Part shown: in pieces, positions 1 to 64,000 of the stretch | How the letters are laid out: every line of letters begins with the position of its first letter | How positions within the stretch are numbered: position 1 is the first letter of the stretch | Assembly (NCBI RefSeq): GCF_023101085.1 | Contig: NZ_CP064703.1 | Location: forward strand, 2,232,001-2,296,000 | Direction: 5' to 3' | DNA from: Bradyrhizobium sp. 170 | GTDB taxonomy: Bacteria; Pseudomonadota; Alphaproteobacteria; Rhizobiales; Xanthobacteraceae | Length of the DNA: 64,000 nt | Position numbers and translations under genes: made by a program | The notes under the pieces: generated by a model | The model's input: the letters and a program-made list of their open reading frames with translations, nothing else | The model's database searches: none | Told to the model about the DNA's origin: nothing

Positions 1-1
1 G

Positions 2-172
2 ATCGTATCATGGAGCGGAATGATGGCGCATTCGTTCAACGCGTTTCACGATGAAGGCGCAACGCTCAAACGCATCTGCGTCGCTCAAGCGATCGTCAGC
101 CTTTCGGCGCTGACATCGACTGCCCTGCTGCTATCGAAGCTCTTGCCGACGATGATGAATGACTTTCACTAA
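2..172 (+). CDS. 3' end of an unidentified gene (partial)
   Basis: An open frame enters from the left edge and ends with TAA at 170-172, giving about 56 C-terminal residues. Codon third positions are mostly G or C, as in the real genes of this window. The fragment has a hydrophobic stretch (VAQAIVSLSALTSTALLL) that could be a membrane segment near the C-terminus. A start inside the window is also possible at the ATG pair around 20-25. It is followed by a strong stem-loop at 238-277, consistent with the end of a transcription unit. I do not recognise the family. Confidence 0.4.
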   Translation: MVSWSGMMAHSFNAFHDEGATLKRICVAQAIVSLSALTSTALLLSKLLPTMMNDFH

Positions 173-237
173 GTGATTATGGTGTCACTGCGTTGAAGAC
201 CGCCATCGTTTGGCCCAATCAGCAGTCAACAAATCAA

Positions 238-277
238 AAGCCGAACCGCATAGCGCAAGGCGTATGCGATTCGGCTT
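238..277. terminator. Stem-loop, probable transcription terminator
   Basis: Arms 238-252 and 263-277 pair over 15 bp with a single mismatch around a 10-nt loop. There is no long T-run on the plus side. It lies between the convergent ends of the partial gene at 2-172 (+) and the lysine-rich peptide gene at 383-448 (-), so it could serve both. Confidence 0.5.
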
Positions 278-382
278 AGGTGTCTTCGTTGCTCATCTAG
301 TCAGAGCGGTTAAACCAACTACACCGGTGGCTCACCGCCCGGAGCGCCTCGATAGATGATAGCACGTTGTCACGGAAAGCAG

Positions 383-448
383 CTACTTTTTCTTCTTTTT
401 AGCTTTTTTCGCAGTCGTCTTTTTGGTCTTCTTCGCTTTCTTAGCCAT
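383..448 (-). CDS. 21-residue lysine-rich basic peptide
   Basis: On the minus strand an ATG at 448 is preceded by GGAGGGG two bases upstream, an unusually strong ribosome binding site though with short spacing. The frame runs to TAG at 383-385 and encodes 21 residues, of which 15 are Lys and the rest Ala, Thr and Met (pattern MAKKAKKTKK). Such peptides resemble the basic tails of histone H1-like nucleoid proteins. The role here is unknown; nucleic-acid binding is the obvious inference from charge. It is far too short for routine gene calls and may be missed in annotation. Confidence 0.55.
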   Translation of the reverse strand: MAKKAKKTKKTTAKKAKKKKK

Positions 449-704
449 GTCCCCTCCATGATTCACATCTGAAATAGTGCAGGCCGAGAATCGGCGTGCA
501 CGACGGAAAATGTAACATCAAATTTGCAATATTGACATTGAGACATGTCGCTCACCCGCTTAGAGCTTCCGAACCGCTTGTCTCTTCCAGGAGGCAATGC
601 ACGGCGCAAAAGAACAGTGCCGCAACGCAATCCCTGAGGGCCGTTCTCTTGCCCCATTTGGGCCGAAGGATCCTCGCCGAAAAAGCTATCTGCAGGGGCG
701 GCTA

Positions 705-1511
705 TTGAATCATTCCGTCGGTTCTTCGCGTGGTCGCACCGACGCGCTTTCCTGTGGAGCCACCGATTACGATGGGGCCGATTGGGCGTGGGAGTTCTTA
801 CGCCGAAATCAGGACTATATCGCCGATTGGCGAAGCTCCGTTCCGCGGCACCTGCCATGCATTACGTTGAAGGACGGCACGCGGCTGTTGCGCCTCAGGC
901 AGCGATTTCCGCGTGCGGAGAAGTGGGGGCTTTACGCCTTCGCCGATCCGAGACGCTGCGCCCTTGACGCAACCGTGGTCTGGCATGCCAATGCCTTGAA
1001 ACGCGTGGTCCGGCTGAGTGCTAGGATGCCGAATGAGCACAGTGGTGCCATGACGCGCGCGCTCGCCGACTTCAATGGCGATCGACTAGCGGTGATTGAT
1101 ACCGTTCAGCACGTTTCGATCAAAGGCATGGGCGTTCGCGTCAATGTCGAAATCAAAGGCCTTTCCGTCCTGACCGCGCCATTTGCTGCGATCTTTGAAC
1201 TCCATGACCTCGACGACCTCTCAGGGCAGACCGAGGTCCTGAAGCGTCTTCATCGGTTCACTGATACCAATGTTACAGCCCTTCAAAGATCAACTTTTTC
1301 AGGCGACGAACGCCTCCGCCAGGCCCTGATCGCGCTCGATGAAAGCCTGAACGGCAAGACGTATCGGCAGATCGCGATTACTCTCTTTGGAGATAAGAAA
1401 GTTGCTGAAGAATGGCTGGGGCCTAGTCAATTCTTGAAGGACCGCACGCGGCGCCTCGTCGCGAAAGGCACCGAGTTGATGAAGGGCGGTTATCGCGATC
1501 TCCTGAGTTAG
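705..1511 (+). CDS. DUF6499/DUF2285 regulator of the integrative element
   Basis: The protein has the N-terminal signature WAWEFLRRNQDYIADW of the DUF6499 'transcriptional regulator-like' domain, and a C-terminal DUF2285 domain over roughly the last 70 residues (LRQALIALDESLNGKTYRQI to the end). Proteins with these domains occur at the regulatory end of rhizobial symbiosis-type ICEs, where a DUF2285 protein activates excision genes; in Mesorhizobium that activator is made by frameshifting between two ORFs. Here both domains lie in one uninterrupted frame. It is followed by an AlpA-type excisionase-like gene and traF, matching ICE order. The start is uncertain: I use TTG 705, eight bases after AGGGG; ATG 597 in the same frame has AGGAGG only two bases upstream and would add 36 residues of unconvincing sequence. 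Confidence 0.75.
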   Translation: MNHSVGSSRGRTDALSCGATDYDGADWAWEFLRRNQDYIADWRSSVPRHLPCITLKDGTRLLRLRQRFPRAEKWGLYAFADPRRCALDATVVWHANALKRVVRLSARMPNEHSGAMTRALADFNGDRLAVIDTVQHVSIKGMGVRVNVEIKGLSVLTAPFAAIFELHDLDDLSGQTEVLKRLHRFTDTNVTALQRSTFSGDERLRQALIALDESLNGKTYRQIAITLFGDKKVAEEWLGPSQFLKDRTRRLVAKGTELMKGGYRDLLS

Positions 1512-1664
1512 ACGATTCCGCCATTCTCGCTTTGACGAGTTTTGCTCGCGTGGGATGGCGAAACAAGGTCCGCCATCTTCGCCACTCCAAAAACAGTCCC
1601 GATCTGACGACGCTTCCCCTTGCACCTCTTGCTTGTGCGAGATTCGATAAGGGGACGTTGGACG

Positions 1665-1883
1665 ATGACAAAAAGTGACGACAAAGAACCGGAAAAGCCG
1701 TTCCTCAACACGGTGGAAGCCGCCGCCTGGCTCCGGCTTACCAAAAACACCCTAGAGAAGATGCGGGTGAACGGCAGAGGGCCCGCTTACCGCAAGCACG
1801 GACGCTATGTCCGCTACCACATCGAAGATCTCGTCGAATGGTCGCAGGCAAGCAAGCGGAGGTCGACCTCCGATGCAGATTGA
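1665..1883 (+). CDS. AlpA/excisionase-like helix-turn-helix protein
   Basis: This 72-residue protein has the MerR-type winged-helix pattern of AlpA and recombination directionality factors: FLNTVEAAAWLRLTKNTLEK, then a wing rich in RKHGRYVRYHIEDLVEW. Small proteins of this family bind DNA next to attachment sites and favour excision, or act as regulators. Start ATG 1665 is chosen because the domain begins right after it and AGGGGAC lies about nine bases upstream. Its 3' end overlaps the start of traF by 11 bases, so the two are translationally linked. In rhizobial ICEs an excisionase gene sits in this same place ahead of traF and the relaxase. Confidence 0.8.
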   Translation: MTKSDDKEPEKPFLNTVEAAAWLRLTKNTLEKMRVNGRGPAYRKHGRYVRYHIEDLVEWSQASKRRSTSDAD

Positions 1884-2412
1884 TCGCACAAGACTGTGGC
1901 GGCAGGCCAGCATTCTTTCGGCCATGTGCGCCGGCATCATCACTCTTCTGATGTCCTCTGCACCCTCGGTGCCGCTCTTGATTTACAATGCATCCGGCAG
2001 CGCTCCGCTGGGGTTTTATTATCTGGAGCAACGCTTACCAGTGCGCGGCGAACTCGCCGTCTTCAAGCCGCCACCAACGATCGAACTCTTGATCATCGCG
2101 CACAGAATCTTGCCTGTGCCGGTACCGCTTCTGAAGCGGGTCGAAGCGAGCGGTGGAGACGAAGTCTGCCGCGCGAAAGAGCCGATCGGCACCATGTCCA
2201 TCAACGGCAAGGTCGTCGCTGAGGTACTGGAGAAGGACCGGGAGGGGCTGCCGCTTCCCTCCTGGGAAGGCTGCATGAGACTGGTCGAGGGGGAATTTTT
2301 CCTGCTGCAGCCGCATCCTCATTCGTTCGACTCGCGATACTTCGGGCCGGTCCTGCGTTGCGATGTCTTGGGCGTGGCGCACCCGCTCTGGACTTGGAAG
2401 TCGGATATTTGA
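1873..2412 (+). CDS. traF: TraF, S26-family conjugal transfer signal peptidase
   Basis: The 179-residue protein has one N-terminal membrane segment (ASILSAMCAGIITLLMSS) and the S26C peptidase signatures: the nucleophile serine region YNASGSAPLGFYYL, the general-base lysine region LLKRVEASGGDEVC, and a C-terminal SFDSRYFGPV box. TraF matures and cyclises the pilin TrbC in P-type conjugation systems; a trbC gene is present at 10167. ATG 1873 is the likely start because it directly precedes the membrane helix. The reading frame is open further upstream but overlaps the excisionase-like gene. Confidence 0.88.
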   Translation: MQIDRTRLWRQASILSAMCAGIITLLMSSAPSVPLLIYNASGSAPLGFYYLEQRLPVRGELAVFKPPPTIELLIIAHRILPVPVPLLKRVEASGGDEVCRAKEPIGTMSINGKVVAEVLEKDREGLPLPSWEGCMRLVEGEFFLLQPHPHSFDSRYFGPVLRCDVLGVAHPLWTWKSDI

Positions 2413-2754
2413 AAGTGGCTCACGACGACGATCGTGCGCGTCGGAAAACGGGCGCGCACCTCTTCACCCTTGCCGCCGGGCCGCCCGTTCGGGCAGATCG
2501 CGAGCTCACGGGTCAAGCAAGCTCTTCCATTTAGATCAACGGTTGAAACGAACGAAGCGGGAGAGCAAGATAAAAGCACTGGCGCTTGAGGGCGCTTAAG
2601 CTGTTGCCTGCACATCCAAGTGTTGGCGACACGGCTGACCGCGATGTCGCCAAGCGAGTTCTAAAGCAACGATCGCGCTCATTGATTGCGTCTGCGGCTT
2701 GGCAGCCGAGGGCTGGATTCACATATCCGCGCTCTTGCAACGGGGACTTGCGTC
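2413..2754. other. Gap between traF and relaxase, possible oriT location
   Basis: No convincing gene in 342 bases. Short dyads are visible, for example GTGT-TGGCG-ACAC around 2622-2634 and the repeated GCGCTTgaGGGCGCTTaag at about 2582-2600. Relaxase genes are often next to their transfer origin, so this is a plausible but unproven oriT region. Confidence 0.3.
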
Positions 2755-4725
2755 ATGGCCGGCATCGACGACGACGAATTCGAAGTGAAGCTTGGGCGGA
2801 TCGGCAATCGCAGGCCTGGGAAAGCGACCAGCTATCTTCGACGCGTTCGGCAGGAAGCGAGCAAGGCCGGCGCCAGTGCGCGGGCCGGTTCGTCGTTCAA
2901 AGGCGGCCGCATCGGCCGCGGCCGCGCGCAAGGGACGATATTCGCACAGCGCGGACGAAGCCGAGGCAAACGCCGTGTCGTGGTCAAGGCCCGGATCGTG
3001 CGGATCAAGTCCGGTGACCTAGGTGCCGTGCGGGCTCACCTGCGGTACGTCCAGCGCGACGGCGTCACACGCGAGGGCGAGGCGGGGGAGCTCTACGACG
3101 CCGGCAATGACCGCGCCGATGGCAAGAGTTTTGCGGAGCGCAGCGCCGGCGATCGCCACCAGTTCCGGTTTATCGTGGCGCCGGAGGACAGCGCGGAGCT
3201 GGCGGACCTGAAACCCTTCGTCCGCGACCTCATGCTGCAGATGGAGCAGGATCTCGGCACCAAGCTCGACTGGGTCGCCGCCGATCATTTCAACACCGGC
3301 CATCCCCATACCCACATCGTCCTTCGCGGCAAGGACGGTGATGGAAGCGACCTCGTCATCGCACGCGACTATATCGCTCATGGCTTTCGGTCGCGGGCAG
3401 CGGAGCTCATCACGCGAGAGCTCGGCCCTGAAACGGAGATCGAGGTAGCGCGCAAGCTTCAGCAAGAGATCACGGCCGAGCGGCTGACGCGGCTCGACCG
3501 GAGCATCCTGCGGGATGCGCCTAGCGGTATGCTTGAGCCGGGTGCCCTGTCCGGAAGGGAGGCCGCCTGGCAAACGGCGCGGATCGGACGGTTGCGAACC
3601 TTGGAGCGAATGGGGTTAGCAGAGGAGACAGAACCCGGGCGTTGGCAGATCGACCCTGAGCTCTCCCCAAAGCTCAGACGCATGGGCGAACGCGGTGACA
3701 TCATCAAGACCATGCACCGTGAGATGGCCGCGGCGGGAATTGCGCGGGTGGCCGGCAACTATGCGATTTTCGATCCGGAACGAGGCGATCGTCGCCTGGT
3801 CGGGCGGGTCGTTGGCGAGGGGTTTGCCGACGAACTGACGGAGCGCCGCTATGTCGTGATCGATGGGGTGGACGGACGGACGCACTATGTCGAGATCGGT
3901 ACCCTCAGTGCCAAAGAGGAAGCCCCGGTCCGCAACACGATCCTGGAACTCCGACCGCGGGCCGCTGAACCGCGCGCAATCGATCGGACGATTGCAGAGA
4001 TCGCGGCCCGCCATGGCGGCATCTACAGCGACCGTCTGCATCGAGAATTCGATCCGCAAGCCTCGGGCGAATTTGTCGGATCCCACGTGCGGCGCCTGGA
4101 GGCGATGCGGCGCGAAGGAATGGTCAGCCGCCTTGCCGATGGCAGCTGGCGCGCCGGGCAGGATTATCTGGACCGGGCGCTTCGATACGAGAAGCTCCAG
4201 CGATCGCGCAATCCTGTGCGGGTCGCGGTGCTGTCATGGCAAAGACTTGAAGATCTACCGCAGGCGCTGGGCGCAACCTGGCTTGATCGCAAGCTCGTTG
4301 GGAAGGAGCGCGATGAGCTCGCGTCGACCGGCTTTGGCGCGGAAGTCGAGACAGCGCTCCGAACAAGACGGCAATGGCTGATCGAGCAGGGGCTGGCGCG
4401 AGAGGAAGGTGGCCAGGTGCGTTTCGCTCGGAACATGCTCGAAACGCTCGAGGCGCGCGAACTGGCCCGGACGGCGACCGACATATCCGCGCGCACCGGC
4501 CTTGAACATGTCCATGTCAAAGCGGGCGACAAGATCGACGGCATCTACCGGCGTATGCTGACGCTGAACAGCGGGCGGTTCGCACTGATCGAGCGATCCC
4601 GCGAGTTTGCTCTGGTGCCTTGGCGGCCGGTGCTGGAGCGGGCTCGCGGGCAATTGGTCACCGGCCAGGTCGGCGGGGAAGGCATTTCCTGGTCGATCGG
4701 CATGAAGCGCGGATTGGGCCTTTAG
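2755..4725 (+). CDS. rlxS: Relaxase (RlxS-like, DUF3363-type mobilization nuclease)
   Basis: The 656-residue protein contains the relaxase three-histidine region HFNTGHPHTHIVLRG with HPHTH at about residues 183-187, a basic N-terminal region rich in Arg and Gly (residues 20-75) and a long C-terminal DUF3363-like part. It would nick the transfer origin and stay covalently bound to the transferred strand; an early tyrosine in RAHLRYVQRDG (about residue 98) is a candidate catalytic residue. Start ATG 2755 follows GGGGAC at nine bases. It is the only large gene between traF and traG apart from a nucleotidyltransferase that looks inserted. Related relaxases of Mesorhizobium symbiosis ICEs are called RlxS. 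Confidence 0.88.
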   Translation: MAGIDDDEFEVKLGRIGNRRPGKATSYLRRVRQEASKAGASARAGSSFKGGRIGRGRAQGTIFAQRGRSRGKRRVVVKARIVRIKSGDLGAVRAHLRYVQRDGVTREGEAGELYDAGNDRADGKSFAERSAGDRHQFRFIVAPEDSAELADLKPFVRDLMLQMEQDLGTKLDWVAADHFNTGHPHTHIVLRGKDGDGSDLVIARDYIAHGFRSRAAELITRELGPETEIEVARKLQQEITAERLTRLDRSILRDAPSGMLEPGALSGREAAWQTARIGRLRTLERMGLAEETEPGRWQIDPELSPKLRRMGERGDIIKTMHREMAAAGIARVAGNYAIFDPERGDRRLVGRVVGEGFADELTERRYVVIDGVDGRTHYVEIGTLSAKEEAPVRNTILELRPRAAEPRAIDRTIAEIAARHGGIYSDRLHREFDPQASGEFVGSHVRRLEAMRREGMVSRLADGSWRAGQDYLDRALRYEKLQRSRNPVRVAVLSWQRLEDLPQALGATWLDRKLVGKERDELASTGFGAEVETALRTRRQWLIEQGLAREEGGQVRFARNMLETLEARELARTATDISARTGLEHVHVKAGDKIDGIYRRMLTLNSGRFALIERSREFALVPWRPVLERARGQLVTGQVGGEGISWSIGMKRGLGL

Positions 4726-4746
4726 AGCGCATAAGCTACTGAAGTT

Positions 4747-4826
4747 ATACTATTTTTGCGGAAGTAGTATAACGGACTTGCCGCTGCACGAAGTTGGCTA
4801 TACTATTTTCACGGAAATAGTATAAC
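4747..4826. promoter_or_regulatory. Two 27-bp palindromic direct repeats (candidate operators)
   Basis: Unit 1 (4747-4773) and unit 2 (4800-4826) share 24 of 27 bases and start 53 bp apart, about five helical turns. Each is itself a dyad: arms TATACTA and TAGTATA flank a core ending in CGGAA. The second ends 13 bases before the ATG at 4840 and would overlap the ribosome binding site. Two equal palindromes on one face of the helix are what a dimeric repressor would use. Confidence 0.65.
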
Positions 4827-4839
4827 TGGGGTTCCATGC

Positions 4840-5979
4840 ATGACCTCCGCCCGCCTGGATATCACCTATCAAACGCTATATTCGGAATTGGCCCAGCGTA
4901 GCCTCGATGAGAGCTTCACCTCCGAATTCTCCTCGAATGGAAGATTCGTGGCTGTCGAGGTCAAGAACAAGAAATACTGGTACTTCGACACACCCAAGCC
5001 AGAGGGGGGCGGCCAGGATCGCCGCTACGTCGGTCCAGTGGACGATCCGGAAATCACCAAGCGGGTTGAGGCATTCAAAGATCTGAAGGCCGACCTGAAG
5101 GGACGTCGCCGCCTTGTTTCCACGCTGACCCGCGAGGCCTATCTACCGCGCCCCTTACCCATGGTTGGCCAAGTCGTGGAGCAACTGGCGAAGGCTGGCT
5201 TTTTCCGCATGAGGGGGGTGCTCGTGGGAACAGTGGCCTACCAATGTTACTCCGCCGTGCTCGGCCGACGCCTTGATGCCGTGGCCATGCAGACTGGCGA
5301 TGCCGACTTTGCGCAATTCCATGAAATCTCGGTCGCAATCAAAGATTCCATGCCTCCGATCCTGGAGGTACTTCGACATGTCGATCCGACTTTTCGCGAG
5401 GTTCCGAGCCAGGCCGACGGCAGGGTCTCCACTCAATTCGTGTCGAGGGACAACTTCAAGGTGGAATTCCTGACGCCGAACCAGTGGTCCGATGATCAGG
5501 CAGGCAAGCCAGTTCCGATGCCGGCGCTCGGTGGTGCGGCGGCATTTCCGCTGCGCTTTCTCGATTACCTGATTTACGAGCCCATCCGTGCCGTGCTGCT
5601 CCACGGTGCAGGCGTGCCGGTTCTCATTCCATCTCCAGAGCGATATGCCATCCACAAGCTGATCGTCGGATCGCGCCGGAAGCAAGACCGCGACGGGACG
5701 GCCAAGAGCGCGAAGGATCGACTTCAAGCCAGATCGATCATTGAATCAATGATCGAGAACCGGCAGCACGCCGATCTTGCTTCCGTCTTCATGGAGGCAT
5801 GGGATCGTGGTGACCAGTGGAGAGCTGCGATCCGTACCAGCATTGCAACCTATGACGACGACTTCCAGACGTTGCTCCGAAGCGAATTTGCGAAGGGTGT
5901 ATCCGAGTTCGGCTCCGATCCGGCCAATTACGATTTGGTAGACAAGTCCACCGACAAGCCCGCTCCTCCGCCAAAATGA
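4840..5979 (+). CDS. GSU2403-type nucleotidyltransferase-fold protein
   Basis: The 379-residue protein has the features of the GSU2403/NTP_transf_8 family: a central nucleotidyltransferase fold with VGTVAYQCY (residues 129-137, in place of the usual GS motif) and GDADFAQFHEISVAI with the metal-binding D154-x-D156. Family members are uncharacterised; related MNT-type enzymes transfer nucleotides onto proteins or RNA and some act as antitoxins. It sits between relaxase and coupling-protein genes, a common cargo insertion point, and is preceded by two operator-like repeats, so it is probably tightly repressed. The substrate cannot be told from sequence. Confidence 0.7.
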   Translation: MTSARLDITYQTLYSELAQRSLDESFTSEFSSNGRFVAVEVKNKKYWYFDTPKPEGGGQDRRYVGPVDDPEITKRVEAFKDLKADLKGRRRLVSTLTREAYLPRPLPMVGQVVEQLAKAGFFRMRGVLVGTVAYQCYSAVLGRRLDAVAMQTGDADFAQFHEISVAIKDSMPPILEVLRHVDPTFREVPSQADGRVSTQFVSRDNFKVEFLTPNQWSDDQAGKPVPMPALGGAAAFPLRFLDYLIYEPIRAVLLHGAGVPVLIPSPERYAIHKLIVGSRRKQDRDGTAKSAKDRLQARSIIESMIENRQHADLASVFMEAWDRGDQWRAAIRTSIATYDDDFQTLLRSEFAKGVSEFGSDPANYDLVDKSTDKPAPPPK

Positions 5980-6587
5980 CATGTGACGGGCAGGCCAAGT
6001 TCTGCCTCGCGTTTCCTGCTCCAACGTCATCTCGACCAGCAGCAGCACAGGCCCGGCGTCAACATGATCGCCTCTGTCACGCAAGTGCTGCCGATGAAGA
6101 TGCCCATATCGGCATGCCGATCACGTCGACGCCAAAGATCATGCTCGACACTGCGTCTGGCGCAACATGATCGTGGCAGTGATCAGGCTGTCCGCGCCTT
6201 GCTGGCTTTTGCTTGCCAAACTGCATGTTGATCACTGACCCATTCGACACTTCGCGCTGAATACAATTAGATCCAGCTCAGTCTTGCAGAATCACATCGT
6301 GGCGCTTCGTGGCCGCGCCGACTCGCGCATGGTCGCTACTGTGTTGAGCGCCAAACGACAGGGTTCAGTGGATGAAATGCCAACGAGATACTACTTGCGC
6401 CAAGTGTTCACACGCTGTTGAGGCGTTCGATGACACTGCGTTGACCTTGATTTTCAAGTCCATTGCCTGATCAGACTTGATCAATCTCGCGCTCACTGAA
6501 GGCGCGACTTTTTATTTCGATTGAAGCCTCGCGGCATTCGCCGTTTTCATCGCGCCGCTCACGTTGCGTGAGTATGGGGCGAGCGGG
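5980..6587. other. 608-base region without a supported gene
   Basis: Short open frames exist on both strands (for example 5983-6231 +) but none has a recognisable domain, good start signal or partner. The region from 6240 to 6480 is lower in G+C than its surroundings. It may be debris at a cargo insertion site and probably includes the traG promoter. Confidence 0.35.
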
Positions 6588-8609
6588 ATGTTTCCAGCAA
6601 AAATCTATGTCGGTCAGATCGCCGTCGTGCTCGGCATCGTCGTCGTCTCGACCTGGGGCGCGACGCAATGGACCGCTGCGGCTCTCGGCTATCAGCAGCG
6701 CCTCGGCGAACCCTGGTTCCTGATCGTCGGCTATCGCGTCTATCTGCCTTGGCGGCTGTTCGAATGGTGGTTCGCCTTTGAAGCCTATGCGCCCGAGATC
6801 TTCGAGAAGGGCGGAGCCATCGCCGCCGGCGGCGGCATCGCGGGCGCGCTCTTTGCGATCGTTAACTCGGTGTGGCGTGCGCGCCAAAGCCAATTGGTGA
6901 CGACTTACGGCTCGGCACGGTGGGCGACACCGAAGGAAATCAAGATGGCCGGCCTGTTCGCGTCCAAGGGCGTGTTTCTAGGACGCATCGAGAACAACTA
7001 TCTGCGCCACGATGGATCGGAACACGTCATGTGTTTTGCGCCGACCCGGTCGGGCAAAGGCGTCGGACTGGTGTTGCCGACATTGCTCTCGTGGACGTCG
7101 TCGGCGGTGGTACACGACATCAAGGGCGAAAACTGGGAATTGACCTCCGGTTGGCGTTCGACGTTCTCGCATTGCCTCCTGTTCAATCCCACGGATTCGC
7201 GGAGCGCCCGCTATAATCCTCTGCTCGAGGTGCGCAAGGGGGCCGCCGAGGTCCGCGACGTCCAGAACATCGCCGACATCCTGGTCGACCCCGAGGGGGC
7301 GCTCGAACGCCGAACCCATTGGGAAAAGACCAGTCATTCGCTGCTGGTCGGCGTCATTCTCCACGTCCTTTACGCGGAAGAGAAGAAGACCCTTACCCGG
7401 GTCACCGAGATCCTCGCCGATCCTGCGCAGTCCTTCGAGAAGACGCTCAGGATCATGCTGGCAACCAATCATCTGGGCACCGAGGCCGAGCCGAAGGTGC
7501 ATCCCGTCGTTGCTGCGACTGCCCGAGAGCTGCTCAACAAGTCCGAAAACGAACGTTCCGGCGTTCTGTCGACCGCCGTGAGCTTTCTCGGGCTCTACCG
7601 CGATCCCGTCGTCAGCCGGAACACTGAGAGTTGTGACTGGCGCATCGCCGACCTCGTGAGTGCTGCCAAGCCGGTCACGCTCTATCTCGTCGTTCCACCC
7701 TCGGACATCAGCCGCACCAAGCCGTTGATCAGGCTGATCCTCAACCAGATCGGCCGCCGGCTGACGGAGACGCTGAATACCAAGGCGGCCGGCCACACGC
7801 ACCGCCAGCTCCTGATGATGCTGGATGAATTTCCTGCGCTCGGCCGGCTCGACTTCTTCGAAAGCGCGCTCGCGTTCATGGCCGGCTATGGCATCCGCGC
7901 CTATCTGATCGCGCAGTCGCTCAACCAGATCGCAAAGGCGTATGGCGAGAACAACGCGATCCTGGACAATTGCCACGTCCGCATTGCCTTTGCCGCTAAT
8001 GACGAGCGTACCGCCAAGCGGATTTCGGACGCGCTCGGGACAGCGACCGAACTGCGTGCGCAGCGCAACTATGCGGGTCATCGGCTGGCTCCCTGGCTTG
8101 GCCACGTCATGGTCAGCCGCCAGGAGACCGCGCGTCCATTGCTGACGCCCGGCGAAGTGATGCAGCTGCCGCCCGACCAGGCCATCGTGCTGGTGTCTGG
8201 TCTTGCCCCGGTCCGGGCTACCAAGCTGCGGCACTACGAAGACGCAAACTTCGTCAGCCGCCTGCGCAAGCCACCTTTTCTGTCGAACGACGTATATGCA
8301 GACCGACCGCCGGCCCGCACTGACGATTGGCGGGGTCAGGTGCGCTCCATCGACCTTCGCCTTGCGACGCTGCCGTATCGCGAGCTCATGCAGGCAGGCG
8401 GCGAGGAGGGCGGCCTCAAGCAGCAATTGCCATTGTTCGACGAGGCGGCGACGAACGAGGCTCGCCCCATGGAGGATCGGCTGCTCGATGATGAGTCCGA
8501 CGTCGCCGCTGACCGCAACCAGATGCAGCAAGCCGCAAACGCATCCAGCACTGTACGCCGAGCCCATGCCGTCACCCGCGACGACGACGATCTTCTCCCC
8601 TCGTTCTGA
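6588..8609 (+). CDS. traG: TraG/VirD4 type IV coupling protein
   Basis: The 673-residue ATPase links the relaxosome to the mating channel at the inner membrane. Two N-terminal membrane helices (about residues 5-30 and 72-92) precede the Walker A motif APTRSGKGVG at residues 151-160; Walker B is LLMMLDEFPALG near residue 410. The C-terminal tail is acidic and ends with DDDDLLPSF, a feature of many coupling proteins. ATG 6588 is preferred over the in-frame TTG 6564 because the first helix follows it closely. The gene heads the block traG, copG-like, trbBCDEJLFGI, with short gaps suggesting one operon. Confidence 0.93.
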   Translation: MFPAKIYVGQIAVVLGIVVVSTWGATQWTAAALGYQQRLGEPWFLIVGYRVYLPWRLFEWWFAFEAYAPEIFEKGGAIAAGGGIAGALFAIVNSVWRARQSQLVTTYGSARWATPKEIKMAGLFASKGVFLGRIENNYLRHDGSEHVMCFAPTRSGKGVGLVLPTLLSWTSSAVVHDIKGENWELTSGWRSTFSHCLLFNPTDSRSARYNPLLEVRKGAAEVRDVQNIADILVDPEGALERRTHWEKTSHSLLVGVILHVLYAEEKKTLTRVTEILADPAQSFEKTLRIMLATNHLGTEAEPKVHPVVAATARELLNKSENERSGVLSTAVSFLGLYRDPVVSRNTESCDWRIADLVSAAKPVTLYLVVPPSDISRTKPLIRLILNQIGRRLTETLNTKAAGHTHRQLLMMLDEFPALGRLDFFESALAFMAGYGIRAYLIAQSLNQIAKAYGENNAILDNCHVRIAFAANDERTAKRISDALGTATELRAQRNYAGHRLAPWLGHVMVSRQETARPLLTPGEVMQLPPDQAIVLVSGLAPVRATKLRHYEDANFVSRLRKPPFLSNDVYADRPPARTDDWRGQVRSIDLRLATLPYRELMQAGGEEGGLKQQLPLFDEAATNEARPMEDRLLDDESDVAADRNQMQQAANASSTVRRAHAVTRDDDDLLPSF

Positions 8610-8621
8610 GAGCATTCCCCG

Positions 8622-9173
8622 ATGAAACCGAAACTGTCGGCCTATGTCAGCGATAGCGTGGCACAGCGGCTCGAGCTCGCCGCCAAACGTCCCGGAGCCA
8701 ACAAGTCAGCCATTGTCGATGCAGCGCTGGATCGCTTCCTCAATCCCGAGCGGGACGCCAGCGGCGATGCGGCACTGATCCGAAGGCTGGACCGGATGAG
8801 CCGGCAACTGGAACGGACCGACCGCGATGTTGGCGTCCTGGCGGAGACGATTGCGCTTTTCATCCGCTACTACCTGACCATCACCCCGCCGCTGCCTTCG
8901 CAAGATCAGGACGCAGCGCGGGCGCTGGGCCGCGAACGGTTCGAGATGTTTGTCGCCCAGGTTGGCAAACGCGTCGCCTCCGGCGGCCGGCTTGTCGCTG
9001 ACGTCATGGACCGCGTCAGCGCCTCGAAGCCCGATCTCTTCATGCGGAACCTCGAGGAGGGCGCCCCGCTAGGCACAGCCCAAGCTGGAGACACAAAATC
9101 CCGTGCGCAGAACGCGGCGGGCGAGCCGCCGGAGCATTCTCCGGCAGGGCGAGAGGAGGTCGGCAATGTCTGA
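8622..9173 (+). CDS. CopG-like ribbon-helix-helix protein
   Basis: A ribbon-helix-helix fold is suggested by the N-terminal pattern KLSAYVSDSVAQRLELAA, then KSAIVDAALDRFL (residues 27-39). A helical region follows with RRLDRMSRQLERTDRDVGVL, probably a coiled coil, and a hydrophobic stretch. Genes of this type nearly always sit between traG and trbB in alphaproteobacterial ICEs and are annotated as CopG-family regulators; they may regulate the operon or belong to the relaxosome. The 3' end overlaps trbB by eight bases. Confidence 0.8.
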   Translation: MKPKLSAYVSDSVAQRLELAAKRPGANKSAIVDAALDRFLNPERDASGDAALIRRLDRMSRQLERTDRDVGVLAETIALFIRYYLTITPPLPSQDQDAARALGRERFEMFVAQVGKRVASGGRLVADVMDRVSASKPDLFMRNLEEGAPLGTAQAGDTKSRAQNAAGEPPEHSPAGREEVGNV

Positions 9174-10149
9174 TCTCCTCTCGCCAGAGACCCGCGAACG
9201 GCGTCGCGGCATGCTGCGGACCGCGATGGGACCGGCGATCGCGCTCGCGTTGGAAGAGCCTGACGTCGTCGAGGTCATGGTCAATCCCGATGGGAAGCTT
9301 TGGCTTGACCGGCACGGGACGGGCCGCGCGGACACTGGCGTCGTTCTGACGCCGCAGGTGTCGGAGCGGATCATTCGGCTGGTTGCCAGTCACGTGCGGG
9401 CGGAAGCGAGCAGTTCGTCTCCAATCGTCTCGGCGGAGCTTCCCGAAACGGGCGAACGCTTCGAAGGCGTCTTGCCGCCGGTCTCGCTCGCGCCGTGCTT
9501 TGCGATCCGCAAGCCCGCAACGACCACGTTCCGCCTGTCCGATTACGTCAAGGCGCAGATTGCCTCGCCGCTAATGGCGAAAGTGCTGACCGCCGCCGTC
9601 AGCGAGGCGCGCAGCATCCTGATCGCCGGCGGCACCGGGTCGGGCAAGACGACGCTCGCCAATGCTCTCCTTGCGGAGATCGCCGGTCTCGAAGAGCGGG
9701 TGGTCATCATCGAGGACACCCGCGAGCTGCGCTGCGATGCGAAGGATGCCGTGACGCTCCGGACCAAGCCGGGCGTGGCGAGCCTTGCCGATCTTGTCCG
9801 CTCAACGCTGCGTTTACGACCTGACCGCATCATCGTCGGTGAGGTCAGAGGCGCCGAAGCCCTGGACATGCTGAAGGCCTGGAATACGGGCCATCCCGGC
9901 GGAATTGCCACGGTCCATGCCAACTCGGCACGCGCTGCTCTCTACCGGATCGAACAACTTATCCAGGAGGCGGTCGCAACCGTGCCACGCCGGCTCATAG
10001 CCGAGGCAATCGACCTGATCGTCTTCATCAAGGGACGGGGTCCCGCACGGCGCATCGAGGCCGTCGCCGAGCTCAAAGGCCTCGATCCGTCAGGCGACTA
10101 TCTGCTCGAAACTCCGCCCGGACTTCCCAATACCGCCCACCGTCCTTAA
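9166..10149 (+). CDS. trbB: TrbB, conjugation ATPase (VirB11-type)
   Basis: The 327-residue hexameric secretion ATPase has Walker A GGTGSGKTTL near residue 155, the Asp box region VVIIEDTREL, Walker B RPDRIIVGEVRGAEALD and the His box HPGGIATVHANSA. It powers pilus assembly and substrate transfer at the cytoplasmic face of the mating channel. GAGAGGAGG lies just before ATG 9166, fixing this start over the longer open frame that begins at 9103 inside the preceding gene. It is the first gene of the trb series. Confidence 0.95.
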   Translation: MSDLLSPETRERRRGMLRTAMGPAIALALEEPDVVEVMVNPDGKLWLDRHGTGRADTGVVLTPQVSERIIRLVASHVRAEASSSSPIVSAELPETGERFEGVLPPVSLAPCFAIRKPATTTFRLSDYVKAQIASPLMAKVLTAAVSEARSILIAGGTGSGKTTLANALLAEIAGLEERVVIIEDTRELRCDAKDAVTLRTKPGVASLADLVRSTLRLRPDRIIVGEVRGAEALDMLKAWNTGHPGGIATVHANSARAALYRIEQLIQEAVATVPRRLIAEAIDLIVFIKGRGPARRIEAVAELKGLDPSGDYLLETPPGLPNTAHRP

Positions 10150-10166
10150 CCCCAGGAGACTGCAAT

Positions 10167-10535
10167 ATGTCCGTTCGACTGCGTCTATACGTGCGTTCGC
10201 GCCTGCGTGGCTTCTGCTCGATCCGCGGGCTTCCCTTGATGGAGCTCGGCGCGGTCTCGGCCTGCATGCTTCTCAGCGCCTCGGCGGCACACGCCGCGGG
10301 TTCAGGCATGCCATGGGAAGCCCCGCTCGAGCGTGTCCTGGAATCCATCCAGGGACCGGTCGCCAAGATCGTCGCCGTCATCATCATCACTGTGACTGGC
10401 ATCTCACTCGCCTTTGGCGACACCTCGGGCGGGTTTCGCAAGATGGTCCAAGTCGTCTTCGGCCTGTCGATCGCATTTGCCGCCAGCTCCTTCTTCCTTT
10501 CGTTCTTCTCGTTCGGTGGCGGAGCACTGATCTGA
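10167..10535 (+). CDS. trbC: TrbC, conjugative pilin precursor
   Basis: The 122-residue protein has a long signal segment ending near SASAAHAAG and two hydrophobic helices (VAKIVAVIIITVTGISLAF and MVQVVFGLSIAFAASSFFL), the layout of VirB2/TrbC pilins. It would be cut and cyclised by the TraF peptidase encoded at 1873. The stop codon overlaps the start of trbD in a TGATG arrangement. Confidence 0.92.
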   Translation: MSVRLRLYVRSRLRGFCSIRGLPLMELGAVSACMLLSASAAHAAGSGMPWEAPLERVLESIQGPVAKIVAVIIITVTGISLAFGDTSGGFRKMVQVVFGLSIAFAASSFFLSFFSFGGGALI

Positions 10536-10792
10536 TGCGCGCGGAAGGTTTTGAACTCGTGCTCCACCGCTCGTTGACCGAGCCCATCCTGATCGGCGGC
10601 GCCCCGCGTGCCGCCGCCATTCTGATCGGGACACTCTCCGCCGTGCTGGCGCTCGGCCTGCGCCTTTGGCTCGCAGGCCTCGTGCTCTGGGTCATTGGCC
10701 ACAGCGCGGCCGTTTGGCTCGCCAAGCGCGACCCGGCCTTCGTCGAAGTCGCTATCCGTCACACCAAGCACAAGGGGCGGCTCGCATGCTGA
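10535..10792 (+). CDS. trbD: TrbD, VirB3-type inner-membrane channel protein
   Basis: The 85-residue protein starts inside the trbC stop (TGATG) and ends seven bases into trbE, so it is translationally coupled on both sides. It opens with the family pattern LVLHRSLTEPILIGGAPR and has a long hydrophobic region (residues 26-58) with two possible membrane helices, then RDPAFVEVAIRH. VirB3/TrbD proteins associate with the VirB4/TrbE ATPase. Confidence 0.92.
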   Translation: MRAEGFELVLHRSLTEPILIGGAPRAAAILIGTLSAVLALGLRLWLAGLVLWVIGHSAAVWLAKRDPAFVEVAIRHTKHKGRLAC

Positions 10793-13347
10793 ACCTGAGA
10801 GAATTCCGCGGCAACGCTTATCGGCTGGCTGATTGGCTACCATGGGCCTGCCTGGTCGCCCCAGGCGTCATCCTGAACAAGGATGGCAGCTTTCAGCGGA
10901 CCATACGCTACCGCGGACCGGACCTCGACAGTGCGACCGAGGCTGAGCTGATGAGCGTCACCTCACGCGTGAACAACGTTCTGAAACGCTTTGGCTCAGG
11001 CTGGGCTCTCTTCTTTGATGCCACACGCATTCCGGCTTCCGAATATCCGCGGTCGGAATTTCCTGATGCGGTGTCCTGGCTGGTGGATGAAGAGCGACGA
11101 GCCGCGTTCTCAGGCGCCCCTGGGGTGGCGTGGGAGGACCCGTCCCGCCCCGGTGGGCAGCATTTCGAGAGCGTGCTCCATCTGACCTTGATGTATCTGC
11201 CGCCTGCCGAAAGGGTCTCGCGTCTCGAAGGTCTATTTCTCGAGCGCCCCAAGGAGAGGCATAGCGTTGGGGGAAAGGGGAAGCGCATTCGTCGCGACCA
11301 ATCGATCGAAAGTCCTGCGCAAAATGACGGCGAGATTGATGACCAGCAGAGATTTGGCAGCAATGAGAAAGGCTATCGCGAACATCTTCAGAGATTCGTC
11401 CAGGAAACCGACCGGGCGATCGACCTGCTCTCGTCGGTCTTGCCTGAGATCTGGCCTCTCGACGACGCGGAGACGCTCACCTATCTCCATAGCTGCGTCT
11501 CGACCAAGCGCCATCCGGTCAGCGTTCCCAAGATTCCGGCCTATCTCGATTGCTTCCTGAGCGATGAGCCGCTGACAGGTGGATTGTCCCCGGCCATTGG
11601 GCGCAGCCATCTTCGCGCCCTGACGGTCCTTGGGTTTCCACACGTTACCTTTCCCGGCCTGCTCGACGAACTCAACCGGATCGGCGTTGCCTACCGCTGG
11701 GCGACGCGGTTCATTCCCCTTGACCGTACGCAGGCAAACGCAACGCTTGCGCGTTATCGGCGACAATGGTTTGCCAAGCGGAAGTCGCTTGCGGCGATCC
11801 TCAAAGAGGTCATGTTCAACGAGCAGGCGGCGCTGCTCGACACCGACGCCTGCAACAAGGCCCTGGACGCCGACGCGGCACTCTCCGAGCTTGGCGACGA
11901 TCTGGTAGCCTTCGGTTATATCACCACGACCGTCACGGTAAGCGACGAGGACTCGCATCAGGCGGACGAGAAAATCCGCGCGGTCGAGCGGGTGATCAAT
12001 AGCCGGGGCTTTACGGCGATCCGCGAGAGCGTCAATGCGGTTGAGGCTTGGCTCAGCAGCCTGCCGGGGCAGGCCTATGCTAATATCCGCCAGCCCATCG
12101 TTCACACGTTGAACCTCGCCCATATGTGCCCATTGTCGGCGGTATGGGCTGGACCCGAGCGGTGCGACCATCTTGATGGCCCGCCGCTTCTCATCGCCAA
12201 GACCAAGGGAGCGACACCGTTTCGGTTGTCGCTCCACGTCGGCGACGTCGGGCATACCATCATTGTCGGTCCCACGGGGGCGGGCAAGTCGGTCCTGCTA
12301 TCGATGCTGGCCCTTCAATTCCGGCGCTACCCAAACGCCCAACTCATCACCTTTGACAAGGGCCGGTCGGCGCGGGCCACCACGCTCGCGTTGTCGGGGG
12401 CTTGGTATGAGCTGGGCGCAAAGGGCGGTATCGCCTTTCAGCCGCTCAAGGATGTCGCGGAAGAGAGAGCGAGACTCTGGGCGCTCGACTGGCTCTGCGG
12501 TGTGCTCGCCCATGAGCGCGTGACCGTAACGCCTGAGGTCAAGGAGACGCTCTGGTCGGCGCTGAGGAGTCTCGGGTCCGCGCCCGTCTCGCAGCGGACG
12601 ATGACTGGGCTCGTGGCGTTGCTTGCCCGCGACGCGCTGAGGCAGGCGCTACAGCCGTACACGCTGGAAGGACCCTACGGCCGCTTCCTGGACGCGGACG
12701 CCGACCGCCTTTCCGGTGCGGACGTGCTCACCTTCGAGATGGAAGAATTGATGACGTTGCCTGGCCTGGTGGCGCCGGTCCTGACCTATCTCTTTCACAC
12801 CCTTGAAGACCGCTTCGACGGCCGGCCCACGCTGCTGGTGCTAGACGAGGCTTGGGTGTTTCTGGACGACCCACTGTTCGCAAGCCGCATTCGCGAATGG
12901 CTAAAGACGCTGCGCAAGAAGAACGTGGCGGTCATTTTTGCGACCCAGTCGCTCGCCGATGTCGCCGACAGCCAGATTGCTCCTGCGATCATCGAATCCT
13001 GTCCAAGCAGAATATTCCTGCCGAACCCACGTGCACTGGAGCCGACCCAGATCGAGACCTACCGCCGGTTCGGCTTGAACGACACCCAGGTGCGCCTGGT
13101 CGCGGAAGCATCCCCAAAGCGCGAGTATTATCTGCAGTCTCGTGCCGGCAATCGCCTGTTCGAGCTTGGCCTTGGACCGGTCGCGCTCGCGCTCGTCGGA
13201 GCCTCCTCACCAGAGGATCAGCGAGCCATTGACACCGTTCTCGCCCGCACTGGGGCCCACCATTTCGCCGAGCGCTACCTCGCCGAACGCGGTCTGAACT
13301 GGGCCGCCAATCTCATCAGCACCTTCGAACAGGCCCATAAGGCCTGA
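10786..13347 (+). CDS. trbE: TrbE, VirB4-type conjugation ATPase
   Basis: The 853-residue ATPase has the N-terminal CagE/VirB4 domain, then Walker A VGPTGAGKSVLL at about residue 494 and Walker B LLVLDEAWVFLDD at about residue 684, followed by ATQSLADVADS. It energises assembly of the mating channel. ATG 10786 overlaps the end of trbD; the open frame extends upstream to 10666 but only in the shadow of trbD. A stretch around residues 150-200 (RPKERHSVGGKGKRIRRDQS) is more basic and variable than the rest. Confidence 0.95.
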   Translation: MLNLREFRGNAYRLADWLPWACLVAPGVILNKDGSFQRTIRYRGPDLDSATEAELMSVTSRVNNVLKRFGSGWALFFDATRIPASEYPRSEFPDAVSWLVDEERRAAFSGAPGVAWEDPSRPGGQHFESVLHLTLMYLPPAERVSRLEGLFLERPKERHSVGGKGKRIRRDQSIESPAQNDGEIDDQQRFGSNEKGYREHLQRFVQETDRAIDLLSSVLPEIWPLDDAETLTYLHSCVSTKRHPVSVPKIPAYLDCFLSDEPLTGGLSPAIGRSHLRALTVLGFPHVTFPGLLDELNRIGVAYRWATRFIPLDRTQANATLARYRRQWFAKRKSLAAILKEVMFNEQAALLDTDACNKALDADAALSELGDDLVAFGYITTTVTVSDEDSHQADEKIRAVERVINSRGFTAIRESVNAVEAWLSSLPGQAYANIRQPIVHTLNLAHMCPLSAVWAGPERCDHLDGPPLLIAKTKGATPFRLSLHVGDVGHTIIVGPTGAGKSVLLSMLALQFRRYPNAQLITFDKGRSARATTLALSGAWYELGAKGGIAFQPLKDVAEERARLWALDWLCGVLAHERVTVTPEVKETLWSALRSLGSAPVSQRTMTGLVALLARDALRQALQPYTLEGPYGRFLDADADRLSGADVLTFEMEELMTLPGLVAPVLTYLFHTLEDRFDGRPTLLVLDEAWVFLDDPLFASRIREWLKTLRKKNVAVIFATQSLADVADSQIAPAIIESCPSRIFLPNPRALEPTQIETYRRFGLNDTQVRLVAEASPKREYYLQSRAGNRLFELGLGPVALALVGASSPEDQRAIDTVLARTGAHHFAERYLAERGLNWAANLISTFEQAHKA

Positions 13348-13381
13348 CCTCAACCCCAACTCCCAACCCCTGGAGTCTTCC

Positions 13382-14134
13382 ATGCTCGAAAGTACCGGTC
13401 GCATGTTCATGGGAACAACCTCAAGATTTATCATGACGACGTTGCTATCTTTTGTCATTGCGGTGAATGGGTCGCGACGGCTGGGCGCGTTCGATATCGT
13501 TTTTGATCCCACCAATTACAGCCAGAATCTTCTGACCGCCGCGCGTGCGCTTGAGCAGATCAACAATCAGATCCGGAGCCTCGAAAATCAGGCGCAGTCG
13601 TTGCTCAACCAAGCCAAGAACCTCTCGAGCCTGCCCACAAGCGTTGTCGGTCAGCTCACGTCGACGATCAATCAGATGAACAACCTGATAGCTCAGGCGA
13701 AAAACCTCTCATTCGATGTTCAGAAGACGCAGCAGGATTTTGAGCGGCTTTATCCCCGCCAATATGCGGCAGCCGTTTCGTCCGACAAGATGGTTCTGGA
13801 TGCGACGTCGCGATGGGACAACAGCTACGACGGACTGAAGCAGGCGCTCACCATCCAGTCGGCTATCGTCGGTTCTCTGGATCAAGATGGCCAGACGCTT
13901 CGAACGCTGATGGCGAATTCGTCCGCTGCGGTCGGCTCGCTGCAGGCCCAACAGTCCGGTAACGAACTGCTCGGTCTCCAGATCAAGCAGTCGTTGCAGA
14001 CCCAGGCACTTCTGGCGACCCAGGCGCGCGCGGACACGTTGCGAGCGGCCGAACAGCAAGCGTCGTCCGCCGCCGCGAAGGAGCGCTTTATCCGCTTCAT
14101 CGGCGATGGCCACGCCTACACCAGCGGCAAATAG
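13382..14134 (+). CDS. trbJ: TrbJ, P-type conjugative transfer protein
   Basis: The 250-residue secreted protein starts with a hydrophobic signal segment and has the family pattern FDIVFDPTNYSQNLLTAARA near residue 36, followed by long Gln/Asn-rich amphipathic helices with heptad-like repeats (INNQIRSLENQAQSLLNQAK). TrbJ corresponds to VirB5-type minor pilus components. GGAG lies seven bases before ATG 13382. In many rhizobial operons trbK, a small exclusion lipoprotein, comes next; here trbL follows after 11 bases, so trbK is absent. Confidence 0.92.
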   Translation: MLESTGRMFMGTTSRFIMTTLLSFVIAVNGSRRLGAFDIVFDPTNYSQNLLTAARALEQINNQIRSLENQAQSLLNQAKNLSSLPTSVVGQLTSTINQMNNLIAQAKNLSFDVQKTQQDFERLYPRQYAAAVSSDKMVLDATSRWDNSYDGLKQALTIQSAIVGSLDQDGQTLRTLMANSSAAVGSLQAQQSGNELLGLQIKQSLQTQALLATQARADTLRAAEQQASSAAAKERFIRFIGDGHAYTSGK

Positions 14135-14145
14135 GTGAGGGCACC

Positions 14146-15309
14146 ATGGCTGATCTCTCCGTCATTGACCGCTTTACAGAGACCTTCTCGCGTTACATCG
14201 ACTCTGGGTTCGGTCTTCTGTCCGGCGACGTCTCATTCCTGAGCTCAACGTTGATCGGCATCGACCTCACGCTTGCCGGCCTTGCCTGGAGCATGCGCGC
14301 CGACGACCATATCCTGGTGACGCTTGCCAAGAAGGTGCTCTATGTCGGTGCCTTCGCGTTCATTATCGGCAACTTCAAGAGCCTCGCCGATATTGTCTTT
14401 GCATCGTTCTCCAGCATTGGACTGAAGGCGTCTGGCGGGAGCTTAAGCGCCGCCGATCTGGCGCGGCCGGGTTTTGTTGCTTCCGCCGGCTTTACGGCCG
14501 CCCATCCTCTTCTGGAGGAGACCGGGCAATTCTCGGGTTTTGACGTGCTTACTAACCTGCCGACGATCCTGATCCTGTTGTTCTGCTGGATCCTGATCGT
14601 GCTTGCGTTCTTCGTCCTGTCGGTGCAGCTCTTCGTTACGTTGATCGAATTCAAGCTGACGACGCTTGCAAGCTTCATTCTTGTGCCCTTCGCGCTGTGG
14701 GGAAAGACCGCGTTCCTGGCGGAAAAGACACTCGGTAACGTGGTCGCCTCGGGGGTGAAGGTGATGGTTCTCGCGATCATCATCGGCATCGGCTCGACCA
14801 TCTTCGGTCAGCTCGCAAGCACGCTGACCCGGCCAGTCGATATCGTCTCGGCCATGAGCTTGTTGCTTGCGGCCCTTTCGCTGTTTGGCCTTGGCATCTT
14901 TGGCCCGGGAATCGCGGCGGGCCTGGTCTCGGGTGCACCCCAGCTGGGCGCCGGCGCAGCCGCGGGAACGGTGGCGGGTGCGGCGGCTGTCGTGATCGGC
15001 GGCGGAGCGGCGGCCGCGGGTGGGCTGCGTCTTGCGGCGGGTGGTTCAATGACTGCGGTTCGCTCCGCAGCATCGCTCACCGGTGCGTCTTCAGCCGCCG
15101 GCGGATCGGCCCGGGCCTCAACGGTGGATCAGCTAGCGAGCGCGGGCACTGGCGGCGCAACGAACGCAGCTACTGCGTCAGGCCCGGGGCGTGCCGCGGG
15201 GCCGTCCGCGCGCGGGCACACGAGGGAAGCGGCACAAGTCGCCGCTCACACCCTGAAAGAGGGCGACAAAGGTGGGCATTCGTCGGGCCCGAAGCTGGGG
15301 GAGGAGTAG
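14146..15309 (+). CDS. trbL: TrbL, VirB6-type channel membrane protein
   Basis: The 387-residue polytopic protein has at least five hydrophobic helices between residues 30 and 270, then an Ala/Gly-rich tail with GAGAAAGTVAGAAAVVIGG and a low-complexity hydrophilic end. This is the layout of TrbL/VirB6, an inner-membrane part of the translocation channel. It is preceded by GTGAGGG and followed three bases later by trbF. Confidence 0.93.
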   Translation: MADLSVIDRFTETFSRYIDSGFGLLSGDVSFLSSTLIGIDLTLAGLAWSMRADDHILVTLAKKVLYVGAFAFIIGNFKSLADIVFASFSSIGLKASGGSLSAADLARPGFVASAGFTAAHPLLEETGQFSGFDVLTNLPTILILLFCWILIVLAFFVLSVQLFVTLIEFKLTTLASFILVPFALWGKTAFLAEKTLGNVVASGVKVMVLAIIIGIGSTIFGQLASTLTRPVDIVSAMSLLLAALSLFGLGIFGPGIAAGLVSGAPQLGAGAAAGTVAGAAAVVIGGGAAAAGGLRLAAGGSMTAVRSAASLTGASSAAGGSARASTVDQLASAGTGGATNAATASGPGRAAGPSARGHTREAAQVAAHTLKEGDKGGHSSGPKLGEE

Positions 15310-15312
15310 TAT

Positions 15313-16017
15313 ATGGCTAGTCACCCCTTTCAGCGCGTGTCCGTCCGTTACGGCGAGACGCCACAGCCGGTCACGCCCTATCAGAAGGCAGCCCAGGTCT
15401 GGGACGAGCGGCTCGGGTCCGCCCGTGTTCAGGCCAGCAACTGGCGGCTGGCAGCGCTGGCAGCCATCGGCCTGTCCAGCGTCCTCGGATTGACGATCTT
15501 CACCCAGATCGCTCGCTCGGGTGTCGTTCCCTACGTGGTCGAGGTCGATCGGCTCGGTGAAGTCCGCGCAGTCGGGCCGGCACTCGAAGCCTACCAACCG
15601 TCAGACGCGCAGATTGCGCACTTTCTCGCGCGGTTCATCGAGAACGTTCGCTCCCTGTCGATTGATCCGGTCATCGTCCGTGCGAACTGGCTGCGTGCCT
15701 ACGACTTTGTCACCGACCGCGGTGCGCAGGCGTTGAACGACTACGCGCGAGAAGCCGATCCGTTCACAAAGATCGGCTCCAAGACGGTAACAGCCGAAGT
15801 CACATCCGTGGTCCGTGCGTCCAGCGACAGCTTCGAAATCCGCTGGAAAGAGAACGCCTACGAGAACGGCTCGATCGCAAAGACAGAGCGCTTCACGGGT
15901 CTTGTCACCACGGTTCTCAAGCCGCCTGCGGATGCCGAAACCCTGCGGAAGAACCCCCTCGGCCTCTATGTCCATTCCCTCAACTGGTCGCGCGACCTCA
16001 TTGGAGACGCCAAATGA
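15313..16017 (+). CDS. trbF: TrbF, VirB8-type channel scaffold
   Basis: The 234-residue protein has an N-terminal cytoplasmic segment with PYQKAAQVWDERLGSARVQA, one membrane helix (LAALAAIGLSSVLGLTIF) and a periplasmic NTF2-like domain containing VVPYVVEVDRLGEV and ENAYENGSIAKTERFTG. VirB8/TrbF forms the inner-membrane scaffold of the channel. GGAGGAG precedes the start. Its stop overlaps the trbG start (ATGA). Confidence 0.94.
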   Translation: MASHPFQRVSVRYGETPQPVTPYQKAAQVWDERLGSARVQASNWRLAALAAIGLSSVLGLTIFTQIARSGVVPYVVEVDRLGEVRAVGPALEAYQPSDAQIAHFLARFIENVRSLSIDPVIVRANWLRAYDFVTDRGAQALNDYAREADPFTKIGSKTVTAEVTSVVRASSDSFEIRWKENAYENGSIAKTERFTGLVTTVLKPPADAETLRKNPLGLYVHSLNWSRDLIGDAK

Positions 16018-17039
16018 ATTCCAAAGCCCTTACCAAGCTCGCGTCGGCCAGCGTCCTTGCCTTGTCGCTTTGGCTTGGCGGATGTGCCACCAAGCTCAAT
16101 CTCGAAGCGCCTTATGACGAGATGACCTTTGAGAAGGCGCTTCCAGAGACTGATCCGCCGGCGCCGGTGCGAATCGTCGAAACGCCCAAGGTCTTGCCGT
16201 TGCCGGGCCAGCTGAAGCCCTTTCCGACAAAGGGTGGCAAAGAGGAAAAATTGCCGCCGGAGCAGGCGATAGCCAAGGCGAACAAGGCGGCGCGGATGGA
16301 GCCGACGCGCGCCGGCTATATCAACGCCATCCAAGTGTACCCATGGACGGAAGGTGCGCTCTACCGGCTCTATGCAAGCCCGGAGAAGGTATCGACTATC
16401 GCGCTTCAGCCGGGCGAGGAACTGATCGACGTCTCCACAGGCGACACGGTTCGTTGGGTGGTTGGTGATACCTTGAGCGGTCAGGGGAGTGCCCGGCGAG
16501 TGCACATCCTGGTCAAGCCGACGCTTCCGGATATTCAGACGAACCTTGTCGTCCTGACTGACCGGCGGGCCTATCACCTCGAGCTCGTCTCGACCAAGCA
16601 GACCTACATGGCGTCCATCTCGTGGACGTATCCGACAGATACGCTTGTCGCGCTCCACAAGCAGAACGTCGTCGCCCAGGAAAGCGAAGAGCGGGTCGCC
16701 GACCGTGGTGTCCGGCTCGACAGCCTGAATTTCCGCTACCGGATTGAAGGCGACGATCCGCCGTGGCGGCCGCTGCGCGCCTTTGACGACGGTCGCAAGG
16801 TCTATATCCAGATGCCAACGGGCCTGTCGCAAGGTGAGGCGCCGCCCTTGTTCGTCGCAGGAGCCGATGGCCGGCCGAACCTCGTCAACTACCGCGTCCG
16901 CGGTTCCTACTACATCGTTGATCGGATGTTCGGCGCCGCCGAGCTTCGCCTTGGCGAAGATCCGCAGCGAATTGTCCGGATCATCCGCATCGACGCGCGA
17001 CCGGTGTCGCAGGTCTTCAGCGCCGCGAGCGCCTCATGA
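16014..17039 (+). CDS. trbG: TrbG, VirB9-type outer-membrane core component
   Basis: The 341-residue protein has a lipoprotein-type signal ending in LSLWLGGCATK, with the lipobox cysteine near residue 24, and the VirB9 beta-sandwich domain with YPWTEGALYRLYASPEKVST, RRVHILVKPT and a conserved C-terminal region VNYRVRGSYYIVDRMFGAAE. It forms the outer core complex with TrbI. It overlaps trbF and trbI by four bases each, indicating tight translational coupling. Confidence 0.94.
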   Translation: MNSKALTKLASASVLALSLWLGGCATKLNLEAPYDEMTFEKALPETDPPAPVRIVETPKVLPLPGQLKPFPTKGGKEEKLPPEQAIAKANKAARMEPTRAGYINAIQVYPWTEGALYRLYASPEKVSTIALQPGEELIDVSTGDTVRWVVGDTLSGQGSARRVHILVKPTLPDIQTNLVVLTDRRAYHLELVSTKQTYMASISWTYPTDTLVALHKQNVVAQESEERVADRGVRLDSLNFRYRIEGDDPPWRPLRAFDDGRKVYIQMPTGLSQGEAPPLFVAGADGRPNLVNYRVRGSYYIVDRMFGAAELRLGEDPQRIVRIIRIDARPVSQVFSAASAS

Positions 17040-18313
17040 CGACGGGATTGGATCAGGATCCGGAGCCGTTGGAACTGCGAGCGCGTCCGCGGCCCGTTCG
17101 GCGCCTCAACAGGCGCGCCCTCATGACCGGCTGCGCCGTCGCGGCGCTGTTCGTTGGCGGGGCGATACTGATTGCGCTCCGGCCGCACTCCTTCAAGCAG
17201 TCGGAGCGGACGGAGCTCTATAATACCGACCGCAAGCAGACCGCCGAGGGCTTGAGCAAGCTGCCAAAGTCCTACGAGGAGTTGCCGCCATCGACGCCGC
17301 GGCTCGGGCCGCCGTCGCCTGGGGATATCGGACGGGCCTTTGCCGAGAACGAGAAGAAGGCTGGGGTCTCATCGGAAGGTGGTTTCCGGGCTAGTCCGGA
17401 GGAAGATGCCGAACGGGCCGAGCGGATCCGCCAGACGCGTGTTGCTCAGCAGGCAAAGGAGTCGGGCTTGTTCGTCCGCCTGTCGGAGAAACAGGAGAAG
17501 CGCAAGCAGGCAAGCCCGACTGAAGCGCCAGCGACCACTCCATCGGCATTCCGGCCTCCAACGCCCGACACCGGTCCATCTGCTGCGGAACTTGCAAAAA
17601 TGGCGCAGGCGATGATCGACCGCTCCAGCGAAATCATTCCCTCGTCGCAGGCGCGAAAGCTGGCCTTCGTCGGCGCGAAAGCCGACACGGAAACGACCAA
17701 TGCCCATGCGCTTAAACCAGCGCCGTCCACCTATGCGGTGATGGCGGGGTCGATCATCCCGGCGAGCCTCGTCACGGGGCTGAATTCGGACTTACCTGGA
17801 GCAACTATCGGCCAGGTCACCGAGAACGTTTACGATACGGTCACTGGCGAACATCTTTTGATCCCGCAGGGGACAAGGATCGTGGGCAAATACGATAGCG
17901 TCGTCGCCTTCGGCCAGAAGCGGGCGCTGGTCATCTGGAACCGGCTCATCCTGCCGAACGGCAATTCGATCGTGATCGAAAACCTTCCGGCTACAGACGT
18001 TGCAGGCTACGCCGGGCTCGAGGACCAGGTGGACTTCCATACCTGGCAGTTGCTCAAGGGTGTGGCCCTGGCGACTCTGATCGGGGTGGGGACACAGCTA
18101 TCGATCGGCAACGACGAGAGCGATCTCGTGAAAGCGCTGCGGGAAAGCACACAGCAAACGACTAATCGTGCGGGACAGCGCCTGGTGGAGCGTGAGCTCG
18201 ACGTGCAGCCGACGATCACGGTCAGGCCGGGATGGCCGCTGCGGGTGATTGTTTCTAACGATCTGGTGCTGAAGCCCTACCAGGACGTTCAGACAATGGC
18301 GAAGGGCAGGTAG
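17036..18313 (+). CDS. trbI: TrbI, VirB10-type energy-sensing channel component
   Basis: The 425-residue protein has a short cytoplasmic tail, one membrane helix (MTGCAVAALFVGGAILIAL), a Pro-rich periplasmic linker and the VirB10 beta-barrel domain with MAGSIIPASLVTGLNSDLPG, LLIPQGTRIVGKYDS and PGWPLRVIVSNDLVL at the C-terminus. It spans both membranes. trbH, found between trbG and trbI in Ti-plasmid operons, is missing here. Confidence 0.94.
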   Translation: MTTGLDQDPEPLELRARPRPVRRLNRRALMTGCAVAALFVGGAILIALRPHSFKQSERTELYNTDRKQTAEGLSKLPKSYEELPPSTPRLGPPSPGDIGRAFAENEKKAGVSSEGGFRASPEEDAERAERIRQTRVAQQAKESGLFVRLSEKQEKRKQASPTEAPATTPSAFRPPTPDTGPSAAELAKMAQAMIDRSSEIIPSSQARKLAFVGAKADTETTNAHALKPAPSTYAVMAGSIIPASLVTGLNSDLPGATIGQVTENVYDTVTGEHLLIPQGTRIVGKYDSVVAFGQKRALVIWNRLILPNGNSIVIENLPATDVAGYAGLEDQVDFHTWQLLKGVALATLIGVGTQLSIGNDESDLVKALRESTQQTTNRAGQRLVERELDVQPTITVRPGWPLRVIVSNDLVLKPYQDVQTMAKGR

Positions 18314-18315
18314 GG

Positions 18316-18618
18316 ATGAAGCTTGCGAAGCTGCCTGATCGGACACCGGTGAAGATGAATGTTGCGCTTACGCCGGGCTTGGCGCAGCGGCTGCGCGAGT
18401 ATGCTGCCTTCTATGCGGAGACCTACGGCAACAAGGAAGAAGTAGCTGAGCTGATACCGTTCATGCTTGAGGCGTTTCTTGATGGTGATGCGGATTTCAG
18501 GCGAGCCTGCCGGGCAGGTGGAGTGAAGGATACGGCCGACGCCGCTCCCCGTATTGCTGAAGATCGCTGGACCCGCAAAGGGCAGGATCACGGTGGGGAG
18601 AGTTCGCGTAAAGATTAG
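18316..18618 (+). CDS. DUF2274 protein at the end of the trb operon
   Basis: This 100-residue protein matches the DUF2274 pattern: KLAKLPDRTPVKMNVALTP, then a helix-turn-helix-like segment with YAETYGNKEEVAELIPFML. It follows trbI by two bases. DUF2274 genes are constant partners of trbI in alphaproteobacterial and pseudomonad ICEs; their function is not established. The resemblance to ribbon-helix-helix proteins suggests DNA binding, but that is inference. Confidence 0.85.
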   Translation: MKLAKLPDRTPVKMNVALTPGLAQRLREYAAFYAETYGNKEEVAELIPFMLEAFLDGDADFRRACRAGGVKDTADAAPRIAEDRWTRKGQDHGGESSRKD

Positions 18619-18725
18619 GCGGACACCGGCCATGTTGCAAGTTTTCTCCTCCTGCGCTTGTTACGAGCGCGCGCAAGGGGCCGACTCGTCAGGGACAGGT
18701 GGATCAAGATTTTTCAGTTGTTAGC

Positions 18726-19214
18726 TTAGAAGTTGTCTTTGCAACTATCTGCCATTTGGACAATTGTCTTGCTGACGAGGCTGGCCGAATGATTGAGGCG
18801 CTTCAACAGTTTTTCTAGGTCTGCGACCGTTGCTTCTTCCATCCGAAGATTCTCTGAATTGAGCGATCGAGCGATAATTGAATCAATAGGCTCGGCAACA
18901 ATCGGTTGGCGTTCGTGCAAATCGCAACCTGCAACACCTCTCACCGTTGATACGATGTGTCCGTCAGGTGTTGTCACGATCACCAGGCTTGAATGTGCGA
19001 AGATTGTCGGCTCTGCAATTGATGCAGGTAGCTCTATGGCGCAGATAATCTCACCCGTTTCAACACAGCGATATCCAGCACGGTAGGAGATCGGACCGGT
19101 TGTGCCGATAGCGTTGCCGGCCACCTCTAAAAAAGGTTCCACGGTACTCGTGCTGTGCTTCATCTGACCAAACGAGGACGTCGTTTCTCGGGGGAAATAC
19201 CTCATCGCGTGCAT
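18726..19214 (-). CDS. Unidentified protein divergent from an XRE regulator
   Basis: A minus-strand frame encodes about 162 residues if it starts at ATG 19214; other in-frame starts are 19205 and 19163. It contains a compact beta-rich region (GYRCVETGEIICAIELPASI, then SSLVIVTTPDGHIVSTV) and a helical end (EEATVADLEKLLKRLNHSAS). I recognise no family. It faces away from the XRE-type gene at 19263, and two direct repeats lie between them, so the regulator may control it. Confidence 0.5.
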   Translation of the reverse strand: MHAMRYFPRETTSSFGQMKHSTSTVEPFLEVAGNAIGTTGPISYRAGYRCVETGEIICAIELPASIAEPTIFAHSSLVIVTTPDGHIVSTVRGVAGCDLHERQPIVAEPIDSIIARSLNSENLRMEEATVADLEKLLKRLNHSASLVSKTIVQMADSCKDNF

Positions 19215-19221
19215 TATGTAA

Positions 19222-19246
19222 CTTAAAAGCGGTCGCCTTAAAAGCG
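19222..19246. promoter_or_regulatory. Two CTTAAAAGCG direct repeats between divergent genes
   Basis: CTTAAAAGCG occurs at 19222-19231 and 19237-19246, 15 bp apart, in the short space between the minus-strand gene at 18726-19214 and the XRE-type gene at 19263. A minus-strand TTGACG lies just next to the second copy. The position fits an operator for the XRE protein. Confidence 0.45.
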
Positions 19247-19262
19247 TCAATCCGCACGATGT

Positions 19263-19496
19263 GTGCCGGTGAAACGGACGCACAAAGGCCCATTGCGCGA
19301 TATCGTGGCGAGAAATATGCGCCGGCTACGCGCTGCGCGTGGCTTGAGCCAAGAGGCTCTCGCGCTCGAGTGTGGAATCAACCGTACTTACCTGAGCGGC
19401 GTCGAGCGTTCGGAGCGCAACGTGTCGATTGACAACATTGCCCGCATTGCAAAAGGACTCGGCGTTGAGGCTTGGAAGCTCTTGAGAGACGAGTAG
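19263..19496 (+). CDS. XRE-family helix-turn-helix regulator
   Basis: The 77-residue protein is a single Cro/C1-type HTH: NMRRLRAARGLSQEALALE, then GINRTYLSGVERSERNVSID and a closing helix IARIAKGLGVEAWKLL. It starts with GTG at 19263. Its length suggests a bare DNA-binding domain with no effector domain. It lies at the junction of the transfer module and the defence cargo and may control the divergent gene, the cargo or the trb genes. Confidence 0.85.
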   Translation: MPVKRTHKGPLRDIVARNMRRLRAARGLSQEALALECGINRTYLSGVERSERNVSIDNIARIAKGLGVEAWKLLRDE

Positions 19497-19564
19497 GTCT
19501 CGTAGGTGCAGAGGGCCCCGTCGATCTCGCGGACGGATCCCTCTTGCCGGCTGAGATCGCTCTG

Positions 19565-19750
19565 ATGACACAGGATACGGCCTTCGCCCGAATGCGGGAG
19601 GCAATCTGCAAATCAGGCGGTGATCCGCTTGCCCGCTGGAAGGCGCTTCCGGCGTTGAATAATCCGGCGCGATCTACGTGCGACCAACGGACACTCCTGA
19701 GGCTGGTGCGGCTTGGCTCCGCGCGCTATCTCGGGTGGCTGGACAGTTGA
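19565..19750 (+). CDS. Small hypothetical protein
   Basis: A 61-residue frame starting with ATG 19565 has coding-like third-position G+C and ends with a basic helix (LLRLVRLGSARYLGWLDS). No family is recognised and no clear ribosome binding site is seen. The same frame stays open upstream to 19472, overlapping the XRE gene. Confidence 0.3.
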   Translation: MTQDTAFARMREAICKSGGDPLARWKALPALNNPARSTCDQRTLLRLVRLGSARYLGWLDS

Positions 19751-20096
19751 TCGGTTAATCCACGCGGGCAGATGAACATCAAAGACCCGTTGCAGTCTTC
19801 CTCGATCGCGAGACTCGTTGCAGATCGCTTTACAGGCAGAAATCGGTAGTCATCGGTTGCGACTGGAACCGCGGAGCTACGCGGAAGGCGCAGCTGGCCC
19901 AGTTGAGCCTGTCATCCTCGCGCGTGAAACCGTAAGGCATCGGAACAGGCGATGCCGAGCCCTCCGTCGCTGGATGTCGATGCAGCTCAGGGAAGGCAGG
20001 TCGGCAAGCCGCCTCGGTCTCAGTATTATAGTACCGCAAAGCGCCGAAAGTTTATGTTGTGGCAGGCTCGCCGTCTTGGGTCTACTTTGGCGTGCT
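19751..20096. other. Upstream region of the Wadjet operon
   Basis: The reading frame of jetA happens to stay open back to 19818, but the upstream residues are Arg-rich and unlike the family, so this stretch is taken as non-coding. It should contain the jetA promoter; I see no clear sigma-70 pair or long dyad. Confidence 0.4.
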
Positions 20097-21548
20097 ATGG
20101 CAGGTGATCGTTTCTTTTCCCGTGTCCAGCAGGACATCTTCCGGCCCTTCACCGGCCGGCATCGGGGCATTGCTTTTGAGGTAACGGTCGACCTCTACGA
20201 CCGCATACTCGGCGCAACCGCGGACTATGACTTGGTCCTCAATCGTGAGCGCCTGACCGATATCGTTGCGACAACGATTGCCAAGAACCGGGATTTGATT
20301 GTCCATTCCGCCGAGCTGCGTCAGCCGAACGGCGATGAGGACCAAGACCTCGATCAATCGATTGATGACCGCGACTACGCCCGCAAGCTTGTCTCCCGCC
20401 TGACCCATTTCGGCATCATCGAGTCCTTTTCCGACGCAACCCACCTCACCGTACTTTGGCGCTTCACCATCGAGGGCAAGCGGATCGCCAAGATGTTCGC
20501 GGAGACGCGGCGACGGACATCCAGCGGCCGCCAACGCAGCATACGCGCGTGCCGCACGGCATTGGAATCGTTCCTGCGGGACAAAAACCACGAATACCTG
20601 GTCGATGCCTACGAGTATTCGACGTCGATCTTTGAGGATGTTTGCCAGGTCGCTGATCTATTCCATGAGCATCAGCGGCAGCTCTTGCTGCGCAGTTACG
20701 CCGGCTCGAAGGATGCCATCGCGGACTATTTTCACGGGGTTGACGATTTCCAGCGCCGCGGCGAACGATACCTGACCAGCGATAACATTCACAATCATGC
20801 GACCGAGATTATTCGGCTGACCCATGAGATCGAGTCGATGCATCCGGACGACCTTGGGAAAGTCGACAAGGAGATCGCCATTGACAACCCGGGGATCGAC
20901 GAAGATGCGCATGGGGCGCCGCCGCACGTCTTCATCGTCGAGCGCATCCGCGACATCGTTCGGTCGACGCGGCGCACCAAGCACGAGGAACTGACCCAGG
21001 CCGTCGGTCAATTTACGAGCCGATTCACCAGCCTGATCATGCGCATCATTCGACTGCAGTCGGCCGGGCGGAATTCGTTTCTCGAAATTGCAACTCTGTT
21101 CCGGGCCCTTTCAGGCGAGGACCGGCAGAGATTGACCCGCGAGGTTTTTCGCAATGTCTTTCCGCTCCGGGCCGACCTGCTGGATCCGGGCAAGGTTTTC
21201 TTGTCCGAGCGGGCAGAACGCCGTGAAACGCCCGTTGATGTGCACACGACCAATCCAACGCGAGACGAACGCTTGCGATCCACGATCCGCAGCGCTTTGG
21301 AAGAGGCATTCGCGGTCTCGTCGAAGGATGTCGTCGATCATCTCGAGGAATTGGTGAAGGAGAGTGGCGCAGTTGATCTGCTCGATTTGCCCGTCGATGA
21401 TGCTCGGTCCCTCCTTCTCGCACTTTGCGCCGTGGAAGCGATCCGCTCCGACCGGGATACCGCCCGCCTGGATGTTACGCGCGGCAGCGAACGGCGCACG
21501 AATGGCGTCTTCGAGGCGAACGACTATCGCTTCAGCCAGAGGACTTAA
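20097..21548 (+). CDS. jetA: Wadjet JetA (kleisin-like subunit)
   Basis: The 483-residue protein begins FFSRVQQDIFRPFTGRHRGI, like Wadjet JetA proteins, with a winged-helix N-terminus (DLYDRILGATADYDLVLNRERL, then a second wHTH with LTHFGIIESF) and a long helical region followed by a C-terminal winged helix. JetA is the MukF/kleisin counterpart that bridges the JetC SMC dimer. Wadjet cleaves closed circular plasmid DNA after loop extrusion. Start ATG 20097 is chosen because family similarity begins there. jetB follows after three bases. I do not assign the Wadjet subtype from reading alone. Confidence 0.85.
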   Translation: MAGDRFFSRVQQDIFRPFTGRHRGIAFEVTVDLYDRILGATADYDLVLNRERLTDIVATTIAKNRDLIVHSAELRQPNGDEDQDLDQSIDDRDYARKLVSRLTHFGIIESFSDATHLTVLWRFTIEGKRIAKMFAETRRRTSSGRQRSIRACRTALESFLRDKNHEYLVDAYEYSTSIFEDVCQVADLFHEHQRQLLLRSYAGSKDAIADYFHGVDDFQRRGERYLTSDNIHNHATEIIRLTHEIESMHPDDLGKVDKEIAIDNPGIDEDAHGAPPHVFIVERIRDIVRSTRRTKHEELTQAVGQFTSRFTSLIMRIIRLQSAGRNSFLEIATLFRALSGEDRQRLTREVFRNVFPLRADLLDPGKVFLSERAERRETPVDVHTTNPTRDERLRSTIRSALEEAFAVSSKDVVDHLEELVKESGAVDLLDLPVDDARSLLLALCAVEAIRSDRDTARLDVTRGSERRTNGVFEANDYRFSQRT

Positions 21549-21551
21549 GCG

Positions 21552-22301
21552 ATGAAGGATATCGAAGCACGCCTGAAAACGAAGGGCATCCGCCCCGACG
21601 ATTTTCGCGCGGTTTGCAGCGTGCTCCTCAGCAAGGGCTTTCTCAGCCGCGCCGATGGAGGCGACTCCACCCGGCTCTATGACGTTGCTGCGCGTTGCGA
21701 AGCCGAACTCTCCGAGTACCTTGCGTTTGCCTTTCCGGTCGTGCTCCTCAACACGCTCCGGCCGCCGCACTTTCGGCTGGTTCCGTCTCATCATCGCGAC
21801 CTGGGCTTGGTAGAGCCCGATGAAGACCTTGAGATGCGGCGCGAAGTAAAGCAGTCCGTCGCGCAGGCGCTTGCCGCCTCGCTGCTCGCTTTGCGTATGC
21901 TTTACGATGAGCAGCTTCTGGAAAAGAAGATCGACGTGTCGGGGCGTATCAGCGTCAAACTGACCGAACTTGCCTTGTTTATGAATACAACATTCGGCGT
22001 GGGCCTTCCGCTAACGAAGACTGAGCAAAGAGCGCTCTTCATGAAGCTGAAGAAGCACGGCGCTCTCGACATGCGGATTGAAGCACTTGGAGACGAGGAT
22101 GCCGTCATCGTGATTCGCCCCGAAATTCTTACCCTCGTGCTGGAGCAGAACGTTCGTGCCGCGCAAGCGGCGTTCGAGGCCTCCTCAAATGATCTTCCTG
22201 GGGATATAGCCCCGGCGGCGGCGGAGGCGCCGAATGATTCACATTCCGCGCAAATCATAACCCTTGAACGAACGGAACGCGGCTCGACGAGCCGCCCCTG
22301 A
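21552..22301 (+). CDS. jetB: Wadjet JetB (MukE-like, DUF4194-type)
   Basis: The 249-residue protein has the JetB/MukE pattern: an N-terminal winged helix (VCSVLLSKGFLSRADGGDST), PDEDLEMRREVKQSVAQALA in the middle, then a C-terminal winged helix with TKTEQRALFMKLKKHGALDM and a disordered Ala/Pro-rich tail. It binds JetA and the JetC heads. It lies between jetA (3-base gap) and jetC (18-base gap). Confidence 0.85.
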   Translation: MKDIEARLKTKGIRPDDFRAVCSVLLSKGFLSRADGGDSTRLYDVAARCEAELSEYLAFAFPVVLLNTLRPPHFRLVPSHHRDLGLVEPDEDLEMRREVKQSVAQALAASLLALRMLYDEQLLEKKIDVSGRISVKLTELALFMNTTFGVGLPLTKTEQRALFMKLKKHGALDMRIEALGDEDAVIVIRPEILTLVLEQNVRAAQAAFEASSNDLPGDIAPAAAEAPNDSHSAQIITLERTERGSTSRP

Positions 22302-22319
22302 TCGAGACAGCCGGTATTC

Positions 22320-25300
22320 ATGCGTATTGCACAAGCGACAACGATGCACTGGGGCGGTCTGCCGAACATCGACTACGCGTTCGGCGGGCATACCCTGCTT
22401 GCCGGAGAGACGGGGTCCGGGAAGACATCCCTGATCGACGCCATCGTCGCTGTCATGGCAGGTGGCGATAGCCGCAAATCGAAGTTCAATACCGCGCAGA
22501 CGCAAAGTGCGCCCTCGGCAAAGAAGAGCAAACGGACGATCCCATCCTACATCACCGGCAGCAATGGCATGGGCCGGTTTCTCCGGCCGAATGGCGCGCA
22601 CGGATATGTTTGCGTTGCCTGGATTCAGGATGCGGGCGACGGCCCCTTTGGCATGCCCTTCACAGCCATCATCGGCGGTGAGGCCACTCTCGACCGTGAT
22701 GTGGAAAAAACGCCATCCCTCAGCGGGGAGTTGGTTCGCATCCTTGTCCGAGGGCATCTCGTCGGGCACGGCGACTTGATGAGTGCGGGCGGCACCGTCA
22801 TGCCCGGGCATGACCTGGTCGTAGCCCTGCGCGCAAAATACGGTACATCGGCCGTCCGCGACTTCAAGACCGGCGGCGAATACCTCGCGATGCTATACGC
22901 GTTCCTCAAGGGCGATACGACCCCCGTCTCGCGCGAAGAGGCGGACGCCGCGATCAAGGCTTTCGTGAGCGCGATCGCTTATCGCCAGCCGAACGATATC
23001 GATGGGCTCATACGCGAAGAAATTCTTGATCCGGTCGACAATGACGCGCTGATCCAGCGTCTTATGGAAACAATCCGGGAGGTCAACCGGCTGAAAACAG
23101 AAGCGGCGCGGATGGAGGCGAACATCGCGCAGCTTGAAGCCGCCGAAATCGACCTTCGCGGCGCCTTTTCCGCGTTTATGCAGGAACGTATGGCGCGCGC
23201 CCTGATCGAGGTTCGCAGAGTCCGGGACATTCAAGCCCAAGCGGAGGCAAAATTCGATGAGCGCCAGATAGAGGCGGACGATCTTAGCCAAACCGAAGCG
23301 GCCATTCTTGCAAAGAACAAGGAAATTCAAACGCTCGAAGGCAAGCACGGCGACATCCAGGCGCGTATCGCCAAGGAAGACGTTAACACCACCAAGACAA
23401 ACCTTGAGCGGCTGATTGCCGAACAAGACCGCGAGATGGCCTCGATCCTCGCTCGCGTCCAGAGCACCGAGCAGGCCTTCAAGACGGCGGAAGCCGATGT
23501 TACCTATATGGAAGGCGTTGTTCGAACTATCGATGAGTTAAGCGACTGCACGTCCGCGCTAACCAATCTGCGCGCGGCACTGTCTTCGGTGTCTCTTGCG
23601 GCACTCCACGGTGCCATTGATGCCGTCCGCGACGGTGTCGGCGAGAATTCACTTCGAGTCATGCTGGAGCAATGCACGGCGATGCACGGCGCGCTCGGTG
23701 AGACTTGGGGGCAGGCGGTCAACGGCGAGTCCGGTCTGCGAACTGCATTTAACCGTTCCTTTCGTGCGATCGAAGGCCAGTATGACGCCAAGGCGGAAGA
23801 GGCGAGGAGCATTCTGCGGCGTGTCGAAAAACTAAAAGTCGGGCAGATTGAGTATCCGGAGCCCGTAGAGTATTTTCTGCCGCTGCTTCAGGCTCAGCTT
23901 CCTCAATGCAAGCCGCGGGTGCTTTGCGACGTCGTCGAAGTCACCAAGCCCGAATGGCAACCGGCTATCGAGGGATATCTTGGCTGGGATCGCTACACGA
24001 TCCTTTACGACCGGAACTACGAAACCCAGGTCGTTGCGCTCGCCAAGGCGTTTCGACGCGACAATCCGGGCAGGCGCGGCAATATCTCCGTACCTCAGTT
24101 GTCTCTTGCGATTGAGGATCACCCGCGCGTGGACACGACCTCGATTGTGCATGTTCTCGCGGTTTCCGGAGATCCCGAGGCAGATGGCTACCTCAAGGCT
24201 CGATACGGCCGGACCCTTACGGTCCGGGACACCGAGACCCTGCGAAGAACCCGCAGCGGCATCATGCAGGATGGCTGGTCGACGCAAGGCTATCGGTATC
24301 AGCAGCGGCTCAGTCCCGACGAGGATCTGGTATTCGGAGCAGAGATCCGCCGCAAGCAGCGCGATACGCTGCTTCGTCGGGGCGAACAGCTCAGGAAAGA
24401 GATCGACGCCCTGACGGTTCGCAAAACCTTGCTGGCGAAGGCCATTGAGATCCCGGGTCCGTCAGCCATTCTCTTGCAGGCCGATGACCCACGGTTTTTC
24501 GATGAAGCCGCCGCGCTTCGCCGTATGGCCTCGGACGATCTCGCCGGCCTCGATCTTTCCACCATCGCTACTCTGATCAAGCAGGCCCAGGACATCGAAA
24601 GCGATCTTAAGGGATTGCGGTCGGACGTCTTCAAACTCGGCATTCACAAGGGAGGTGTTCAGACAATCGTCGACGGCATCGACAATCAGCTTGCGGACCT
24701 TCATGAGCAACTTGCTGACGTGGAACCCAAAGCCGAAGCTGAGACAGACCAGTATCAGACTTTGGTAGCTAGCGCGTTCATCGACCGCGAGGAATGGGAG
24801 AAGCGCTTCGAGAAGGAATTCAAGGAGCCGTGGTCGGTCGACACCTATACCAATCGGCGAAACGACCAGGCCACGCACGCAACGAACCTGACCAACGAGA
24901 CCATTCTTAAACTGAACGCTTACAAGCACGATGCGCTCGACTATCAGCAACTGAGCGTCCAGCCGTTTGCGTACCATCCGAGTTTTGCGGCCGATACGGC
25001 CATGTTCTGGATGGAGGACACGTGGCGGCAAATTCGCGAGCAAATGCGTGCTCAGAGAGATACCGGCTTGCCCGAACGCAAGCGCGACTGTGACATCGCG
25101 GAGCGCAGCTTTACGTCGTCCTTTACGACCGATTTCTGTTCGACGGTTCTGAGCAACGTCGAAGGGCGGGACGACACGATTCTCGCGCTCAACACCAACC
25201 TGAGCCGGATCAATTTTGGTGGTGACAGCTACTTCCTCATCAACCCCTTGAAGCCGGAATACGGCGACTACATTGAATTATTCCGGAAAATTCGCGGACT

Positions 25301-25979
25301 TGCCGAAGTTCGCAAGGGCGAGCTCGATCTGTTCAACGCCGCCGAGTTCAATGCAACGGAGCGCGATACGTTGCAGCGCATTCGCGCTCTTCTGCTCGAC
25401 GAGCGCGACACCGAGCAAGCGGTTGACGAACTCCGGCGCATCGCGGACTATCGTAACTACCGCTCCTATGATTTTGAGCGGCGCCGCGGCGAGGACCGCG
25501 TCGAGCTATCCCGTTGGGGCACGGGTTCCGGTGGAGAGACAGAAACACCGGTGTATGTCATTCGTGTCGCCGTGATGGCATCAGCGTTCAAGATCTTCTC
25601 GCAGCAAAAGAAGGCTCATTTCCGTTCCATCTTTATGGACGAGGTCTTCTCAACCATGGACGAAGCACGGACGCGCCGGGTCATTGGCTTTCTGAAGGAA
25701 CTTGGCCTGCAGATCGTATGCGCCGCGCCGACGCGGTCGATGGCCGCCGTGCTCGACGAATTTGACACAAGGATCAACTTCTCGCGTTACCAGACGGCAT
25801 CGGGTGACTCGTCCGATGTCAATGTCATCGACCTGGACAAAGCTCGTGTCCGCGCGCTCTACGAGACGCATCGGGAGAACGTGTCGGCTAAAGCCGAGGC
25901 CGCCTTCAAGGAGAACGAACCTCCAGTCCATGTCATTGCAGCGGATTCCGTGCGAACCGTCCAGTCCGGCACCTCATGA
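22320..25979 (+). CDS. jetC: Wadjet JetC (MukB/SbcC-like SMC ATPase)
   Basis: The 1219-residue SMC protein has Walker A GETGSGKTSLIDA at about residues 29-41, long coiled coils around residues 240-430 and 690-830 with a hinge-like globular part between, an ABC signature in WGTGSGGETETPVYV near residue 1068 and Walker B FRSIFMDEVFSTMD near residue 1101. It is the DNA-loop-extruding motor of Wadjet. The final helix runs past the fold with a tail of about 60 residues. The stop overlaps the start of jetD by four bases. Confidence 0.92.
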   Translation: MRIAQATTMHWGGLPNIDYAFGGHTLLAGETGSGKTSLIDAIVAVMAGGDSRKSKFNTAQTQSAPSAKKSKRTIPSYITGSNGMGRFLRPNGAHGYVCVAWIQDAGDGPFGMPFTAIIGGEATLDRDVEKTPSLSGELVRILVRGHLVGHGDLMSAGGTVMPGHDLVVALRAKYGTSAVRDFKTGGEYLAMLYAFLKGDTTPVSREEADAAIKAFVSAIAYRQPNDIDGLIREEILDPVDNDALIQRLMETIREVNRLKTEAARMEANIAQLEAAEIDLRGAFSAFMQERMARALIEVRRVRDIQAQAEAKFDERQIEADDLSQTEAAILAKNKEIQTLEGKHGDIQARIAKEDVNTTKTNLERLIAEQDREMASILARVQSTEQAFKTAEADVTYMEGVVRTIDELSDCTSALTNLRAALSSVSLAALHGAIDAVRDGVGENSLRVMLEQCTAMHGALGETWGQAVNGESGLRTAFNRSFRAIEGQYDAKAEEARSILRRVEKLKVGQIEYPEPVEYFLPLLQAQLPQCKPRVLCDVVEVTKPEWQPAIEGYLGWDRYTILYDRNYETQVVALAKAFRRDNPGRRGNISVPQLSLAIEDHPRVDTTSIVHVLAVSGDPEADGYLKARYGRTLTVRDTETLRRTRSGIMQDGWSTQGYRYQQRLSPDEDLVFGAEIRRKQRDTLLRRGEQLRKEIDALTVRKTLLAKAIEIPGPSAILLQADDPRFFDEAAALRRMASDDLAGLDLSTIATLIKQAQDIESDLKGLRSDVFKLGIHKGGVQTIVDGIDNQLADLHEQLADVEPKAEAETDQYQTLVASAFIDREEWEKRFEKEFKEPWSVDTYTNRRNDQATHATNLTNETILKLNAYKHDALDYQQLSVQPFAYHPSFAADTAMFWMEDTWRQIREQMRAQRDTGLPERKRDCDIAERSFTSSFTTDFCSTVLSNVEGRDDTILALNTNLSRINFGGDSYFLINPLKPEYGDYIELFRKIRGLAEVRKGELDLFNAAEFNATERDTLQRIRALLLDERDTEQAVDELRRIADYRNYRSYDFERRRGEDRVELSRWGTGSGGETETPVYVIRVAVMASAFKIFSQQKKAHFRSIFMDEVFSTMDEARTRRVIGFLKELGLQIVCAAPTRSMAAVLDEFDTRINFSRYQTASGDSSDVNVIDLDKARVRALYETHRENVSAKAEAAFKENEPPVHVIAADSVRTVQSGTS

Positions 25980-27130
25980 CGTCCGCGCCGACTGCAGTCA
26001 TGGCGCCCCAAGCGGCGCTGAACGAACCTCTTGTTCGGCGGGTCCTGATGCGAGTTATCGATCGCCTTGACGCCCAGCCCCAAGCCGAGCGTACGCATTC
26101 CATCCGCATCAATCTTGATATGCAGACGGCCCCGGAAATCCATGCGGCTGATTCCCTTTCGGCGCGTGCCGTGGCCTGGGCAGCGATCGATGGGACCGTA
26201 GTTGCCGGTTGGGCAACGCTCGGTTACCGAAAACATCGCCGGCACGGCGCGCGCGAGGAGCGCGAGCCTTACCTGGATTTCCAGTGGCCGGACGCCGTCG
26301 AAGAACTCATGCGGGAGAAATTGAACAGGCCGCGCAAGGCAGAATCGTACGCGTCCCAATGGCGCATTCGGCTTGCAGCGCAAAACCTGCCAATTTCAGC
26401 ATCGTCGCTTGCCAGAATTCTATCCGCACCCATAGAAATCAGCACGCGCTCGATTGAGGAGGTGCTTTGCCGCTTTCTCTCGATCAGGGACTTGGCCAGC
26501 GAGCCGCTGCTCTTGCGCGAGGTATCTTCGCGTGTCTTTTGGGGACTTTCCAAAATCCTTGATGGCCGCGCCGATGCCGTGGCAGCCCTCCTCGATAGCG
26601 ATGAATGTCCTTTCGCCGAACAGCCAGTTGTTCTCAACGTGCATGTCCCCATTCTGCCACGAGCATTTCTCTTCATCGAGAATCATGTTGCGTTTGAACG
26701 ATTGAGAAGCGGAGACAGTCTCGGCGATACGGCGCTGATCTTCTCAAGCGGCTTTCGAGGTGCAGCGGCTCGCTTGCGGAAGCCTAATGGATGCAGCGCC
26801 TATTATTCACGCGCAAGCGCGCCGCCGGCGGTAGCAGAATTGGAGCGCAGGCTGTTTTCGCCTGCCGATATTCCAGTCTACTTTTGGGGCGACCTCGACT
26901 ATTCCGGCATGGCGATCCTCGCGTCGCTGCGTAGCATTTTTCCTTCTGCTCAAGCCTGGAAACCCGGTTACGAACCGATGCTTTCGCGGCTAAACGCGGG
27001 GGGAGGCCATTCTCCCGCCGAGAGTGGCAAGGAACGGCAGCGCGTGATCGAGGCTACCGGCTGCACCTATGCCGATGAAGAACTCATTCCGGCGTTGCGG
27101 GTAACTGGCATGTTCCTGGATCAAGAGTAA
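25976..27130 (+). CDS. jetD: Wadjet JetD (TOPRIM nuclease)
   Basis: The 384-residue protein shows the JetD layout: an N-terminal arm (DUF3322-like) and a C-terminal TOPRIM domain related to topoisomerase VI (DUF2220-like). The TOPRIM metal motif is visible as YFWGDLDYSGMAIL near residue 301, with a preceding beta strand around VVLNVHVPILPRAFLFIENH carrying a glutamate, and the chain ends in VTGMFLDQE. JetD cuts DNA when the SMC motor stalls on a small circle. It overlaps jetC by four bases. Confidence 0.88.
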   Translation: MTSAPTAVMAPQAALNEPLVRRVLMRVIDRLDAQPQAERTHSIRINLDMQTAPEIHAADSLSARAVAWAAIDGTVVAGWATLGYRKHRRHGAREEREPYLDFQWPDAVEELMREKLNRPRKAESYASQWRIRLAAQNLPISASSLARILSAPIEISTRSIEEVLCRFLSIRDLASEPLLLREVSSRVFWGLSKILDGRADAVAALLDSDECPFAEQPVVLNVHVPILPRAFLFIENHVAFERLRSGDSLGDTALIFSSGFRGAAARLRKPNGCSAYYSRASAPPAVAELERRLFSPADIPVYFWGDLDYSGMAILASLRSIFPSAQAWKPGYEPMLSRLNAGGGHSPAESGKERQRVIEATGCTYADEELIPALRVTGMFLDQE

Positions 27131-27152
27131 TCGGCAGGAGGGATTGACTGCC

Positions 27153-27806
27153 ATGTTGCCGACCACTTGCATGATGCCTGACCTCTCAGGTCTTTTGGCA
27201 TCATCGATCGATCGTTCTTTCCTGACGAAGCAACTCGTTGGTTCGGAGGCAGGGTTTCCCGAAAAGATGCTTATCTATCGGCGAAATTTCCTGCGCCTGG
27301 CCGACAAGGTCGTGCGCGATTATTCTGATGCGAGGAGCGCCACGCTATCGATCATCGACAAGCAGAAGGCTGGCACTCTCGGGATTCCTGACGGCCGGGC
27401 CATCATGAACATCATCACCAACAAGCTCGAAGATTGCATTATTTCCTTACGGCGTCTGTTCGACTATTTCGATCGCGTCAAGAGCGACACACCGGGCTTT
27501 CCGATTGACCGCTTGGTCAAGCGACGGATCGAGGCGTTGAATGAAGCCATCATGGACGTGCGCGACCTCATCATTCACATGGATAAGGATATCAGCGCTT
27601 CCGTGGTCGTGTTCGGCGATCCGATAAGCCCCGAGCTGAGCTCGGCTTGCGATATCATATCGATTGGCAAGCAAATACTGCCGGTGGAGCGGCTGACGCG
27701 TGCGATCAAGCTATTCCACGAATTCTCCCGCGAGTTCGCTGGGTATGAATTCCGGGCGGACGGTAGCTATGGACCAACTCCGCAGTCCGGCCCCCTGAAG
27801 CGGTGA
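27153..27806 (+). CDS. Extra gene at the end of the Wadjet operon, unknown function
   Basis: A 217-residue, mainly helical protein follows jetD by 22 bases, with GGCAGGAGGG ahead of ATG 27153 (TTG 27144 is possible but too close to that site). It contains FLRLADKVVRDYSDARSATL, IITNKLEDCIISLRRLFDYF and IEALNEAIMDVRDLIIHMDK, suggesting a long alpha-helical bundle. I do not recognise a family, and a fifth gene is not part of the standard jetABCD set. Its orientation, spacing and ribosome binding site imply co-expression with Wadjet. Confidence 0.7.
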   Translation: MLPTTCMMPDLSGLLASSIDRSFLTKQLVGSEAGFPEKMLIYRRNFLRLADKVVRDYSDARSATLSIIDKQKAGTLGIPDGRAIMNIITNKLEDCIISLRRLFDYFDRVKSDTPGFPIDRLVKRRIEALNEAIMDVRDLIIHMDKDISASVVVFGDPISPELSSACDIISIGKQILPVERLTRAIKLFHEFSREFAGYEFRADGSYGPTPQSGPLKR

Positions 27807-27833
27807 GCTTCCGAGTCAGCTCCGAAGACGGAG

Positions 27834-28802
27834 TTAAACGCCGCCGTCGCGTTTGGGCTCCTGCTGCGCTCTCTCGATCATGGCGCGGGACACGACTTTT
27901 TCGGGGTCGCGCTCCCGATGGCGCGTTGCAAATTCCTCGTCGCTGAGCTCGCCATTGCCATAATCGGCGTAATCAAGGTGCTGCCAGCCTCCCTGGCTGA
28001 GATCCATGCCATAGAGGGGACCGACGAAGCCGCTCCGCGGGATGACATAGGCACGGACGAACGGAACGGTTTCGTAGGCGCGTTTCACGAACTGGGCGCC
28101 GGCCGTATTCTCGATGAACCAGGGCTGGGAGCCAAAATAGCCGAACTGCTTTGCGATGATGGCATTCAGCCGCTGCAGCGCCGCGAGCGCGTCCTCGCGC
28201 AAGGAATGGTAAGTGTCCGGATCGAAATGAATGGACCGGTTTCGAAGCTCGCCGAGCACGAGAAAATCCGCACCGACACCGTCCGCCAGGACGTCCCAGT
28301 CAGTCAGAACAGTGATGACGAACGCCCAGTTGTCGAAGGAGTCCTTGCGATAGACCTTCCGGTAATGCACGGACGATTTGAAGCTGTGGCGCAGGTCCAG
28401 CACGAGGTGATTGAGAATGCGCTCGCCGAGCGCGCAGGCCGCGACCAGGGCCGGGTAATAGAGACCAGCGACAAAGGACCGGCGTGCCTGCTCGTGGAAT
28501 TGATTGTGATACGCCAGCAGCGACATCGATTTCGGGCCGAGGTCCGTCACATTCTTGATGACGATGTCGATGTGCGCCGAGCCGTATTGCTGCTCAAGCC
28601 GCTTGATCGCCTGCGCGCGGTTCTCCTGATGGTTTCGCTTGACCGGCTCGTCCCAATGGTCCTCGGCTTCGGCAAGGCTCAAAGGCGTCGAGTCAAAATC
28701 AAACGAAAACGGATGGTAGCGGCGAAACCCATGATCGGCGAGGTCAGCATGGGCGCCATGGTCGTAGACCCCGCTGGTCAAATCGGCGATCGTCTTCCGC
28801 AT
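27834..28802 (-). CDS. Unidentified protein with a HEPN-like R-x4-H motif
   Basis: The 322-residue protein is mostly helical. Residues 100-200 contain YYPALVAACALGERILNHLV, then LGELRNRSIHFDP, where R187 to H192 fits the R-x4-6-H signature of HEPN RNase or RNA-binding domains and the general plan of those four-helix bundles. The rest is not recognised. It is convergent with the Wadjet operon (27 bases apart). HEPN domains are common in bacterial defence genes; catalytic activity here is only inferred. Confidence 0.6.
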   Translation of the reverse strand: MRKTIADLTSGVYDHGAHADLADHGFRRYHPFSFDFDSTPLSLAEAEDHWDEPVKRNHQENRAQAIKRLEQQYGSAHIDIVIKNVTDLGPKSMSLLAYHNQFHEQARRSFVAGLYYPALVAACALGERILNHLVLDLRHSFKSSVHYRKVYRKDSFDNWAFVITVLTDWDVLADGVGADFLVLGELRNRSIHFDPDTYHSLREDALAALQRLNAIIAKQFGYFGSQPWFIENTAGAQFVKRAYETVPFVRAYVIPRSGFVGPLYGMDLSQGGWQHLDYADYGNGELSDEEFATRHRERDPEKVVSRAMIERAQQEPKRDGGV

Positions 28803-29113
28803 TGCTCATACTACATCAGCCAGTTTCCATAAGGGCACGGCATTTGGTCAACCTCGAGCGCGCATCATGTCCTCGTGCGGTCGGCCAGCTTTGACGTGGC
28901 TTGGCAGCGCTGGTCGGCCTGCATGAGATCCGGATGGAGCATTTCAAGCGGGATGCGAGGCCGCTCCACGCGCAGGGCCAAACGTGCCCAGCATCCGTGA
29001 CAGAACGTCCTGTCAGCACGCCCGGGGTCTGCTGGGCCTAGCCGCGCCTGGCGCGGTGCTCCAGTTGGGTTCGCTGACAGTTGACTGCACCAAGCAACTG
29101 ATTCTCGATGCCC
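28803..29113. other. Intergenic region between divergent genes
   Basis: No supported gene. A minus-strand frame at 28816-29019 has no recognisable domain. From 29130 on the sequence becomes strongly A+T-rich, as expected at the promoter of the following large gene. Confidence 0.4.
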
Positions 29114-29143
29114 TTGATGATCGGCGACGCGGGAATCTAAATA
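29114..29143 (+). promoter_or_regulatory. Candidate sigma-70-type promoter of the STAND gene
   Basis: TTGATG (29114-29119), an 18-base spacer and TAAATA (29138-29143) stand in an A+T-rich block upstream of the 29212 gene. The match is moderate and unverified. Confidence 0.3.
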
Positions 29144-29205
29144 ACTAAAATTAAATCAATGGAGTACGAGGTAGGGTTGCAAATAACAGCTTGATCCGTT
29201 AAGGG

Positions 29206-29246
29206 ACCACGATGGTACATCTAGTGGATTTATGGACCATTGTGGT
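29206..29246. promoter_or_regulatory. Inverted repeat over the start of the HTH-STAND gene
   Basis: Arms ACCACGATGGT (29206-29216) and ACCATTGTGGT (29236-29246) are complementary at 10 of 11 positions with a 19-base spacer. They cover the first possible start codon (29212) and end just before the second (29254). Because the encoded protein begins with an MqsA-like DNA-binding domain, this is a natural site for autorepression. Confidence 0.5.
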
Positions 29247-32200
29247 GGTCTACATGACCGAAGCTAAGCCGAACGAGCTGACGCCGCACGAAATTCGCCG
29301 CATCCGTGAGAAAATCGGATTGTCGCAGGTCGAGGCTGGCGAGCTGCTTGGGGGCGGCCCGCGCGCCTTCACAAAATACGAGTCCGGCACGATCAAGCCG
29401 GCGTCAGCGACGGCGAATATCCTGCGCCTGCTGGACGCCAACCCCTCCGCCATCATCACGCTATCCGGCGGCAAGATCGCTCCGATGGAGGCGAATAGTA
29501 CCGGGCCGTTCGAGGTCACGGGCAAGCACATCGCGGCGCTCAGCCCCAGAAAGTTTGTGCTGCTCATGCGGCGGCTGCTCGACGGCGAGGCATGGAGCGG
29601 CAACCTGCCGATGGACGGCATCCACGTTGCTGCCAACATCACCGCCGCCGACGGCGGCGAGGATGCGCGCATCGAGTGGCAGAACGGCCCCGAGCGGACC
29701 AAGTTCTTGCCGAGCCGCATCTCGCAGTTCCAACTAAAGGCTGGTCCGATCTCGCCGGCGGAAGCCGGCGCGGACGTCCTGACGCCCACCGGCGAGGTCA
29801 AGTCGATGGTGCGCGACGCTTTGGAAAAGGGTGGCAGCTACGTCATGGCGTGCGGCCGCTCCTACGAGAACAAGCTTGTCAAGGCGCGCGCCGAAGCCAT
29901 CCGCAAAGCACTCGCAAAAGCCGGCCTCAAGGTCAGCCCCAATCAAGTTCAGTTCCGCGATGCCGATCAGCTCGCGTCGTGGGTCAATATCCTGCCGCCC
30001 GTTGCGACCTGGGTGCTCGAGCAGACGCAGCCCGGCCTGGTCGGGCCCTTCAAGGACTGGACGCACTGGGCCGGTCGCTTTGAAGGCTCGTTCTGGGTCC
30101 CGGATCCGCGCCTGCCTCCGTTCCGCGAGAAGCTCCGTTCGTTGGTGGGCAAGCCGCGCGGGGTTGCTCGCGTCGTAGGCCTTTCGGGCGTCGGCAAGTC
30201 GCGCCTGACGCATGAGGCGCTCGGTCCCACGGAAGAGGAAGAAGCGTCGGGCGTTCAGTTCTCCGACCTCGTTCTTTACTCGGTGGAATCCGAGGCCGGG
30301 CCGGTTGCCATCAAGAGCATCGTGCAGAGCCTCGTCGACTCGGGCTTCCGCGCGATCGTTGTCGTCGATCGCTGCCCGCTGGACTCGCATCATGATCTCG
30401 TCGCGATGGTGAGGCGTGCGGGCAGCCGCGTGTCGCTCATCACCATCGACCACGACGTTCCCCCATCGATTCAGGGCGACGACGAGTTGCTGATGGTCGA
30501 TCCGGCGAGCGATACCGTCGTGGAGGGCATGATCAAGCAGATCGCGCCTGACCTGCCGAGCGAGGATCATCGCCGTCTCTTAAGATTTGCGCGCGGTTTC
30601 CCACAGATGGCGACCTTGCTTGGCCAGGCATGGCTCAACGATATGCCCATCGCGGCGGCCACGGATGATGAGCTTATCGATCGGATTCTTCTCGGTCGAA
30701 GGCCAGCCGATCCGGTGCTGCTGAAGGATGCGGGAATGCTCCTGGGTGCGTTCCGGCTTCTCGGCACCACCGATGAATTGAACGACCTTACGCAGGTTGC
30801 ACAGTTTACGCGGGGCCGGTCCGTCGATGATCTCCGTGCTGCGTTCGCCGACCTGCAGGGGCGCGGCGTGGTGCAACAGCACGGGCGTCTTGCCAGCCTT
30901 CAACCCAAGCCGCTCGCGCTGGCGCTTGCCGAGCGGCAATGGCGGCAATGGGGGCAAGCAACATGGGACGGCATTCTCGCTGGCAATCTTCCGGAACGGC
31001 TTCGGCAGAATGCCGCGTGGCAACTCGCCCTCTTGAACACAGGTCCGGTCGCGCCGCAGGTTGCGCGCCACGTGATGCGTTTTGATGGCCCCTTCGCCTC
31101 GCTGGAAGCTCTCGGCCAGGAAGGTGCCGGCGACGTCGTCAGCGCCTTGGCGGAGATTGATGCCGAAGCGGTCGTGACGCTCCTCGAACACATCCTGAAC
31201 CCGCTCTCCATCAAGGAACTTGAAGACGTTCGGGGCGACTTGCGGCGGGGCCTTGTTCATGCGCTTGAGAAGATCGCTTTCATCGACACGGCCTTCGAGC
31301 GTGCCGCGCTGTTGTTGCTCAAACTCGCTGTCGCCGAAAACGAGCAGTGGGGTAACAACTCCGTTGGGCAGTTCAAGGCCTTGTTTCCGGTATTCGGGGG
31401 GAACACGACCGCCCCGGCCGGGCCCCGCCTACGCCTGTTGGACGAGTTGTTGCAGAGGGATGACCCGCAGGAAATGCCGATTGTGATCGACGCATTGTTG
31501 GACGCATCCAGCATGCACTCGCATGCAAGCATCATGGGCGCGGAAACGCATGGCAGCCGTCCGCAACTGGCTCCCTGGCAACCGAAATACTGGAAGGATG
31601 CGTGGGACTACGTGATTGCCTGCGTCGACCGGTTGGTTGCGATCGGCTTGCGCGACGACGCTCTCGGCTCAAGTGCGCGTAACGGGATCGCGCAGGAATT
31701 TCGCTCATACGTGGACGGCGGCCTGATCGACCACGTCGAGAGGTGGGTTGCGCAGGTTCAAGCGGTTCATCCGTACTGGCCTGCTGCCCTGAACGCGCTG
31801 GGCGATGTGCTGCAGTACGACTTAGCCTCGCTCAAGAACGACGAAGAGGCGCGCGTTCGCAAGCTCATTGCCGCTCTCTCTCCGCAAGATATCGCCGGCC
31901 GCATCCGCCTGCTCGTCACCGAGATGCCCTGGGATTATCCCGCCCATGCGAAGCTCGAATTTCATGAGCGGGAAAAGCACCAGGCCGACACGGTGCGCGC
32001 CTTGGCCAAAGAGGCGCTCGGGCAGCCCGAGACGCTACGGGCGGCGCTTGACGCCTTGTCCTGCGATGAGCAGCGAATGTCAGTCGCGTTCGGCAAAGCC
32101 ATCGGCGAGCTTGCCGGCGACCCGCTTGCGTGGGAAGAGTCGATCAAGCGCGCCTATGCTGCGACCGCCGAAGGCAAGCGGAACTACGGGTTGGTCACCG

Positions 32201-33285
32201 GTTACTATTCAGGCCTCGCTGCGCAGCACCCCGGCGCGGTCGACGCCTACAAGAACGAGGCCATCAACTCGAACGTCTTCGCGCCGACGCTGCCGTTCTT
32301 GTGCCTGTTGCTCGGCATCACGGCAGACGATGTTCGGCTGGTATGCAAGGGCCTGAAATCGGGCACGCTGCCGCCGGGCACGATGTCGCATTGGAGCATG
32401 GGCGGGGTGTTCGCCAAGCTTGACGCCGCCTCGGCAGCGCCCTTGTTCAACCAGCTCCTGAGCATGGACAGCGTAGCCTATTCGGTGGCGCTCGACGTCA
32501 TGGGAATGTTCGTCCATGGCAATCGCGATCGGCTTGAGGAATTGCGGCCCCAGATCATGCTGGCGGTTGACCACGTCGGTAAGCGGCCGAAGCGCCGCGG
32601 CTCGCAGATGAGCGCACATCACTTCGAGCACGTGGTGGCCTGGCTCCTCAAGAAGGGACGGGACGACACCGACGCCCGCGTGGCGGCCGGCAAGCTGGCG
32701 AACTATCTTGCGGCAAGCCCGGACGGGGATGCGGCCAAGATGATCAAGCCGCTGCTGCCAATCATGTTCAAAAACTTTGCGTCCATCGTCTGGCCGGTGT
32801 TCGGTAACGCGATCATTCGGGACCGTGCGACGGCATGGCGCATCGAACACGCAATCGGCGATGGATTTTCATTCGCCGACACCAAGCAGCCGGCCGTTTT
32901 GCACGTCCCCGAGGATATCTTGTTTTCCTGGGCGCACGCCAATCCCGAAGGGGGGTCTGCGTTCCTCGCGCGTACGTTGCCGGTTCTGAACTCGCGTGCG
33001 CCGGGGACCGAACGAAGCTTCCATCCTCTTATGATGCGGCTCCTGAACGAATTCGGTGACCGTGACGATGTGCGGCGCTACGTCATGCAGAATATGCACA
33101 CGTTCGGCTGGTCCGGGTCGCTGACCACCTATTTTGCACTTTACGAAGAGCCGCTCCGCTCGCTCTTCGAGCATCCGATCGGAGCCCTGCGGCGCTGGGC
33201 AACGGTCGCACACACGCAAATACGCAAGCAGGTTGAGTCCGCCAAACGTGATGATGACGAGCAAGATGCTCAATGGAACGCATGA
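29212..33285 (+). CDS. Giant HTH-nuclease-STAND NTPase fusion, candidate defence sensor
   Basis: The 1357-residue protein has four parts. Residues 23-75 are an MqsA-like HTH (LTPHEIRRIREKIGLSQVEA, then KYESGTIKPASATANILRLL). Residues 110-265 look like a PD-(D/E)XK nuclease: D147-G-G-E-D151, ARIEW, then QFQLK with K176. Residues 300-500 are a STAND-type P-loop NTPase with Walker A GLSGVGKS at 323-330, Walker B AIVVVD with D386 and a GFP motif at 462-464. The remaining roughly 850 residues are helical, repeat-like and probably sense a target. This plan resembles Avs-type sensors, in which target binding triggers oligomerisation and an N-terminal effector; an attached MqsA-type HTH is unusual. 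Start is 29212 (AAGGGA five bases upstream) or 29254. A peptidase-like gene follows at 33432. Confidence 0.75.
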   Translation: MVHLVDLWTIVVVYMTEAKPNELTPHEIRRIREKIGLSQVEAGELLGGGPRAFTKYESGTIKPASATANILRLLDANPSAIITLSGGKIAPMEANSTGPFEVTGKHIAALSPRKFVLLMRRLLDGEAWSGNLPMDGIHVAANITAADGGEDARIEWQNGPERTKFLPSRISQFQLKAGPISPAEAGADVLTPTGEVKSMVRDALEKGGSYVMACGRSYENKLVKARAEAIRKALAKAGLKVSPNQVQFRDADQLASWVNILPPVATWVLEQTQPGLVGPFKDWTHWAGRFEGSFWVPDPRLPPFREKLRSLVGKPRGVARVVGLSGVGKSRLTHEALGPTEEEEASGVQFSDLVLYSVESEAGPVAIKSIVQSLVDSGFRAIVVVDRCPLDSHHDLVAMVRRAGSRVSLITIDHDVPPSIQGDDELLMVDPASDTVVEGMIKQIAPDLPSEDHRRLLRFARGFPQMATLLGQAWLNDMPIAAATDDELIDRILLGRRPADPVLLKDAGMLLGAFRLLGTTDELNDLTQVAQFTRGRSVDDLRAAFADLQGRGVVQQHGRLASLQPKPLALALAERQWRQWGQATWDGILAGNLPERLRQNAAWQLALLNTGPVAPQVARHVMRFDGPFASLEALGQEGAGDVVSALAEIDAEAVVTLLEHILNPLSIKELEDVRGDLRRGLVHALEKIAFIDTAFERAALLLLKLAVAENEQWGNNSVGQFKALFPVFGGNTTAPAGPRLRLLDELLQRDDPQEMPIVIDALLDASSMHSHASIMGAETHGSRPQLAPWQPKYWKDAWDYVIACVDRLVAIGLRDDALGSSARNGIAQEFRSYVDGGLIDHVERWVAQVQAVHPYWPAALNALGDVLQYDLASLKNDEEARVRKLIAALSPQDIAGRIRLLVTEMPWDYPAHAKLEFHEREKHQADTVRALAKEALGQPETLRAALDALSCDEQRMSVAFGKAIGELAGDPLAWEESIKRAYAATAEGKRNYGLVTGYYSGLAAQHPGAVDAYKNEAINSNVFAPTLPFLCLLLGITADDVRLVCKGLKSGTLPPGTMSHWSMGGVFAKLDAASAAPLFNQLLSMDSVAYSVALDVMGMFVHGNRDRLEELRPQIMLAVDHVGKRPKRRGSQMSAHHFEHVVAWLLKKGRDDTDARVAAGKLANYLAASPDGDAAKMIKPLLPIMFKNFASIVWPVFGNAIIRDRATAWRIEHAIGDGFSFADTKQPAVLHVPEDILFSWAHANPEGGSAFLARTLPVLNSRAPGTERSFHPLMMRLLNEFGDRDDVRRYVMQNMHTFGWSGSLTTYFALYEEPLRSLFEHPIGALRRWATVAHTQIRKQVESAKRDDDEQDAQWNA

Positions 33286-33431
33286 CTTTGCCGCCGGAAA
33301 AAACGGAAATGTTCGCAACGTCAACCGGCCGCGCCTGTCGACCAGCGCATCAAGACATGAAGTAGCTTAGCGCCGCTGAGGGCAATGAAAGTGACATGGG
33401 CTGACAATTCGCGCACGCTTCACGCGTTATA

Positions 33432-34481
33432 ATGCAGTTGATGAGCGATTCGATCCCGACGGAGAAAGAGCAATCTGGCGCGCCTGAGGCGGATCTGCCG
33501 CCGCCGAGCGCGCCTGAGAATATTTCCGTAAGCTTGCGGGGTTTCGACACCGAGGATCATGCTCGCGCTTTCGGCAATTTGCTTGCGACCTATGTACGGG
33601 AGCTCAGCCGCCATATCGACCTCAGCGCGTTGGATGGGATTACTGTCGCATTCAACTACGCGCAGGCGCTGCTTGACCTGGATCGTGGGTATGCGACATG
33701 CCATAAACTGACCCCCTCGGACGGCATTGCGTATGGGGTGGCCATGACGCCTTCTGTCATGCGCGAGGGCTGCGTCGAAAGCCATATGCTCTTTCATGCA
33801 GGCGTCCTGCTTGCGCTCGAAGACGAAATGCACGAGCTCTATGGGCAGGCGCTTCACATGCTCGCGCACGAATGCGCGCATGTTGAAGTCACGGAGTGCT
33901 TCAACGCGGCCTTCCCGGGCATGCTCTTGCAAACCAAGGTCGGGGCGCATGAGCGCTACCGCTGGGACATCATCAACGCGTGCTGGGACGAGTATGCGGT
34001 GACGCAAATTTGCTCGCCCTTCGGGCGCCGCCCGACCGATGACTACGAGGAGACATTCATCACCGCTCTCACAGAGACCCGGCAACACGCGAACAATTTC
34101 ATCAAAGCCTACCGTCTGCACGCCGACCATGGCCGGATCACGAGTGAGGTTTATGGCGCCTATGGCGAACTGATGAAATTCGCAGCCTATCATCTCGGCA
34201 ACATGACCGGGCTGGGCTTGACGCTCGATGATCGACCGATGACGAAAGCCGCGCTCGAAGGGCATTGGTTCGCCCCTTACTTTGAAAAGCTCAAAGAAAC
34301 TTGTGCTGCGATCGCCGAGGATTACGGGACGTGGAAGGATCGCAGCATCTTTGAGGCGCTGGGCGATCTGGCAGACGAGATCGTCGTCGACGGCGGCGTC
34401 ATTATATATGGCGACCGCGACGACGGCGGATTTGCCGTGAAAATCCCGTTCACGCCTGAAACCATGCCGGACATGCCCTAG
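33432..34481 (+). CDS. HExxH metallopeptidase-like protein next to the STAND gene
   Basis: The 349-residue protein carries HECAH at residues 146-150 inside LHMLAHECAHVEV, and downstream WDEYAV with E187, which can be the third zinc ligand of a gluzincin-type metallopeptidase. No signal peptide is present, so it should act in the cytoplasm. It lies 146 bases after the STAND gene on the same strand. A processing enzyme or protease effector is possible. No family name is recognised; a shift to ATG 33441 is possible. The N-terminal 30 residues are Pro/Glu-rich and probably disordered. Confidence 0.65.
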   Translation: MQLMSDSIPTEKEQSGAPEADLPPPSAPENISVSLRGFDTEDHARAFGNLLATYVRELSRHIDLSALDGITVAFNYAQALLDLDRGYATCHKLTPSDGIAYGVAMTPSVMREGCVESHMLFHAGVLLALEDEMHELYGQALHMLAHECAHVEVTECFNAAFPGMLLQTKVGAHERYRWDIINACWDEYAVTQICSPFGRRPTDDYEETFITALTETRQHANNFIKAYRLHADHGRITSEVYGAYGELMKFAAYHLGNMTGLGLTLDDRPMTKAALEGHWFAPYFEKLKETCAAIAEDYGTWKDRSIFEALGDLADEIVVDGGVIIYGDRDDGGFAVKIPFTPETMPDMP

Positions 34482-34851
34482 CCAGATTGAGCATTTGGCG
34501 CGCTCCTGGCGACGCTCTCGCAGAAATGACCGAGCCCTTGGCGACTAAAGAAGCAGAGGCACCCGCTGTCGGGGCAGTGATAGCGACGCCGAAGGCGGGA
34601 CACGAGAGCGAGTGCAGTCGCGAGACCGGTTAACAAGGCACCCGGGCGACGGGCAGTGATAGCGACGACGGCATGAAATGACGGCGGGACCTTCGCCCGA
34701 GTGCCTCCGGCGAGCGACACATTATGAGCACGCAAGGATCGAAGCTGGAAAGTCGGGTCGGCTCGGTTCGGAAGAGCCAATCGGCGCTTGGCGAAGAAGC
34801 CCCGGTCAACTCGTGCCCGGCATAATAATGTCTCACTTCAGTCGGGCTGCA
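34482..34851. other. Non-coding region with a duplicated 32-bp unit
   Basis: Units at 34557-34588 and 34636-34667 share their first nine and last 17 bases (common core GGGCAGTGATAGCGACG) and differ in six central positions; they start 79 bp apart. No gene with a recognisable product is present on either strand. It separates the convergent STAND/peptidase genes and the frameshifted gene at 34852-35713. Confidence 0.5.
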
Positions 34852-35713
34852 TCAAGCCGGAAACTTATACCCTCGCTCCCTTAGCGTGCTGCCATATTCC
34901 GAGGGCGACCACTGCGGAGAAGCTTTGAGCCGGAAGAAGGCGCGAGAAGCTTCATCACCTGTGAGTGCGAAGTCCCAGCCATATTGCGCACAGAGCATGA
35001 TGAAGAAGGCCGTCAGGGCGTCGAACGCAGCATCAAGCGACGCTTGGGGGAAATTGCTGTCCCGATTGTGCTTTACTCCATTATACGCGCCGTACCATGG
35101 CAAGTCTTTCGTGCCGTGTCGCCAGCCAACAAAGGGGCGGCGTTCAGTCATCCATGGGTAGTACGGAAACTCCACCGCATATTCTGCCAGTTTCATCGCC
35201 GAGCACAGCTTGACATAATGCGTTGTATTTTCGGCTGGCGCTTTGTGAGCCCCGAGAATGGCTTTCCATTGTGACTCCAATTCCGTGCAGGCGAGTATGA
35301 GCACATTCCGCATTTCGTGCCCGTAAGCTTTGAAGTTGGCCTCCATTTGCTGAACAACGCGGCATATCTGCTCGAGCTGCTGGATAAGAGCGTGAAGCTG
35401 TCCGCTTGCGCTCGCGCGGTGGCTCAGCGCCTCAAGGCTCTGATCGCAGTTGCGCCCCTGGCTTTCCCCAAGGATCGGGCGGGGCCATGCCAGCGTAGTA
35501 TACGCCGGGTTCAAGCTCGAGTTCATCAAACATAGTCGTGGGATTGTGCCCGCGCAGGGTTTCGAGCGTTGTCTTGCCTGGCGGGGCGGGAACCCGGTTC
35601 TGCTCTGAGTCCGTAACGTCGATGCGTTTGGCCATGGATTCACCAACTTCCCAAACGCCGAGAACCTGGCTCGGCTCGAAGCCATGGTTACTGACATGAA
35701 TGAAGTAGCGCAA
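34852..35713 (-). pseudogene. Frameshifted gene, HEPN-like C-terminal region
   Basis: Two overlapping minus-strand frames form one protein. The first (35713 down to 35432) starts with TTG after GGGGGAA and reads MRYFIHVSNHGFEPSQVLGV onward to DELELEPGVYYAGMAPPDPW. The second (about 35470 down to 34852) continues with ESQGRNCDQSLEALSH and a helical domain (LEQICRVVQQMEANFKAYGH) ending with GVKHNRDSNFPQASLDAAFD. The shift falls at a run of four C on the plus strand (35466-35469); removing one base joins the frames. It may be a true frameshift mutation, a sequencing error or, less likely, programmed. The helical end with YNGVKHNR resembles HEPN-type folds. Intact, it would have about 286 residues. 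Confidence 0.65.
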
Positions 35714-35948
35714 TGCTTCCCCCGCTGAAAGCCGTTGTCGTCAGTGCTTGTTCTCAATGGCCTTGCCGAGGCGATGCATTTCAACGTTCAAGTCGATCTC
35801 GTCCAGCGTAATGATGCGCGCGTGCGCGGGCGACCCGGATAGGGAACAAGCGGAAGAATGACTCTTGTACGCTTTGGCCGCGATTAAAGACGGTCGCGGA
35901 AACTCGCTTCCAGTTGTCGCTGCGTGAGTCTGATGCGGTGGTCACAAA

Positions 35949-38372
35949 TCACGCCGCGATCGCATTGTCGGGTTCGTAAATGTGGGTTTGCCACTTGTGT
36001 GTCGTGGTCCCATCGGCGCTCCGCCCAAGCTCCAATGTGACGAGGCGGTCGTTCGGGAAAGCTGGGCTTAGTTCAAGCGCCAAATAGTCGAACAGGGCAC
36101 GTTCATGGACGGCCAAAATGATCTGTCTTCCATGCGCTTTTGAAAGCGTACGAAGGAGCACCGCGAACTGCCCGATATGAAGCTCGTCCATACTCTGCAC
36201 CGGGTCATCAATAATCAGCCAGGGCAACTGAAGCTTGGCAGTCAAATGGAGAGACAAAAACAGAGTGAGCGCTGCGGTATTTAGATTGCCGGCGCTGAGC
36301 ATCGCCCGCGGATTGCCACCCTTTTCGCCTGATCGGTGAACTGTCTCAAGAGCCGCTTCAACGGGACCGGGCCCCGGCGGCAGCGCGAAGGCGGGTACGA
36401 ATGTTTCCTCAGGTGCAAGTCGCACAAAGAGGTCGCGCCAGATCGAATTGAGAGATTCGTTGAACACCCGTCTGACGATATTGGTTCGGACCACGGAAGC
36501 CTTCTGAGCCAAGCCGCGTGCGAAGTGAATGACTTCTTCCGCGCTTTCCCTTGCTTGGATCAGTTTTGCTAGCCTCGTTCGCTTTCCATCGATATCCAGA
36601 TTGAAACTGGCCAGATGATCGCGCGAGCGCTGAAATTCAAGGGCTTGCTCCAGCGCAGTCTTGCGGGCGGATTGAGATGCAATTAATCGTGCCTCTTCCT
36701 GAGATCGCCAATCGCTCATCGTAGCAAGAGCGTTTCCAATCACGACCGCAGTGTCAACGGTTATACCCAGGTCCTTTGCGATAGCCGTTACTGTCTGCTG
36801 CAGGTTTGTGACCCGCTGATTACGGCTCCTGAGCTGATCGAGCCGGGCTGCAGTCGCATTGACTTGCGCAAGCAAGGTCATGCCGCGCGTTGCTTCAGGC
36901 TCGATGCTGGTCAACTGAGCGACGAGTTCACCCAGGCGGGCCTGCCGGTTCTTCAGTTCATTACGGGTATCGTCAGAAATAAGACGCGCGGTGAGCTGTG
37001 CCCGTTCGCGCTCCAGGGGCGCGCTGGCACCTGCTGCGTTTGCTTTTTCCTTCGACAGCGCTTCGAGACGACCTGCGCTTTCGGTCAATGACGCGATGCG
37101 CGCCGAGACGCGGTCGCTCAGGGGTGATCGGGACACCTCACTAAAATCGCGGCCGCAGACGGGGCAATCGTCACTGTGGATGTGCGGCAGGAGTTCAGCG
37201 AGGCTTTGGGCAAGTTGAGCCGTATCTGCGCTGATACCTTGAATCTGCTGATCCAGTAAACGAACGCGCGCCGCACCACGCTCCAGCTCTTGCGTGATCG
37301 CCAAAATGCGCGTGGTCGAACGTTGATCCTCACTAAGAACGCTCGTACACCGGGCGAGTTCCTTTTCCGCGGTACGTAGCGCTGTCGTCCGGGCGAGATC
37401 CGGGTTTGTCGATGCAGGAAGCTGCAAGTCCGGAAATATCGTCGCGACCTCTGCAATGAGATTCGCGAGGGCCACGCCCGGGCCGGCTCGCCATTCGTTC
37501 AATTCCGACTGCGCGGCGTGTGCTTCGTTTTCGCTTCTCTCGCGATCTTCCGTTATCGGATCGTTGGCAACAGATTGCCAGTCGGCAATAGCGGCGTCGA
37601 TATCGCGGCGAATACGGGCGAGAGCCGATAGCCGGCCTTCTTCCGGAGATTTTTGTAGCTCGGCGATAATCCCCGGCAAGTTTGAAAGCTCGACCGACGA
37701 CCGAAGTATCTCGCCGGCGCGCTTGCTGAGATTGTCTCCAGTCTCTTGGAGATACGTTTTCATCTGCCCTGCCTGCGAAGTCAGCCCATTGATATCCTTC
37801 TCCAAAGACTCAATGTCTGCTCGCAACTCGTGGAATTCAGGAACCGGCCCGCGCAGACGGCTAATGTGGCCCGCCGTGTGCAAGCCGTCGATCAGGCCGT
37901 CCAGACGATCAAGTCCAAGCAGATCTTTCACAAATTGAGTCAGCGGCGAGTCAGACTTGCGCGCGTCTTTATGCTGATAGATTTCGAGCAGCCGTCCCAA
38001 AGCAGATTGTGCCAGATAACATCGCTCGCTGAACAAGCCAGCGAGCTGGCCGTCCAAGGTCGGTCTTCCTCGGATCCCCTTTTCGTCAACTTCCAGCGCA
38101 GCAGGCGAGACGTCAAATCCGGTCGTTTCGAGTTTCACGGCCGCGCGCCTGGCCTGTTTGTGAACCAGGTGCTTCAGATATTCCGGCTCGACGCGCGCCA
38201 ACGAAGGAATACTGCCGGTCAGAGCCAGTTCGATGCCGGATAGGACGCTCGTTTTGCCTGCCCCGTTGGGGCCGTGGATCAGGACAACCGGAGCGTCCAG
38301 GGAAGTATAGACGGTTCCACGGATGCTTCTAAAGTCCGTGAGAGATATCGAGGTAAGACGCCTGCGTGTCAT
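35949..38372 (-). CDS. lmuB: Lamassu-type SMC/Rad50-like ATPase (LmuB)
   Basis: The 807-residue ATPase begins LTSISLTDFRSIRGTVYTSL and has Walker A HGPNGAGKTSVLSGIE at residues 33-48, coiled-coil arms, a Rad50-type zinc hook CPVC at about residues 403-406, an ABC signature in LSAGNLNTAALTLFLSLHL and Walker B LPWLIIDDPVQSMDE near residue 715. In Lamassu (the ABC-3C class) this subunit senses DNA structures or phage replication and releases the effector. It is the last of three overlapping genes 40659-35949 on the minus strand; the start overlaps the middle gene by four bases. Confidence 0.88.
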   Translation of the reverse strand: MTRRRLTSISLTDFRSIRGTVYTSLDAPVVLIHGPNGAGKTSVLSGIELALTGSIPSLARVEPEYLKHLVHKQARRAAVKLETTGFDVSPAALEVDEKGIRGRPTLDGQLAGLFSERCYLAQSALGRLLEIYQHKDARKSDSPLTQFVKDLLGLDRLDGLIDGLHTAGHISRLRGPVPEFHELRADIESLEKDINGLTSQAGQMKTYLQETGDNLSKRAGEILRSSVELSNLPGIIAELQKSPEEGRLSALARIRRDIDAAIADWQSVANDPITEDRERSENEAHAAQSELNEWRAGPGVALANLIAEVATIFPDLQLPASTNPDLARTTALRTAEKELARCTSVLSEDQRSTTRILAITQELERGAARVRLLDQQIQGISADTAQLAQSLAELLPHIHSDDCPVCGRDFSEVSRSPLSDRVSARIASLTESAGRLEALSKEKANAAGASAPLERERAQLTARLISDDTRNELKNRQARLGELVAQLTSIEPEATRGMTLLAQVNATAARLDQLRSRNQRVTNLQQTVTAIAKDLGITVDTAVVIGNALATMSDWRSQEEARLIASQSARKTALEQALEFQRSRDHLASFNLDIDGKRTRLAKLIQARESAEEVIHFARGLAQKASVVRTNIVRRVFNESLNSIWRDLFVRLAPEETFVPAFALPPGPGPVEAALETVHRSGEKGGNPRAMLSAGNLNTAALTLFLSLHLTAKLQLPWLIIDDPVQSMDELHIGQFAVLLRTLSKAHGRQIILAVHERALFDYLALELSPAFPNDRLVTLELGRSADGTTTHKWQTHIYEPDNAIAA

Positions 38373-38944
38373 GTCGTCGCCTCGCTCTCGGCGATCGAGG
38401 CGGCAATCTTTTGATGCAGAAGCGTCTCGACAGCATCCTTACCTTGCGCGGAGGCCGCCACGAGTTCGGCGAGCAGGGGTTCGTCATTGGCGACCGCACG
38501 CTGGAGCTCAAGCATGGGTTCGGAAATCGTATCGATGCCTTGCGGTATGCTGAGGGGCGTTAGGACGGCCAGCCAGTTTTTGATCGTGGCGTCGGCCTCG
38601 TCAGGGTCGCTGCTGCCGACAGGCAAAACACGGCATATTTTGGAAATTGCATCCAATGCGGATGTCGAGGGACGAGGCCCCGCCAACACGGCTGTCAGGG
38701 GGCGGCGAGATTTCACGCTGTCAAGCGCCCGCGCGATCGCTTCCAACTTGCTACGGGTGCGCTCTTCGGGATCCGAAACGGTGTCCGCAACAATGATCAG
38801 ATCAGGTTGTGTCCCGGTGCCGACGAGGGCAGCCGTTACCGCGAATTTCATCCCGGCGATTTCAAGGGGACTGGGCAGGCGCCGGTATCCGGCCTGCTCA
38901 AGGAAGGCGGAAATCGCATCGACAGGTGTGGTCGCCGCTATCAT
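38369..38944 (-). CDS. lmuC: Lamassu middle component (LmuC / ABC-3C MC-like)
   Basis: The 191-residue protein sits between the SIR2 gene and the SMC gene with four-base overlaps at both ends. It contains LEIAGMKFAVTAALVGTGTQ and DLIIVADTVSDPEERTRSKL, an alpha/beta segment of the kind seen in ABC-3C middle components, then a helical end. I assign it from position, size and this pattern; sequence conservation is weak in the family. Confidence 0.72.
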   Translation of the reverse strand: MIAATTPVDAISAFLEQAGYRRLPSPLEIAGMKFAVTAALVGTGTQPDLIIVADTVSDPEERTRSKLEAIARALDSVKSRRPLTAVLAGPRPSTSALDAISKICRVLPVGSSDPDEADATIKNWLAVLTPLSIPQGIDTISEPMLELQRAVANDEPLLAELVAASAQGKDAVETLLHQKIAASIAESEATT

Positions 38945-40659
38945 ATGCCCGCTGCCTTTCGGAACCCGTCGAGGAGCTCGTTGGCGTTTGCTGCGCTGTC
39001 TAACAACTCTGTGACGCTTACGTCGCGCCGGCCGGGGCGTCCGAGCCTGCCCCGCGTCGCGCGAGGAGATCGCGGCATCGTCGGAAATACTTGCTGGCTA
39101 TGCATTACAATCACGTCGTCGTCAGGGCCGATATGGCCGTTTGCACCCAGCCGTATGGCTGCCTGCGCGGTCGACGCGAAGACCAGCTTTAGGTTATTGG
39201 TCGCAGTGACGATGCGCAAGGCGCCCTGCTCTCGGGCAGGCGGGGCCGGCTGCACGGCCCAGCTGCCATCGCGGTGCCCAAGCCCCAGAAGTGAAAGCCC
39301 AACTGCGAGTTCGCGCAGCCCGGCTGTGGCAATCATGGGGTCGGTAGCCATCGCCTGAACGGGCCTCGACGTGATCGGCAAATAGGGCAGGTCAGGCGCC
39401 GTCGCGTCGCCCGTATGGTAGAGTGCCATGAGGCGACTGGCTCGGGCCACGATCATCCGGATGAACGCGACGGCGCCAGCGTCGGGATGGGATCCAACTG
39501 CGTTTCGGAGGTGCTTTAAACCTTCCTTGATCGCGCTACTGTCGGGGGTTCCCAGTCCTCCGGGGGCGAGCTCGACCAGGCGGCACAGCTTTGCGCACAG
39601 CGCGTGGAGCACGAGTGCAGTCAGTAGGGGTTTGGCATAAGCGCGAATCAACGCGGATTGGTAGATGGCGTCCCGATTGGCCGGCGAATAACTGCTTCTG
39701 TAGACGTTCCGAAGCAATGCTCTCTGGTCGACCCCGAGCCTGTCCTCCGAGAATGCGTAGGCAGGGGGATGTGACGGCCAGGGCCATCCCATCTGGTTTT
39801 CCGCAGCAGTAAACACAGTTTGGATGTTGGAATCCTGGGCTGAAAGGCCGATCATCAATGTCTCGTGACTTACTGCAAGATCCACGAGGCGAGCCACCAT
39901 TGCGGCGTTCTCCTGATCGTCGCGCCAGGCATTGATCTGGGACAATCGCGCGATGATCCGCGCGCGGAAGTTTGCTTCGTCGTCGCGGGCGCGCACGGCA
40001 CAGCCGTGAAACTTGTACAAAAATGCTTGTTGCTGCGGCTGACGGAGATCCGTACCAGTCACACATACCACGAGCGCATTTGCTCTCGGAGACAGTTCGT
40101 CGACGGCCTTTTCGATAAGTCCATCCCAGTTTGCGCTGGCGATTCGTGAGGCAATTCCCTCAAGGATGAGAAGACCGATGCAGAGGTGTTCGGTATCAGG
40201 CTCGGAAGCGGGATCTGCAAAGGCGTTGGGAAGGTCCGCGCCTGTCCAAAGAATGTAGTCGTCGGGTTCGCCCGCCACGCCAATTTCGAGGAAGCGCGCA
40301 TAGTTTGAGGCCAGCCGTTGAATGATCGCGTCAATGTTGGGCCAGCTCGCAACCGGTTGATGTACGTCGATCGTGCCGCATTCGGCGGGGGACAGGCCGG
40401 CCGCTGTGCTCAGGATCTCAGCGATCGTAGCGCGGAAACGGCAGTTGGCGTCCACCACCGCTACCTTACCTTGCAGGTGCTCGAGAGCATTCCGGATAAG
40501 GACCTTCAGGCCCGGGATTTTCCCTAGCGATATTCCGGATCCCAACCACAACGCATAGCGATCTTCTGCGATGCCTGAAGCCATCTCTGCGAAGGGACCG
40601 TCAAGGAGCTCAAGCGTTTCGCGAACCGAGATACTGGCAGCATGGGGAGTACCGGACAT
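38941..40659 (-). CDS. lmuA: SIR2-like NADase effector (LmuA, Lamassu-SIR2)
   Basis: The 572-residue protein has a SIR2 fold in residues 30-225: the nucleotide-binding LWLGSGISLG (38-47), SANWDGLIEKA with N177 in place of the usual TTNYD, and YKFHGC with H218 as the catalytic histidine. Both catalytic residues of NAD-cleaving SIR2 effectors are present. The C-terminal half is helical and ends with an alpha/beta region (GALRIVTATNNLKLVF) that probably docks on the partners. First gene of the three-gene operon. A likely outcome is NAD depletion on infection. Confidence 0.83.
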   Translation of the reverse strand: MSGTPHAASISVRETLELLDGPFAEMASGIAEDRYALWLGSGISLGKIPGLKVLIRNALEHLQGKVAVVDANCRFRATIAEILSTAAGLSPAECGTIDVHQPVASWPNIDAIIQRLASNYARFLEIGVAGEPDDYILWTGADLPNAFADPASEPDTEHLCIGLLILEGIASRIASANWDGLIEKAVDELSPRANALVVCVTGTDLRQPQQQAFLYKFHGCAVRARDDEANFRARIIARLSQINAWRDDQENAAMVARLVDLAVSHETLMIGLSAQDSNIQTVFTAAENQMGWPWPSHPPAYAFSEDRLGVDQRALLRNVYRSSYSPANRDAIYQSALIRAYAKPLLTALVLHALCAKLCRLVELAPGGLGTPDSSAIKEGLKHLRNAVGSHPDAGAVAFIRMIVARASRLMALYHTGDATAPDLPYLPITSRPVQAMATDPMIATAGLRELAVGLSLLGLGHRDGSWAVQPAPPAREQGALRIVTATNNLKLVFASTAQAAIRLGANGHIGPDDDVIVMHSQQVFPTMPRSPRATRGRLGRPGRRDVSVTELLDSAANANELLDGFRKAAGI

Positions 40660-40728
40660 TTAAAGCCTTTGGTCGGGCCGAATAAAAAATCAAAGGGCCA
40701 ATACGAGAAATAAAGTGAACGCTCTGCA

Positions 40729-40786
40729 CGGTAGCAACATCGGCCCGTCCCAATCAAAGCGTTTGCGTCGGCCGACAATGCTACCG
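40729..40786. promoter_or_regulatory. 17-bp inverted repeat upstream of the Lamassu operon
   Basis: Arms 40729-40745 (CGGTAGCAACATCGGCC) and 40770-40786 are complementary at 14 of 17 positions around a 24-base spacer, 70-127 bases upstream of the lmuA start. Mismatches are confined to three adjacent central positions. It could be an operator or the stem of a leader RNA. Confidence 0.4.
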
Positions 40787-40820
40787 CACGATAGCGCTTC
40801 GCAGCAACATCATTAACCTC

Positions 40821-40961
40821 ATGAATACAAACGACTTTCGCCGAAATTCGGAGTTGGCCGAACGAGCGTCGAAGCTGCAGCGGCGCGTGCTGGAGGCGGC
40901 GGGCTCGACGCCGGACGGCCAACGACGTCTCCAAGTGAGCCGCTCCAACCGGATCAATTAG
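40821..40961 (+). CDS. Possible 46-residue basic peptide
   Basis: A plus-strand frame from ATG 40821 to TAG 40959-40961 encodes MNTNDFRRNSELAERASKLQ and on, ending in SRSNRIN, with coding-like third-position G+C. It converges on the HNH-like gene, overlapping its stop by three bases, and points away from the Lamassu operon. No clear ribosome binding site and no known family. Confidence 0.3.
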   Translation: MNTNDFRRNSELAERASKLQRRVLEAAGSTPDGQRRLQVSRSNRIN

Positions 40962-42538
40962 CTGGCTTCGTCCTCGCTGTCGCTGTTGGCAGCCTGAGTC
41001 AGGAGCCATTTGACAAGATTCATGGCTTCCGCGGAGTTTTCGATGTGGTGAAAGACACGGAGATCGTCGGCGAATTCGTCAAGTAGCTTCTCTGTGTTTC
41101 CCCATCGACGCCCGCGCTCGAACCGCCCAGCAAAAATGCGTACACGTTCCCGGAAAGCGTGGAAGGCCGCCAAAGCGGCCGCGTAGGACTCGTTTGCGAG
41201 CGCGCGGTTCCGTGCCGCGTCAAAATCGATCTCATGCGTGCTGTGGGGTTGGCTTCTCACGATAGAAGCGCGGCGGTCCTCGCTACTTAGATAGGGATCG
41301 CGGATCGATTGGTCCTTCTGCATGAGCGCAGAACTGACTCCCGCGCAGTCCGCGCACACGGAAACCTGCGAAATGTCCCGCACGAAGATATCGTTCCGGA
41401 AGTCCGGAAACAGCCTTTGCCGATTTGCGATCGTTAGGTCATCTCGCTCCAGGGTGCATTCATAGAGCGACCGAACGCCCCCCGACCATCTTCCGCTCTT
41501 GCTCTTGCGCATGAGCTGGCGCTTGCTCCGCGCGCAGATCGGGCAAGTCCAGTCGGATGGGATAGCGAGCCAGCGTTTAGACGAGACAGGATCAACATAG
41601 GCTGCGTACTCTTCGTCGGTGGGCGCGACCGCCAGGCGGCGTGCCGGATCAACCGATGCAAGGGTCGCGGAATCGCGCCGCGTCGAGCGCGCCAGAAATT
41701 CGTCACGAAGAGTCCAGATCATCTGCGCTCGTTCGGTGTTTTTAGTATCTTGTTCGAACGAGCGCATGAGAAGGGAATAGGCGTCAAAGGCGCCATTCAT
41801 AATCCTGGTGCTGGCCATGCCTTGATGATCGCGCGCCAAGCGTCCATGGACGAGATGGCCAAGAAGCTCATCGAGAAGGACCAGGCGTGCCTGGAAGCTC
41901 CTCCGTTCCGTTTCCCATGCGGCGAGAGCTTGTTCGTAGTCGATTTCGTGATCCTTGCCGCCATTCGGGCGGATGAATGTGCCGATTTCCTGCGCGGTGA
42001 AACTGAAGCGAGAGTCAATCTCGTTCCGAAATCGCATCTTGGCCTTTCCATCGGCCGCGTTGCATTCCGAGCAGACGAGGCACACGTCGAAACGTGATGT
42101 CAATTCTCGGATATGGTCGAGAATGATGATCGACGACTTGGGGCGCGTCTCCAGCCAGTCCTTGCCATACAGATCCCTTATGCGAGGCCAAACGAAATCA
42201 CGCATGTGGTCGTGATGCAATTCTAGCTTGGCGAGCAGGATGCCTCGCTTCGAGAGGCGGAAAATATCGTCTTTGTGGCGGCGGCACGCCGGACAGATCC
42301 AGTACTGAGCGCACAAGGCCCAGTTCTCGTTGAGATCGAGGCACTTGGCTTCAAAGCGCTGCGTGGCGCACTTGGTTTGCTCGCTCCATCGCCCATCCCA
42401 ATGGCCGAAGTGAAGCTGCATTTCCTCATCTGACAGACGTGAGGGCCGCCAGAACAGAAGGCTGGCAAACCACGCTTTAGCATCCGGATCACAGCCGGAG
42501 AAGGGGATGTCGTCGTCCGCATCGAATACCTCGTCCAT
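40958..42538 (-). CDS. Protein with duplicated HNH/zinc-ribbon units
   Basis: The 526-residue protein has two copies of a zinc-binding layout. The first, residues 82-163, reads WICPACRRHKDD, then LELHHDHMRDF with H108, H109, H111, then CSECNAADGKAK: the Cys pairs, His pair and Asn/Asp of an HNH nuclease. The second, residues 332-398, has TCPICARSKRQLMRK and VCADCAG but lacks the His pair, so it looks degenerate. Start ATG 42538 (GGGAG upstream) is preferred over 42568. It lies upstream of the Lamassu operon on the same strand, 298 bases away. Nuclease activity is inferred from the first copy only. Confidence 0.62.
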   Translation of the reverse strand: MDEVFDADDDIPFSGCDPDAKAWFASLLFWRPSRLSDEEMQLHFGHWDGRWSEQTKCATQRFEAKCLDLNENWALCAQYWICPACRRHKDDIFRLSKRGILLAKLELHHDHMRDFVWPRIRDLYGKDWLETRPKSSIIILDHIRELTSRFDVCLVCSECNAADGKAKMRFRNEIDSRFSFTAQEIGTFIRPNGGKDHEIDYEQALAAWETERRSFQARLVLLDELLGHLVHGRLARDHQGMASTRIMNGAFDAYSLLMRSFEQDTKNTERAQMIWTLRDEFLARSTRRDSATLASVDPARRLAVAPTDEEYAAYVDPVSSKRWLAIPSDWTCPICARSKRQLMRKSKSGRWSGGVRSLYECTLERDDLTIANRQRLFPDFRNDIFVRDISQVSVCADCAGVSSALMQKDQSIRDPYLSSEDRRASIVRSQPHSTHEIDFDAARNRALANESYAAALAAFHAFRERVRIFAGRFERGRRWGNTEKLLDEFADDLRVFHHIENSAEAMNLVKWLLTQAANSDSEDEAS

Positions 42539-42620
42539 GGACTTCTCCCTGGCCGCACGCGCCAGCACATACCAATGCGGAACTCCGCACGCGGGGAGGG
42601 ACCAGAGCGCGGAGGAGATA

Positions 42621-43082
42621 CTACTTGGGTGCTACTTTGAGCGTCGCAACGCAGGCAGGCCGAACCGATGAAAGCATGCGTTCGTTAAGCTGTCGGACCT
42701 CATCTAGCGTGGGTAGGCTCAGAAAGCCGGCCTCAAAGTATCGGAACGTCTGTACTTTACCGAGTTGATCAAGGCGTTCCACGATCTGTAATGATCGTTT
42801 TGGCTTCCTGACTTTCAGCTTGCGCTCGCTCGCCGCCGCCATCAGCCCCATCATCCCGTGCGAGAATTTGTTCTTGAGTTCCTTCACGTCGATCCCTTTG
42901 GCGCGCAGGAAGGCCTTAAGCGTCAACTCAATCGAATGCGTATGGAGATGGTAGAGCACCAGAGTGTAATGCAGCCGCGGCTTGGATTTCTCAAGGCCGG
43001 CAGAATGCACCGCGGCTCGGCAAAAATCCTCGGCCAAGTGATAGAAGCCCAGCGGGCCATAGCGATCGATTTCATTAGGCAT
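42621..43082 (-). CDS. HEPN-like small helical protein
   Basis: The 153-residue protein has YHLHTHSIELTLKAFLRAKG followed by LKNKFSHGMMGLMAA, matching the helix 2 to helix 3 layout of HEPN proteins that pair with nucleotidyltransferases or act alone in defence islands. It has no clear R-x4-6-H pair, so it may lack RNase activity. It sits between the HNH-like gene and an insertion sequence whose end is 78 bases upstream of its start, so its promoter may have been displaced by the insertion. Confidence 0.55.
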   Translation of the reverse strand: MPNEIDRYGPLGFYHLAEDFCRAAVHSAGLEKSKPRLHYTLVLYHLHTHSIELTLKAFLRAKGIDVKELKNKFSHGMMGLMAAASERKLKVRKPKRSLQIVERLDQLGKVQTFRYFEAGFLSLPTLDEVRQLNERMLSSVRPACVATLKVAPK

Positions 43083-43160
43083 GTGGTTGTGCGCCTCCCG
43101 TCTTTATGGCGTGTATATTCCGATTTCAGCTCCGCCGGCCTCGCCCAGCGCAGTCCCTAG

Positions 43161-44433
43161 CAGGCTGTTGAAAAAGGGCTCTCGCCGCCGACAGGCAACC
43201 GTGATTCATTAGCTCCGACGGGATTCGGGGTGGTTCATGCGCGGCGGCGACAATCGAACGGGCGAACTGTTCAGCTACGTTGACCTGGAGGCGCGGGTGC
43301 GGCGGGATCATCCGCTGCGAGCGATCCGGACGATGGTGAACGAGGCGCTGGCAGCGCTGGAGCGCGAGTTTGCCGTGCTCTATTCGCCGATTGGGCGGCC
43401 GTCGATCCCGCCGGAGAAGCTGCTGCGAGCGATGCTGTTGCAGGCGTTTTATTCGATCCGCTCGGAGCGGCTTCTGATGGAGCGGCTGGAATACGACCTG
43501 CTGTTCCGCTGGTTCGTCGGAATCGGCGTTGATGACGCGGCCTGGGACCATTCGGTGTTCTCGAAGAACCGCGACCGGCTGCTGGAAGGCGATATCGCGG
43601 CGAAGTTCCTCACGGCGGTGCTGGCGCAGCCCAAAGCGAAGAAGCTCCTATCGAACGACCACTTCTCGGTCGATGGCACACTGATCGAGGCATGGGCCTC
43701 GATGAAGAGCGTAAAGCCGAAGGACGGTTCTGGCGAGCCGCCGGCTCAAGGCGGCGGGCGCAATGCCGAAGCAAACTTCCATGGCCAGAAACGCTCGAAC
43801 GATACCCATGCCTCGACCACCGATCCGGACGCCAGGCTTTACCGCAAGGGTAAAGGCAAGGAGACGAAGCTGTGCTTCATTGGACATGGGCTGATGGAGA
43901 ACCGTCACGGCCTGCTGATCGACGCCTGCCTAACGCTGGCTGACGGGCATGCCGAACGGGTGGCCGCGCTGCACATGATCGAGCCTCGTGCCGATCGACC
44001 CACAGCGATTACGCTTGGCGCCGATAAAGCCTACGACGCAGAAGACTTCGTCAACGAACTGCGCTCGATGAACGTGACACCGCACGTTGCGCAGAACACC
44101 AGCGGCCGCAGCTCTACGATCGACGGACGAACAACCCGGCACGGCGGCTATGCCGTCAGCCAGCGCATCCGTAAGCGCATCGAGGAGGCATTCGGCTGGA
44201 TCAAGACAATCGCCGGGCAAGAAAAGTCCAGGTTCCGGGGTCGTGATCGCGTTGGATGGGCCTTTACCTTCGCTGCCGCCGCCTACAATCTGGTACGGCT
44301 ACCCAAGCTGATAGCGGGGGCCGGCTGATGGCCAAGTGGACCGGCTTCGCCAAGGCCTTGCCGGCCACTGGCGCATCGTCGAAATGGACATCAGGCTACT
44401 TTGGTGAGCTAGGCTGAGTTCTTCAACAGCCTG
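43161..44433 (+). mobile_element. Complete IS5-type insertion sequence, 1273 bp
   Basis: Terminal inverted repeats start CAGGCTGTTGAA at the left (43161) and at the right on the complement (ending 44433); the next bases AAA and GAA differ at one position. CTAG is directly repeated at 43157-43160 and 44434-44437, giving a 4-bp target duplication. One intact transposase gene fills the element, which suggests a recent insertion. Confidence 0.9.
43237..44328 (+). CDS. IS5-family (DDE) transposase
   Basis: The 363-residue transposase is full length. It has an N-terminal DNA-binding part with VDLEARVRRDHPLRAIRTMV and PSIPPEKLLRAMLLQAFYSI, then the DDE catalytic core: D146 in HFSVDGTLIEAW, D263 in TLGADKAYDAEDF and a glutamate in RIRKRIEEAFGWIKT. 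It catalyses cut-and-paste movement of the element at 43161-44433. ATG 43237 is 76 bases inside the left end. The reading frame is intact. Confidence 0.93.
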   Translation: MRGGDNRTGELFSYVDLEARVRRDHPLRAIRTMVNEALAALEREFAVLYSPIGRPSIPPEKLLRAMLLQAFYSIRSERLLMERLEYDLLFRWFVGIGVDDAAWDHSVFSKNRDRLLEGDIAAKFLTAVLAQPKAKKLLSNDHFSVDGTLIEAWASMKSVKPKDGSGEPPAQGGGRNAEANFHGQKRSNDTHASTTDPDARLYRKGKGKETKLCFIGHGLMENRHGLLIDACLTLADGHAERVAALHMIEPRADRPTAITLGADKAYDAEDFVNELRSMNVTPHVAQNTSGRSSTIDGRTTRHGGYAVSQRIRKRIEEAFGWIKTIAGQEKSRFRGRDRVGWAFTFAAAAYNLVRLPKLIAGAG

Positions 44434-44548
44434 CTAGACCGGTGGTACTCGTGGGCGATGGCATTCAGCCTATGCGCGTTGGCTGTCGTAATCGAATCGC
44501 TGATATCACATTCGTCAGAAGATCAGAATCTGACAAGCGCCAGTACAG

Positions 44549-45297
44549 GTGGGCTACCCAAAGCGGATCGAGGAGGCCGTCGACTTTTTCCGGAGGAGGC
44601 TCACCGACGATCGTCGCCAGGTCGGCGATCTGCACTACAAGATTGGAAACGCCTTCCATGCTCTCCGTAACGAACAGGAAGCAAAGCGCGCCTTCGAAGC
44701 CGCGCTCGTCGACCCAGCGCTTGCTGCCTCGCCAGAGCTAGCGGCTCTAGTCCACAAAACCTTGTCTCTAGTCACGAGCTACTCGGCGACCATGAACAGG
44801 CAGTGGAGCACTACAACGAAGCGTTGCGGTTGAACCCCGACCTTGCCGAAGCCCACAACACGCTGGACAACCACTATGTCCGCCTCGGAAAGTATGAGGA
44901 CGCCTTGCGTCATCTCGACCAAGTCATCTTCTCGGATCAGAAGCAGGGCCGGACTTCTGCGGTAAGCGGATGGCGCGCCAATGTTCTATTCAACCTTGGC
45001 GACCGTGCGGCATTTCGCGAAATCAATGGCTTGATAGTTCATGCTGACCGCCTCGGTTGGATTTGGCCCTGGTGTCGCCGCCTAGTCGCCGGTTTCGGGC
45101 GGGCGAGTGCGGACAACGCCCGGCAAGCTGCACCCTTCTGGCAACGCTATGTAGAGGCGAACCCCAAGAAACCGGCCTCGAGGTGGGAACTACTCAAAGA
45201 CGCCGGCGGCGGATCGTGCCGCGCGGCCAAGACGGCGCGTTCTTTCTTTCTCGAGACCATCATGCGAACAAAACGGCAATCAATTCTGTGGCGATAA
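44549..45297 (+). pseudogene. Frameshifted TPR-repeat protein
   Basis: The frame 44549-44833 reads LHYKIGNAFHALRNEQEAKR and on to a TPR helix pair, then loses register. The frame 44803-45297 resumes with VEHYNEALRLNPDLAEAHNT, YVRLGKYEDALRHLDQVI and more TPR-like helices. Reading the second frame back upstream gives HELLGDHEQAVEHYNEAL with no break until a run of four A at 44756-44759, where one extra base restores a single TPR protein. A GTG at 44549 is the first possible start; the true N-terminus may have been lost. It lies 115 bases after the insertion sequence. Confidence 0.7.
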
Positions 45298-45352
45298 CGG
45301 AGGCGGCTCCAAATATACAACCTTTAGAAATTGAGTAAGCTCCTGTAATCAC

Positions 45353-45428
45353 TGGTGGGCCCGGCAGGACTCGAACCTGCAACCAGACCGTTATGAGCGG
45401 CCGGCTCTAACCATTGAGCTACAGGCCC
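45353..45428 (-). tRNA. tRNA with CAU anticodon, probably tRNA-Ile2
   Basis: 76 nt including an encoded CCA (complement of 45353-45355). The cloverleaf closes with a 7-bp acceptor stem, a D-arm GCTC/GAGC, an anticodon stem GGCCG/CGGTC with loop CTCATAA, and a T-arm GCAGG/CCTGC. Anticodon CAU with an Ile2-like D-loop (AATGGTTA) suggests the lysidine-modified isoleucine tRNA; elongator Met cannot be fully excluded. Its 3' end faces the accessory region. Confidence 0.88.
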
Positions 45429-45597
45429 CGCCGCGAGCGGCCGCGGGTGGGGCGGCCGGCAACGGTGCTGGCATCGTTTACAGGCATGACAGCGATACGG
45501 CAATGCCGGGTTGGGACCCAAGAACAGGCTTTCATCAACCCCCGCGCTTGCCTACAACCTGTCTCGCGTCATTCGTCACGAACGCTTGAGGCCAACA

Positions 45598-46575
45598 ATG
45601 AAACTCGCTCGGATCGCCTGCGCCAGCCTCCTTCTTTTTGCGGGCGCCGCCGCGGCGCAGGATGGAGGCAAGGCCATTACCAAACCCACAATCAGCACCC
45701 AGATAAGCCTTGGGACCGCGACGCCGGGCGGCGGCTTCCCGGTCTACGGAAACGCGTTCGCGGAAATCCTGAATGCGGCTGATCCGGGGCTCTCGATCGA
45801 GCCGCGCAACACCAAGGGCTCCAGCGAAAACATCCCGCTGCTGGAATCCGACCAGCTCGACATCGCGCTGGTGGCCGGCGAGCCCTCCTACGAAGCCTTC
45901 ATGGGCATCGGGCGGGCCGCAACAAAGCTGAAAATCCTCACCGCGATGTATTCCAGTCCCGGCATGTTCGTGGTGCGCGCCGACAGTTCCTACAAGACGA
46001 TCAGGGATCTCGTCGGCCAGCCGGTTGCGTTCGGCGCCAAGGGCTCCGGCCTGCCGATCCTGTCGCGCTATATGCTCGACGGTATCGGCCTGAAGCAGGA
46101 CGAGGATTTCAAGTCGATCTATCTCGACCGCGCCGGCGACGGCCCCGCCATGGTGCAGGACGGCCGCGCCGCGGCGCTGTGGGGCGCGGGCGTCGGCTGG
46201 CCCGGTTTTGCGACGATGGCGCAGGCGCCAGGCGGCGCACGGTTCATCGCGCCCGATGCGAACGAGATCGCGCGCGTCCGCGCCAAGCACACGTTCCTCA
46301 AGCCGCTGACGGTGCCCGCCAACAGCTATCCGAACCAGCCGGCGGCGATCGATTCCGTCGGTTCATGGAGTTTTGTGCTCGCGCGCGAAAGCCTGCCCGA
46401 CGACGTCGCCTACCGGCTGGCGCGCACGCTGCATGGGGCCGAAGCTGCGCTGTGCAAGAAGCTGCCGCAGGCCTGCGAGACCACGGCCGCGAACACGGTT
46501 GCGGCCGCGCCGAATGCGGCGCTGATCCACCCCGGGGTGATGAAATATTTCCAGGAGGCGGGGGTGGTGAAATAG
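45598..46575 (+). CDS. TAXI-family TRAP transporter substrate-binding protein
   Basis: The 325-residue protein has a signal peptide (MKLARIACASLLLFAGAAAA) and the TAXI fold with SLGTATPGGGFPVYGNAF, PRNTKGSSENIPLLESDQLD and AFGAKGSGLPILSRYML. Such periplasmic proteins feed TRAP transporters, whose ligands include C4-dicarboxylates and glutamate. No TRAP membrane genes are nearby, so it may be an orphan receptor. ATG 45598 is used as start because the signal peptide begins there. It lies just downstream of the tRNA gene and convergent with the next gene. Confidence 0.85.
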   Translation: MKLARIACASLLLFAGAAAAQDGGKAITKPTISTQISLGTATPGGGFPVYGNAFAEILNAADPGLSIEPRNTKGSSENIPLLESDQLDIALVAGEPSYEAFMGIGRAATKLKILTAMYSSPGMFVVRADSSYKTIRDLVGQPVAFGAKGSGLPILSRYMLDGIGLKQDEDFKSIYLDRAGDGPAMVQDGRAAALWGAGVGWPGFATMAQAPGGARFIAPDANEIARVRAKHTFLKPLTVPANSYPNQPAAIDSVGSWSFVLARESLPDDVAYRLARTLHGAEAALCKKLPQACETTAANTVAAAPNAALIHPGVMKYFQEAGVVK

Positions 46576-46612
46576 GGCGCGTCTCTTTCCGTTCGTCGTC
46601 CCTGCGAACGCA

Positions 46613-46696
46613 GGGACCCATAACCACCGACGTTTGTTGTTGCATCGGTGGCGGCTCCAGCCTTCGCAACAATCCGGGCCTGTGGTTATGGGTCCC
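46613..46696. repeat. Dispersed-type inverted repeat in a convergent gap
   Basis: GGGACCCATAACCAC at 46613-46627 is exactly complementary to 46682-46696, with a 54-base interior that can fold further. It lies between the convergent TAXI and ABC binding-protein genes. The arm sequence resembles short intergenic repeats common in Bradyrhizobium genomes, and the hairpin can act as a bidirectional terminator. Confidence 0.7.
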
Positions 46697-46732
46697 GGAT
46701 CGCGCTTCGCTTGTCCGGGTCGACGGAGAGAT

Positions 46733-47944
46733 TTACTTCTTCGCCATCGCGCAGGCCGGATCGGGCGGGCCGAACGCTTCGTCGCCCGGGATCTTGGCGA
46801 GGATCTGATAGTAGTCCCACGGATATTTCGATTCCTCCGGCTTCTTGACCTGCACCAGCCACAGGTCATGCACCATCAGATTGTCCTCGCGCAGCTTGCC
46901 ATTGCGGGAGAAGAAATCCTCGATCGGCTTTTCGCGCATCTTCGCCGCCACTTTCAGCGGCTCGTCGGTGCCGGCTTCCTTGATCGCGTTGAGATAGCTC
47001 ATGACGGAGGAATACACGCCGGCCTGCCACATCGTCGGCATCCGGTTCATCTTGGCGAAATAGCGTTTTGACCATTCGCGGGTCTTGTCGTCCATGTCCC
47101 AGTAGAACGACGTCGTCAGCAACAGGCCTTGGGCTGCCGGCAATCCCAGCGAATGGATGTCGGTGATCAGCGCGAGCAGCGCGGCCATCTGCTGGCCGCC
47201 CTTGAGCACGCCGAACTCAGCAGCGGTCTTGATCTCGTTCATGTTGTTGGGCGGACCGGCGGCGATGCCGATGATCTTTGCTTTCGAGGCCTGCGCCTGC
47301 AGCACGAAGGACGACAGGTCCGGCGTCGCCAGCGGCGGCCGCACCGAACCCAGCACCTTGCCGCCATTGGCGGTGACGACGCTGGAAGCGTCGCGTTCGA
47401 GCGAGTGGCCGAAGGCATAGTCGTCGGTGATGAAGAACCAGCTGTCGCCGCCGCGCTTCACCACGGCCTGCGCGGTGCCTGCGGCGAGCGAACGGGTGTC
47501 GATCACCCACTGCATCGCGTAAGGCGAGCAGAATTTGCCATGGAAATCCGCGGCCAGCGTCGAATGCGTGATGAACAGTTTCTTCTTGTCATTGGCGATG
47601 TTCTGCACCGCAAGACCGACCGCCGAAACCGGAACGTCGACGATCAGGTCGACCTGGTCGACGTCGTACCAGCGCCGCGCGATGCCGCCGCCGATATCCG
47701 GCTTGAGCTGATGGTCGCCGACGATGATGGTGATCGGCTTGCCCAGCACCTTGCCGCCGAAATCGTCGATCGCCATTTGCGCTGATGTGACCGAGCCCTG
47801 GCCGGTCGGCGTCGCCGCCGGGCCGTTCATGTCGGTGAGCACGCCGATCTTGACCACATCGTCTGAAATTTGCGCGAGCGCGGCGGTCGATGCCAGCATC
47901 GCGGCAGCAAGTATTCCCAGCCTGGATAGGTTCCTGGCGAACAT
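46733..47944 (-). CDS. ABC transporter substrate-binding protein (branched-chain amino acid type)
   Basis: The 403-residue periplasmic protein has a signal peptide (FARNLSRLGILAAAMLASTA) and the Peripla_BP_6 fold with VVKIGVLTDMNGPAATPTGQ, DDFGGKVLGKPITIIVGDHQ and WFFITDDYAFGHSLERDAS. Relatives bind amino acids, amides or aromatic acids for LivHMGF-type importers; no permease or ATPase genes are adjacent. ATG 47944 is chosen over the longer frame because GGAGGAG precedes it and the signal peptide follows. Confidence 0.9.
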   Translation of the reverse strand: MFARNLSRLGILAAAMLASTAALAQISDDVVKIGVLTDMNGPAATPTGQGSVTSAQMAIDDFGGKVLGKPITIIVGDHQLKPDIGGGIARRWYDVDQVDLIVDVPVSAVGLAVQNIANDKKKLFITHSTLAADFHGKFCSPYAMQWVIDTRSLAAGTAQAVVKRGGDSWFFITDDYAFGHSLERDASSVVTANGGKVLGSVRPPLATPDLSSFVLQAQASKAKIIGIAAGPPNNMNEIKTAAEFGVLKGGQQMAALLALITDIHSLGLPAAQGLLLTTSFYWDMDDKTREWSKRYFAKMNRMPTMWQAGVYSSVMSYLNAIKEAGTDEPLKVAAKMREKPIEDFFSRNGKLREDNLMVHDLWLVQVKKPEESKYPWDYYQILAKIPGDEAFGPPDPACAMAKK

Positions 47945-48125
47945 CCTGTCTTCTCCTCCCTGGAATCGGCACGTTGGCCGTTGGTTTTCGCAGGCGGTTT
48001 GATCCGCCAATTGGTCTCATTTGCAACTATTTTGGGACGGCGTCAACGTAGCCGAATGGACGGCTGGCCTGCCAGCGGTATCCGGTTCTGTTTATTTCCG
48101 CCCCGATTCAGGGCATAGCCGGGCC

Positions 48126-49238
48126 ATGACCTCGCCCCAGCGCCTGCCGACCTCGCTGACACCGCTCGATAGGGCGCGCGATGCCCTGCTGAACGGCGTG
48201 GAACCGGTCGCGCCGGTGGAATTAATGCTTGGGGAAGCGCTGAGTTGCGTCGCCGCCGAGATGCCGCCGCTTCCTGCCTATCCGCCGCGCGACATTGCCA
48301 CTGCAGACGGCTACGCCTTTTGCGCACGCGATCTCGTCGGCGCATCCTCCTATTCGCCGCTGCCATTATCGGCGCTGCCGCTTTGGGTCGAGGCCGGCGA
48401 GGCCGTCCCGGAGGCTTGCGACTGCGTGCTCGATTCCGATTCCGTCGACGTGTCCGGCCCGATGCCGCAGGTGCTGGCGGAGGCGATTCCGGGGCAGGGC
48501 GTGCGCCGGGCCGGCAGCGATATTGCCGCGGGCAGCCTCGTCGCAGAGGCCGGGCGGCGCGTGCTGCCGCGCGATCTCCTGCTGGCACGCGCGGCCGGAT
48601 TGGCGCGGTTGAACGTCCGCCGTCCGAGGCTGCGCGTCGTCAATGTCCCCGGCGGCAGCCTGGCAGCGGATCTGATCGCGGAAAGCGCGCGGGCCGCGGG
48701 CGCCGACGCCGTGTTGTCGACCGCCGCGGGCCGCGATGCCGGATCCATTGCGGCGGCGCTCGATGATGGCGCGTGCGACCTGCTCCTGATCGTCGGTGGC
48801 TCCGGCGTCGGCCGTACCGACGCGGCGGTGACGGCTTTGGCTGCGCGCGGCGAAGTTTTCGCCCATGGCATTGCGCTGCTGCCCGGCCGTACCTCGGCCG
48901 TCGGGCGCGTCGGCAAGACGCCCGTCGTGGTGCTGCCGGGCGCACCGGATCAGGCTTTTGCGGCATGGTGGACGCTGGCGCTTCCCGTACTCGATCGCCT
49001 CTCGGACCGAGCCTTGCGAAAAGCAGTCAATTTGCCGCTGGCGCGCAAGATTGCATCTCACGTCGGCATCGCCGAGATCGTGTTGCTGGAACGGAAGCAG
49101 GATATGTGGTCCACGCTGGCGGTGGGCGAATTGTCGCTGGAGGCGATCGCCCGCGCCGAAGCCTGGCTCGTGGTATCAGGCGGCTCGGAAGGATTTGCGG
49201 CCAGCGCGCCGGTCGATGCCTATATGTTGCGGGAGTGA
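48126..49238 (+). CDS. MoeA-like molybdopterin protein, divergent
   Basis: The 370-residue protein shares the MoeA plan: TPLDRARDALLNGVEPVAPV, DIATADGYAFCARDLVGAS (like the DGYA box), PGQGVRRAGSDIAAGSLVAE and a C-terminal MoaB-like domain with LLLIVGGSGVGRTDAAVTAL and VVVLPGAPDQAFAAWWTL. Several glycines and acidic residues typical of molybdate-inserting MoeA are replaced, so it may have a changed role. It is followed one base later by a second MoeA-type gene, and the two are likely co-transcribed. Confidence 0.8.
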   Translation: MTSPQRLPTSLTPLDRARDALLNGVEPVAPVELMLGEALSCVAAEMPPLPAYPPRDIATADGYAFCARDLVGASSYSPLPLSALPLWVEAGEAVPEACDCVLDSDSVDVSGPMPQVLAEAIPGQGVRRAGSDIAAGSLVAEAGRRVLPRDLLLARAAGLARLNVRRPRLRVVNVPGGSLAADLIAESARAAGADAVLSTAAGRDAGSIAAALDDGACDLLLIVGGSGVGRTDAAVTALAARGEVFAHGIALLPGRTSAVGRVGKTPVVVLPGAPDQAFAAWWTLALPVLDRLSDRALRKAVNLPLARKIASHVGIAEIVLLERKQDMWSTLAVGELSLEAIARAEAWLVVSGGSEGFAASAPVDAYMLRE

Positions 49239-49239
49239 T

Positions 49240-51201
49240 ATGAGTTCGGGAATGACCAATACGCCTTCGGCGAAAGATCGCGACAGTAACGAACAGGATC
49301 AGTTCCTGACCATCCTGTCGCGCGAGGATGCGCTGGCGCGTTTCGAGGCCGCCTTGTTCCCGCGTGCGGTGCCGGCAGAGAAGCGCCCGCTCGCCGACGC
49401 GCTCGGCTGCGCGCTTGCCGAGGATGTCGTGGCGCCGATCGACGTGCCGCCGTTCGACCGCTCCAATGTCGATGGTTTTGCGGTGCGTTCGGCCGATCTT
49501 GCTTCCGCCGGTGAGGCTTTACCGGTGCGCGTGATGCTGAACGACGAGGTGATCGCCTGCGGTACCGCGCCGACGCGGCCGGTATTGTCGGGGACGGCCA
49601 CGCCGATCGCGACCGGCGGTCCGGTGCCGCGCGGGGCAGACGCCGTCGTGATGGTGGAGCATACGCAGCCATCCGGACCTCGCGCGATCGAAATCCGCCG
49701 CGCCGCTTCCCCAGGGCAATTCGTGTCCCATGCCGGTTCCGATATCGCCCGTGGCGAGGCGCTGCTGCGCGCCGGCACCATCATCGGCTCGCGCGAGATC
49801 GGCATGCTGGCGGCCTGCGGCATCGCGGACGTCACCGTCGCGCGGCCTCCGCGCGTCGCCGTCATCTCCACCGGCGACGAACTCATGCAGCCCGGCCCGC
49901 CGTTGCGCCCGGCCGCGATCTACGACACCAACGGCGCCATCGTCACCGCGGCGATCTCCGAGAACGGCGGCGAGGCGGTGTTTCTGGGCGCGATTCCCGA
50001 CGACGAGGAAGCACTCGAATCTGCCATGCGCCGGGCGCTCGAGACCAGCGACATGCTGGTGCTGTCGGGCGGTACGTCGAAGGGCGCGGGCGATGTGTCC
50101 CACCGCATCATCGGCCGGCTCGGCAAGCCCGGCATCATCGCGCATGGCGTTGCGCTGAAGCCCGGCAAGCCGCTGTGCCTTGCGGTATGCGACGGCAAGC
50201 CCGTGATCATCCTGCCGGGATTTCCGACCTCGGCCATGTTCACCTTCCACGACATGATCGTGCCGGTGCTGCGGCGGATGGCGGGCCTGCCGCCGCGTTC
50301 GGACGCCAAGGTCAATGCACGCGTACCGGTGCGGATCGCGTCCGAACTCGGCCGCACCGAATTCGTCATGGTGTCGCTGGTCGAAGGGGCGGACGGATTG
50401 ATCGCGTACCCGACAGGCAAGGGCTCCGGCGCCATCACATCATTCGCGCAGGCCGACGGCTTTCTGCGCATCGATGCGCTGGCCGATCAGATGCCGGCCG
50501 GCAGCGAGGCCGAGGTGACGCTGTTCACGCCGCATGTGCGGGTGCCGGATCTCGTCATCGTCGGCAGCCATTGCACCGGGCTCGATCTCGTCACCGCGCC
50601 GCTGGCGCATGCCGGGCTCGTCGTGCGCTCGATCGCCGTCGGCAGTCTCGGGGGGCTCTCCGCCGCCAAGCGCGGCGAGTGCGATTTTGCGCCGATTCAT
50701 CTGTTCGACGAGAAGACCGAGACCTACAACACGCCCTATCTCAGCGAGGGGCTCGAACTGGTGCCGGGCTGGCGTCGCATGCAGGGCATTGTCTTCCGCA
50801 AGGGCGATCGGCGCTTCGAAGGTCTGAATGCCGAAGACGCGGTCCGCGCGGCGCTGGCCGATCCGGCCTGCATCATGGTCAACCGCAACCAGGGGGCGGG
50901 CACGCGGATCCTGATCGACCGGCTGCTCGGCGGTGCGCGTCCGGACGGCTACTGGAATCAGCCGCGCTCGCACAATGCGGTGGCGGCTGCGGTCGCGCAG
51001 CACCGCGCCGATTGGGGCATGACCATTGCGCCGGTCGCGCATGCGTCAAACCTGGGTTTCATTCCCTTCGCCGAAGAGCATTATGATTTCGCTCTGGTAA
51101 AGGCGCGCAAGCAACGACCGGCCGTGCAGGCCTTCCTCGATGCGCTGGCATCGGAAGAGGGACGCGCGGCGCTGGAGCAGGCGGGATTTCGGCCGGCCTG
51201 A
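49240..51201 (+). CDS. MoeA fused to a periplasmic-binding-like (PBP) domain
   Basis: The 653-residue protein has a complete MoeA module in residues 25-420: FDRSNVDGFAVRSADLASAG, PVPRGADAVVMVEHTQ, SHAGSDIARGEALLRAGTII, and AVISTGDELMQPGPPL, then SGGTSKGAGDVSHRI and ILPGFPTSAMFTFHDM. The C-terminal 210 residues form a PBP-like domain (LVIVGSHCTGLDLVTAPLAH, ACIMVNRNQGAGTRILIDRL), the type that binds small anions or cofactors in molybdate-linked regulators. The tandem is known in molybdopterin proteins annotated as MoeA/LysR-substrate-binding fusions. Start ATG 49240 overlaps the previous stop region. Confidence 0.85.
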   Translation: MSSGMTNTPSAKDRDSNEQDQFLTILSREDALARFEAALFPRAVPAEKRPLADALGCALAEDVVAPIDVPPFDRSNVDGFAVRSADLASAGEALPVRVMLNDEVIACGTAPTRPVLSGTATPIATGGPVPRGADAVVMVEHTQPSGPRAIEIRRAASPGQFVSHAGSDIARGEALLRAGTIIGSREIGMLAACGIADVTVARPPRVAVISTGDELMQPGPPLRPAAIYDTNGAIVTAAISENGGEAVFLGAIPDDEEALESAMRRALETSDMLVLSGGTSKGAGDVSHRIIGRLGKPGIIAHGVALKPGKPLCLAVCDGKPVIILPGFPTSAMFTFHDMIVPVLRRMAGLPPRSDAKVNARVPVRIASELGRTEFVMVSLVEGADGLIAYPTGKGSGAITSFAQADGFLRIDALADQMPAGSEAEVTLFTPHVRVPDLVIVGSHCTGLDLVTAPLAHAGLVVRSIAVGSLGGLSAAKRGECDFAPIHLFDEKTETYNTPYLSEGLELVPGWRRMQGIVFRKGDRRFEGLNAEDAVRAALADPACIMVNRNQGAGTRILIDRLLGGARPDGYWNQPRSHNAVAAAVAQHRADWGMTIAPVAHASNLGFIPFAEEHYDFALVKARKQRPAVQAFLDALASEEGRAALEQAGFRPA

Positions 51202-51252
51202 CGCGCGACATGTAACAAGCCGTCAACAGAAACGGCTCGGGCAGGGACGGGA

Positions 51253-52383
51253 ATGGCAAGATCGCTATCGATTGCGATCATCGGCGCCGGCATGGGTGGG
51301 CTCGCGACCGCCGCGGCGCTGCGGCGGGTCGGCATCGACGTCACCGTCTACGAACAGGCCACGCAATTCGCGCGGATCGGCGCCGGCATCCAGATCGGCT
51401 GCAACGCCATGAAGGTACTGCGTGGACTGGGGCTGGAGGCAAGGCTGCGCGCGCAATCGTTCTATCCGCGCTCCTGGAATAATCGCGACTGGCGCACCGG
51501 CGAAGTCAAGTTCGACATGATCTTCGGCGAGAGCGCCGAACAGAAGTTTGGCGCGCCCTATCTGCTGGCGCATCGCGGCGATCTTCATGCGGCGCTCGCC
51601 AGCGCCGTTCCAGATGAATGCGTCAGGCTCAACCACAAACTGGTCGGGCTGGAGGAAAGCGGCGAGGGCGTCCGGCTCGCCTTTGCCAATGGCGCAACTG
51701 CAACAGCCGATGCCGTGGTTGGTGCCGACGGGATCCATTCCCTCGTGAGAGACATTCTGTTCGGCGCTTCGCCGGTCACCTTTACCGGACGGATCGCCTA
51801 TCGCACCACCTATCCGGCCGCGCTGCTCGGCGGTGAGAAGATCGACGACTGCACCAAATGGTGGGGCGAGGACCGTCACATCGTCATCTATTACGTCAAG
51901 CCGGACCGCAGCGAAATCTACCTCGTCACCAGCCAGCCGGAGCCGGACTTTCGGATCGAGTCCTGGTCGGCGAAGGGCGACGTCAGGGATTTGCGCAAGG
52001 CGTTCGCCGGCTTCGACCGACAGGTCGAGCAGGTGCTGGCCGCGTGCCCCGACGTGCACAAATGGGCGATCGTCGACCGCAACTCGCTGGAGCGATGGGG
52101 GAATCGCAACGTGACGCTGCTTGGAGATGCCTGTCACCCGATGACGCCCTATATGGCGCAGGGCGCGGCGATGGCGATCGAGGACGCGGCCGTATTGTCC
52201 CGCTGCCTTGACGGCGTCGAACGTGACGGTGTTGCGAACGCGTTTCGCCGTTTCGAGGCGACGCGCAAGGCGCGGACGGCGCGCATCCAGCAGACCTCGC
52301 GCGCCAACACCTGGCTCAGCGGGAGAACCGATACTGATTGGGTCTACGGCTACGACGCCTGGACCGTGCCGCTCGCGGCGTAA
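51253..52383 (+). CDS. FAD-dependent monooxygenase (NicC/salicylate-hydroxylase type)
   Basis: The 376-residue flavoprotein hydroxylase has the FAD dinucleotide-binding GAGMGGLATAAALRRVG near the start, the DG motif VVGADGIHSLVRDILF and the GD motif NVTLLGDACHPMTPYMAQGA. Family members hydroxylate aromatic acids such as 6-hydroxynicotinate or salicylate using NAD(P)H. It follows the MoeA fusion by 51 bases but shares no obvious function with it. No catabolic operon is around it to narrow the substrate. Confidence 0.88.
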   Translation: MARSLSIAIIGAGMGGLATAAALRRVGIDVTVYEQATQFARIGAGIQIGCNAMKVLRGLGLEARLRAQSFYPRSWNNRDWRTGEVKFDMIFGESAEQKFGAPYLLAHRGDLHAALASAVPDECVRLNHKLVGLEESGEGVRLAFANGATATADAVVGADGIHSLVRDILFGASPVTFTGRIAYRTTYPAALLGGEKIDDCTKWWGEDRHIVIYYVKPDRSEIYLVTSQPEPDFRIESWSAKGDVRDLRKAFAGFDRQVEQVLAACPDVHKWAIVDRNSLERWGNRNVTLLGDACHPMTPYMAQGAAMAIEDAAVLSRCLDGVERDGVANAFRRFEATRKARTARIQQTSRANTWLSGRTDTDWVYGYDAWTVPLAA

Positions 52384-52390
52384 GTTGCTC

Positions 52391-53131
52391 TTAACCCTGA
52401 ATGCGCAACAGCTCGCCGATGATCCGTGGCTTCATCCAGCCGACGTTGTCCACGATCTCCCTGCGCAGATCGTCCTGCTCTGTCTCGAACTGCTCACGGG
52501 TCATGCCCTGGATGATTCCTTGGCCGCCCGTCGCTGTAACTCCGAATGCTTCCAGCGCAAGGTCATAGCGCTGCTTCCAATCGATCACGCGCTTGGTCAT
52601 GACTTCCGTAACCGCCGGCACGGTGCCGGGATGGCCTGCCAGATCACAGGCCTCCTTGGTACGTACATCCGCTGCCAGCATGAGTACGTTCCAGTCATCG
52701 TATCCGATGAGCTTCAGCTGGGCATACAAAAACGCACCATGTTCGCCGTCCCAGATCGTGTGGTCGATGACCAGAAAAGGCACGGCACGGCAATAGCCAT
52801 GGCGCATTGTCATTTCACGGTTGAAGGCCTCGGTGCGCTCATCCAGCCGCTTCTTGGCGGCGGCGAAAAGAGCAATATAGTCTTCCGCTGTCGGCAGGAT
52901 GTTGCGCGCATCATCCGGGGCAAAGCCAACTTCCTGCAGAAATTTTCCGATCTTTGGATCGTCCCAGAGTTCCTTGGGGAAAACGCGTGTCACACCATCT
53001 GCGTCCGGTGTCGGACGCATGATCTCTTTGAACTCGGTAAAGCTTTGCGGCTGCCTGCGTCCGAATATTGCCACGGTGCCTCGCGATAAATCCGTCACGG
53101 CAACCCTACGGGCAGACATGTTAAATTGCAT
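52391..53131 (-). CDS. Unidentified protein of about 246 residues
   Basis: The protein contains RRVAVTDLSRGTVAIFGRRQ, FLQEVGFAPDDARNILPTAE and a stretch with GEHGAFLYAQLKLIGYDDWN and MLAADVRTKEACDLAGHPGT; the composition is that of a soluble, globular protein. I do not recognise the family. Start ATG 53131 is used; ATG 53119 (MSARR) is an alternative and the frame stays open to 53239. It is convergent with the monooxygenase gene, seven bases apart. Confidence 0.6.
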   Translation of the reverse strand: MQFNMSARRVAVTDLSRGTVAIFGRRQPQSFTEFKEIMRPTPDADGVTRVFPKELWDDPKIGKFLQEVGFAPDDARNILPTAEDYIALFAAAKKRLDERTEAFNREMTMRHGYCRAVPFLVIDHTIWDGEHGAFLYAQLKLIGYDDWNVLMLAADVRTKEACDLAGHPGTVPAVTEVMTKRVIDWKQRYDLALEAFGVTATGGQGIIQGMTREQFETEQDDLRREIVDNVGWMKPRIIGELLRIQG

Positions 53132-53207
53132 TAATCTGAAGCTGAAATCATGATCGAATTCTTCAATCTCCGGGTAGTTAAGACGATTGCTTGCTGAGTC
53201 TATCCCG

Positions 53208-53255
53208 CCGTCGTCCCCGCCTAGTGCGCAATTGCGCACTAGGCGGGGACGACGG
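53208..53255. repeat. Perfect 48-bp palindrome
   Basis: Bases 53208-53231 are exactly complementary to 53232-53255, with no loop. The centre is GCGCAATTGCGC and the outer arms read CCGTCGTCCCCGCC. It lies 12 bases after the mobA stop and upstream of the minus-strand gene at 52391-53131. The outer part resembles the gtcgtccccgc-type intergenic repeats of Bradyrhizobium. It can act as a terminator for mobA. Confidence 0.85.
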
Positions 53256-53266
53256 AGAGAGTTGAG

Positions 53267-53884
53267 TCAATCTCCGTCCAGCGCCGCCAGCCGTTCGGCC
53301 TCGGCAATATCGTCCATGGTGTTGGCGTTGAAGAACGGATCGAGCGGCGTAATCGGCCATGTCACGGTCGCCAGTTTGTAGCGGGCAGTCCAGCGGTCGA
53401 TCTTCCTGATGTCTTCGACCACAAGCGCATGGCGAAGTTCTTCGCGCAAGCGCACGCTCCATAGCCCGATCACCGGATGCGATTGCCCGTCGGAGGCGGC
53501 AACCGCAAGCTCGGCCTCCTCTGCTTCCAGCGCGCCGTATAGCCGCGACACCAGGTCGCGCGGCAGGAATGGGCAATCGGCTGCGGCGCTGAGAACAAGC
53601 TTTACATCTGGCCGGTTGGCCGCAGCCCAGTCCAACGCTGCCAGAATGCCGGCGAGTGGTCCCGGAAAATCCGCGACGCCATCAGGGATCACCGGCAGCC
53701 CAAACGCGGCAAAGCGCGCGGGGTCGCCATTGGCGTTCAGGATGAGACCGTCGCATTGCGGCTTCAGCCGCGCGATCACGCGGTCGAGAATGGTGCGGCC
53801 GGCGATGGTGCGCATCGGCTTGTCGCCGCCGCCCATCCGTCGCGCCAGCCCGCCGGCGAGCAGCACGCCGGGAATGTCAGTCAT
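53267..53884 (-). CDS. mobA: MobA, molybdenum cofactor guanylyltransferase
   Basis: The 205-residue enzyme attaches GMP to Mo-molybdopterin to make the guanine dinucleotide cofactor used by DMSO-reductase-family enzymes such as formate dehydrogenase. The signature [18 protein letters not shown] is complete, followed by [20 protein letters not shown] and [13 protein letters not shown]. Start ATG 53884 overlaps the fdhD stop by eight bases; both are read on the minus strand. The last residues lie next to the 48-bp palindrome. Confidence 0.93.
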
Positions 53885-54764
53885 CGCTTTCGCCCTTGCG
53901 CTTGTGCCGGGCGGATTCTTCCGCGACATAATCGAGGTTCTGGTCGAACACGATCCGCTCCTGTCCCGACAGCGCGATGAAGCGTTTTCCCCGCGTGCGG
54001 CCGACCAGCGTCAGTCCGACCTGCCGCGCCAGTTCGACGCCCCACGCAGTAAAGCCCGAGCGTGAGACGAGAATGGGAATTCCCATCCGCACCGTCTTGA
54101 TCACCATCTCCGAGGTAAGGCGGCCGGTGGTGTAGAGGATTTTGTCGGCGGGATCGACGCCGTGGCGATAGATCCAGCCCGCGATCTTGTCGACGGCGTT
54201 GTGGCGACCGACGTCCTCGGTGTAGCACACCGGCGTGCCTTCCTTGCACAGCACGCAGCCATGGATCGCGCCGGCTTCCATATAGAGCGAGGGCATGGTG
54301 TTGATTGCATGCGTCATCTGGTAGAGCCAGGACGTGCGCAATTCCGCCTTCGGCAGCGCCACGCTTTCGACCGCTTCGAGCAGATCGCCAAATGCTGTGC
54401 CCTGCGCGCAGCCTGAAGTTTGCGTGCGCTTCTTCAGTTTTGCTTCAAAGTTGGTGTGGTGCTCGGTGCGCACCACCACCACCTGAAGGTCGTCGTCATA
54501 TTCGACCTCGGTGACGACGTCGTCGTACTTCAGCATGTTCTGGTTCAGGAGGTAGCCGAGCGCCAGATATTCCGGATAGTCGCCGATCGTCATCATGGTG
54601 ACGATCTCCTGCGCGTTCAAATAGAGCGTCAGCGGCCGCTCCACCGGCACCCGGATCTCTACGGCGGCGCCGGCCTGGTCGGTCCCGGCAACACGCTCGG
54701 TCAGCCGCGGATCCTCAGGATTCGGCACGATCAGGGGGGCGGGGGCTTTTTCGATTTTCATCAT
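53877..54764 (-). CDS. fdhD: FdhD, sulfur carrier for formate dehydrogenase
   Basis: The 295-residue protein delivers sulfur from a cysteine desulfurase to the Mo-bis-MGD cofactor of formate dehydrogenase. It has the family landmarks [61 protein letters not shown] and [11 protein letters not shown]. The loop that in E. coli has two cysteines reads [10 protein letters not shown] here, with only one Cys. The gene overlaps mobA by eight bases and is divergent from mobB. The open space 54765-54856 is the likely shared promoter region. Confidence 0.93.
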
Positions 54765-54856
54765 ATCCGCAGGTTAGCATGACAATGGCTGTCAGCCGAT
54801 ATAAAGCACCTTTGGAGAATGCCTAGCCCGGTCCGGCCAGGACAGCGGAGAATGCG

Positions 54857-55384
54857 ATGAAAGTAATAGGCCTCGCGGGATGGAGCGGCGCCGGCAAGAC
54901 TACCTTGCTGACGCGCGTGATTCCGCATTTCCTGAAAGACGGCCTGCGCGTTTCCGTCATCAAGCACGCCCATCACGCCTTCGATGTCGATGTGCCCGGC
55001 AAGGACTCCTGGAAGCATCGTGAGGCCGGCGCGGCCGAAGTGCTGGTGTCCTCCAGCCAGCGCTGGGCCCTGATGCACGAGCTGCGCGGGGCCGCCGAGC
55101 CGCGGCTGCCGGAACTGCTGGCAAAGCTGTCGACGGTCGATCTCGTCGTGGTCGAGGGTTTCAAGCGCGAGCCGCACCGCAAGATCGAGGTTTATCGCGC
55201 CGCGAATGGAAAGCCGCTGCTGTTCCCCGACGATCCCGGGATCGTCGGGCTAGCGACCGATACCCCGGTTGAAACCACGCTGCCGACCGCCCATCTCGAT
55301 GATATCGAGGCGGTGGCGGCGATGATGCTCAAATCGGCGATATCGCTCGAGGACGTGCTGGCGAAATGCGAAGCTGAGGGCTGA
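54857..55384 (+). CDS. mobB: MobB, molybdopterin-guanine dinucleotide adaptor GTPase
   Basis: The 175-residue P-loop protein has Walker A AGWSGAGKTTLL at the N-terminus, then RVSVIKHAHHAFDVDVPGKD, SWKHREAGAAEVLV and VDLVVVEGFKREPHRKIEVY, all of the MobB family. It assists MobA in cofactor maturation. It starts the plus-strand operon mobB, moeA, tusA-like, with moeA seven bases later. Confidence 0.93.
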   Translation: MKVIGLAGWSGAGKTTLLTRVIPHFLKDGLRVSVIKHAHHAFDVDVPGKDSWKHREAGAAEVLVSSSQRWALMHELRGAAEPRLPELLAKLSTVDLVVVEGFKREPHRKIEVYRAANGKPLLFPDDPGIVGLATDTPVETTLPTAHLDDIEAVAAMMLKSAISLEDVLAKCEAEG

Positions 55385-55391
55385 TCAGGCC

Positions 55392-56648
55392 ATGGCGCAA
55401 TTGTCCGACGATTGCTTTGCCTTCGGCGGGCCGATGATGTCGGTCGATGAGGCCGTGGGTCTCATTGCGACGCGCGTGACGCCGGTCGTCGATGTCGAGA
55501 CAGTCACGCTCGCCCGCGCCGACGGCCGCATTCTCGCGCACGACATTTTGGCGCCGCTGCCTCTGCCGCCCTTCACCAATTCGGCCGTCGACGGTTATGC
55601 GGTCTCCAGCCGCGACCTGCCGCAAAAGGAAGAACAGGCATTTCCGGTGATCGGCCGCGTTCAGGCGGGTAGCTCCGCGCCTGCGCCGCTCAAGCCGGGG
55701 CAGGCGGTGCGCATCTTTACCGGCGCGCCGATGCCCGAAGGCGCCGATACCGTGTTCATGCAGGAAGACGTGCGGGTCGAAGGCGACAAGGTCGTGCTTC
55801 CCGCGGGCCTCAAGCCTGGCGCCAATGTACGGCCCGCGGGCGAAGACATCCCCTTAGGCTTCGCGGCGCTGCAGGCCAGCCAGCGGCTGCGGCCGCAGGA
55901 CGTTGCGCTCGCGGCAGCCTTCGGCCTGACCCAACTTGATGTCGTCAGGCGCATTCGCGTCGCGGTGTTCTCCACCGGCAACGAACTGGCGTCGCCGGGT
56001 GACGCACGCGCCGCAGCGCAATTGTTCGATTCCAACCGCTTCATGCTGATGGCGATGCTGTCGCGGCTTGGCTGCGAGATCAGCGATCTCGGCATCCTCA
56101 GGGACGACCGCGTAGCGCTCGCGCGCGCCCTGCAGGAGGTGGCCGGTAGCCATGACCTGATCCTCACCACCGGCGGCGTTTCGACCGGCGAGGAGGACCA
56201 CGTCAAGGCGAGCGTCGAAAGCGTCGGCAGGCTGGTGCTGTGGCGGATGGCGATCAAGCCGGGACGTCCCGTCGCGATGGGGATCATCGGCGGCACGCCT
56301 TTCATCGGATTGCCCGGCAATCCGGTGGCGAGTTTTGTCACCTTCGTTCACGTGGTGCGCCCCACGATTTTGGCGCTATTAGGTGCGCGGCCGGAGCCGC
56401 TGATGCCGATGCCGGTTCGCGCCGCCTTCAGCTACAAGAAGAAGATTGCCCGCCGCGAATATGTCCGCGTCAGCTTGCGCAAAGCGGCCGACGGCGCGCT
56501 GGAAGCGGTGAAGTTTCCACGCGAAGGTGCGGGTCTCTTGTCTTCGCTGGCGGACACCGACGGCCTCGTCGAGCTTGGTGAAGAAATCACACAGGTGACG
56601 CCCGGCCAGACGGTCGGGTTCCTGTCCTACGCAAGCCTCATCAACTGA
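55392..56648 (+). CDS. moeA: MoeA, molybdopterin molybdenumtransferase
   Basis: The 418-residue protein has a full MoeA: PFTNSAVDGYAVSSRDLPQK, FTGAPMPEGADTVFMQEDV, NVRPAGEDIPLG, VFSTGNELASPGDAR, DLILTTGGVSTGEEDHVKAS and GLPGNPVASFVTFVHV. It inserts molybdate into adenylylated molybdopterin. This is the canonical copy of three MoeA-type genes in the window. Its stop overlaps an ATG (TGATG at 56646-56650) of the following TusA-like frame. Confidence 0.93.
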   Translation: MAQLSDDCFAFGGPMMSVDEAVGLIATRVTPVVDVETVTLARADGRILAHDILAPLPLPPFTNSAVDGYAVSSRDLPQKEEQAFPVIGRVQAGSSAPAPLKPGQAVRIFTGAPMPEGADTVFMQEDVRVEGDKVVLPAGLKPGANVRPAGEDIPLGFAALQASQRLRPQDVALAAAFGLTQLDVVRRIRVAVFSTGNELASPGDARAAAQLFDSNRFMLMAMLSRLGCEISDLGILRDDRVALARALQEVAGSHDLILTTGGVSTGEEDHVKASVESVGRLVLWRMAIKPGRPVAMGIIGGTPFIGLPGNPVASFVTFVHVVRPTILALLGARPEPLMPMPVRAAFSYKKKIARREYVRVSLRKAADGALEAVKFPREGAGLLSSLADTDGLVELGEEITQVTPGQTVGFLSYASLIN

Positions 56649-56689
56649 TGTCCGTTGACGATGCAGGCCCCCTTCGCCATGGTCGGAAC

Positions 56690-56941
56690 ATGACGACGAC
56701 AAAACTCGATCTTGCCGGGCTGAAATGTCCCTTGCCGGCACTGAAGACGCGCAAGGCGCTGAAGACGCTGCCGCCCGGCGACAGGCTGGAAGTGCTCTGC
56801 ACGGATCCGCTGTCGGTGATCGATATCCCGAACCTTATTCGCGAGACCGGCGACAAGGTCGAGATTACCGAGCGCAGCCAAGGCCGCATCATATTTTTGA
56901 TAGAAAAATCAAATGGTTCCGCGGAACAGACAAGTGCTTGA
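56690..56941 (+). CDS. TusA-like sulfurtransferase
   Basis: The 83-residue protein has the TusA signature LDLAGLKCPLPALKTRKALK with the persulfide-carrying Cys, then LEVLCTDPLSVIDIPNLIRE. TusA-like proteins relay sulfur, for example to molybdopterin or FdhD. ATG 56690 is used as the domain begins there; ATG 56648, overlapping the moeA stop, would add 14 residues. In context it may feed the fdhD-linked maturation pathway, which is inferred. Confidence 0.85.
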   Translation: MTTTKLDLAGLKCPLPALKTRKALKTLPPGDRLEVLCTDPLSVIDIPNLIRETGDKVEITERSQGRIIFLIEKSNGSAEQTSA

Positions 56942-57028
56942 GCGGTCCGGGCGCGGGCAAAATCCTCGCTCGTCGATTAGACAACCGAGCGATTGCCGGG
57001 TGCGACATTCGGTCCTACAAATCCCGGC

Positions 57029-58462
57029 ATGAACTTCCCGACATCGAAGGCGAGCGCAGCGGCATCCCCCGCCACGGTCAATGAGCCGGCGGCAAAACTT
57101 GGCAAATCGGCCGGCGGCCCCGAGTTCGGCGCGCTCGCGCAGGCCTCGATCCTGATCGTCGATGACGAGCCCGGGATGCGCAATTTTCTCGTGCGCACGC
57201 TGGGGCCGCGCTGCAAGCATGTGGCGGAGGCGGCCGACACGGACGAGGCCTCGCGCCTGCTCGACAAGAGCCGGTTCGACGTCGTCATCCTCGACAACAT
57301 CATGCCGGGCAAGAATGGCGTCGACTGGCTGGCGGAGCAGCGGGCCGTCGGTTTCTTCGCCGACGCCATCCTCATCACGGCCTATGCCGATCTCGACACC
57401 GCAATTCAGGCGCTGCGCGCCGGCGCGGCAGATTTCGTGCTGAAACCGTTCCGCTCGAACCAGATATTGAATGCAGTGGCGCGCTGTCTCGACCGGGTCC
57501 GGTTGCAGCGCGAGAATTATGTGCTGCGCTATGCGCTGCGCGCTTCCTCCGATCGCACGTTCCTGCGCGACAATCTGATCGGGGCGTCGCCGGCGACCCG
57601 CAGCGTGCGGGAAACCATTGCCCGCGTCGCCCGCCTACCGACGTCGATCCTGCTGACCGGCGAATCCGGCACCGGCAAGGAAGTCGCGGCGCGCTCGATT
57701 CATTCGCTGTCCGACCGCGCCGACAAGCCTTTCGTGCCGGTCAACTGCGCAGCCATTCCGCCCGAGATGATCGAGGCCGAACTGTTCGGCCACATCAAGG
57801 GAGCCTTCACCGGCGCAGACAGCGGACGCGAGGGCCTGTTCCTCTATGCGCATGGCGGCACGCTGTTCCTGGATGAAATCGGCGAACTGCCGCTGCCGAT
57901 GCAGAGCAAGCTGCTCCGCGTTCTGGAGGATCGCCGCGTCCGTCCCGTCGGCTCCGAGCGTGAAGTGCCGGTCGACCTTCGCCTCATCTTTGCGACCAAT
58001 GCCGATCTGCAGAAGGGCGTGGAGAAGGGACGCTTTCGGGCCGACCTCTACTACCGCCTGAACGTCATGCAGATTCATCTGCCGCTGCTGAAGGATCGCG
58101 GCGAAGACGTACAGGAACTCGCGACGATCTTCATGAACAAGCTCTCGACGCAGCTCGGCATGCCGCCGGTTGCGATCGACAGCGCGGTCCGCGCCGCCTT
58201 GGCGAGTTACGACTGGCCGGGCAATGTGCGGGAGCTACGCAATCTGATCGAACGCACGCTGATCCTCGGCGCGTTCCCGGACGATTTCGCCGGGCCGCGA
58301 AGCGATGGCCAGCCGGCCGCCGCTGACAGCCTGGCCGATCTGGAGCGCCGGCACATTCTTTCTGTCCTGAAAGAGACCGGCGGCAACCGTGAGGAAGCAG
58401 CGCGCAGACTTGGGGTCTCGCGCAAGACCATCGATCGCAAATGCGCGCAATGGAACGTATGA
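57029..58462 (+). CDS. NtrC-family sigma-54-dependent response regulator
   Basis: The 477-residue protein has a receiver domain with acidic pair DD (45-46) and phospho-acceptor D89 in VVILDNIMPG, a sigma-54 interaction AAA+ domain with Walker A TGESGTGKEVAARS, GAFTGAD near residue 257 and the arginine-finger region FRADLYYRLNV, and a Fis-type HTH at the end (NREEAARRLGVSRKTIDRKC). It should bind the palindromes at 60482-60518 and activate the sigma-54 promoter at 60571. Start ATG 57029 is chosen over 56993. The first 35 residues are low-complexity. Confidence 0.93.
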   Translation: MNFPTSKASAAASPATVNEPAAKLGKSAGGPEFGALAQASILIVDDEPGMRNFLVRTLGPRCKHVAEAADTDEASRLLDKSRFDVVILDNIMPGKNGVDWLAEQRAVGFFADAILITAYADLDTAIQALRAGAADFVLKPFRSNQILNAVARCLDRVRLQRENYVLRYALRASSDRTFLRDNLIGASPATRSVRETIARVARLPTSILLTGESGTGKEVAARSIHSLSDRADKPFVPVNCAAIPPEMIEAELFGHIKGAFTGADSGREGLFLYAHGGTLFLDEIGELPLPMQSKLLRVLEDRRVRPVGSEREVPVDLRLIFATNADLQKGVEKGRFRADLYYRLNVMQIHLPLLKDRGEDVQELATIFMNKLSTQLGMPPVAIDSAVRAALASYDWPGNVRELRNLIERTLILGAFPDDFAGPRSDGQPAAADSLADLERRHILSVLKETGGNREEAARRLGVSRKTIDRKCAQWNV

Positions 58463-58475
58463 GCGGGCAAGCAGC

Positions 58476-60479
58476 ATGAACGAGCCGGCGCGCGGGCGCT
58501 CCGTTCGTTTCCGGCTGCTGGCGATCGCGCTGCTGCCCATGCTGGTCATCCTGCCGCTGCTGCTCGGAGTTGCCATCTATCGCTGGAATGCGAGGTTCGA
58601 CGCCACGCTGATTTCGAAGGTGAATGGCGACCTTACCATCGCGCATCAATATCTGGCCCGCATTCTGGAAAAAACCGGCGTTCAGATCCGCGCGCTCGGC
58701 CTCTCCGCACGCTTCCGCGATGTGGAAGAGCACGATCCGCTGTCCGCCGTGGGCAACCTGCTTGAAGCTTCCCGCAAGGAGATCGGTCTCGACTTTCTCT
58801 ACCTGATGGACTCCAGCGGAAAGATCCTCGCCTCGTCACCCCCGTTTCCGGGACGGCCAAAGGGCGACTGGCCGATCATCACTTCGGCGTTGTCGGGGGA
58901 AGCGCCGTCAGCCGGCATCGATATCTTCAGCAATGACGAGCTTGCGGCGATTTCGCCTGATCTTGCCGAGCGTGCGCGTCTCGACCTGGTGCCGACGCCG
59001 AACGCGGTGCCGACCGATCGCAGCACGGAAACGCACGGCATGGTCGTGCATGCGGCGAGCCGGGCGACGACCCCCGCAGGAGCGCCGGCTGCGTTGGTCG
59101 GGGGCATTCTGCTCAATCAGAATCTGGAGTTCATCGATACGATCAACGACCTCGTCTATCAGTCGGCGAGCCTTCCCGAGGGCAGCCAGGGAACCGCGAC
59201 GCTGTTTCTGGACGACGTGCGGATTTCGACCAACGTCCGCCTGTTCGAGGGACGGCGCGCGCTGGGGACGCGGGTATCGGCAGCGGTCCGCTCTGCAGTG
59301 ATGGGTGAGGGGCGCACCTGGCTGGACAGCGCGTTCGTCGTCAACGACTGGTACATTTCGGCTTACGAGCCGCTCGTCGACAGCTATGGCAAGCGCGTCG
59401 GCATGCTCTATGTCGGGTTTCTGCAGAAACCGTTCAACGACGCGAAGTTTGAGACGCTCCTGATCATCGCGCTCGCATTCATCGTGATCACGGCAGCAAC
59501 CGTGCCGATCTTCCTGCGCTGGGCGCAGTCGATATTCATGCCGCTCGAACGCGTCACGACGACGATCGGCGAAGTGGAAAGCGGCAACCTGTCCGCCCGC
59601 ACAAAATTGCCGGCATCTAGCGACGAGATCGGCCGCGTGGCGTTTCATCTCGATACCCTGCTCGACCAGATCCAGGAGCGCGACCGGCAATTGCGCGAGT
59701 GGAACGAGGAATTGAACACGCGGGTGCGCGATCGAACCAGGGATCTCGAACACGCCAATCTAAAGCTGGAGGCGACCACCAAGCAGCTCATCATGTCCGA
59801 GAAGCTCGCCGCGATCGGTGAGATCACCGCCGGCGTGGCGCATGAGATCAACAATCCGATCGCGGTGATGCAGGGCAACCTGGACGTCATCCGCAGCGTG
59901 ATCGGCGACGAGGCCGACAAGGCGAAGGTCGAATTCCGTCTACTGGACGAGCAGATTCACCGCATCAGCCAGATCGTCATGAAACTTCTCCAGTTTGCGC
60001 GACCGGAGGAATATGCTGGCTATATCGAGCGCCATGCGCCGGGGAACGTCGTTCAGGATTGTTTGCCGCTGGTCCAGCATCTCCTGAACAAGACTGAAAT
60101 CAGGGTTGTGAGAGAAGATCGGGCGAACCGCCTGGTCCTGATGAATCGCACCGAGCTTCAGCAGGTGGTGATCAATCTGATCGTCAACGCCATTCATGCC
60201 ATGCCCGACGGCGGCACGTTGACACTCCGTTCCTTCGACGCCGATCGCGACGGCAACGCGGGCATTTCAATCGAAGTGGCCGACACCGGCATCGGCATGA
60301 GCGCGGATATCATGGACAAGGTGTTCGATCCCTTCTTCACGTCGAAACGCCGGGAAGGCACCGGCCTTGGTCTGTCCATCAGTCAGACGCTGGTGAAGCG
60401 CCAACGCGGCCAGATCACTGTCGAAAGCCAGATCGGCTCGGGAAGCACATTCCGCATATGGCTGCCGGAAGCGAGCTGA
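58476..60479 (+). CDS. Sensor histidine kinase of the oxalate/formate region
   Basis: The 667-residue membrane kinase has an N-terminal helix (LLAIALLPMLVILPLLLGV), a large periplasmic sensor region of about 300 residues of the double-Cache kind (YLMDSSGKILASSPPFPGRP), a second helix (TLLIIALAFIVITAATVPIF), HAMP, a coiled coil, H456 in AGVAHEINNPIAVMQ and the ATPase with NLIVNAIHAMPDGGTL, DTGIGM and REGTGLGLSISQTL. It begins 13 bases after the response regulator, so they form one unit. The signal is probably an extracellular organic acid, by context oxalate or formate. Confidence 0.93.
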   Translation: MNEPARGRSVRFRLLAIALLPMLVILPLLLGVAIYRWNARFDATLISKVNGDLTIAHQYLARILEKTGVQIRALGLSARFRDVEEHDPLSAVGNLLEASRKEIGLDFLYLMDSSGKILASSPPFPGRPKGDWPIITSALSGEAPSAGIDIFSNDELAAISPDLAERARLDLVPTPNAVPTDRSTETHGMVVHAASRATTPAGAPAALVGGILLNQNLEFIDTINDLVYQSASLPEGSQGTATLFLDDVRISTNVRLFEGRRALGTRVSAAVRSAVMGEGRTWLDSAFVVNDWYISAYEPLVDSYGKRVGMLYVGFLQKPFNDAKFETLLIIALAFIVITAATVPIFLRWAQSIFMPLERVTTTIGEVESGNLSARTKLPASSDEIGRVAFHLDTLLDQIQERDRQLREWNEELNTRVRDRTRDLEHANLKLEATTKQLIMSEKLAAIGEITAGVAHEINNPIAVMQGNLDVIRSVIGDEADKAKVEFRLLDEQIHRISQIVMKLLQFARPEEYAGYIERHAPGNVVQDCLPLVQHLLNKTEIRVVREDRANRLVLMNRTELQQVVINLIVNAIHAMPDGGTLTLRSFDADRDGNAGISIEVADTGIGMSADIMDKVFDPFFTSKRREGTGLGLSISQTLVKRQRGQITVESQIGSGSTFRIWLPEAS

Positions 60480-60481
60480 TC

Positions 60482-60518
60482 GGACATTTTGTCCATGGCC
60501 CGTCCGGACATTTTGTCC
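60482..60518. promoter_or_regulatory. Two GGACATTTTGTCC palindromes (enhancer sites)
   Basis: GGACATTTTGTCC is present at 60482-60494 and 60506-60518, embedded in identical CGGACATTTTGTCCATGGC copies 24 bp apart. They lie 53-90 bases upstream of a sigma-54 promoter and directly after the kinase gene. This is the usual place and form for an NtrC-type activator enhancer. Confidence 0.75.
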
Positions 60519-60570
60519 ATGGCTGTGGGAATTCCTCCACTAAGTGATTGATTTTCTGTATCGCGCCATT

Positions 60571-60586
60571 TGGCACGCGGATTGCT
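60571..60586 (+). promoter_or_regulatory. Sigma-54 (RpoN) promoter
   Basis: TGGCACGCGGATTGCT matches the sigma-54 consensus TGGCACG-N4-TTGCT; GG at 60572-60573 and GC at 60584-60585 are 12 bp apart, as required. Transcription should start near 60597 and leave a leader of about 260 nt before the OFA gene. Bases 60587-60857 hold no supported gene. Confidence 0.85.
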
Positions 60587-60857
60587 GTTCCTCCTACCTA
60601 AGAGTTGGAGTGGGGAGGGGGCGCGATGGCCGGATGTTCGGTCGCAAGGCGGACGACCGCGCGAGCGAGGTCGTTCGCTGCTTGCTGTTTTGCTGACGCG
60701 CTTGCGCCGCACTCCAAACGATTTTGCCTCGAGATCCGGTCAGTCGCATGTGCACCACAGGTCCTGCGCATGTGGTCGACGCTTCGCGGCCCCTCATCCA
60801 ACCTTCCAACTTTCCAACTGACGTGCCGGTAAGGCCACGAACCCGGAGGTTTTTTCT

Positions 60858-62510
60858 ATGACAACAGCCGATGCCACACTTGCACCATCCGGTGCGCTCG
60901 GGCTTCTCGACAAGGAACGAACGATCGCAACCGCCGGCTTCAATCGCTGGCTGGTGCCGCCGGCGGCGCTTTGCATTCATCTGTGCATCGGCATGGCCTA
61001 TGGCTTCAGCGTGTTCTGGTTGCCGCTGTCGCGCGCGCTCGGGCTGAGCGCGCCGAAGGCATGCCCCGACATGTCGCTGGTGCAGGAGCTCTTCACCACC
61101 ACCTGCGACTGGAAGGTCGCCAGCATGGGCTGGATGTACACCTTGTTCTTCGTGCTGCTCGGCATTGCCGCCGCGGTGTGGGGCGGTTGGCTCGAGCGCG
61201 TCGGCCCCCGCAAGGCGGGCTTCGTCTCGGCGCTGTGCTGGTGCGGCGGTCTCTTCCTCGGCGCGATCGGCGTCTACACCCATCAGCTCTGGTTGCTGTG
61301 GCTCGGCTCCGGCGTGATCGGTGGCATCGGTCTTGGTCTCGGTTACATCTCGCCGGTGTCGACGCTGGTGAAATGGTTCCCTGACCGCCGCGGCATGGCG
61401 ACCGGCATGGCCATCATGGGCTTCGGCGGTGGCGCCATGATCGGCGCCCCGCTGGCGAACCTGCTGATGAACTATTTCAAGTCGCCGAGCTCCGTCGGTG
61501 TCTGGGAAACCTTTGTCGCGATGGGCGTCATCTACTTCGTGTTCATGATGATCGGCGCCTTCCGTTACCGGATTCCGCCGGCCGGCTGGCGGCCCGAGGG
61601 CTGGACGCCTCCGGCAAAAGCCAATGCGATGATCTCGCAGAACCACGTTCATCTGAAAGACGCGCACAAGACGCCACAGTTCTGGCTGATCTGGTGGGTG
61701 CTCTGCCTCAACGTGTCGGCGGGCATCGGCGTGATCGGCATGGCTTCGCCGATGTTGCAGGAAATCTTCGCCGGCAAGCTGATCGGATTGCCTGACATCG
61801 GCTTCAACCAGCTCGACGCGACGCAAAAGGCCGCGATCGCCGGCATCGCAGCCGGTTTCGCCGGCCTGCTCTCGCTGTTCAACATCGGCGGCCGCTTCTT
61901 CTGGGCGTCGCTGTCGGACAAGATCGGCCGCAAGAACACCTACTACACGTTCTTCATCCTGGGCATCGCGCTCTATGCGCTGGCGCCGACCTTCGCCGCG
62001 ATGGGCTCGAAGCTTTTGTTCGTGCTCGGCTTCGGCATCATCCTGTCGATGTATGGCGGCGGCTTCGCGACCGTGCCAGCCTATCTCGCCGACATGTTCG
62101 GCACCCAGTTCGTCGGCGCCATCCACGGCCGGCTGCTGACGGCCTGGTCGACGGCGGGCATCATCGGTCCCGTGGTTGTGAACTACATCCGCGAATTCCA
62201 GCTTGCGGCCGGCGTTCCGCGCGACCAACTTTACAACACCACGATGTACATCCTGTGTGCCATGTTGATCGCGGGCCTGATCTGCAACTATCTGATCAAG
62301 CCGGTCGATAAAAAATGGCACATGAGCGACGCCGAGGTCGCCAAGTTGCAGGCGGCGACGGCGAACGCCGGGGCATCGGGTCCGTCGGGCTCCTACGGCA
62401 TCGGGTTCGGCGGGCTCGACGCCAAGGCCGCGCTGTTCTGGGCCTTCGTCGGCATTCCCCTGGCCTGGGGCGTGTGGAAGACGCTGGAAAGCGCCGTCAA
62501 GATACTCTGA
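60858..62510 (+). CDS. OFA-family oxalate/formate transporter (MFS)
   Basis: The 550-residue membrane protein has 12 MFS-type helices. The N-terminal half shows FNRWLVPPAALCIHLCIGMA and YGFSVFWLPL, then TLVKWFPDRRGMATGMAIMG, typical of OFA transporters such as OxlT. The loop between helices is longer than in OxlT and contains RYRIPPAGWRPEGWTPPAK. It exchanges or imports oxalate and exports formate. It is preceded by a sigma-54 promoter and followed by a terminator and the formate dehydrogenase gene, so the formate produced can be oxidised. Confidence 0.9.
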   Translation: MTTADATLAPSGALGLLDKERTIATAGFNRWLVPPAALCIHLCIGMAYGFSVFWLPLSRALGLSAPKACPDMSLVQELFTTTCDWKVASMGWMYTLFFVLLGIAAAVWGGWLERVGPRKAGFVSALCWCGGLFLGAIGVYTHQLWLLWLGSGVIGGIGLGLGYISPVSTLVKWFPDRRGMATGMAIMGFGGGAMIGAPLANLLMNYFKSPSSVGVWETFVAMGVIYFVFMMIGAFRYRIPPAGWRPEGWTPPAKANAMISQNHVHLKDAHKTPQFWLIWWVLCLNVSAGIGVIGMASPMLQEIFAGKLIGLPDIGFNQLDATQKAAIAGIAAGFAGLLSLFNIGGRFFWASLSDKIGRKNTYYTFFILGIALYALAPTFAAMGSKLLFVLGFGIILSMYGGGFATVPAYLADMFGTQFVGAIHGRLLTAWSTAGIIGPVVVNYIREFQLAAGVPRDQLYNTTMYILCAMLIAGLICNYLIKPVDKKWHMSDAEVAKLQAATANAGASGPSGSYGIGFGGLDAKAALFWAFVGIPLAWGVWKTLESAVKIL

Positions 62511-62517
62511 GCGCAAT

Positions 62518-62556
62518 GACGCCGCGGGACCGCCAGCCAGCGTCTCCCGCGGCGTC
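62518..62556 (+). terminator. Transcription terminator after the OFA gene
   Basis: Arms GACGCCGCGGGA (62518-62529) and TCCCGCGGCGTC (62545-62556) are perfectly complementary, with a 15-base loop, eight bases after the stop codon. The stem is strongly G+C-rich and followed by TTCC. Confidence 0.8.
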
Positions 62557-62830
62557 TTCCGACCTCGGTTCCGACCGGCCGATCGATAGGTGTTCGCAAT
62601 CGCAGCATACGATGGCTTTATTGATCTTGCGGTCATTTCGAGTACTCATCCTTCCAGCAGCCAAGGTGGCACCGGCGAGGAACGCTGAGGGCTCGAACGC
62701 CAAGCCGCGCCACCGGCAGCAACTTAAACGCTTATCAAGACGCCACAATTCGCTTGGCATCTGGCATGCCACGAACTAAGCTTGCGCTAGACGACTTGCG
62801 CTAGACGATAAGCAGGGATGAGATTTTTCA
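62557..62830. other. Promoter region of the formate dehydrogenase gene
   Basis: No supported gene. A 14-bp tandem repeat, CTTGCGCTAGACGA at 62781-62794 and 62795-62808, lies 22 bases upstream of the next start and may bind a regulator. AGCAGGGATGAG upstream of the ATG gives a weak ribosome binding site. Confidence 0.4.
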
Positions 62831-64000
62831 ATGGATCACGACGTACAGGACTTACAGAAAGTCCGCTCGTTCGAACATCCCGGCGCGGGACGGAAGCGGG
62901 CCAAGGCGACCCCGAAGGGCCGCCAGGTTGACCCCACCGCCGCCCATGAGATCGAACTTCTGCTCGGCGAGCGGTCGCGGCGGCGCGATCTCCTGATCGA
63001 ACACCTGCACCTGATCCAGGACAAGTATCACCAGATCTCGGCGGCGCATCTAGCAGCCCTTGCCGACGAGATGAAGCTGTCATTTGCGGAAGTGTTCGAG
63101 ACCGCGACGTTCTACGCCCATTTCGACGTGGTAAAGGAAGGCGAGCCTGACATCGCGCCGCTGACCATTCGCGTCTGCGACTCGCTCACCTGCGCAATGC
63201 TCGGCGCGGAAAAGCTGCTGCGCGAATTGCAGGACAGCGCGGGTCCCGGCATTCGCGTGGTGCGCGCGCCCTGCGTCGGCCGCTGCGACACCGCGCCTGC
63301 CGCCGAAGTCGGCCATCACTTTGTCGATCATGCGACCGTGACGAATGTGCTCGCCGCCGCGAAGGCCGGCGAGACCCACGCGCATTTGCCCAAATATGTC
63401 GACTACGACGCCTATGTGGCCGGCGGCGGCTATGCGCTGCTGAACCGCCTGCGCTCCGGCGCGATGACGAAAGAAGACCTGCTGAAGTCGCTCGACGACG
63501 CTTCGCTGCGCGGGCTCGGCGGCGCCGGCTTCCCGACGGGACGCAAATGGCGCGCGGTGCTCGGCGAGCCCGGACCGCGGCTGATGGCGATCAATGGCGA
63601 CGAGGGCGAGCCCGGCACGTTCAAGGATCGCTTCTATCTCGAAACCGATCCGCATCGCTTCCTCGAGGGCATGCTGATCGGCGCCCACGTCGTTGAGGCC
63701 ACCGACGTCTATATCTACCTGCGTGACGAATACCCGGCCTCGCGCGAAATTCTCGAACGCGAAATTGCAAAGCTGCCGCCTGATGGCCCGGTGCTGCACA
63801 TGCGCCGCGGGGCAGGGGCCTATATCTGCGGCGAGGAATCCTCGCTGCTCGAAAGCATCGAAGGCAAGCGCGGCCTGCCCCGGCACAAGCCGCCTTATCC
63901 ATTCCAGGTCGGGCTGTTCGGCCTGCCGACGCTGATCAACAATATCGAGACGCTGTGGTGGGTGCGCGACATCGTCGAGAAGGGCGCCGACTGGTGGAAG
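62831..64000 (+). CDS. fdsB: NAD-dependent formate dehydrogenase beta subunit (NuoE-NuoF fusion, partial)
   Basis: The gene runs off the right edge; 390 codons are visible. The first 160 or so residues form a NuoE-like domain with its thioredoxin-like 2Fe-2S cluster: LTIRVCDSLTCAMLGAEKLL, then RAPCVGRCDTAPAAEVGHHF. From about residue 200 a NuoF-like FMN/NAD domain follows: GLRGLGGAGFPTGRKW-like (here LRGLGGAGFPTGRKW), then INGDEGEPGTFKDRFYLETD and GAGAYICGEESSLLESIEGK. Such fused subunits pass electrons from the Mo-dependent FdsA to NAD. A related gene name is fdsB. Its position after the OFA transporter links formate uptake with oxidation. Confidence 0.88.
   Translation, partial: MDHDVQDLQKVRSFEHPGAGRKRAKATPKGRQVDPTAAHEIELLLGERSRRRDLLIEHLHLIQDKYHQISAAHLAALADEMKLSFAEVFETATFYAHFDVVKEGEPDIAPLTIRVCDSLTCAMLGAEKLLRELQDSAGPGIRVVRAPCVGRCDTAPAAEVGHHFVDHATVTNVLAAAKAGETHAHLPKYVDYDAYVAGGGYALLNRLRSGAMTKEDLLKSLDDASLRGLGGAGFPTGRKWRAVLGEPGPRLMAINGDEGEPGTFKDRFYLETDPHRFLEGMLIGAHVVEATDVYIYLRDEYPASREILEREIAKLPPDGPVLHMRRGAGAYICGEESSLLESIEGKRGLPRHKPPYPFQVGLFGLPTLINNIETLWWVRDIVEKGADWWK

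Follow-up and report, generated by a model that had tools for sequence, protein, structure and literature searches.

Organization of the locus

The window (the whole stretch of DNA analysed, 64 kb) contains two neighbouring ORFs on the same strand with 146 bases between them. As had been predicted, the upstream ORF joins an MqsA-type helix-turn-helix (HTH), a PD-(D/E)XK-like segment, a STAND NTPase and a long C-terminal region, and the downstream ORF encodes a protein with a HECAH motif and E187. The features are as follows:

29191..29196, + strand: TTGATC, possible −35 element before operator candidate 1, found by eye
29206..29216, no strand assigned: operator candidate 1, ACCACGATGGT, diverged (rank 64 of the window with the antitoxin matrix)
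29236..29246, no strand assigned: operator candidate 2, ACCATTGTGGT (rank 3 of the window, 6.0 bits, with the antitoxin matrix)
29212-33285, + strand: HTH-nuclease-STAND ORF, 1357 aa, from the originally predicted start codon at 29212
29254..33285, + strand: HTH-nuclease-STAND gene from its likely true start, ATG 29254, 1343 aa
29269..29451, + strand: MqsA-type HTH, residues 20-80 (Pfam, NCBIfam and PDB matches)
29509..30075, + strand: PD-(D/E)XK-like nuclease segment, residues 100-288 (homologue alignments)
29650-29664, + strand: nuclease motif codons D147-D151
29731-29739, + strand: nuclease motif codons Q174-K176
30178..30201, + strand: STAND P-loop GLSGVGKS, residues 323-330 (alignments, Foldseek)
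31072..33282, + strand: C-terminal region, putative sensor, residues 621-1357, boundary approximate (PD-Lambda-4_A profile)
33428..33433, + strand: TATAAT, possible −10 element of the peptidase gene's own, found by eye and not returned by a consensus promoter scan
33432-34481, + strand: peptidase ORF, 349 aa
33441..34481, + strand: HExxH metallopeptidase-like gene (phrog_11743) from its likely true start, ATG 33441, 346 aa
33867..33881, + strand: HECAH, residues 146-150 (alignment A3)
33990-33992, + strand: candidate third ligand E187 (alignment A3)

Both ORFs are present as predicted, but their start codons are probably not those at 29212 and 33432. Operator-like sites overlap and follow 29212, and the sites at 29206-29216 and 29236-29246 lie upstream of 29254 with almost the geometry seen in G242 (see below), which makes 29254 the likelier start. 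For the peptidase gene, 33441 is the likely start, since the ATG at 33432 shares bases with a TATAAT at 33428-33433 and the alignments of several homologues begin at Met4. Wadjet genes adjoin the HTH-nuclease-STAND gene.

Residues H146, E147, H150 and E187 of the peptidase are invariant in all 14 rows of alignment A3 (the window and 13 others), while in A1 (the window and 11 others) E147 is replaced by Asp in 1/12 rows. The predicted model (pLDDT 87.5) has helices at residues 137-160 and 172-194 and no Foldseek match in the PDB at E 0.001. There was likewise none at this threshold in a viral structure library, where the top hit (E 3.6e-3, prob 1.0) is a phage protein that bears the name Lethal factor. 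The family phrog_11743 (264.5 bits), which carries no function annotation in PHROGs, is matched by 14/14 peptidase rows, the window included, and no Pfam family matches more than one of these rows. A role as PD-Lambda-4_B was rejected, as the protein has no PADLOC match at E 10 and the B model matches nothing in the genome. HTH genes lie near the peptidase in several plasmids. Given these nearby genes, an ImmA/IrrE-like protease that cuts HTH proteins was considered as a possible reading, although the neighbours vary and Foldseek found no PDB relative at E 0.001.

The nuclease-STAND core and its fused HTH

Residues 100-1352 of the upstream protein match the PADLOC profile PD-Lambda-4_A (PDLC03991) with 270 bits over model positions 4-1275 of 1283. 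By sequence homology, the core is thus a PD-Lambda-4_A homologue over nearly its full length and a member of a known defence family, and the claim of a new defence system is not supported for it. A match to an already characterised family that shares the N-terminus had been named as evidence against novelty; the core has such a match, whereas the N-terminus has none, as PADLOC homology begins only at residue 100. None of the PADLOC Avs models matches the protein at E 0.1, and only two PD-Lambda-4_A models do. A table in the accessible part of PMC10952713 attributes PD-Lambda-4 to Vassallo et al. 2022 (PMC9519451) and lists a P-loop NTPase for it. PD-Lambda-4 also has a B subunit, whereas the PD-Lambda-4_B model (PDLC03992, 303 positions) has no match in the whole genome of the window at E 0.001 and the window protein adds an HTH in front.

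The nuclease-like and nucleotide-binding motifs were compared in alignments A2 (the window protein and 11 homologues, 12 rows) and A4 (the window protein and 24 homologues, 25 rows). D147, G149, D151, Q174 and K176 of the DGG.D/Q.K nuclease motif are invariant in 12/12 rows of A2 and 25/25 of A4; G148 is invariant in 12/12 rows of A2 but not across the 25 rows of A4, and residue 150 is not conserved. G323, S325, G326, G328, K329, D386, C388 and G462 are also invariant (12/12 and 25/25), and the protein thus has the P-loop lysine (K329), the downstream acidic strand (D386) and the GxP-like glycine (G462) of a STAND NTPase. Residues 15-620, modelled with AlphaFold2 (mean pLDDT 84.2, pTM 0.68), have NLR and STAND folds among their best Foldseek matches. 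The best of these in the PDB is the plant NLR NRC3 (1.4e-8, with a query TM-score of only 0.28), and Avs3 is matched at 2.8e-8 (query TM-score only 0.24). With its candidate effector, STAND module and putative C-terminal sensor in this order, the window protein follows the plan of Avs/AVAST STAND sensors (Avs3, PDB 8dgc). The helical nature of the C-terminal region is a statement of the original prediction, and this region may act as the sensor.

The HTH matches Pfam MqsA_antitoxin (48.3 bits, residues 20-79) and NCBIfam TIGR03830 (65.6 bits; the cut-off is 61.8), and its three PDB matches are all E. coli MqsA. It is of the same type as the HTH of MqsA (mqsRA), although MqsA has a zinc-binding N-terminal domain, which the window protein lacks, its HTH beginning at residue 20, 5 residues past Met15. 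No MqsR toxin gene was recognised beside the gene, and neither flanking ORF (27834-28802 or 33432-34481) matches a Pfam family at E 1. Phage records gave one match to the window protein, covering the HTH only, and a viral-contig scan with the whole protein found nothing.

An MqsA HTH (64.6 bits) on the same core recurs in G242 (L074/L095), from another bacterial family of the class. The G242 protein is 50% identical to the window protein and is its sister in the tree at 100/100; this copy is split into two ORFs. HTHs are present on only 5/38 core proteins with a readable N-terminus and absent from 33/38 (a hand count that excludes L028, a piece of L009). On the core, a LexA-type HTH is found in L057 and L127 and an Xre-type one in L134. 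For the L057 plasmid, one of two records has a CDS annotated downstream of the HTH and the other leaves the gene unannotated. In a sister family, 8/13 complete proteins carry an HTH, of which Pfam at E 0.001 confirms 7 (not L085). We know of no fused HTH on Avs STAND sensors; none appears in the accessible portions of the descriptions in PMC12931631 and PMC10907252. A literature search, largely by title and abstract, recognised no description of a nuclease-STAND protein with a fused HTH among the matches listed. The nuclease-STAND core family is known, and what is probably new, judging from these comparisons, is the MqsA-type HTH fused in front.

Operator candidates at the gene start

The inverted repeat claimed at the gene start is real. 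ACCAYNRTGGT, a pattern drawn up after the window's sites had been seen, occurs twice in the 64 kb, at 29206 and 29236, and 0/100 shuffles contained two (mean 0.07). Its 68 genome-wide occurrences in 9.2 Mb would give ~0.5 per 64 kb, with a further close pair in the same genome, among the matches listed, at 4680958 and 4680997. In both the window and G242, a pair of palindrome-like sites lies upstream of the likely start codon at closely similar spacing (37 and 7 bases in the window, 34 and 6 in L095).

Palindromes of this type stand before six MqsA-type antitoxin loci, and the window shares the palindrome type of such loci. The L095 17-mer TACACCATTATGGTGTA is identical to the 17-mer before the MqsA-type locus L016. 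The antitoxin matrix, built from 8 MqsA-type antitoxin-locus sites only, was used to scan the 64-kb window and 10.6 kb around L095. In the latter TACACCATTATGGTGTA is the clear best (27.3 bits, followed by 7.2 and 3.8), and the 7.2-bit runner-up is the second putative site in the same promoter. The perfect form ACCATWATGGT falls at loci with an MqsA-type HTH in 7/7 distinct places in ~1.34 Mb (L015-L018, L021, L039, L074); in the palindrome search, for which many loci had been chosen for their HTH, 3/12 places are unrelated to any MqsA-type HTH. TTGATC before operator candidate 1 resembles the TTGAxx upstream of the palindromes of L015-L018 and L095, and a sigma-70 consensus promoter scan of 28800-34800 found no promoter.

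Some LexA- or Xre-type fusions, in the core or sister family, also have a palindrome at their own start, and several HTH fusions have no clear one. Across all the DNA retrieved, GTCATAT-N3-7-ATATGAC occurs at 2 places, each at the start of a sister HTH-STAND gene. GAAC-N4-GTTC is common (25 places), so that the box upstream of L127 counts for little; the box before L057 has a mismatch, and SOS-box support for the LexA fusions was discounted as weak. A general palindrome score, computed with mechanical starts that are wrong for some genes, was rejected as operator evidence because HTH-less control genes score equally well; it gave nothing for L088 and only ordinary palindromes for L085 and L134.

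The proposed autorepression, in which the fused antitoxin-type HTH would act on the inverted repeat at the gene start, thus gains from the recurrence in G242 and from the palindrome of MqsA-type loci. These comparisons suggest built-in autorepression, the idea of the original prediction with the best support.

Proposed working, alternatives and the peptidase gene

We favour, with reasonable though limited confidence, a STAND immune sensor resembling PD-Lambda-4A that has a restriction-type nuclease in its N-terminal part and carries its own repressor HTH. What the DNA and its translation show directly is the order of the domains, the invariant motifs, the family, the repeated occurrence of the fusion, and the operator candidates with their geometry. 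At rest, an MqsA-type HTH dimer may bind the two palindromes, about −48 to −8 of its own start codon, and by repression keep expression low. A phage product would bind the C-terminal region as the trigger, upon which the STAND module may take up ATP and oligomerise. The nuclease would then become active and cut DNA, and oligomerisation may also strip the HTHs from the operator and raise expression, which would couple activation to derepression.

The HTH could be a chance relic of an MqsA-type antitoxin gene that became joined in frame to a STAND gene, bringing along an operator that has no part in the function, but we consider this unlikely. MqsA-type loci with the same palindrome do occur in the window's bacterial family, the window's sites are diverged and 33/38 core proteins have no HTH, but the fusion has been kept in two well separated proteins (50% identity), the site geometry is conserved between the window and L095, and different HTHs are joined to the same core elsewhere. 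The HTH might instead steer the nuclease to DNA sites in invaders or the chromosome, with autorepression secondary. It lies directly N-terminal to the nuclease segment, and Xre-type HTHs are able to bind several loci; however, the recognisable motifs adjoin the gene's own start, and we consider steering quite unlikely. STAND plus HTH is also a known regulator plan (MalT, AfsR). SWACOS and MalT-family STANDs are named in the accessible text of PMC13236601. A transcription regulator of this kind, with the HTH as output and an inactive nuclease-like segment, is very improbable given nuclease residues invariant in 25/25 rows, a core homologous to PD-Lambda-4_A, an HTH that is dispensable within the family and the adjoining Wadjet genes.

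The shared strand and the 146-base spacing are compatible with a two-gene system in which the peptidase either serves as an additional effector or activates the STAND protein. So is the presence of the peptidase near defence genes elsewhere, where a remnant follows an annotated SAVED gene in one case and the peptidase follows a SAVED look-alike in another. Against this, in the sequence retrieved for 34 other peptidase loci, 0/34 include a STAND gene of the core or sister family. This count leaves out L003 (weak peptidase match), L036 (a remnant) and L050; the annotations of the latter two contain no gene recognised as a window-type STAND. Among the 198 genomes of the family, the STAND protein finds matches in 20, none of which is one of the 4 other genomes that bear the peptidase; G242 gave no match to the peptidase, phage homologues of the peptidase sit among tail genes, and TATAAT precedes the gene. 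A two-gene system is therefore highly improbable. The role foreseen for the peptidase is not borne out, and a lasting neighbourhood fails, as STAND homologues regularly occur without the peptidase. Since 0/34 other loci have such a STAND gene within the DNA retrieved, the peptidase is probably no partner; from these distributions it is probably an independent one-gene module, and probably has its own promoter.

How a potentially suicidal NLR-like protein is kept low before infection is an open question in bacteria. As far as the accessible texts describe them, CapS (PMC13373217), CdxB of lypABC (PMC13236601), BrxR and RptR are separate repressors of immune operons, and the solutions in PMC13236601 and PMC13373217 rely on separate repressor genes. 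In each, a DNA-binding repressor keeps an immune operon down, as proposed for the window HTH; in contrast to these separate genes, the window HTH is part of the sensor itself. If our reading of an autorepressing sensor is true, the sensor is its own repressor, and the link between activation and expression becomes testable within one protein by gel-shift and reporter assays. More tentatively, self-switching NLR-like immune nucleases could be a class, in which several independent HTH fusions (MqsA, LexA, Xre, HigA-like) to the nuclease end of a STAND protein would each read an operator at their own start and make sensing and upregulation one event; we regard this generalization as a serious possibility rather than a probable one.

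The STAND-like protein L060 is labelled "helix-turn-helix transcriptional regulator", and an entry of that name of ~1350 aa can thus be a STAND-like protein.

Domain structure and family of the STAND protein

Both open reading frames of the STAND-peptidase pair are present in the window, and their predicted anatomy (HTH, nuclease motif, P-loop, and HECAH/E187 of the peptidase) was confirmed. The MqsA-type HTH of the 1357-residue STAND protein spans residues 20–80 (Pfam, 48.3 bits; NCBIfam, 65.6 bits against a cut-off of 61.8), with E. coli MqsA as its PDB match. When the core was aligned with 11 diverse homologues (20–31% identical), D147, G148, G149, D151, Q174 and K176 were invariant, as were the P-loop residues with K329, plus D386, C388 and G462. 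All except G148 were again invariant in a second alignment, of the window protein with 24 homologues. Because of this invariance, the nuclease motif first spotted by eye is judged to be real; the second conserved acid is D151, not E150. An AlphaFold2 model of residues 15–620, based on 25 sequences, has a mean pLDDT of 84.2 and a pTM of 0.68. Its best PDB matches are the plant NLR NRC3 (1.4e-8) and Avs3 (2.8e-8); the query TM-scores, 0.28 and 0.24 respectively, are low. Nuclease activity, a trigger and repression are what we infer for this protein.

The PADLOC profile of PD-Lambda-4_A covers residues 100–1352 (270 bits), which does not bear out the proposal of a wholly new system. The PADLOC Avs profiles do not match the protein at E 0.1, and the PD-Lambda-4 B subunit profile has zero matches across the window's genome. 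Since the A profile matches and the B profile is absent, the core is, on sequence grounds, a distant relative of the known defence protein PD-Lambda-4_A, in a locus that falls outside the two-gene definition of PD-Lambda-4. A table in PMC10952713 places PD-Lambda-4 under P-loop NTPases, with the functional selection by Vassallo et al. (PMC9519451) given as its source. Within the class, 15 of 385 genomes match the core profile, and within the phylum 17 of 398; these counts include the window's genome and several weak matches to what turned out to be proteins of a sister family. With the whole protein as query, 20 of 198 genomes of the window's own family match (own genome included), 13 of them in the HTH part only, as counted from the list of matches.

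Recurrent HTH fusions

Fusion of an HTH to the core recurs: five of 38 core proteins with a readable N-terminus carry one, in a hand count where near-duplicates (e.g. L122/L130) are counted separately.

HTH fusions on the core (each confirmed by Pfam)
MqsA-type: window; G242 (L074/L095), from another bacterial family
LexA-type: L057 (Xanthomonas campestris plasmid); L127 (IMG/VR contig)
Xre-type: G779 (L134), with ~230 further residues

A tree built from 38 core rows places the MqsA pair, the LexA pair (each supported at 100/100) and L134 at three separate positions among HTH-less relatives; these rows differ slightly from the counted set, the row for G242 is filled to 44%, and uneven composition is flagged for some rows, including the window and L134. 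The L134 protein (L134:541-5262, 1573 residues) has its Xre HTH and extra residues ahead of the nuclease.

The sister family (~1350 residues) is weakly similar to the core (28–47 bits for six members), and eight of its 13 complete proteins carry an HTH. At E 0.001, Pfam confirms seven of these (L060, L086, L087, L088, L150, L151 and L152) and does not confirm that of L085. A class search with the sister profile matched 112 genomes, mostly by HTH-sized pieces only; long matches start at profile position 5–6 in G471, G304, G232 and G236, and at position 74–81 in G492, G417, G328, G513 and G401. The record of L060 names this sister protein a 'helix-turn-helix transcriptional regulator'. The locus is on a Rhizobium plasmid (L060:1816-9843), where this HTH-bearing, STAND-like sister protein lies immediately 5′ of an HTH-less core STAND protein.

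Candidate operators

The guess that the HTH represses its own gene through an inverted repeat held up unexpectedly well at the sequence level, with palindromes at MqsA-type loci and at G242. A pattern search with ACCAYNRTGGT gave two sites in the window.

29206–29216, operator candidate 1
29236–29246, operator candidate 2

None of 100 shuffles contained two matches (mean 0.07). The whole genome has 68, ~0.5 per 64 kb, with at least one further close pair among the matches listed. As the pattern was composed after the window sites had been seen, the search of fetched DNA is the stronger, independent test. In ~1.34 Mb of distinct fetched DNA the pattern occurs at 12 places, nine at MqsA-type HTH loci and three elsewhere. 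The perfect ACCATWATGGT occurs at seven places, all at MqsA-type HTH loci: the G242 fusion and six separate antitoxin loci (L015–L018, L021, L039), where the HTH gene lies 216–528 bases 3′ of the palindrome. These antitoxin loci are so named by HTH similarity (L039 also by annotation), toxins playing no part in the naming. At L019 and L020, ACCTTTATGGT stands in place of the palindrome; none was found at L022–L024, and L025–L027 and L030 are absent from the 12 places.

A matrix trained on eight antitoxin-locus sites, with the window and G242 left out, gives the G242 site the top score by a wide margin (27.3 bits, against 7.2 and 3.8 bits for the next two matches). The 7.2-bit match is a second, imperfect putative site of the same promoter, and the 17-mer at the first site is identical to that of L016. 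On the window's 64 kb, the window's own sites rank third (6.0 bits) and 64th only. Both fusions have two sites ahead of the likely start codon, with gaps of 37 and 7 bases in the window (ATG 29254) and of 34 and 6 bases in G242. On our reading, the window promoter may be an autoregulated promoter of the MqsA type that has diverged.

Palindromes also accompany some other HTH fusions. The fetched DNA as a whole contains GTCATAT-N3-7-ATATGAC twice, each time at the start codon of a sister HTH-STAND gene (L087, L150), and L060 has a degenerate copy ahead of a later in-frame ATG. TGTAA-N9-TTACA occurs at five places: ahead of L152 and L086, whose HTH is HigA-like by eye, in L186 and L188, loci fetched via HTH matches (L188 with a HigA-like ORF), and once in L039. 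The boxes ahead of L127 (GAACATTTGTTC) and immediately ahead of the L057 HTH (GTACATATGTTC) are weak candidate operators because GAAC-N4-GTTC is common (25 places in fetched DNA); that of L057 is further weakened because the annotated CDS in one plasmid record starts 3′ of the HTH. A palindrome search at L085, L088 and L134 gave none that was convincing, and a general palindrome score, using mechanical starts, did not separate HTH-bearing from HTH-less genes.

In the portions consulted of the literature on immune-operon repressors, CapS, which keeps an immune operon down (PMC13373217), and CdxB, for lypABC (PMC13236601), are separate proteins, whereas the window's HTH is fused to the STAND protein. 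No fused repressor-sensor turned up in those portions or in the literature searches made.

The peptidase and the surrounding genes

Genes around the STAND-peptidase pair
17036–18313, + strand, TrbI/VirB10-like conjugation gene
19818–27130, + strand, Wadjet type I genes jetA, jetB, jetC and jetD (PADLOC)
27834–28802, − strand, flanking ORF
34852–35784, − strand, flanking ORF
35949–40659, − strand, LmuB-like SMC/ATPase (122 bits), 191-aa ORF and SIR2-domain protein

Neither flanking ORF has a convincing Pfam, NCBIfam or PADLOC match. The last group is possibly a Lamassu-like system with a SIR2 effector; LmuA models do not match its SIR2 gene. Given the TrbI/VirB10-like gene, the defence genes may be part of, or adjacent to, a conjugative element.

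In the peptidase, H146, E147, H150 and E187 are invariant across all 14 alignment rows, the window's among them, and every row matches phrog_11743 (function unassigned); the window's copy matches no family in Pfam, NCBIfam or PADLOC. Its model is good (pLDDT 87.5), with no PDB relative at E 0.001; among viral structures, the best hit (E 3.6e-3) is to a phage protein with the name Lethal factor. Homologues occur in five of the 198 genomes searched in the window's family and in two of the 385 searched in the class (each count includes the window's genome), as well as in 32 plasmid records and 14 IMG/VR contigs. The suggested partnership with the STAND protein is not supported: in the DNA fetched for the 34 other peptidase loci, no core or sister STAND gene was seen (23 loci extend >5 kb on both sides, 11 reach no more than ~3 kb on one; near-identical phage copies counted separately), and there is no overlap between the four other genomes of the family that carry the peptidase and the 20 matched by the STAND protein. 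We take the peptidase to be a separate mobile one-gene module.

Peptidase neighbours include an annotated CBASS SAVED gene (with a SAVED look-alike in G045), Cas9 and HipA, HTH-HipA, MqsA-SecB and restriction genes. A small Acinetobacter plasmid (L039:3052-5758) carries the peptidase, a hypothetical gene immediately preceded by ACCATTATGGT, an MqsA-family antitoxin and SecB. In prophages, the peptidase occupies a slot between tape-measure-like and tail genes, named by eye; it is an extra gene there in L102, L104, L106, L108 and L111, often with a small ORF 3′ of it. Rhizobium binae plasmid p5 (L033) has two diverged paralogues two genes apart (7974–8963 and 9971–11047), with a DUF5677 gene between them.
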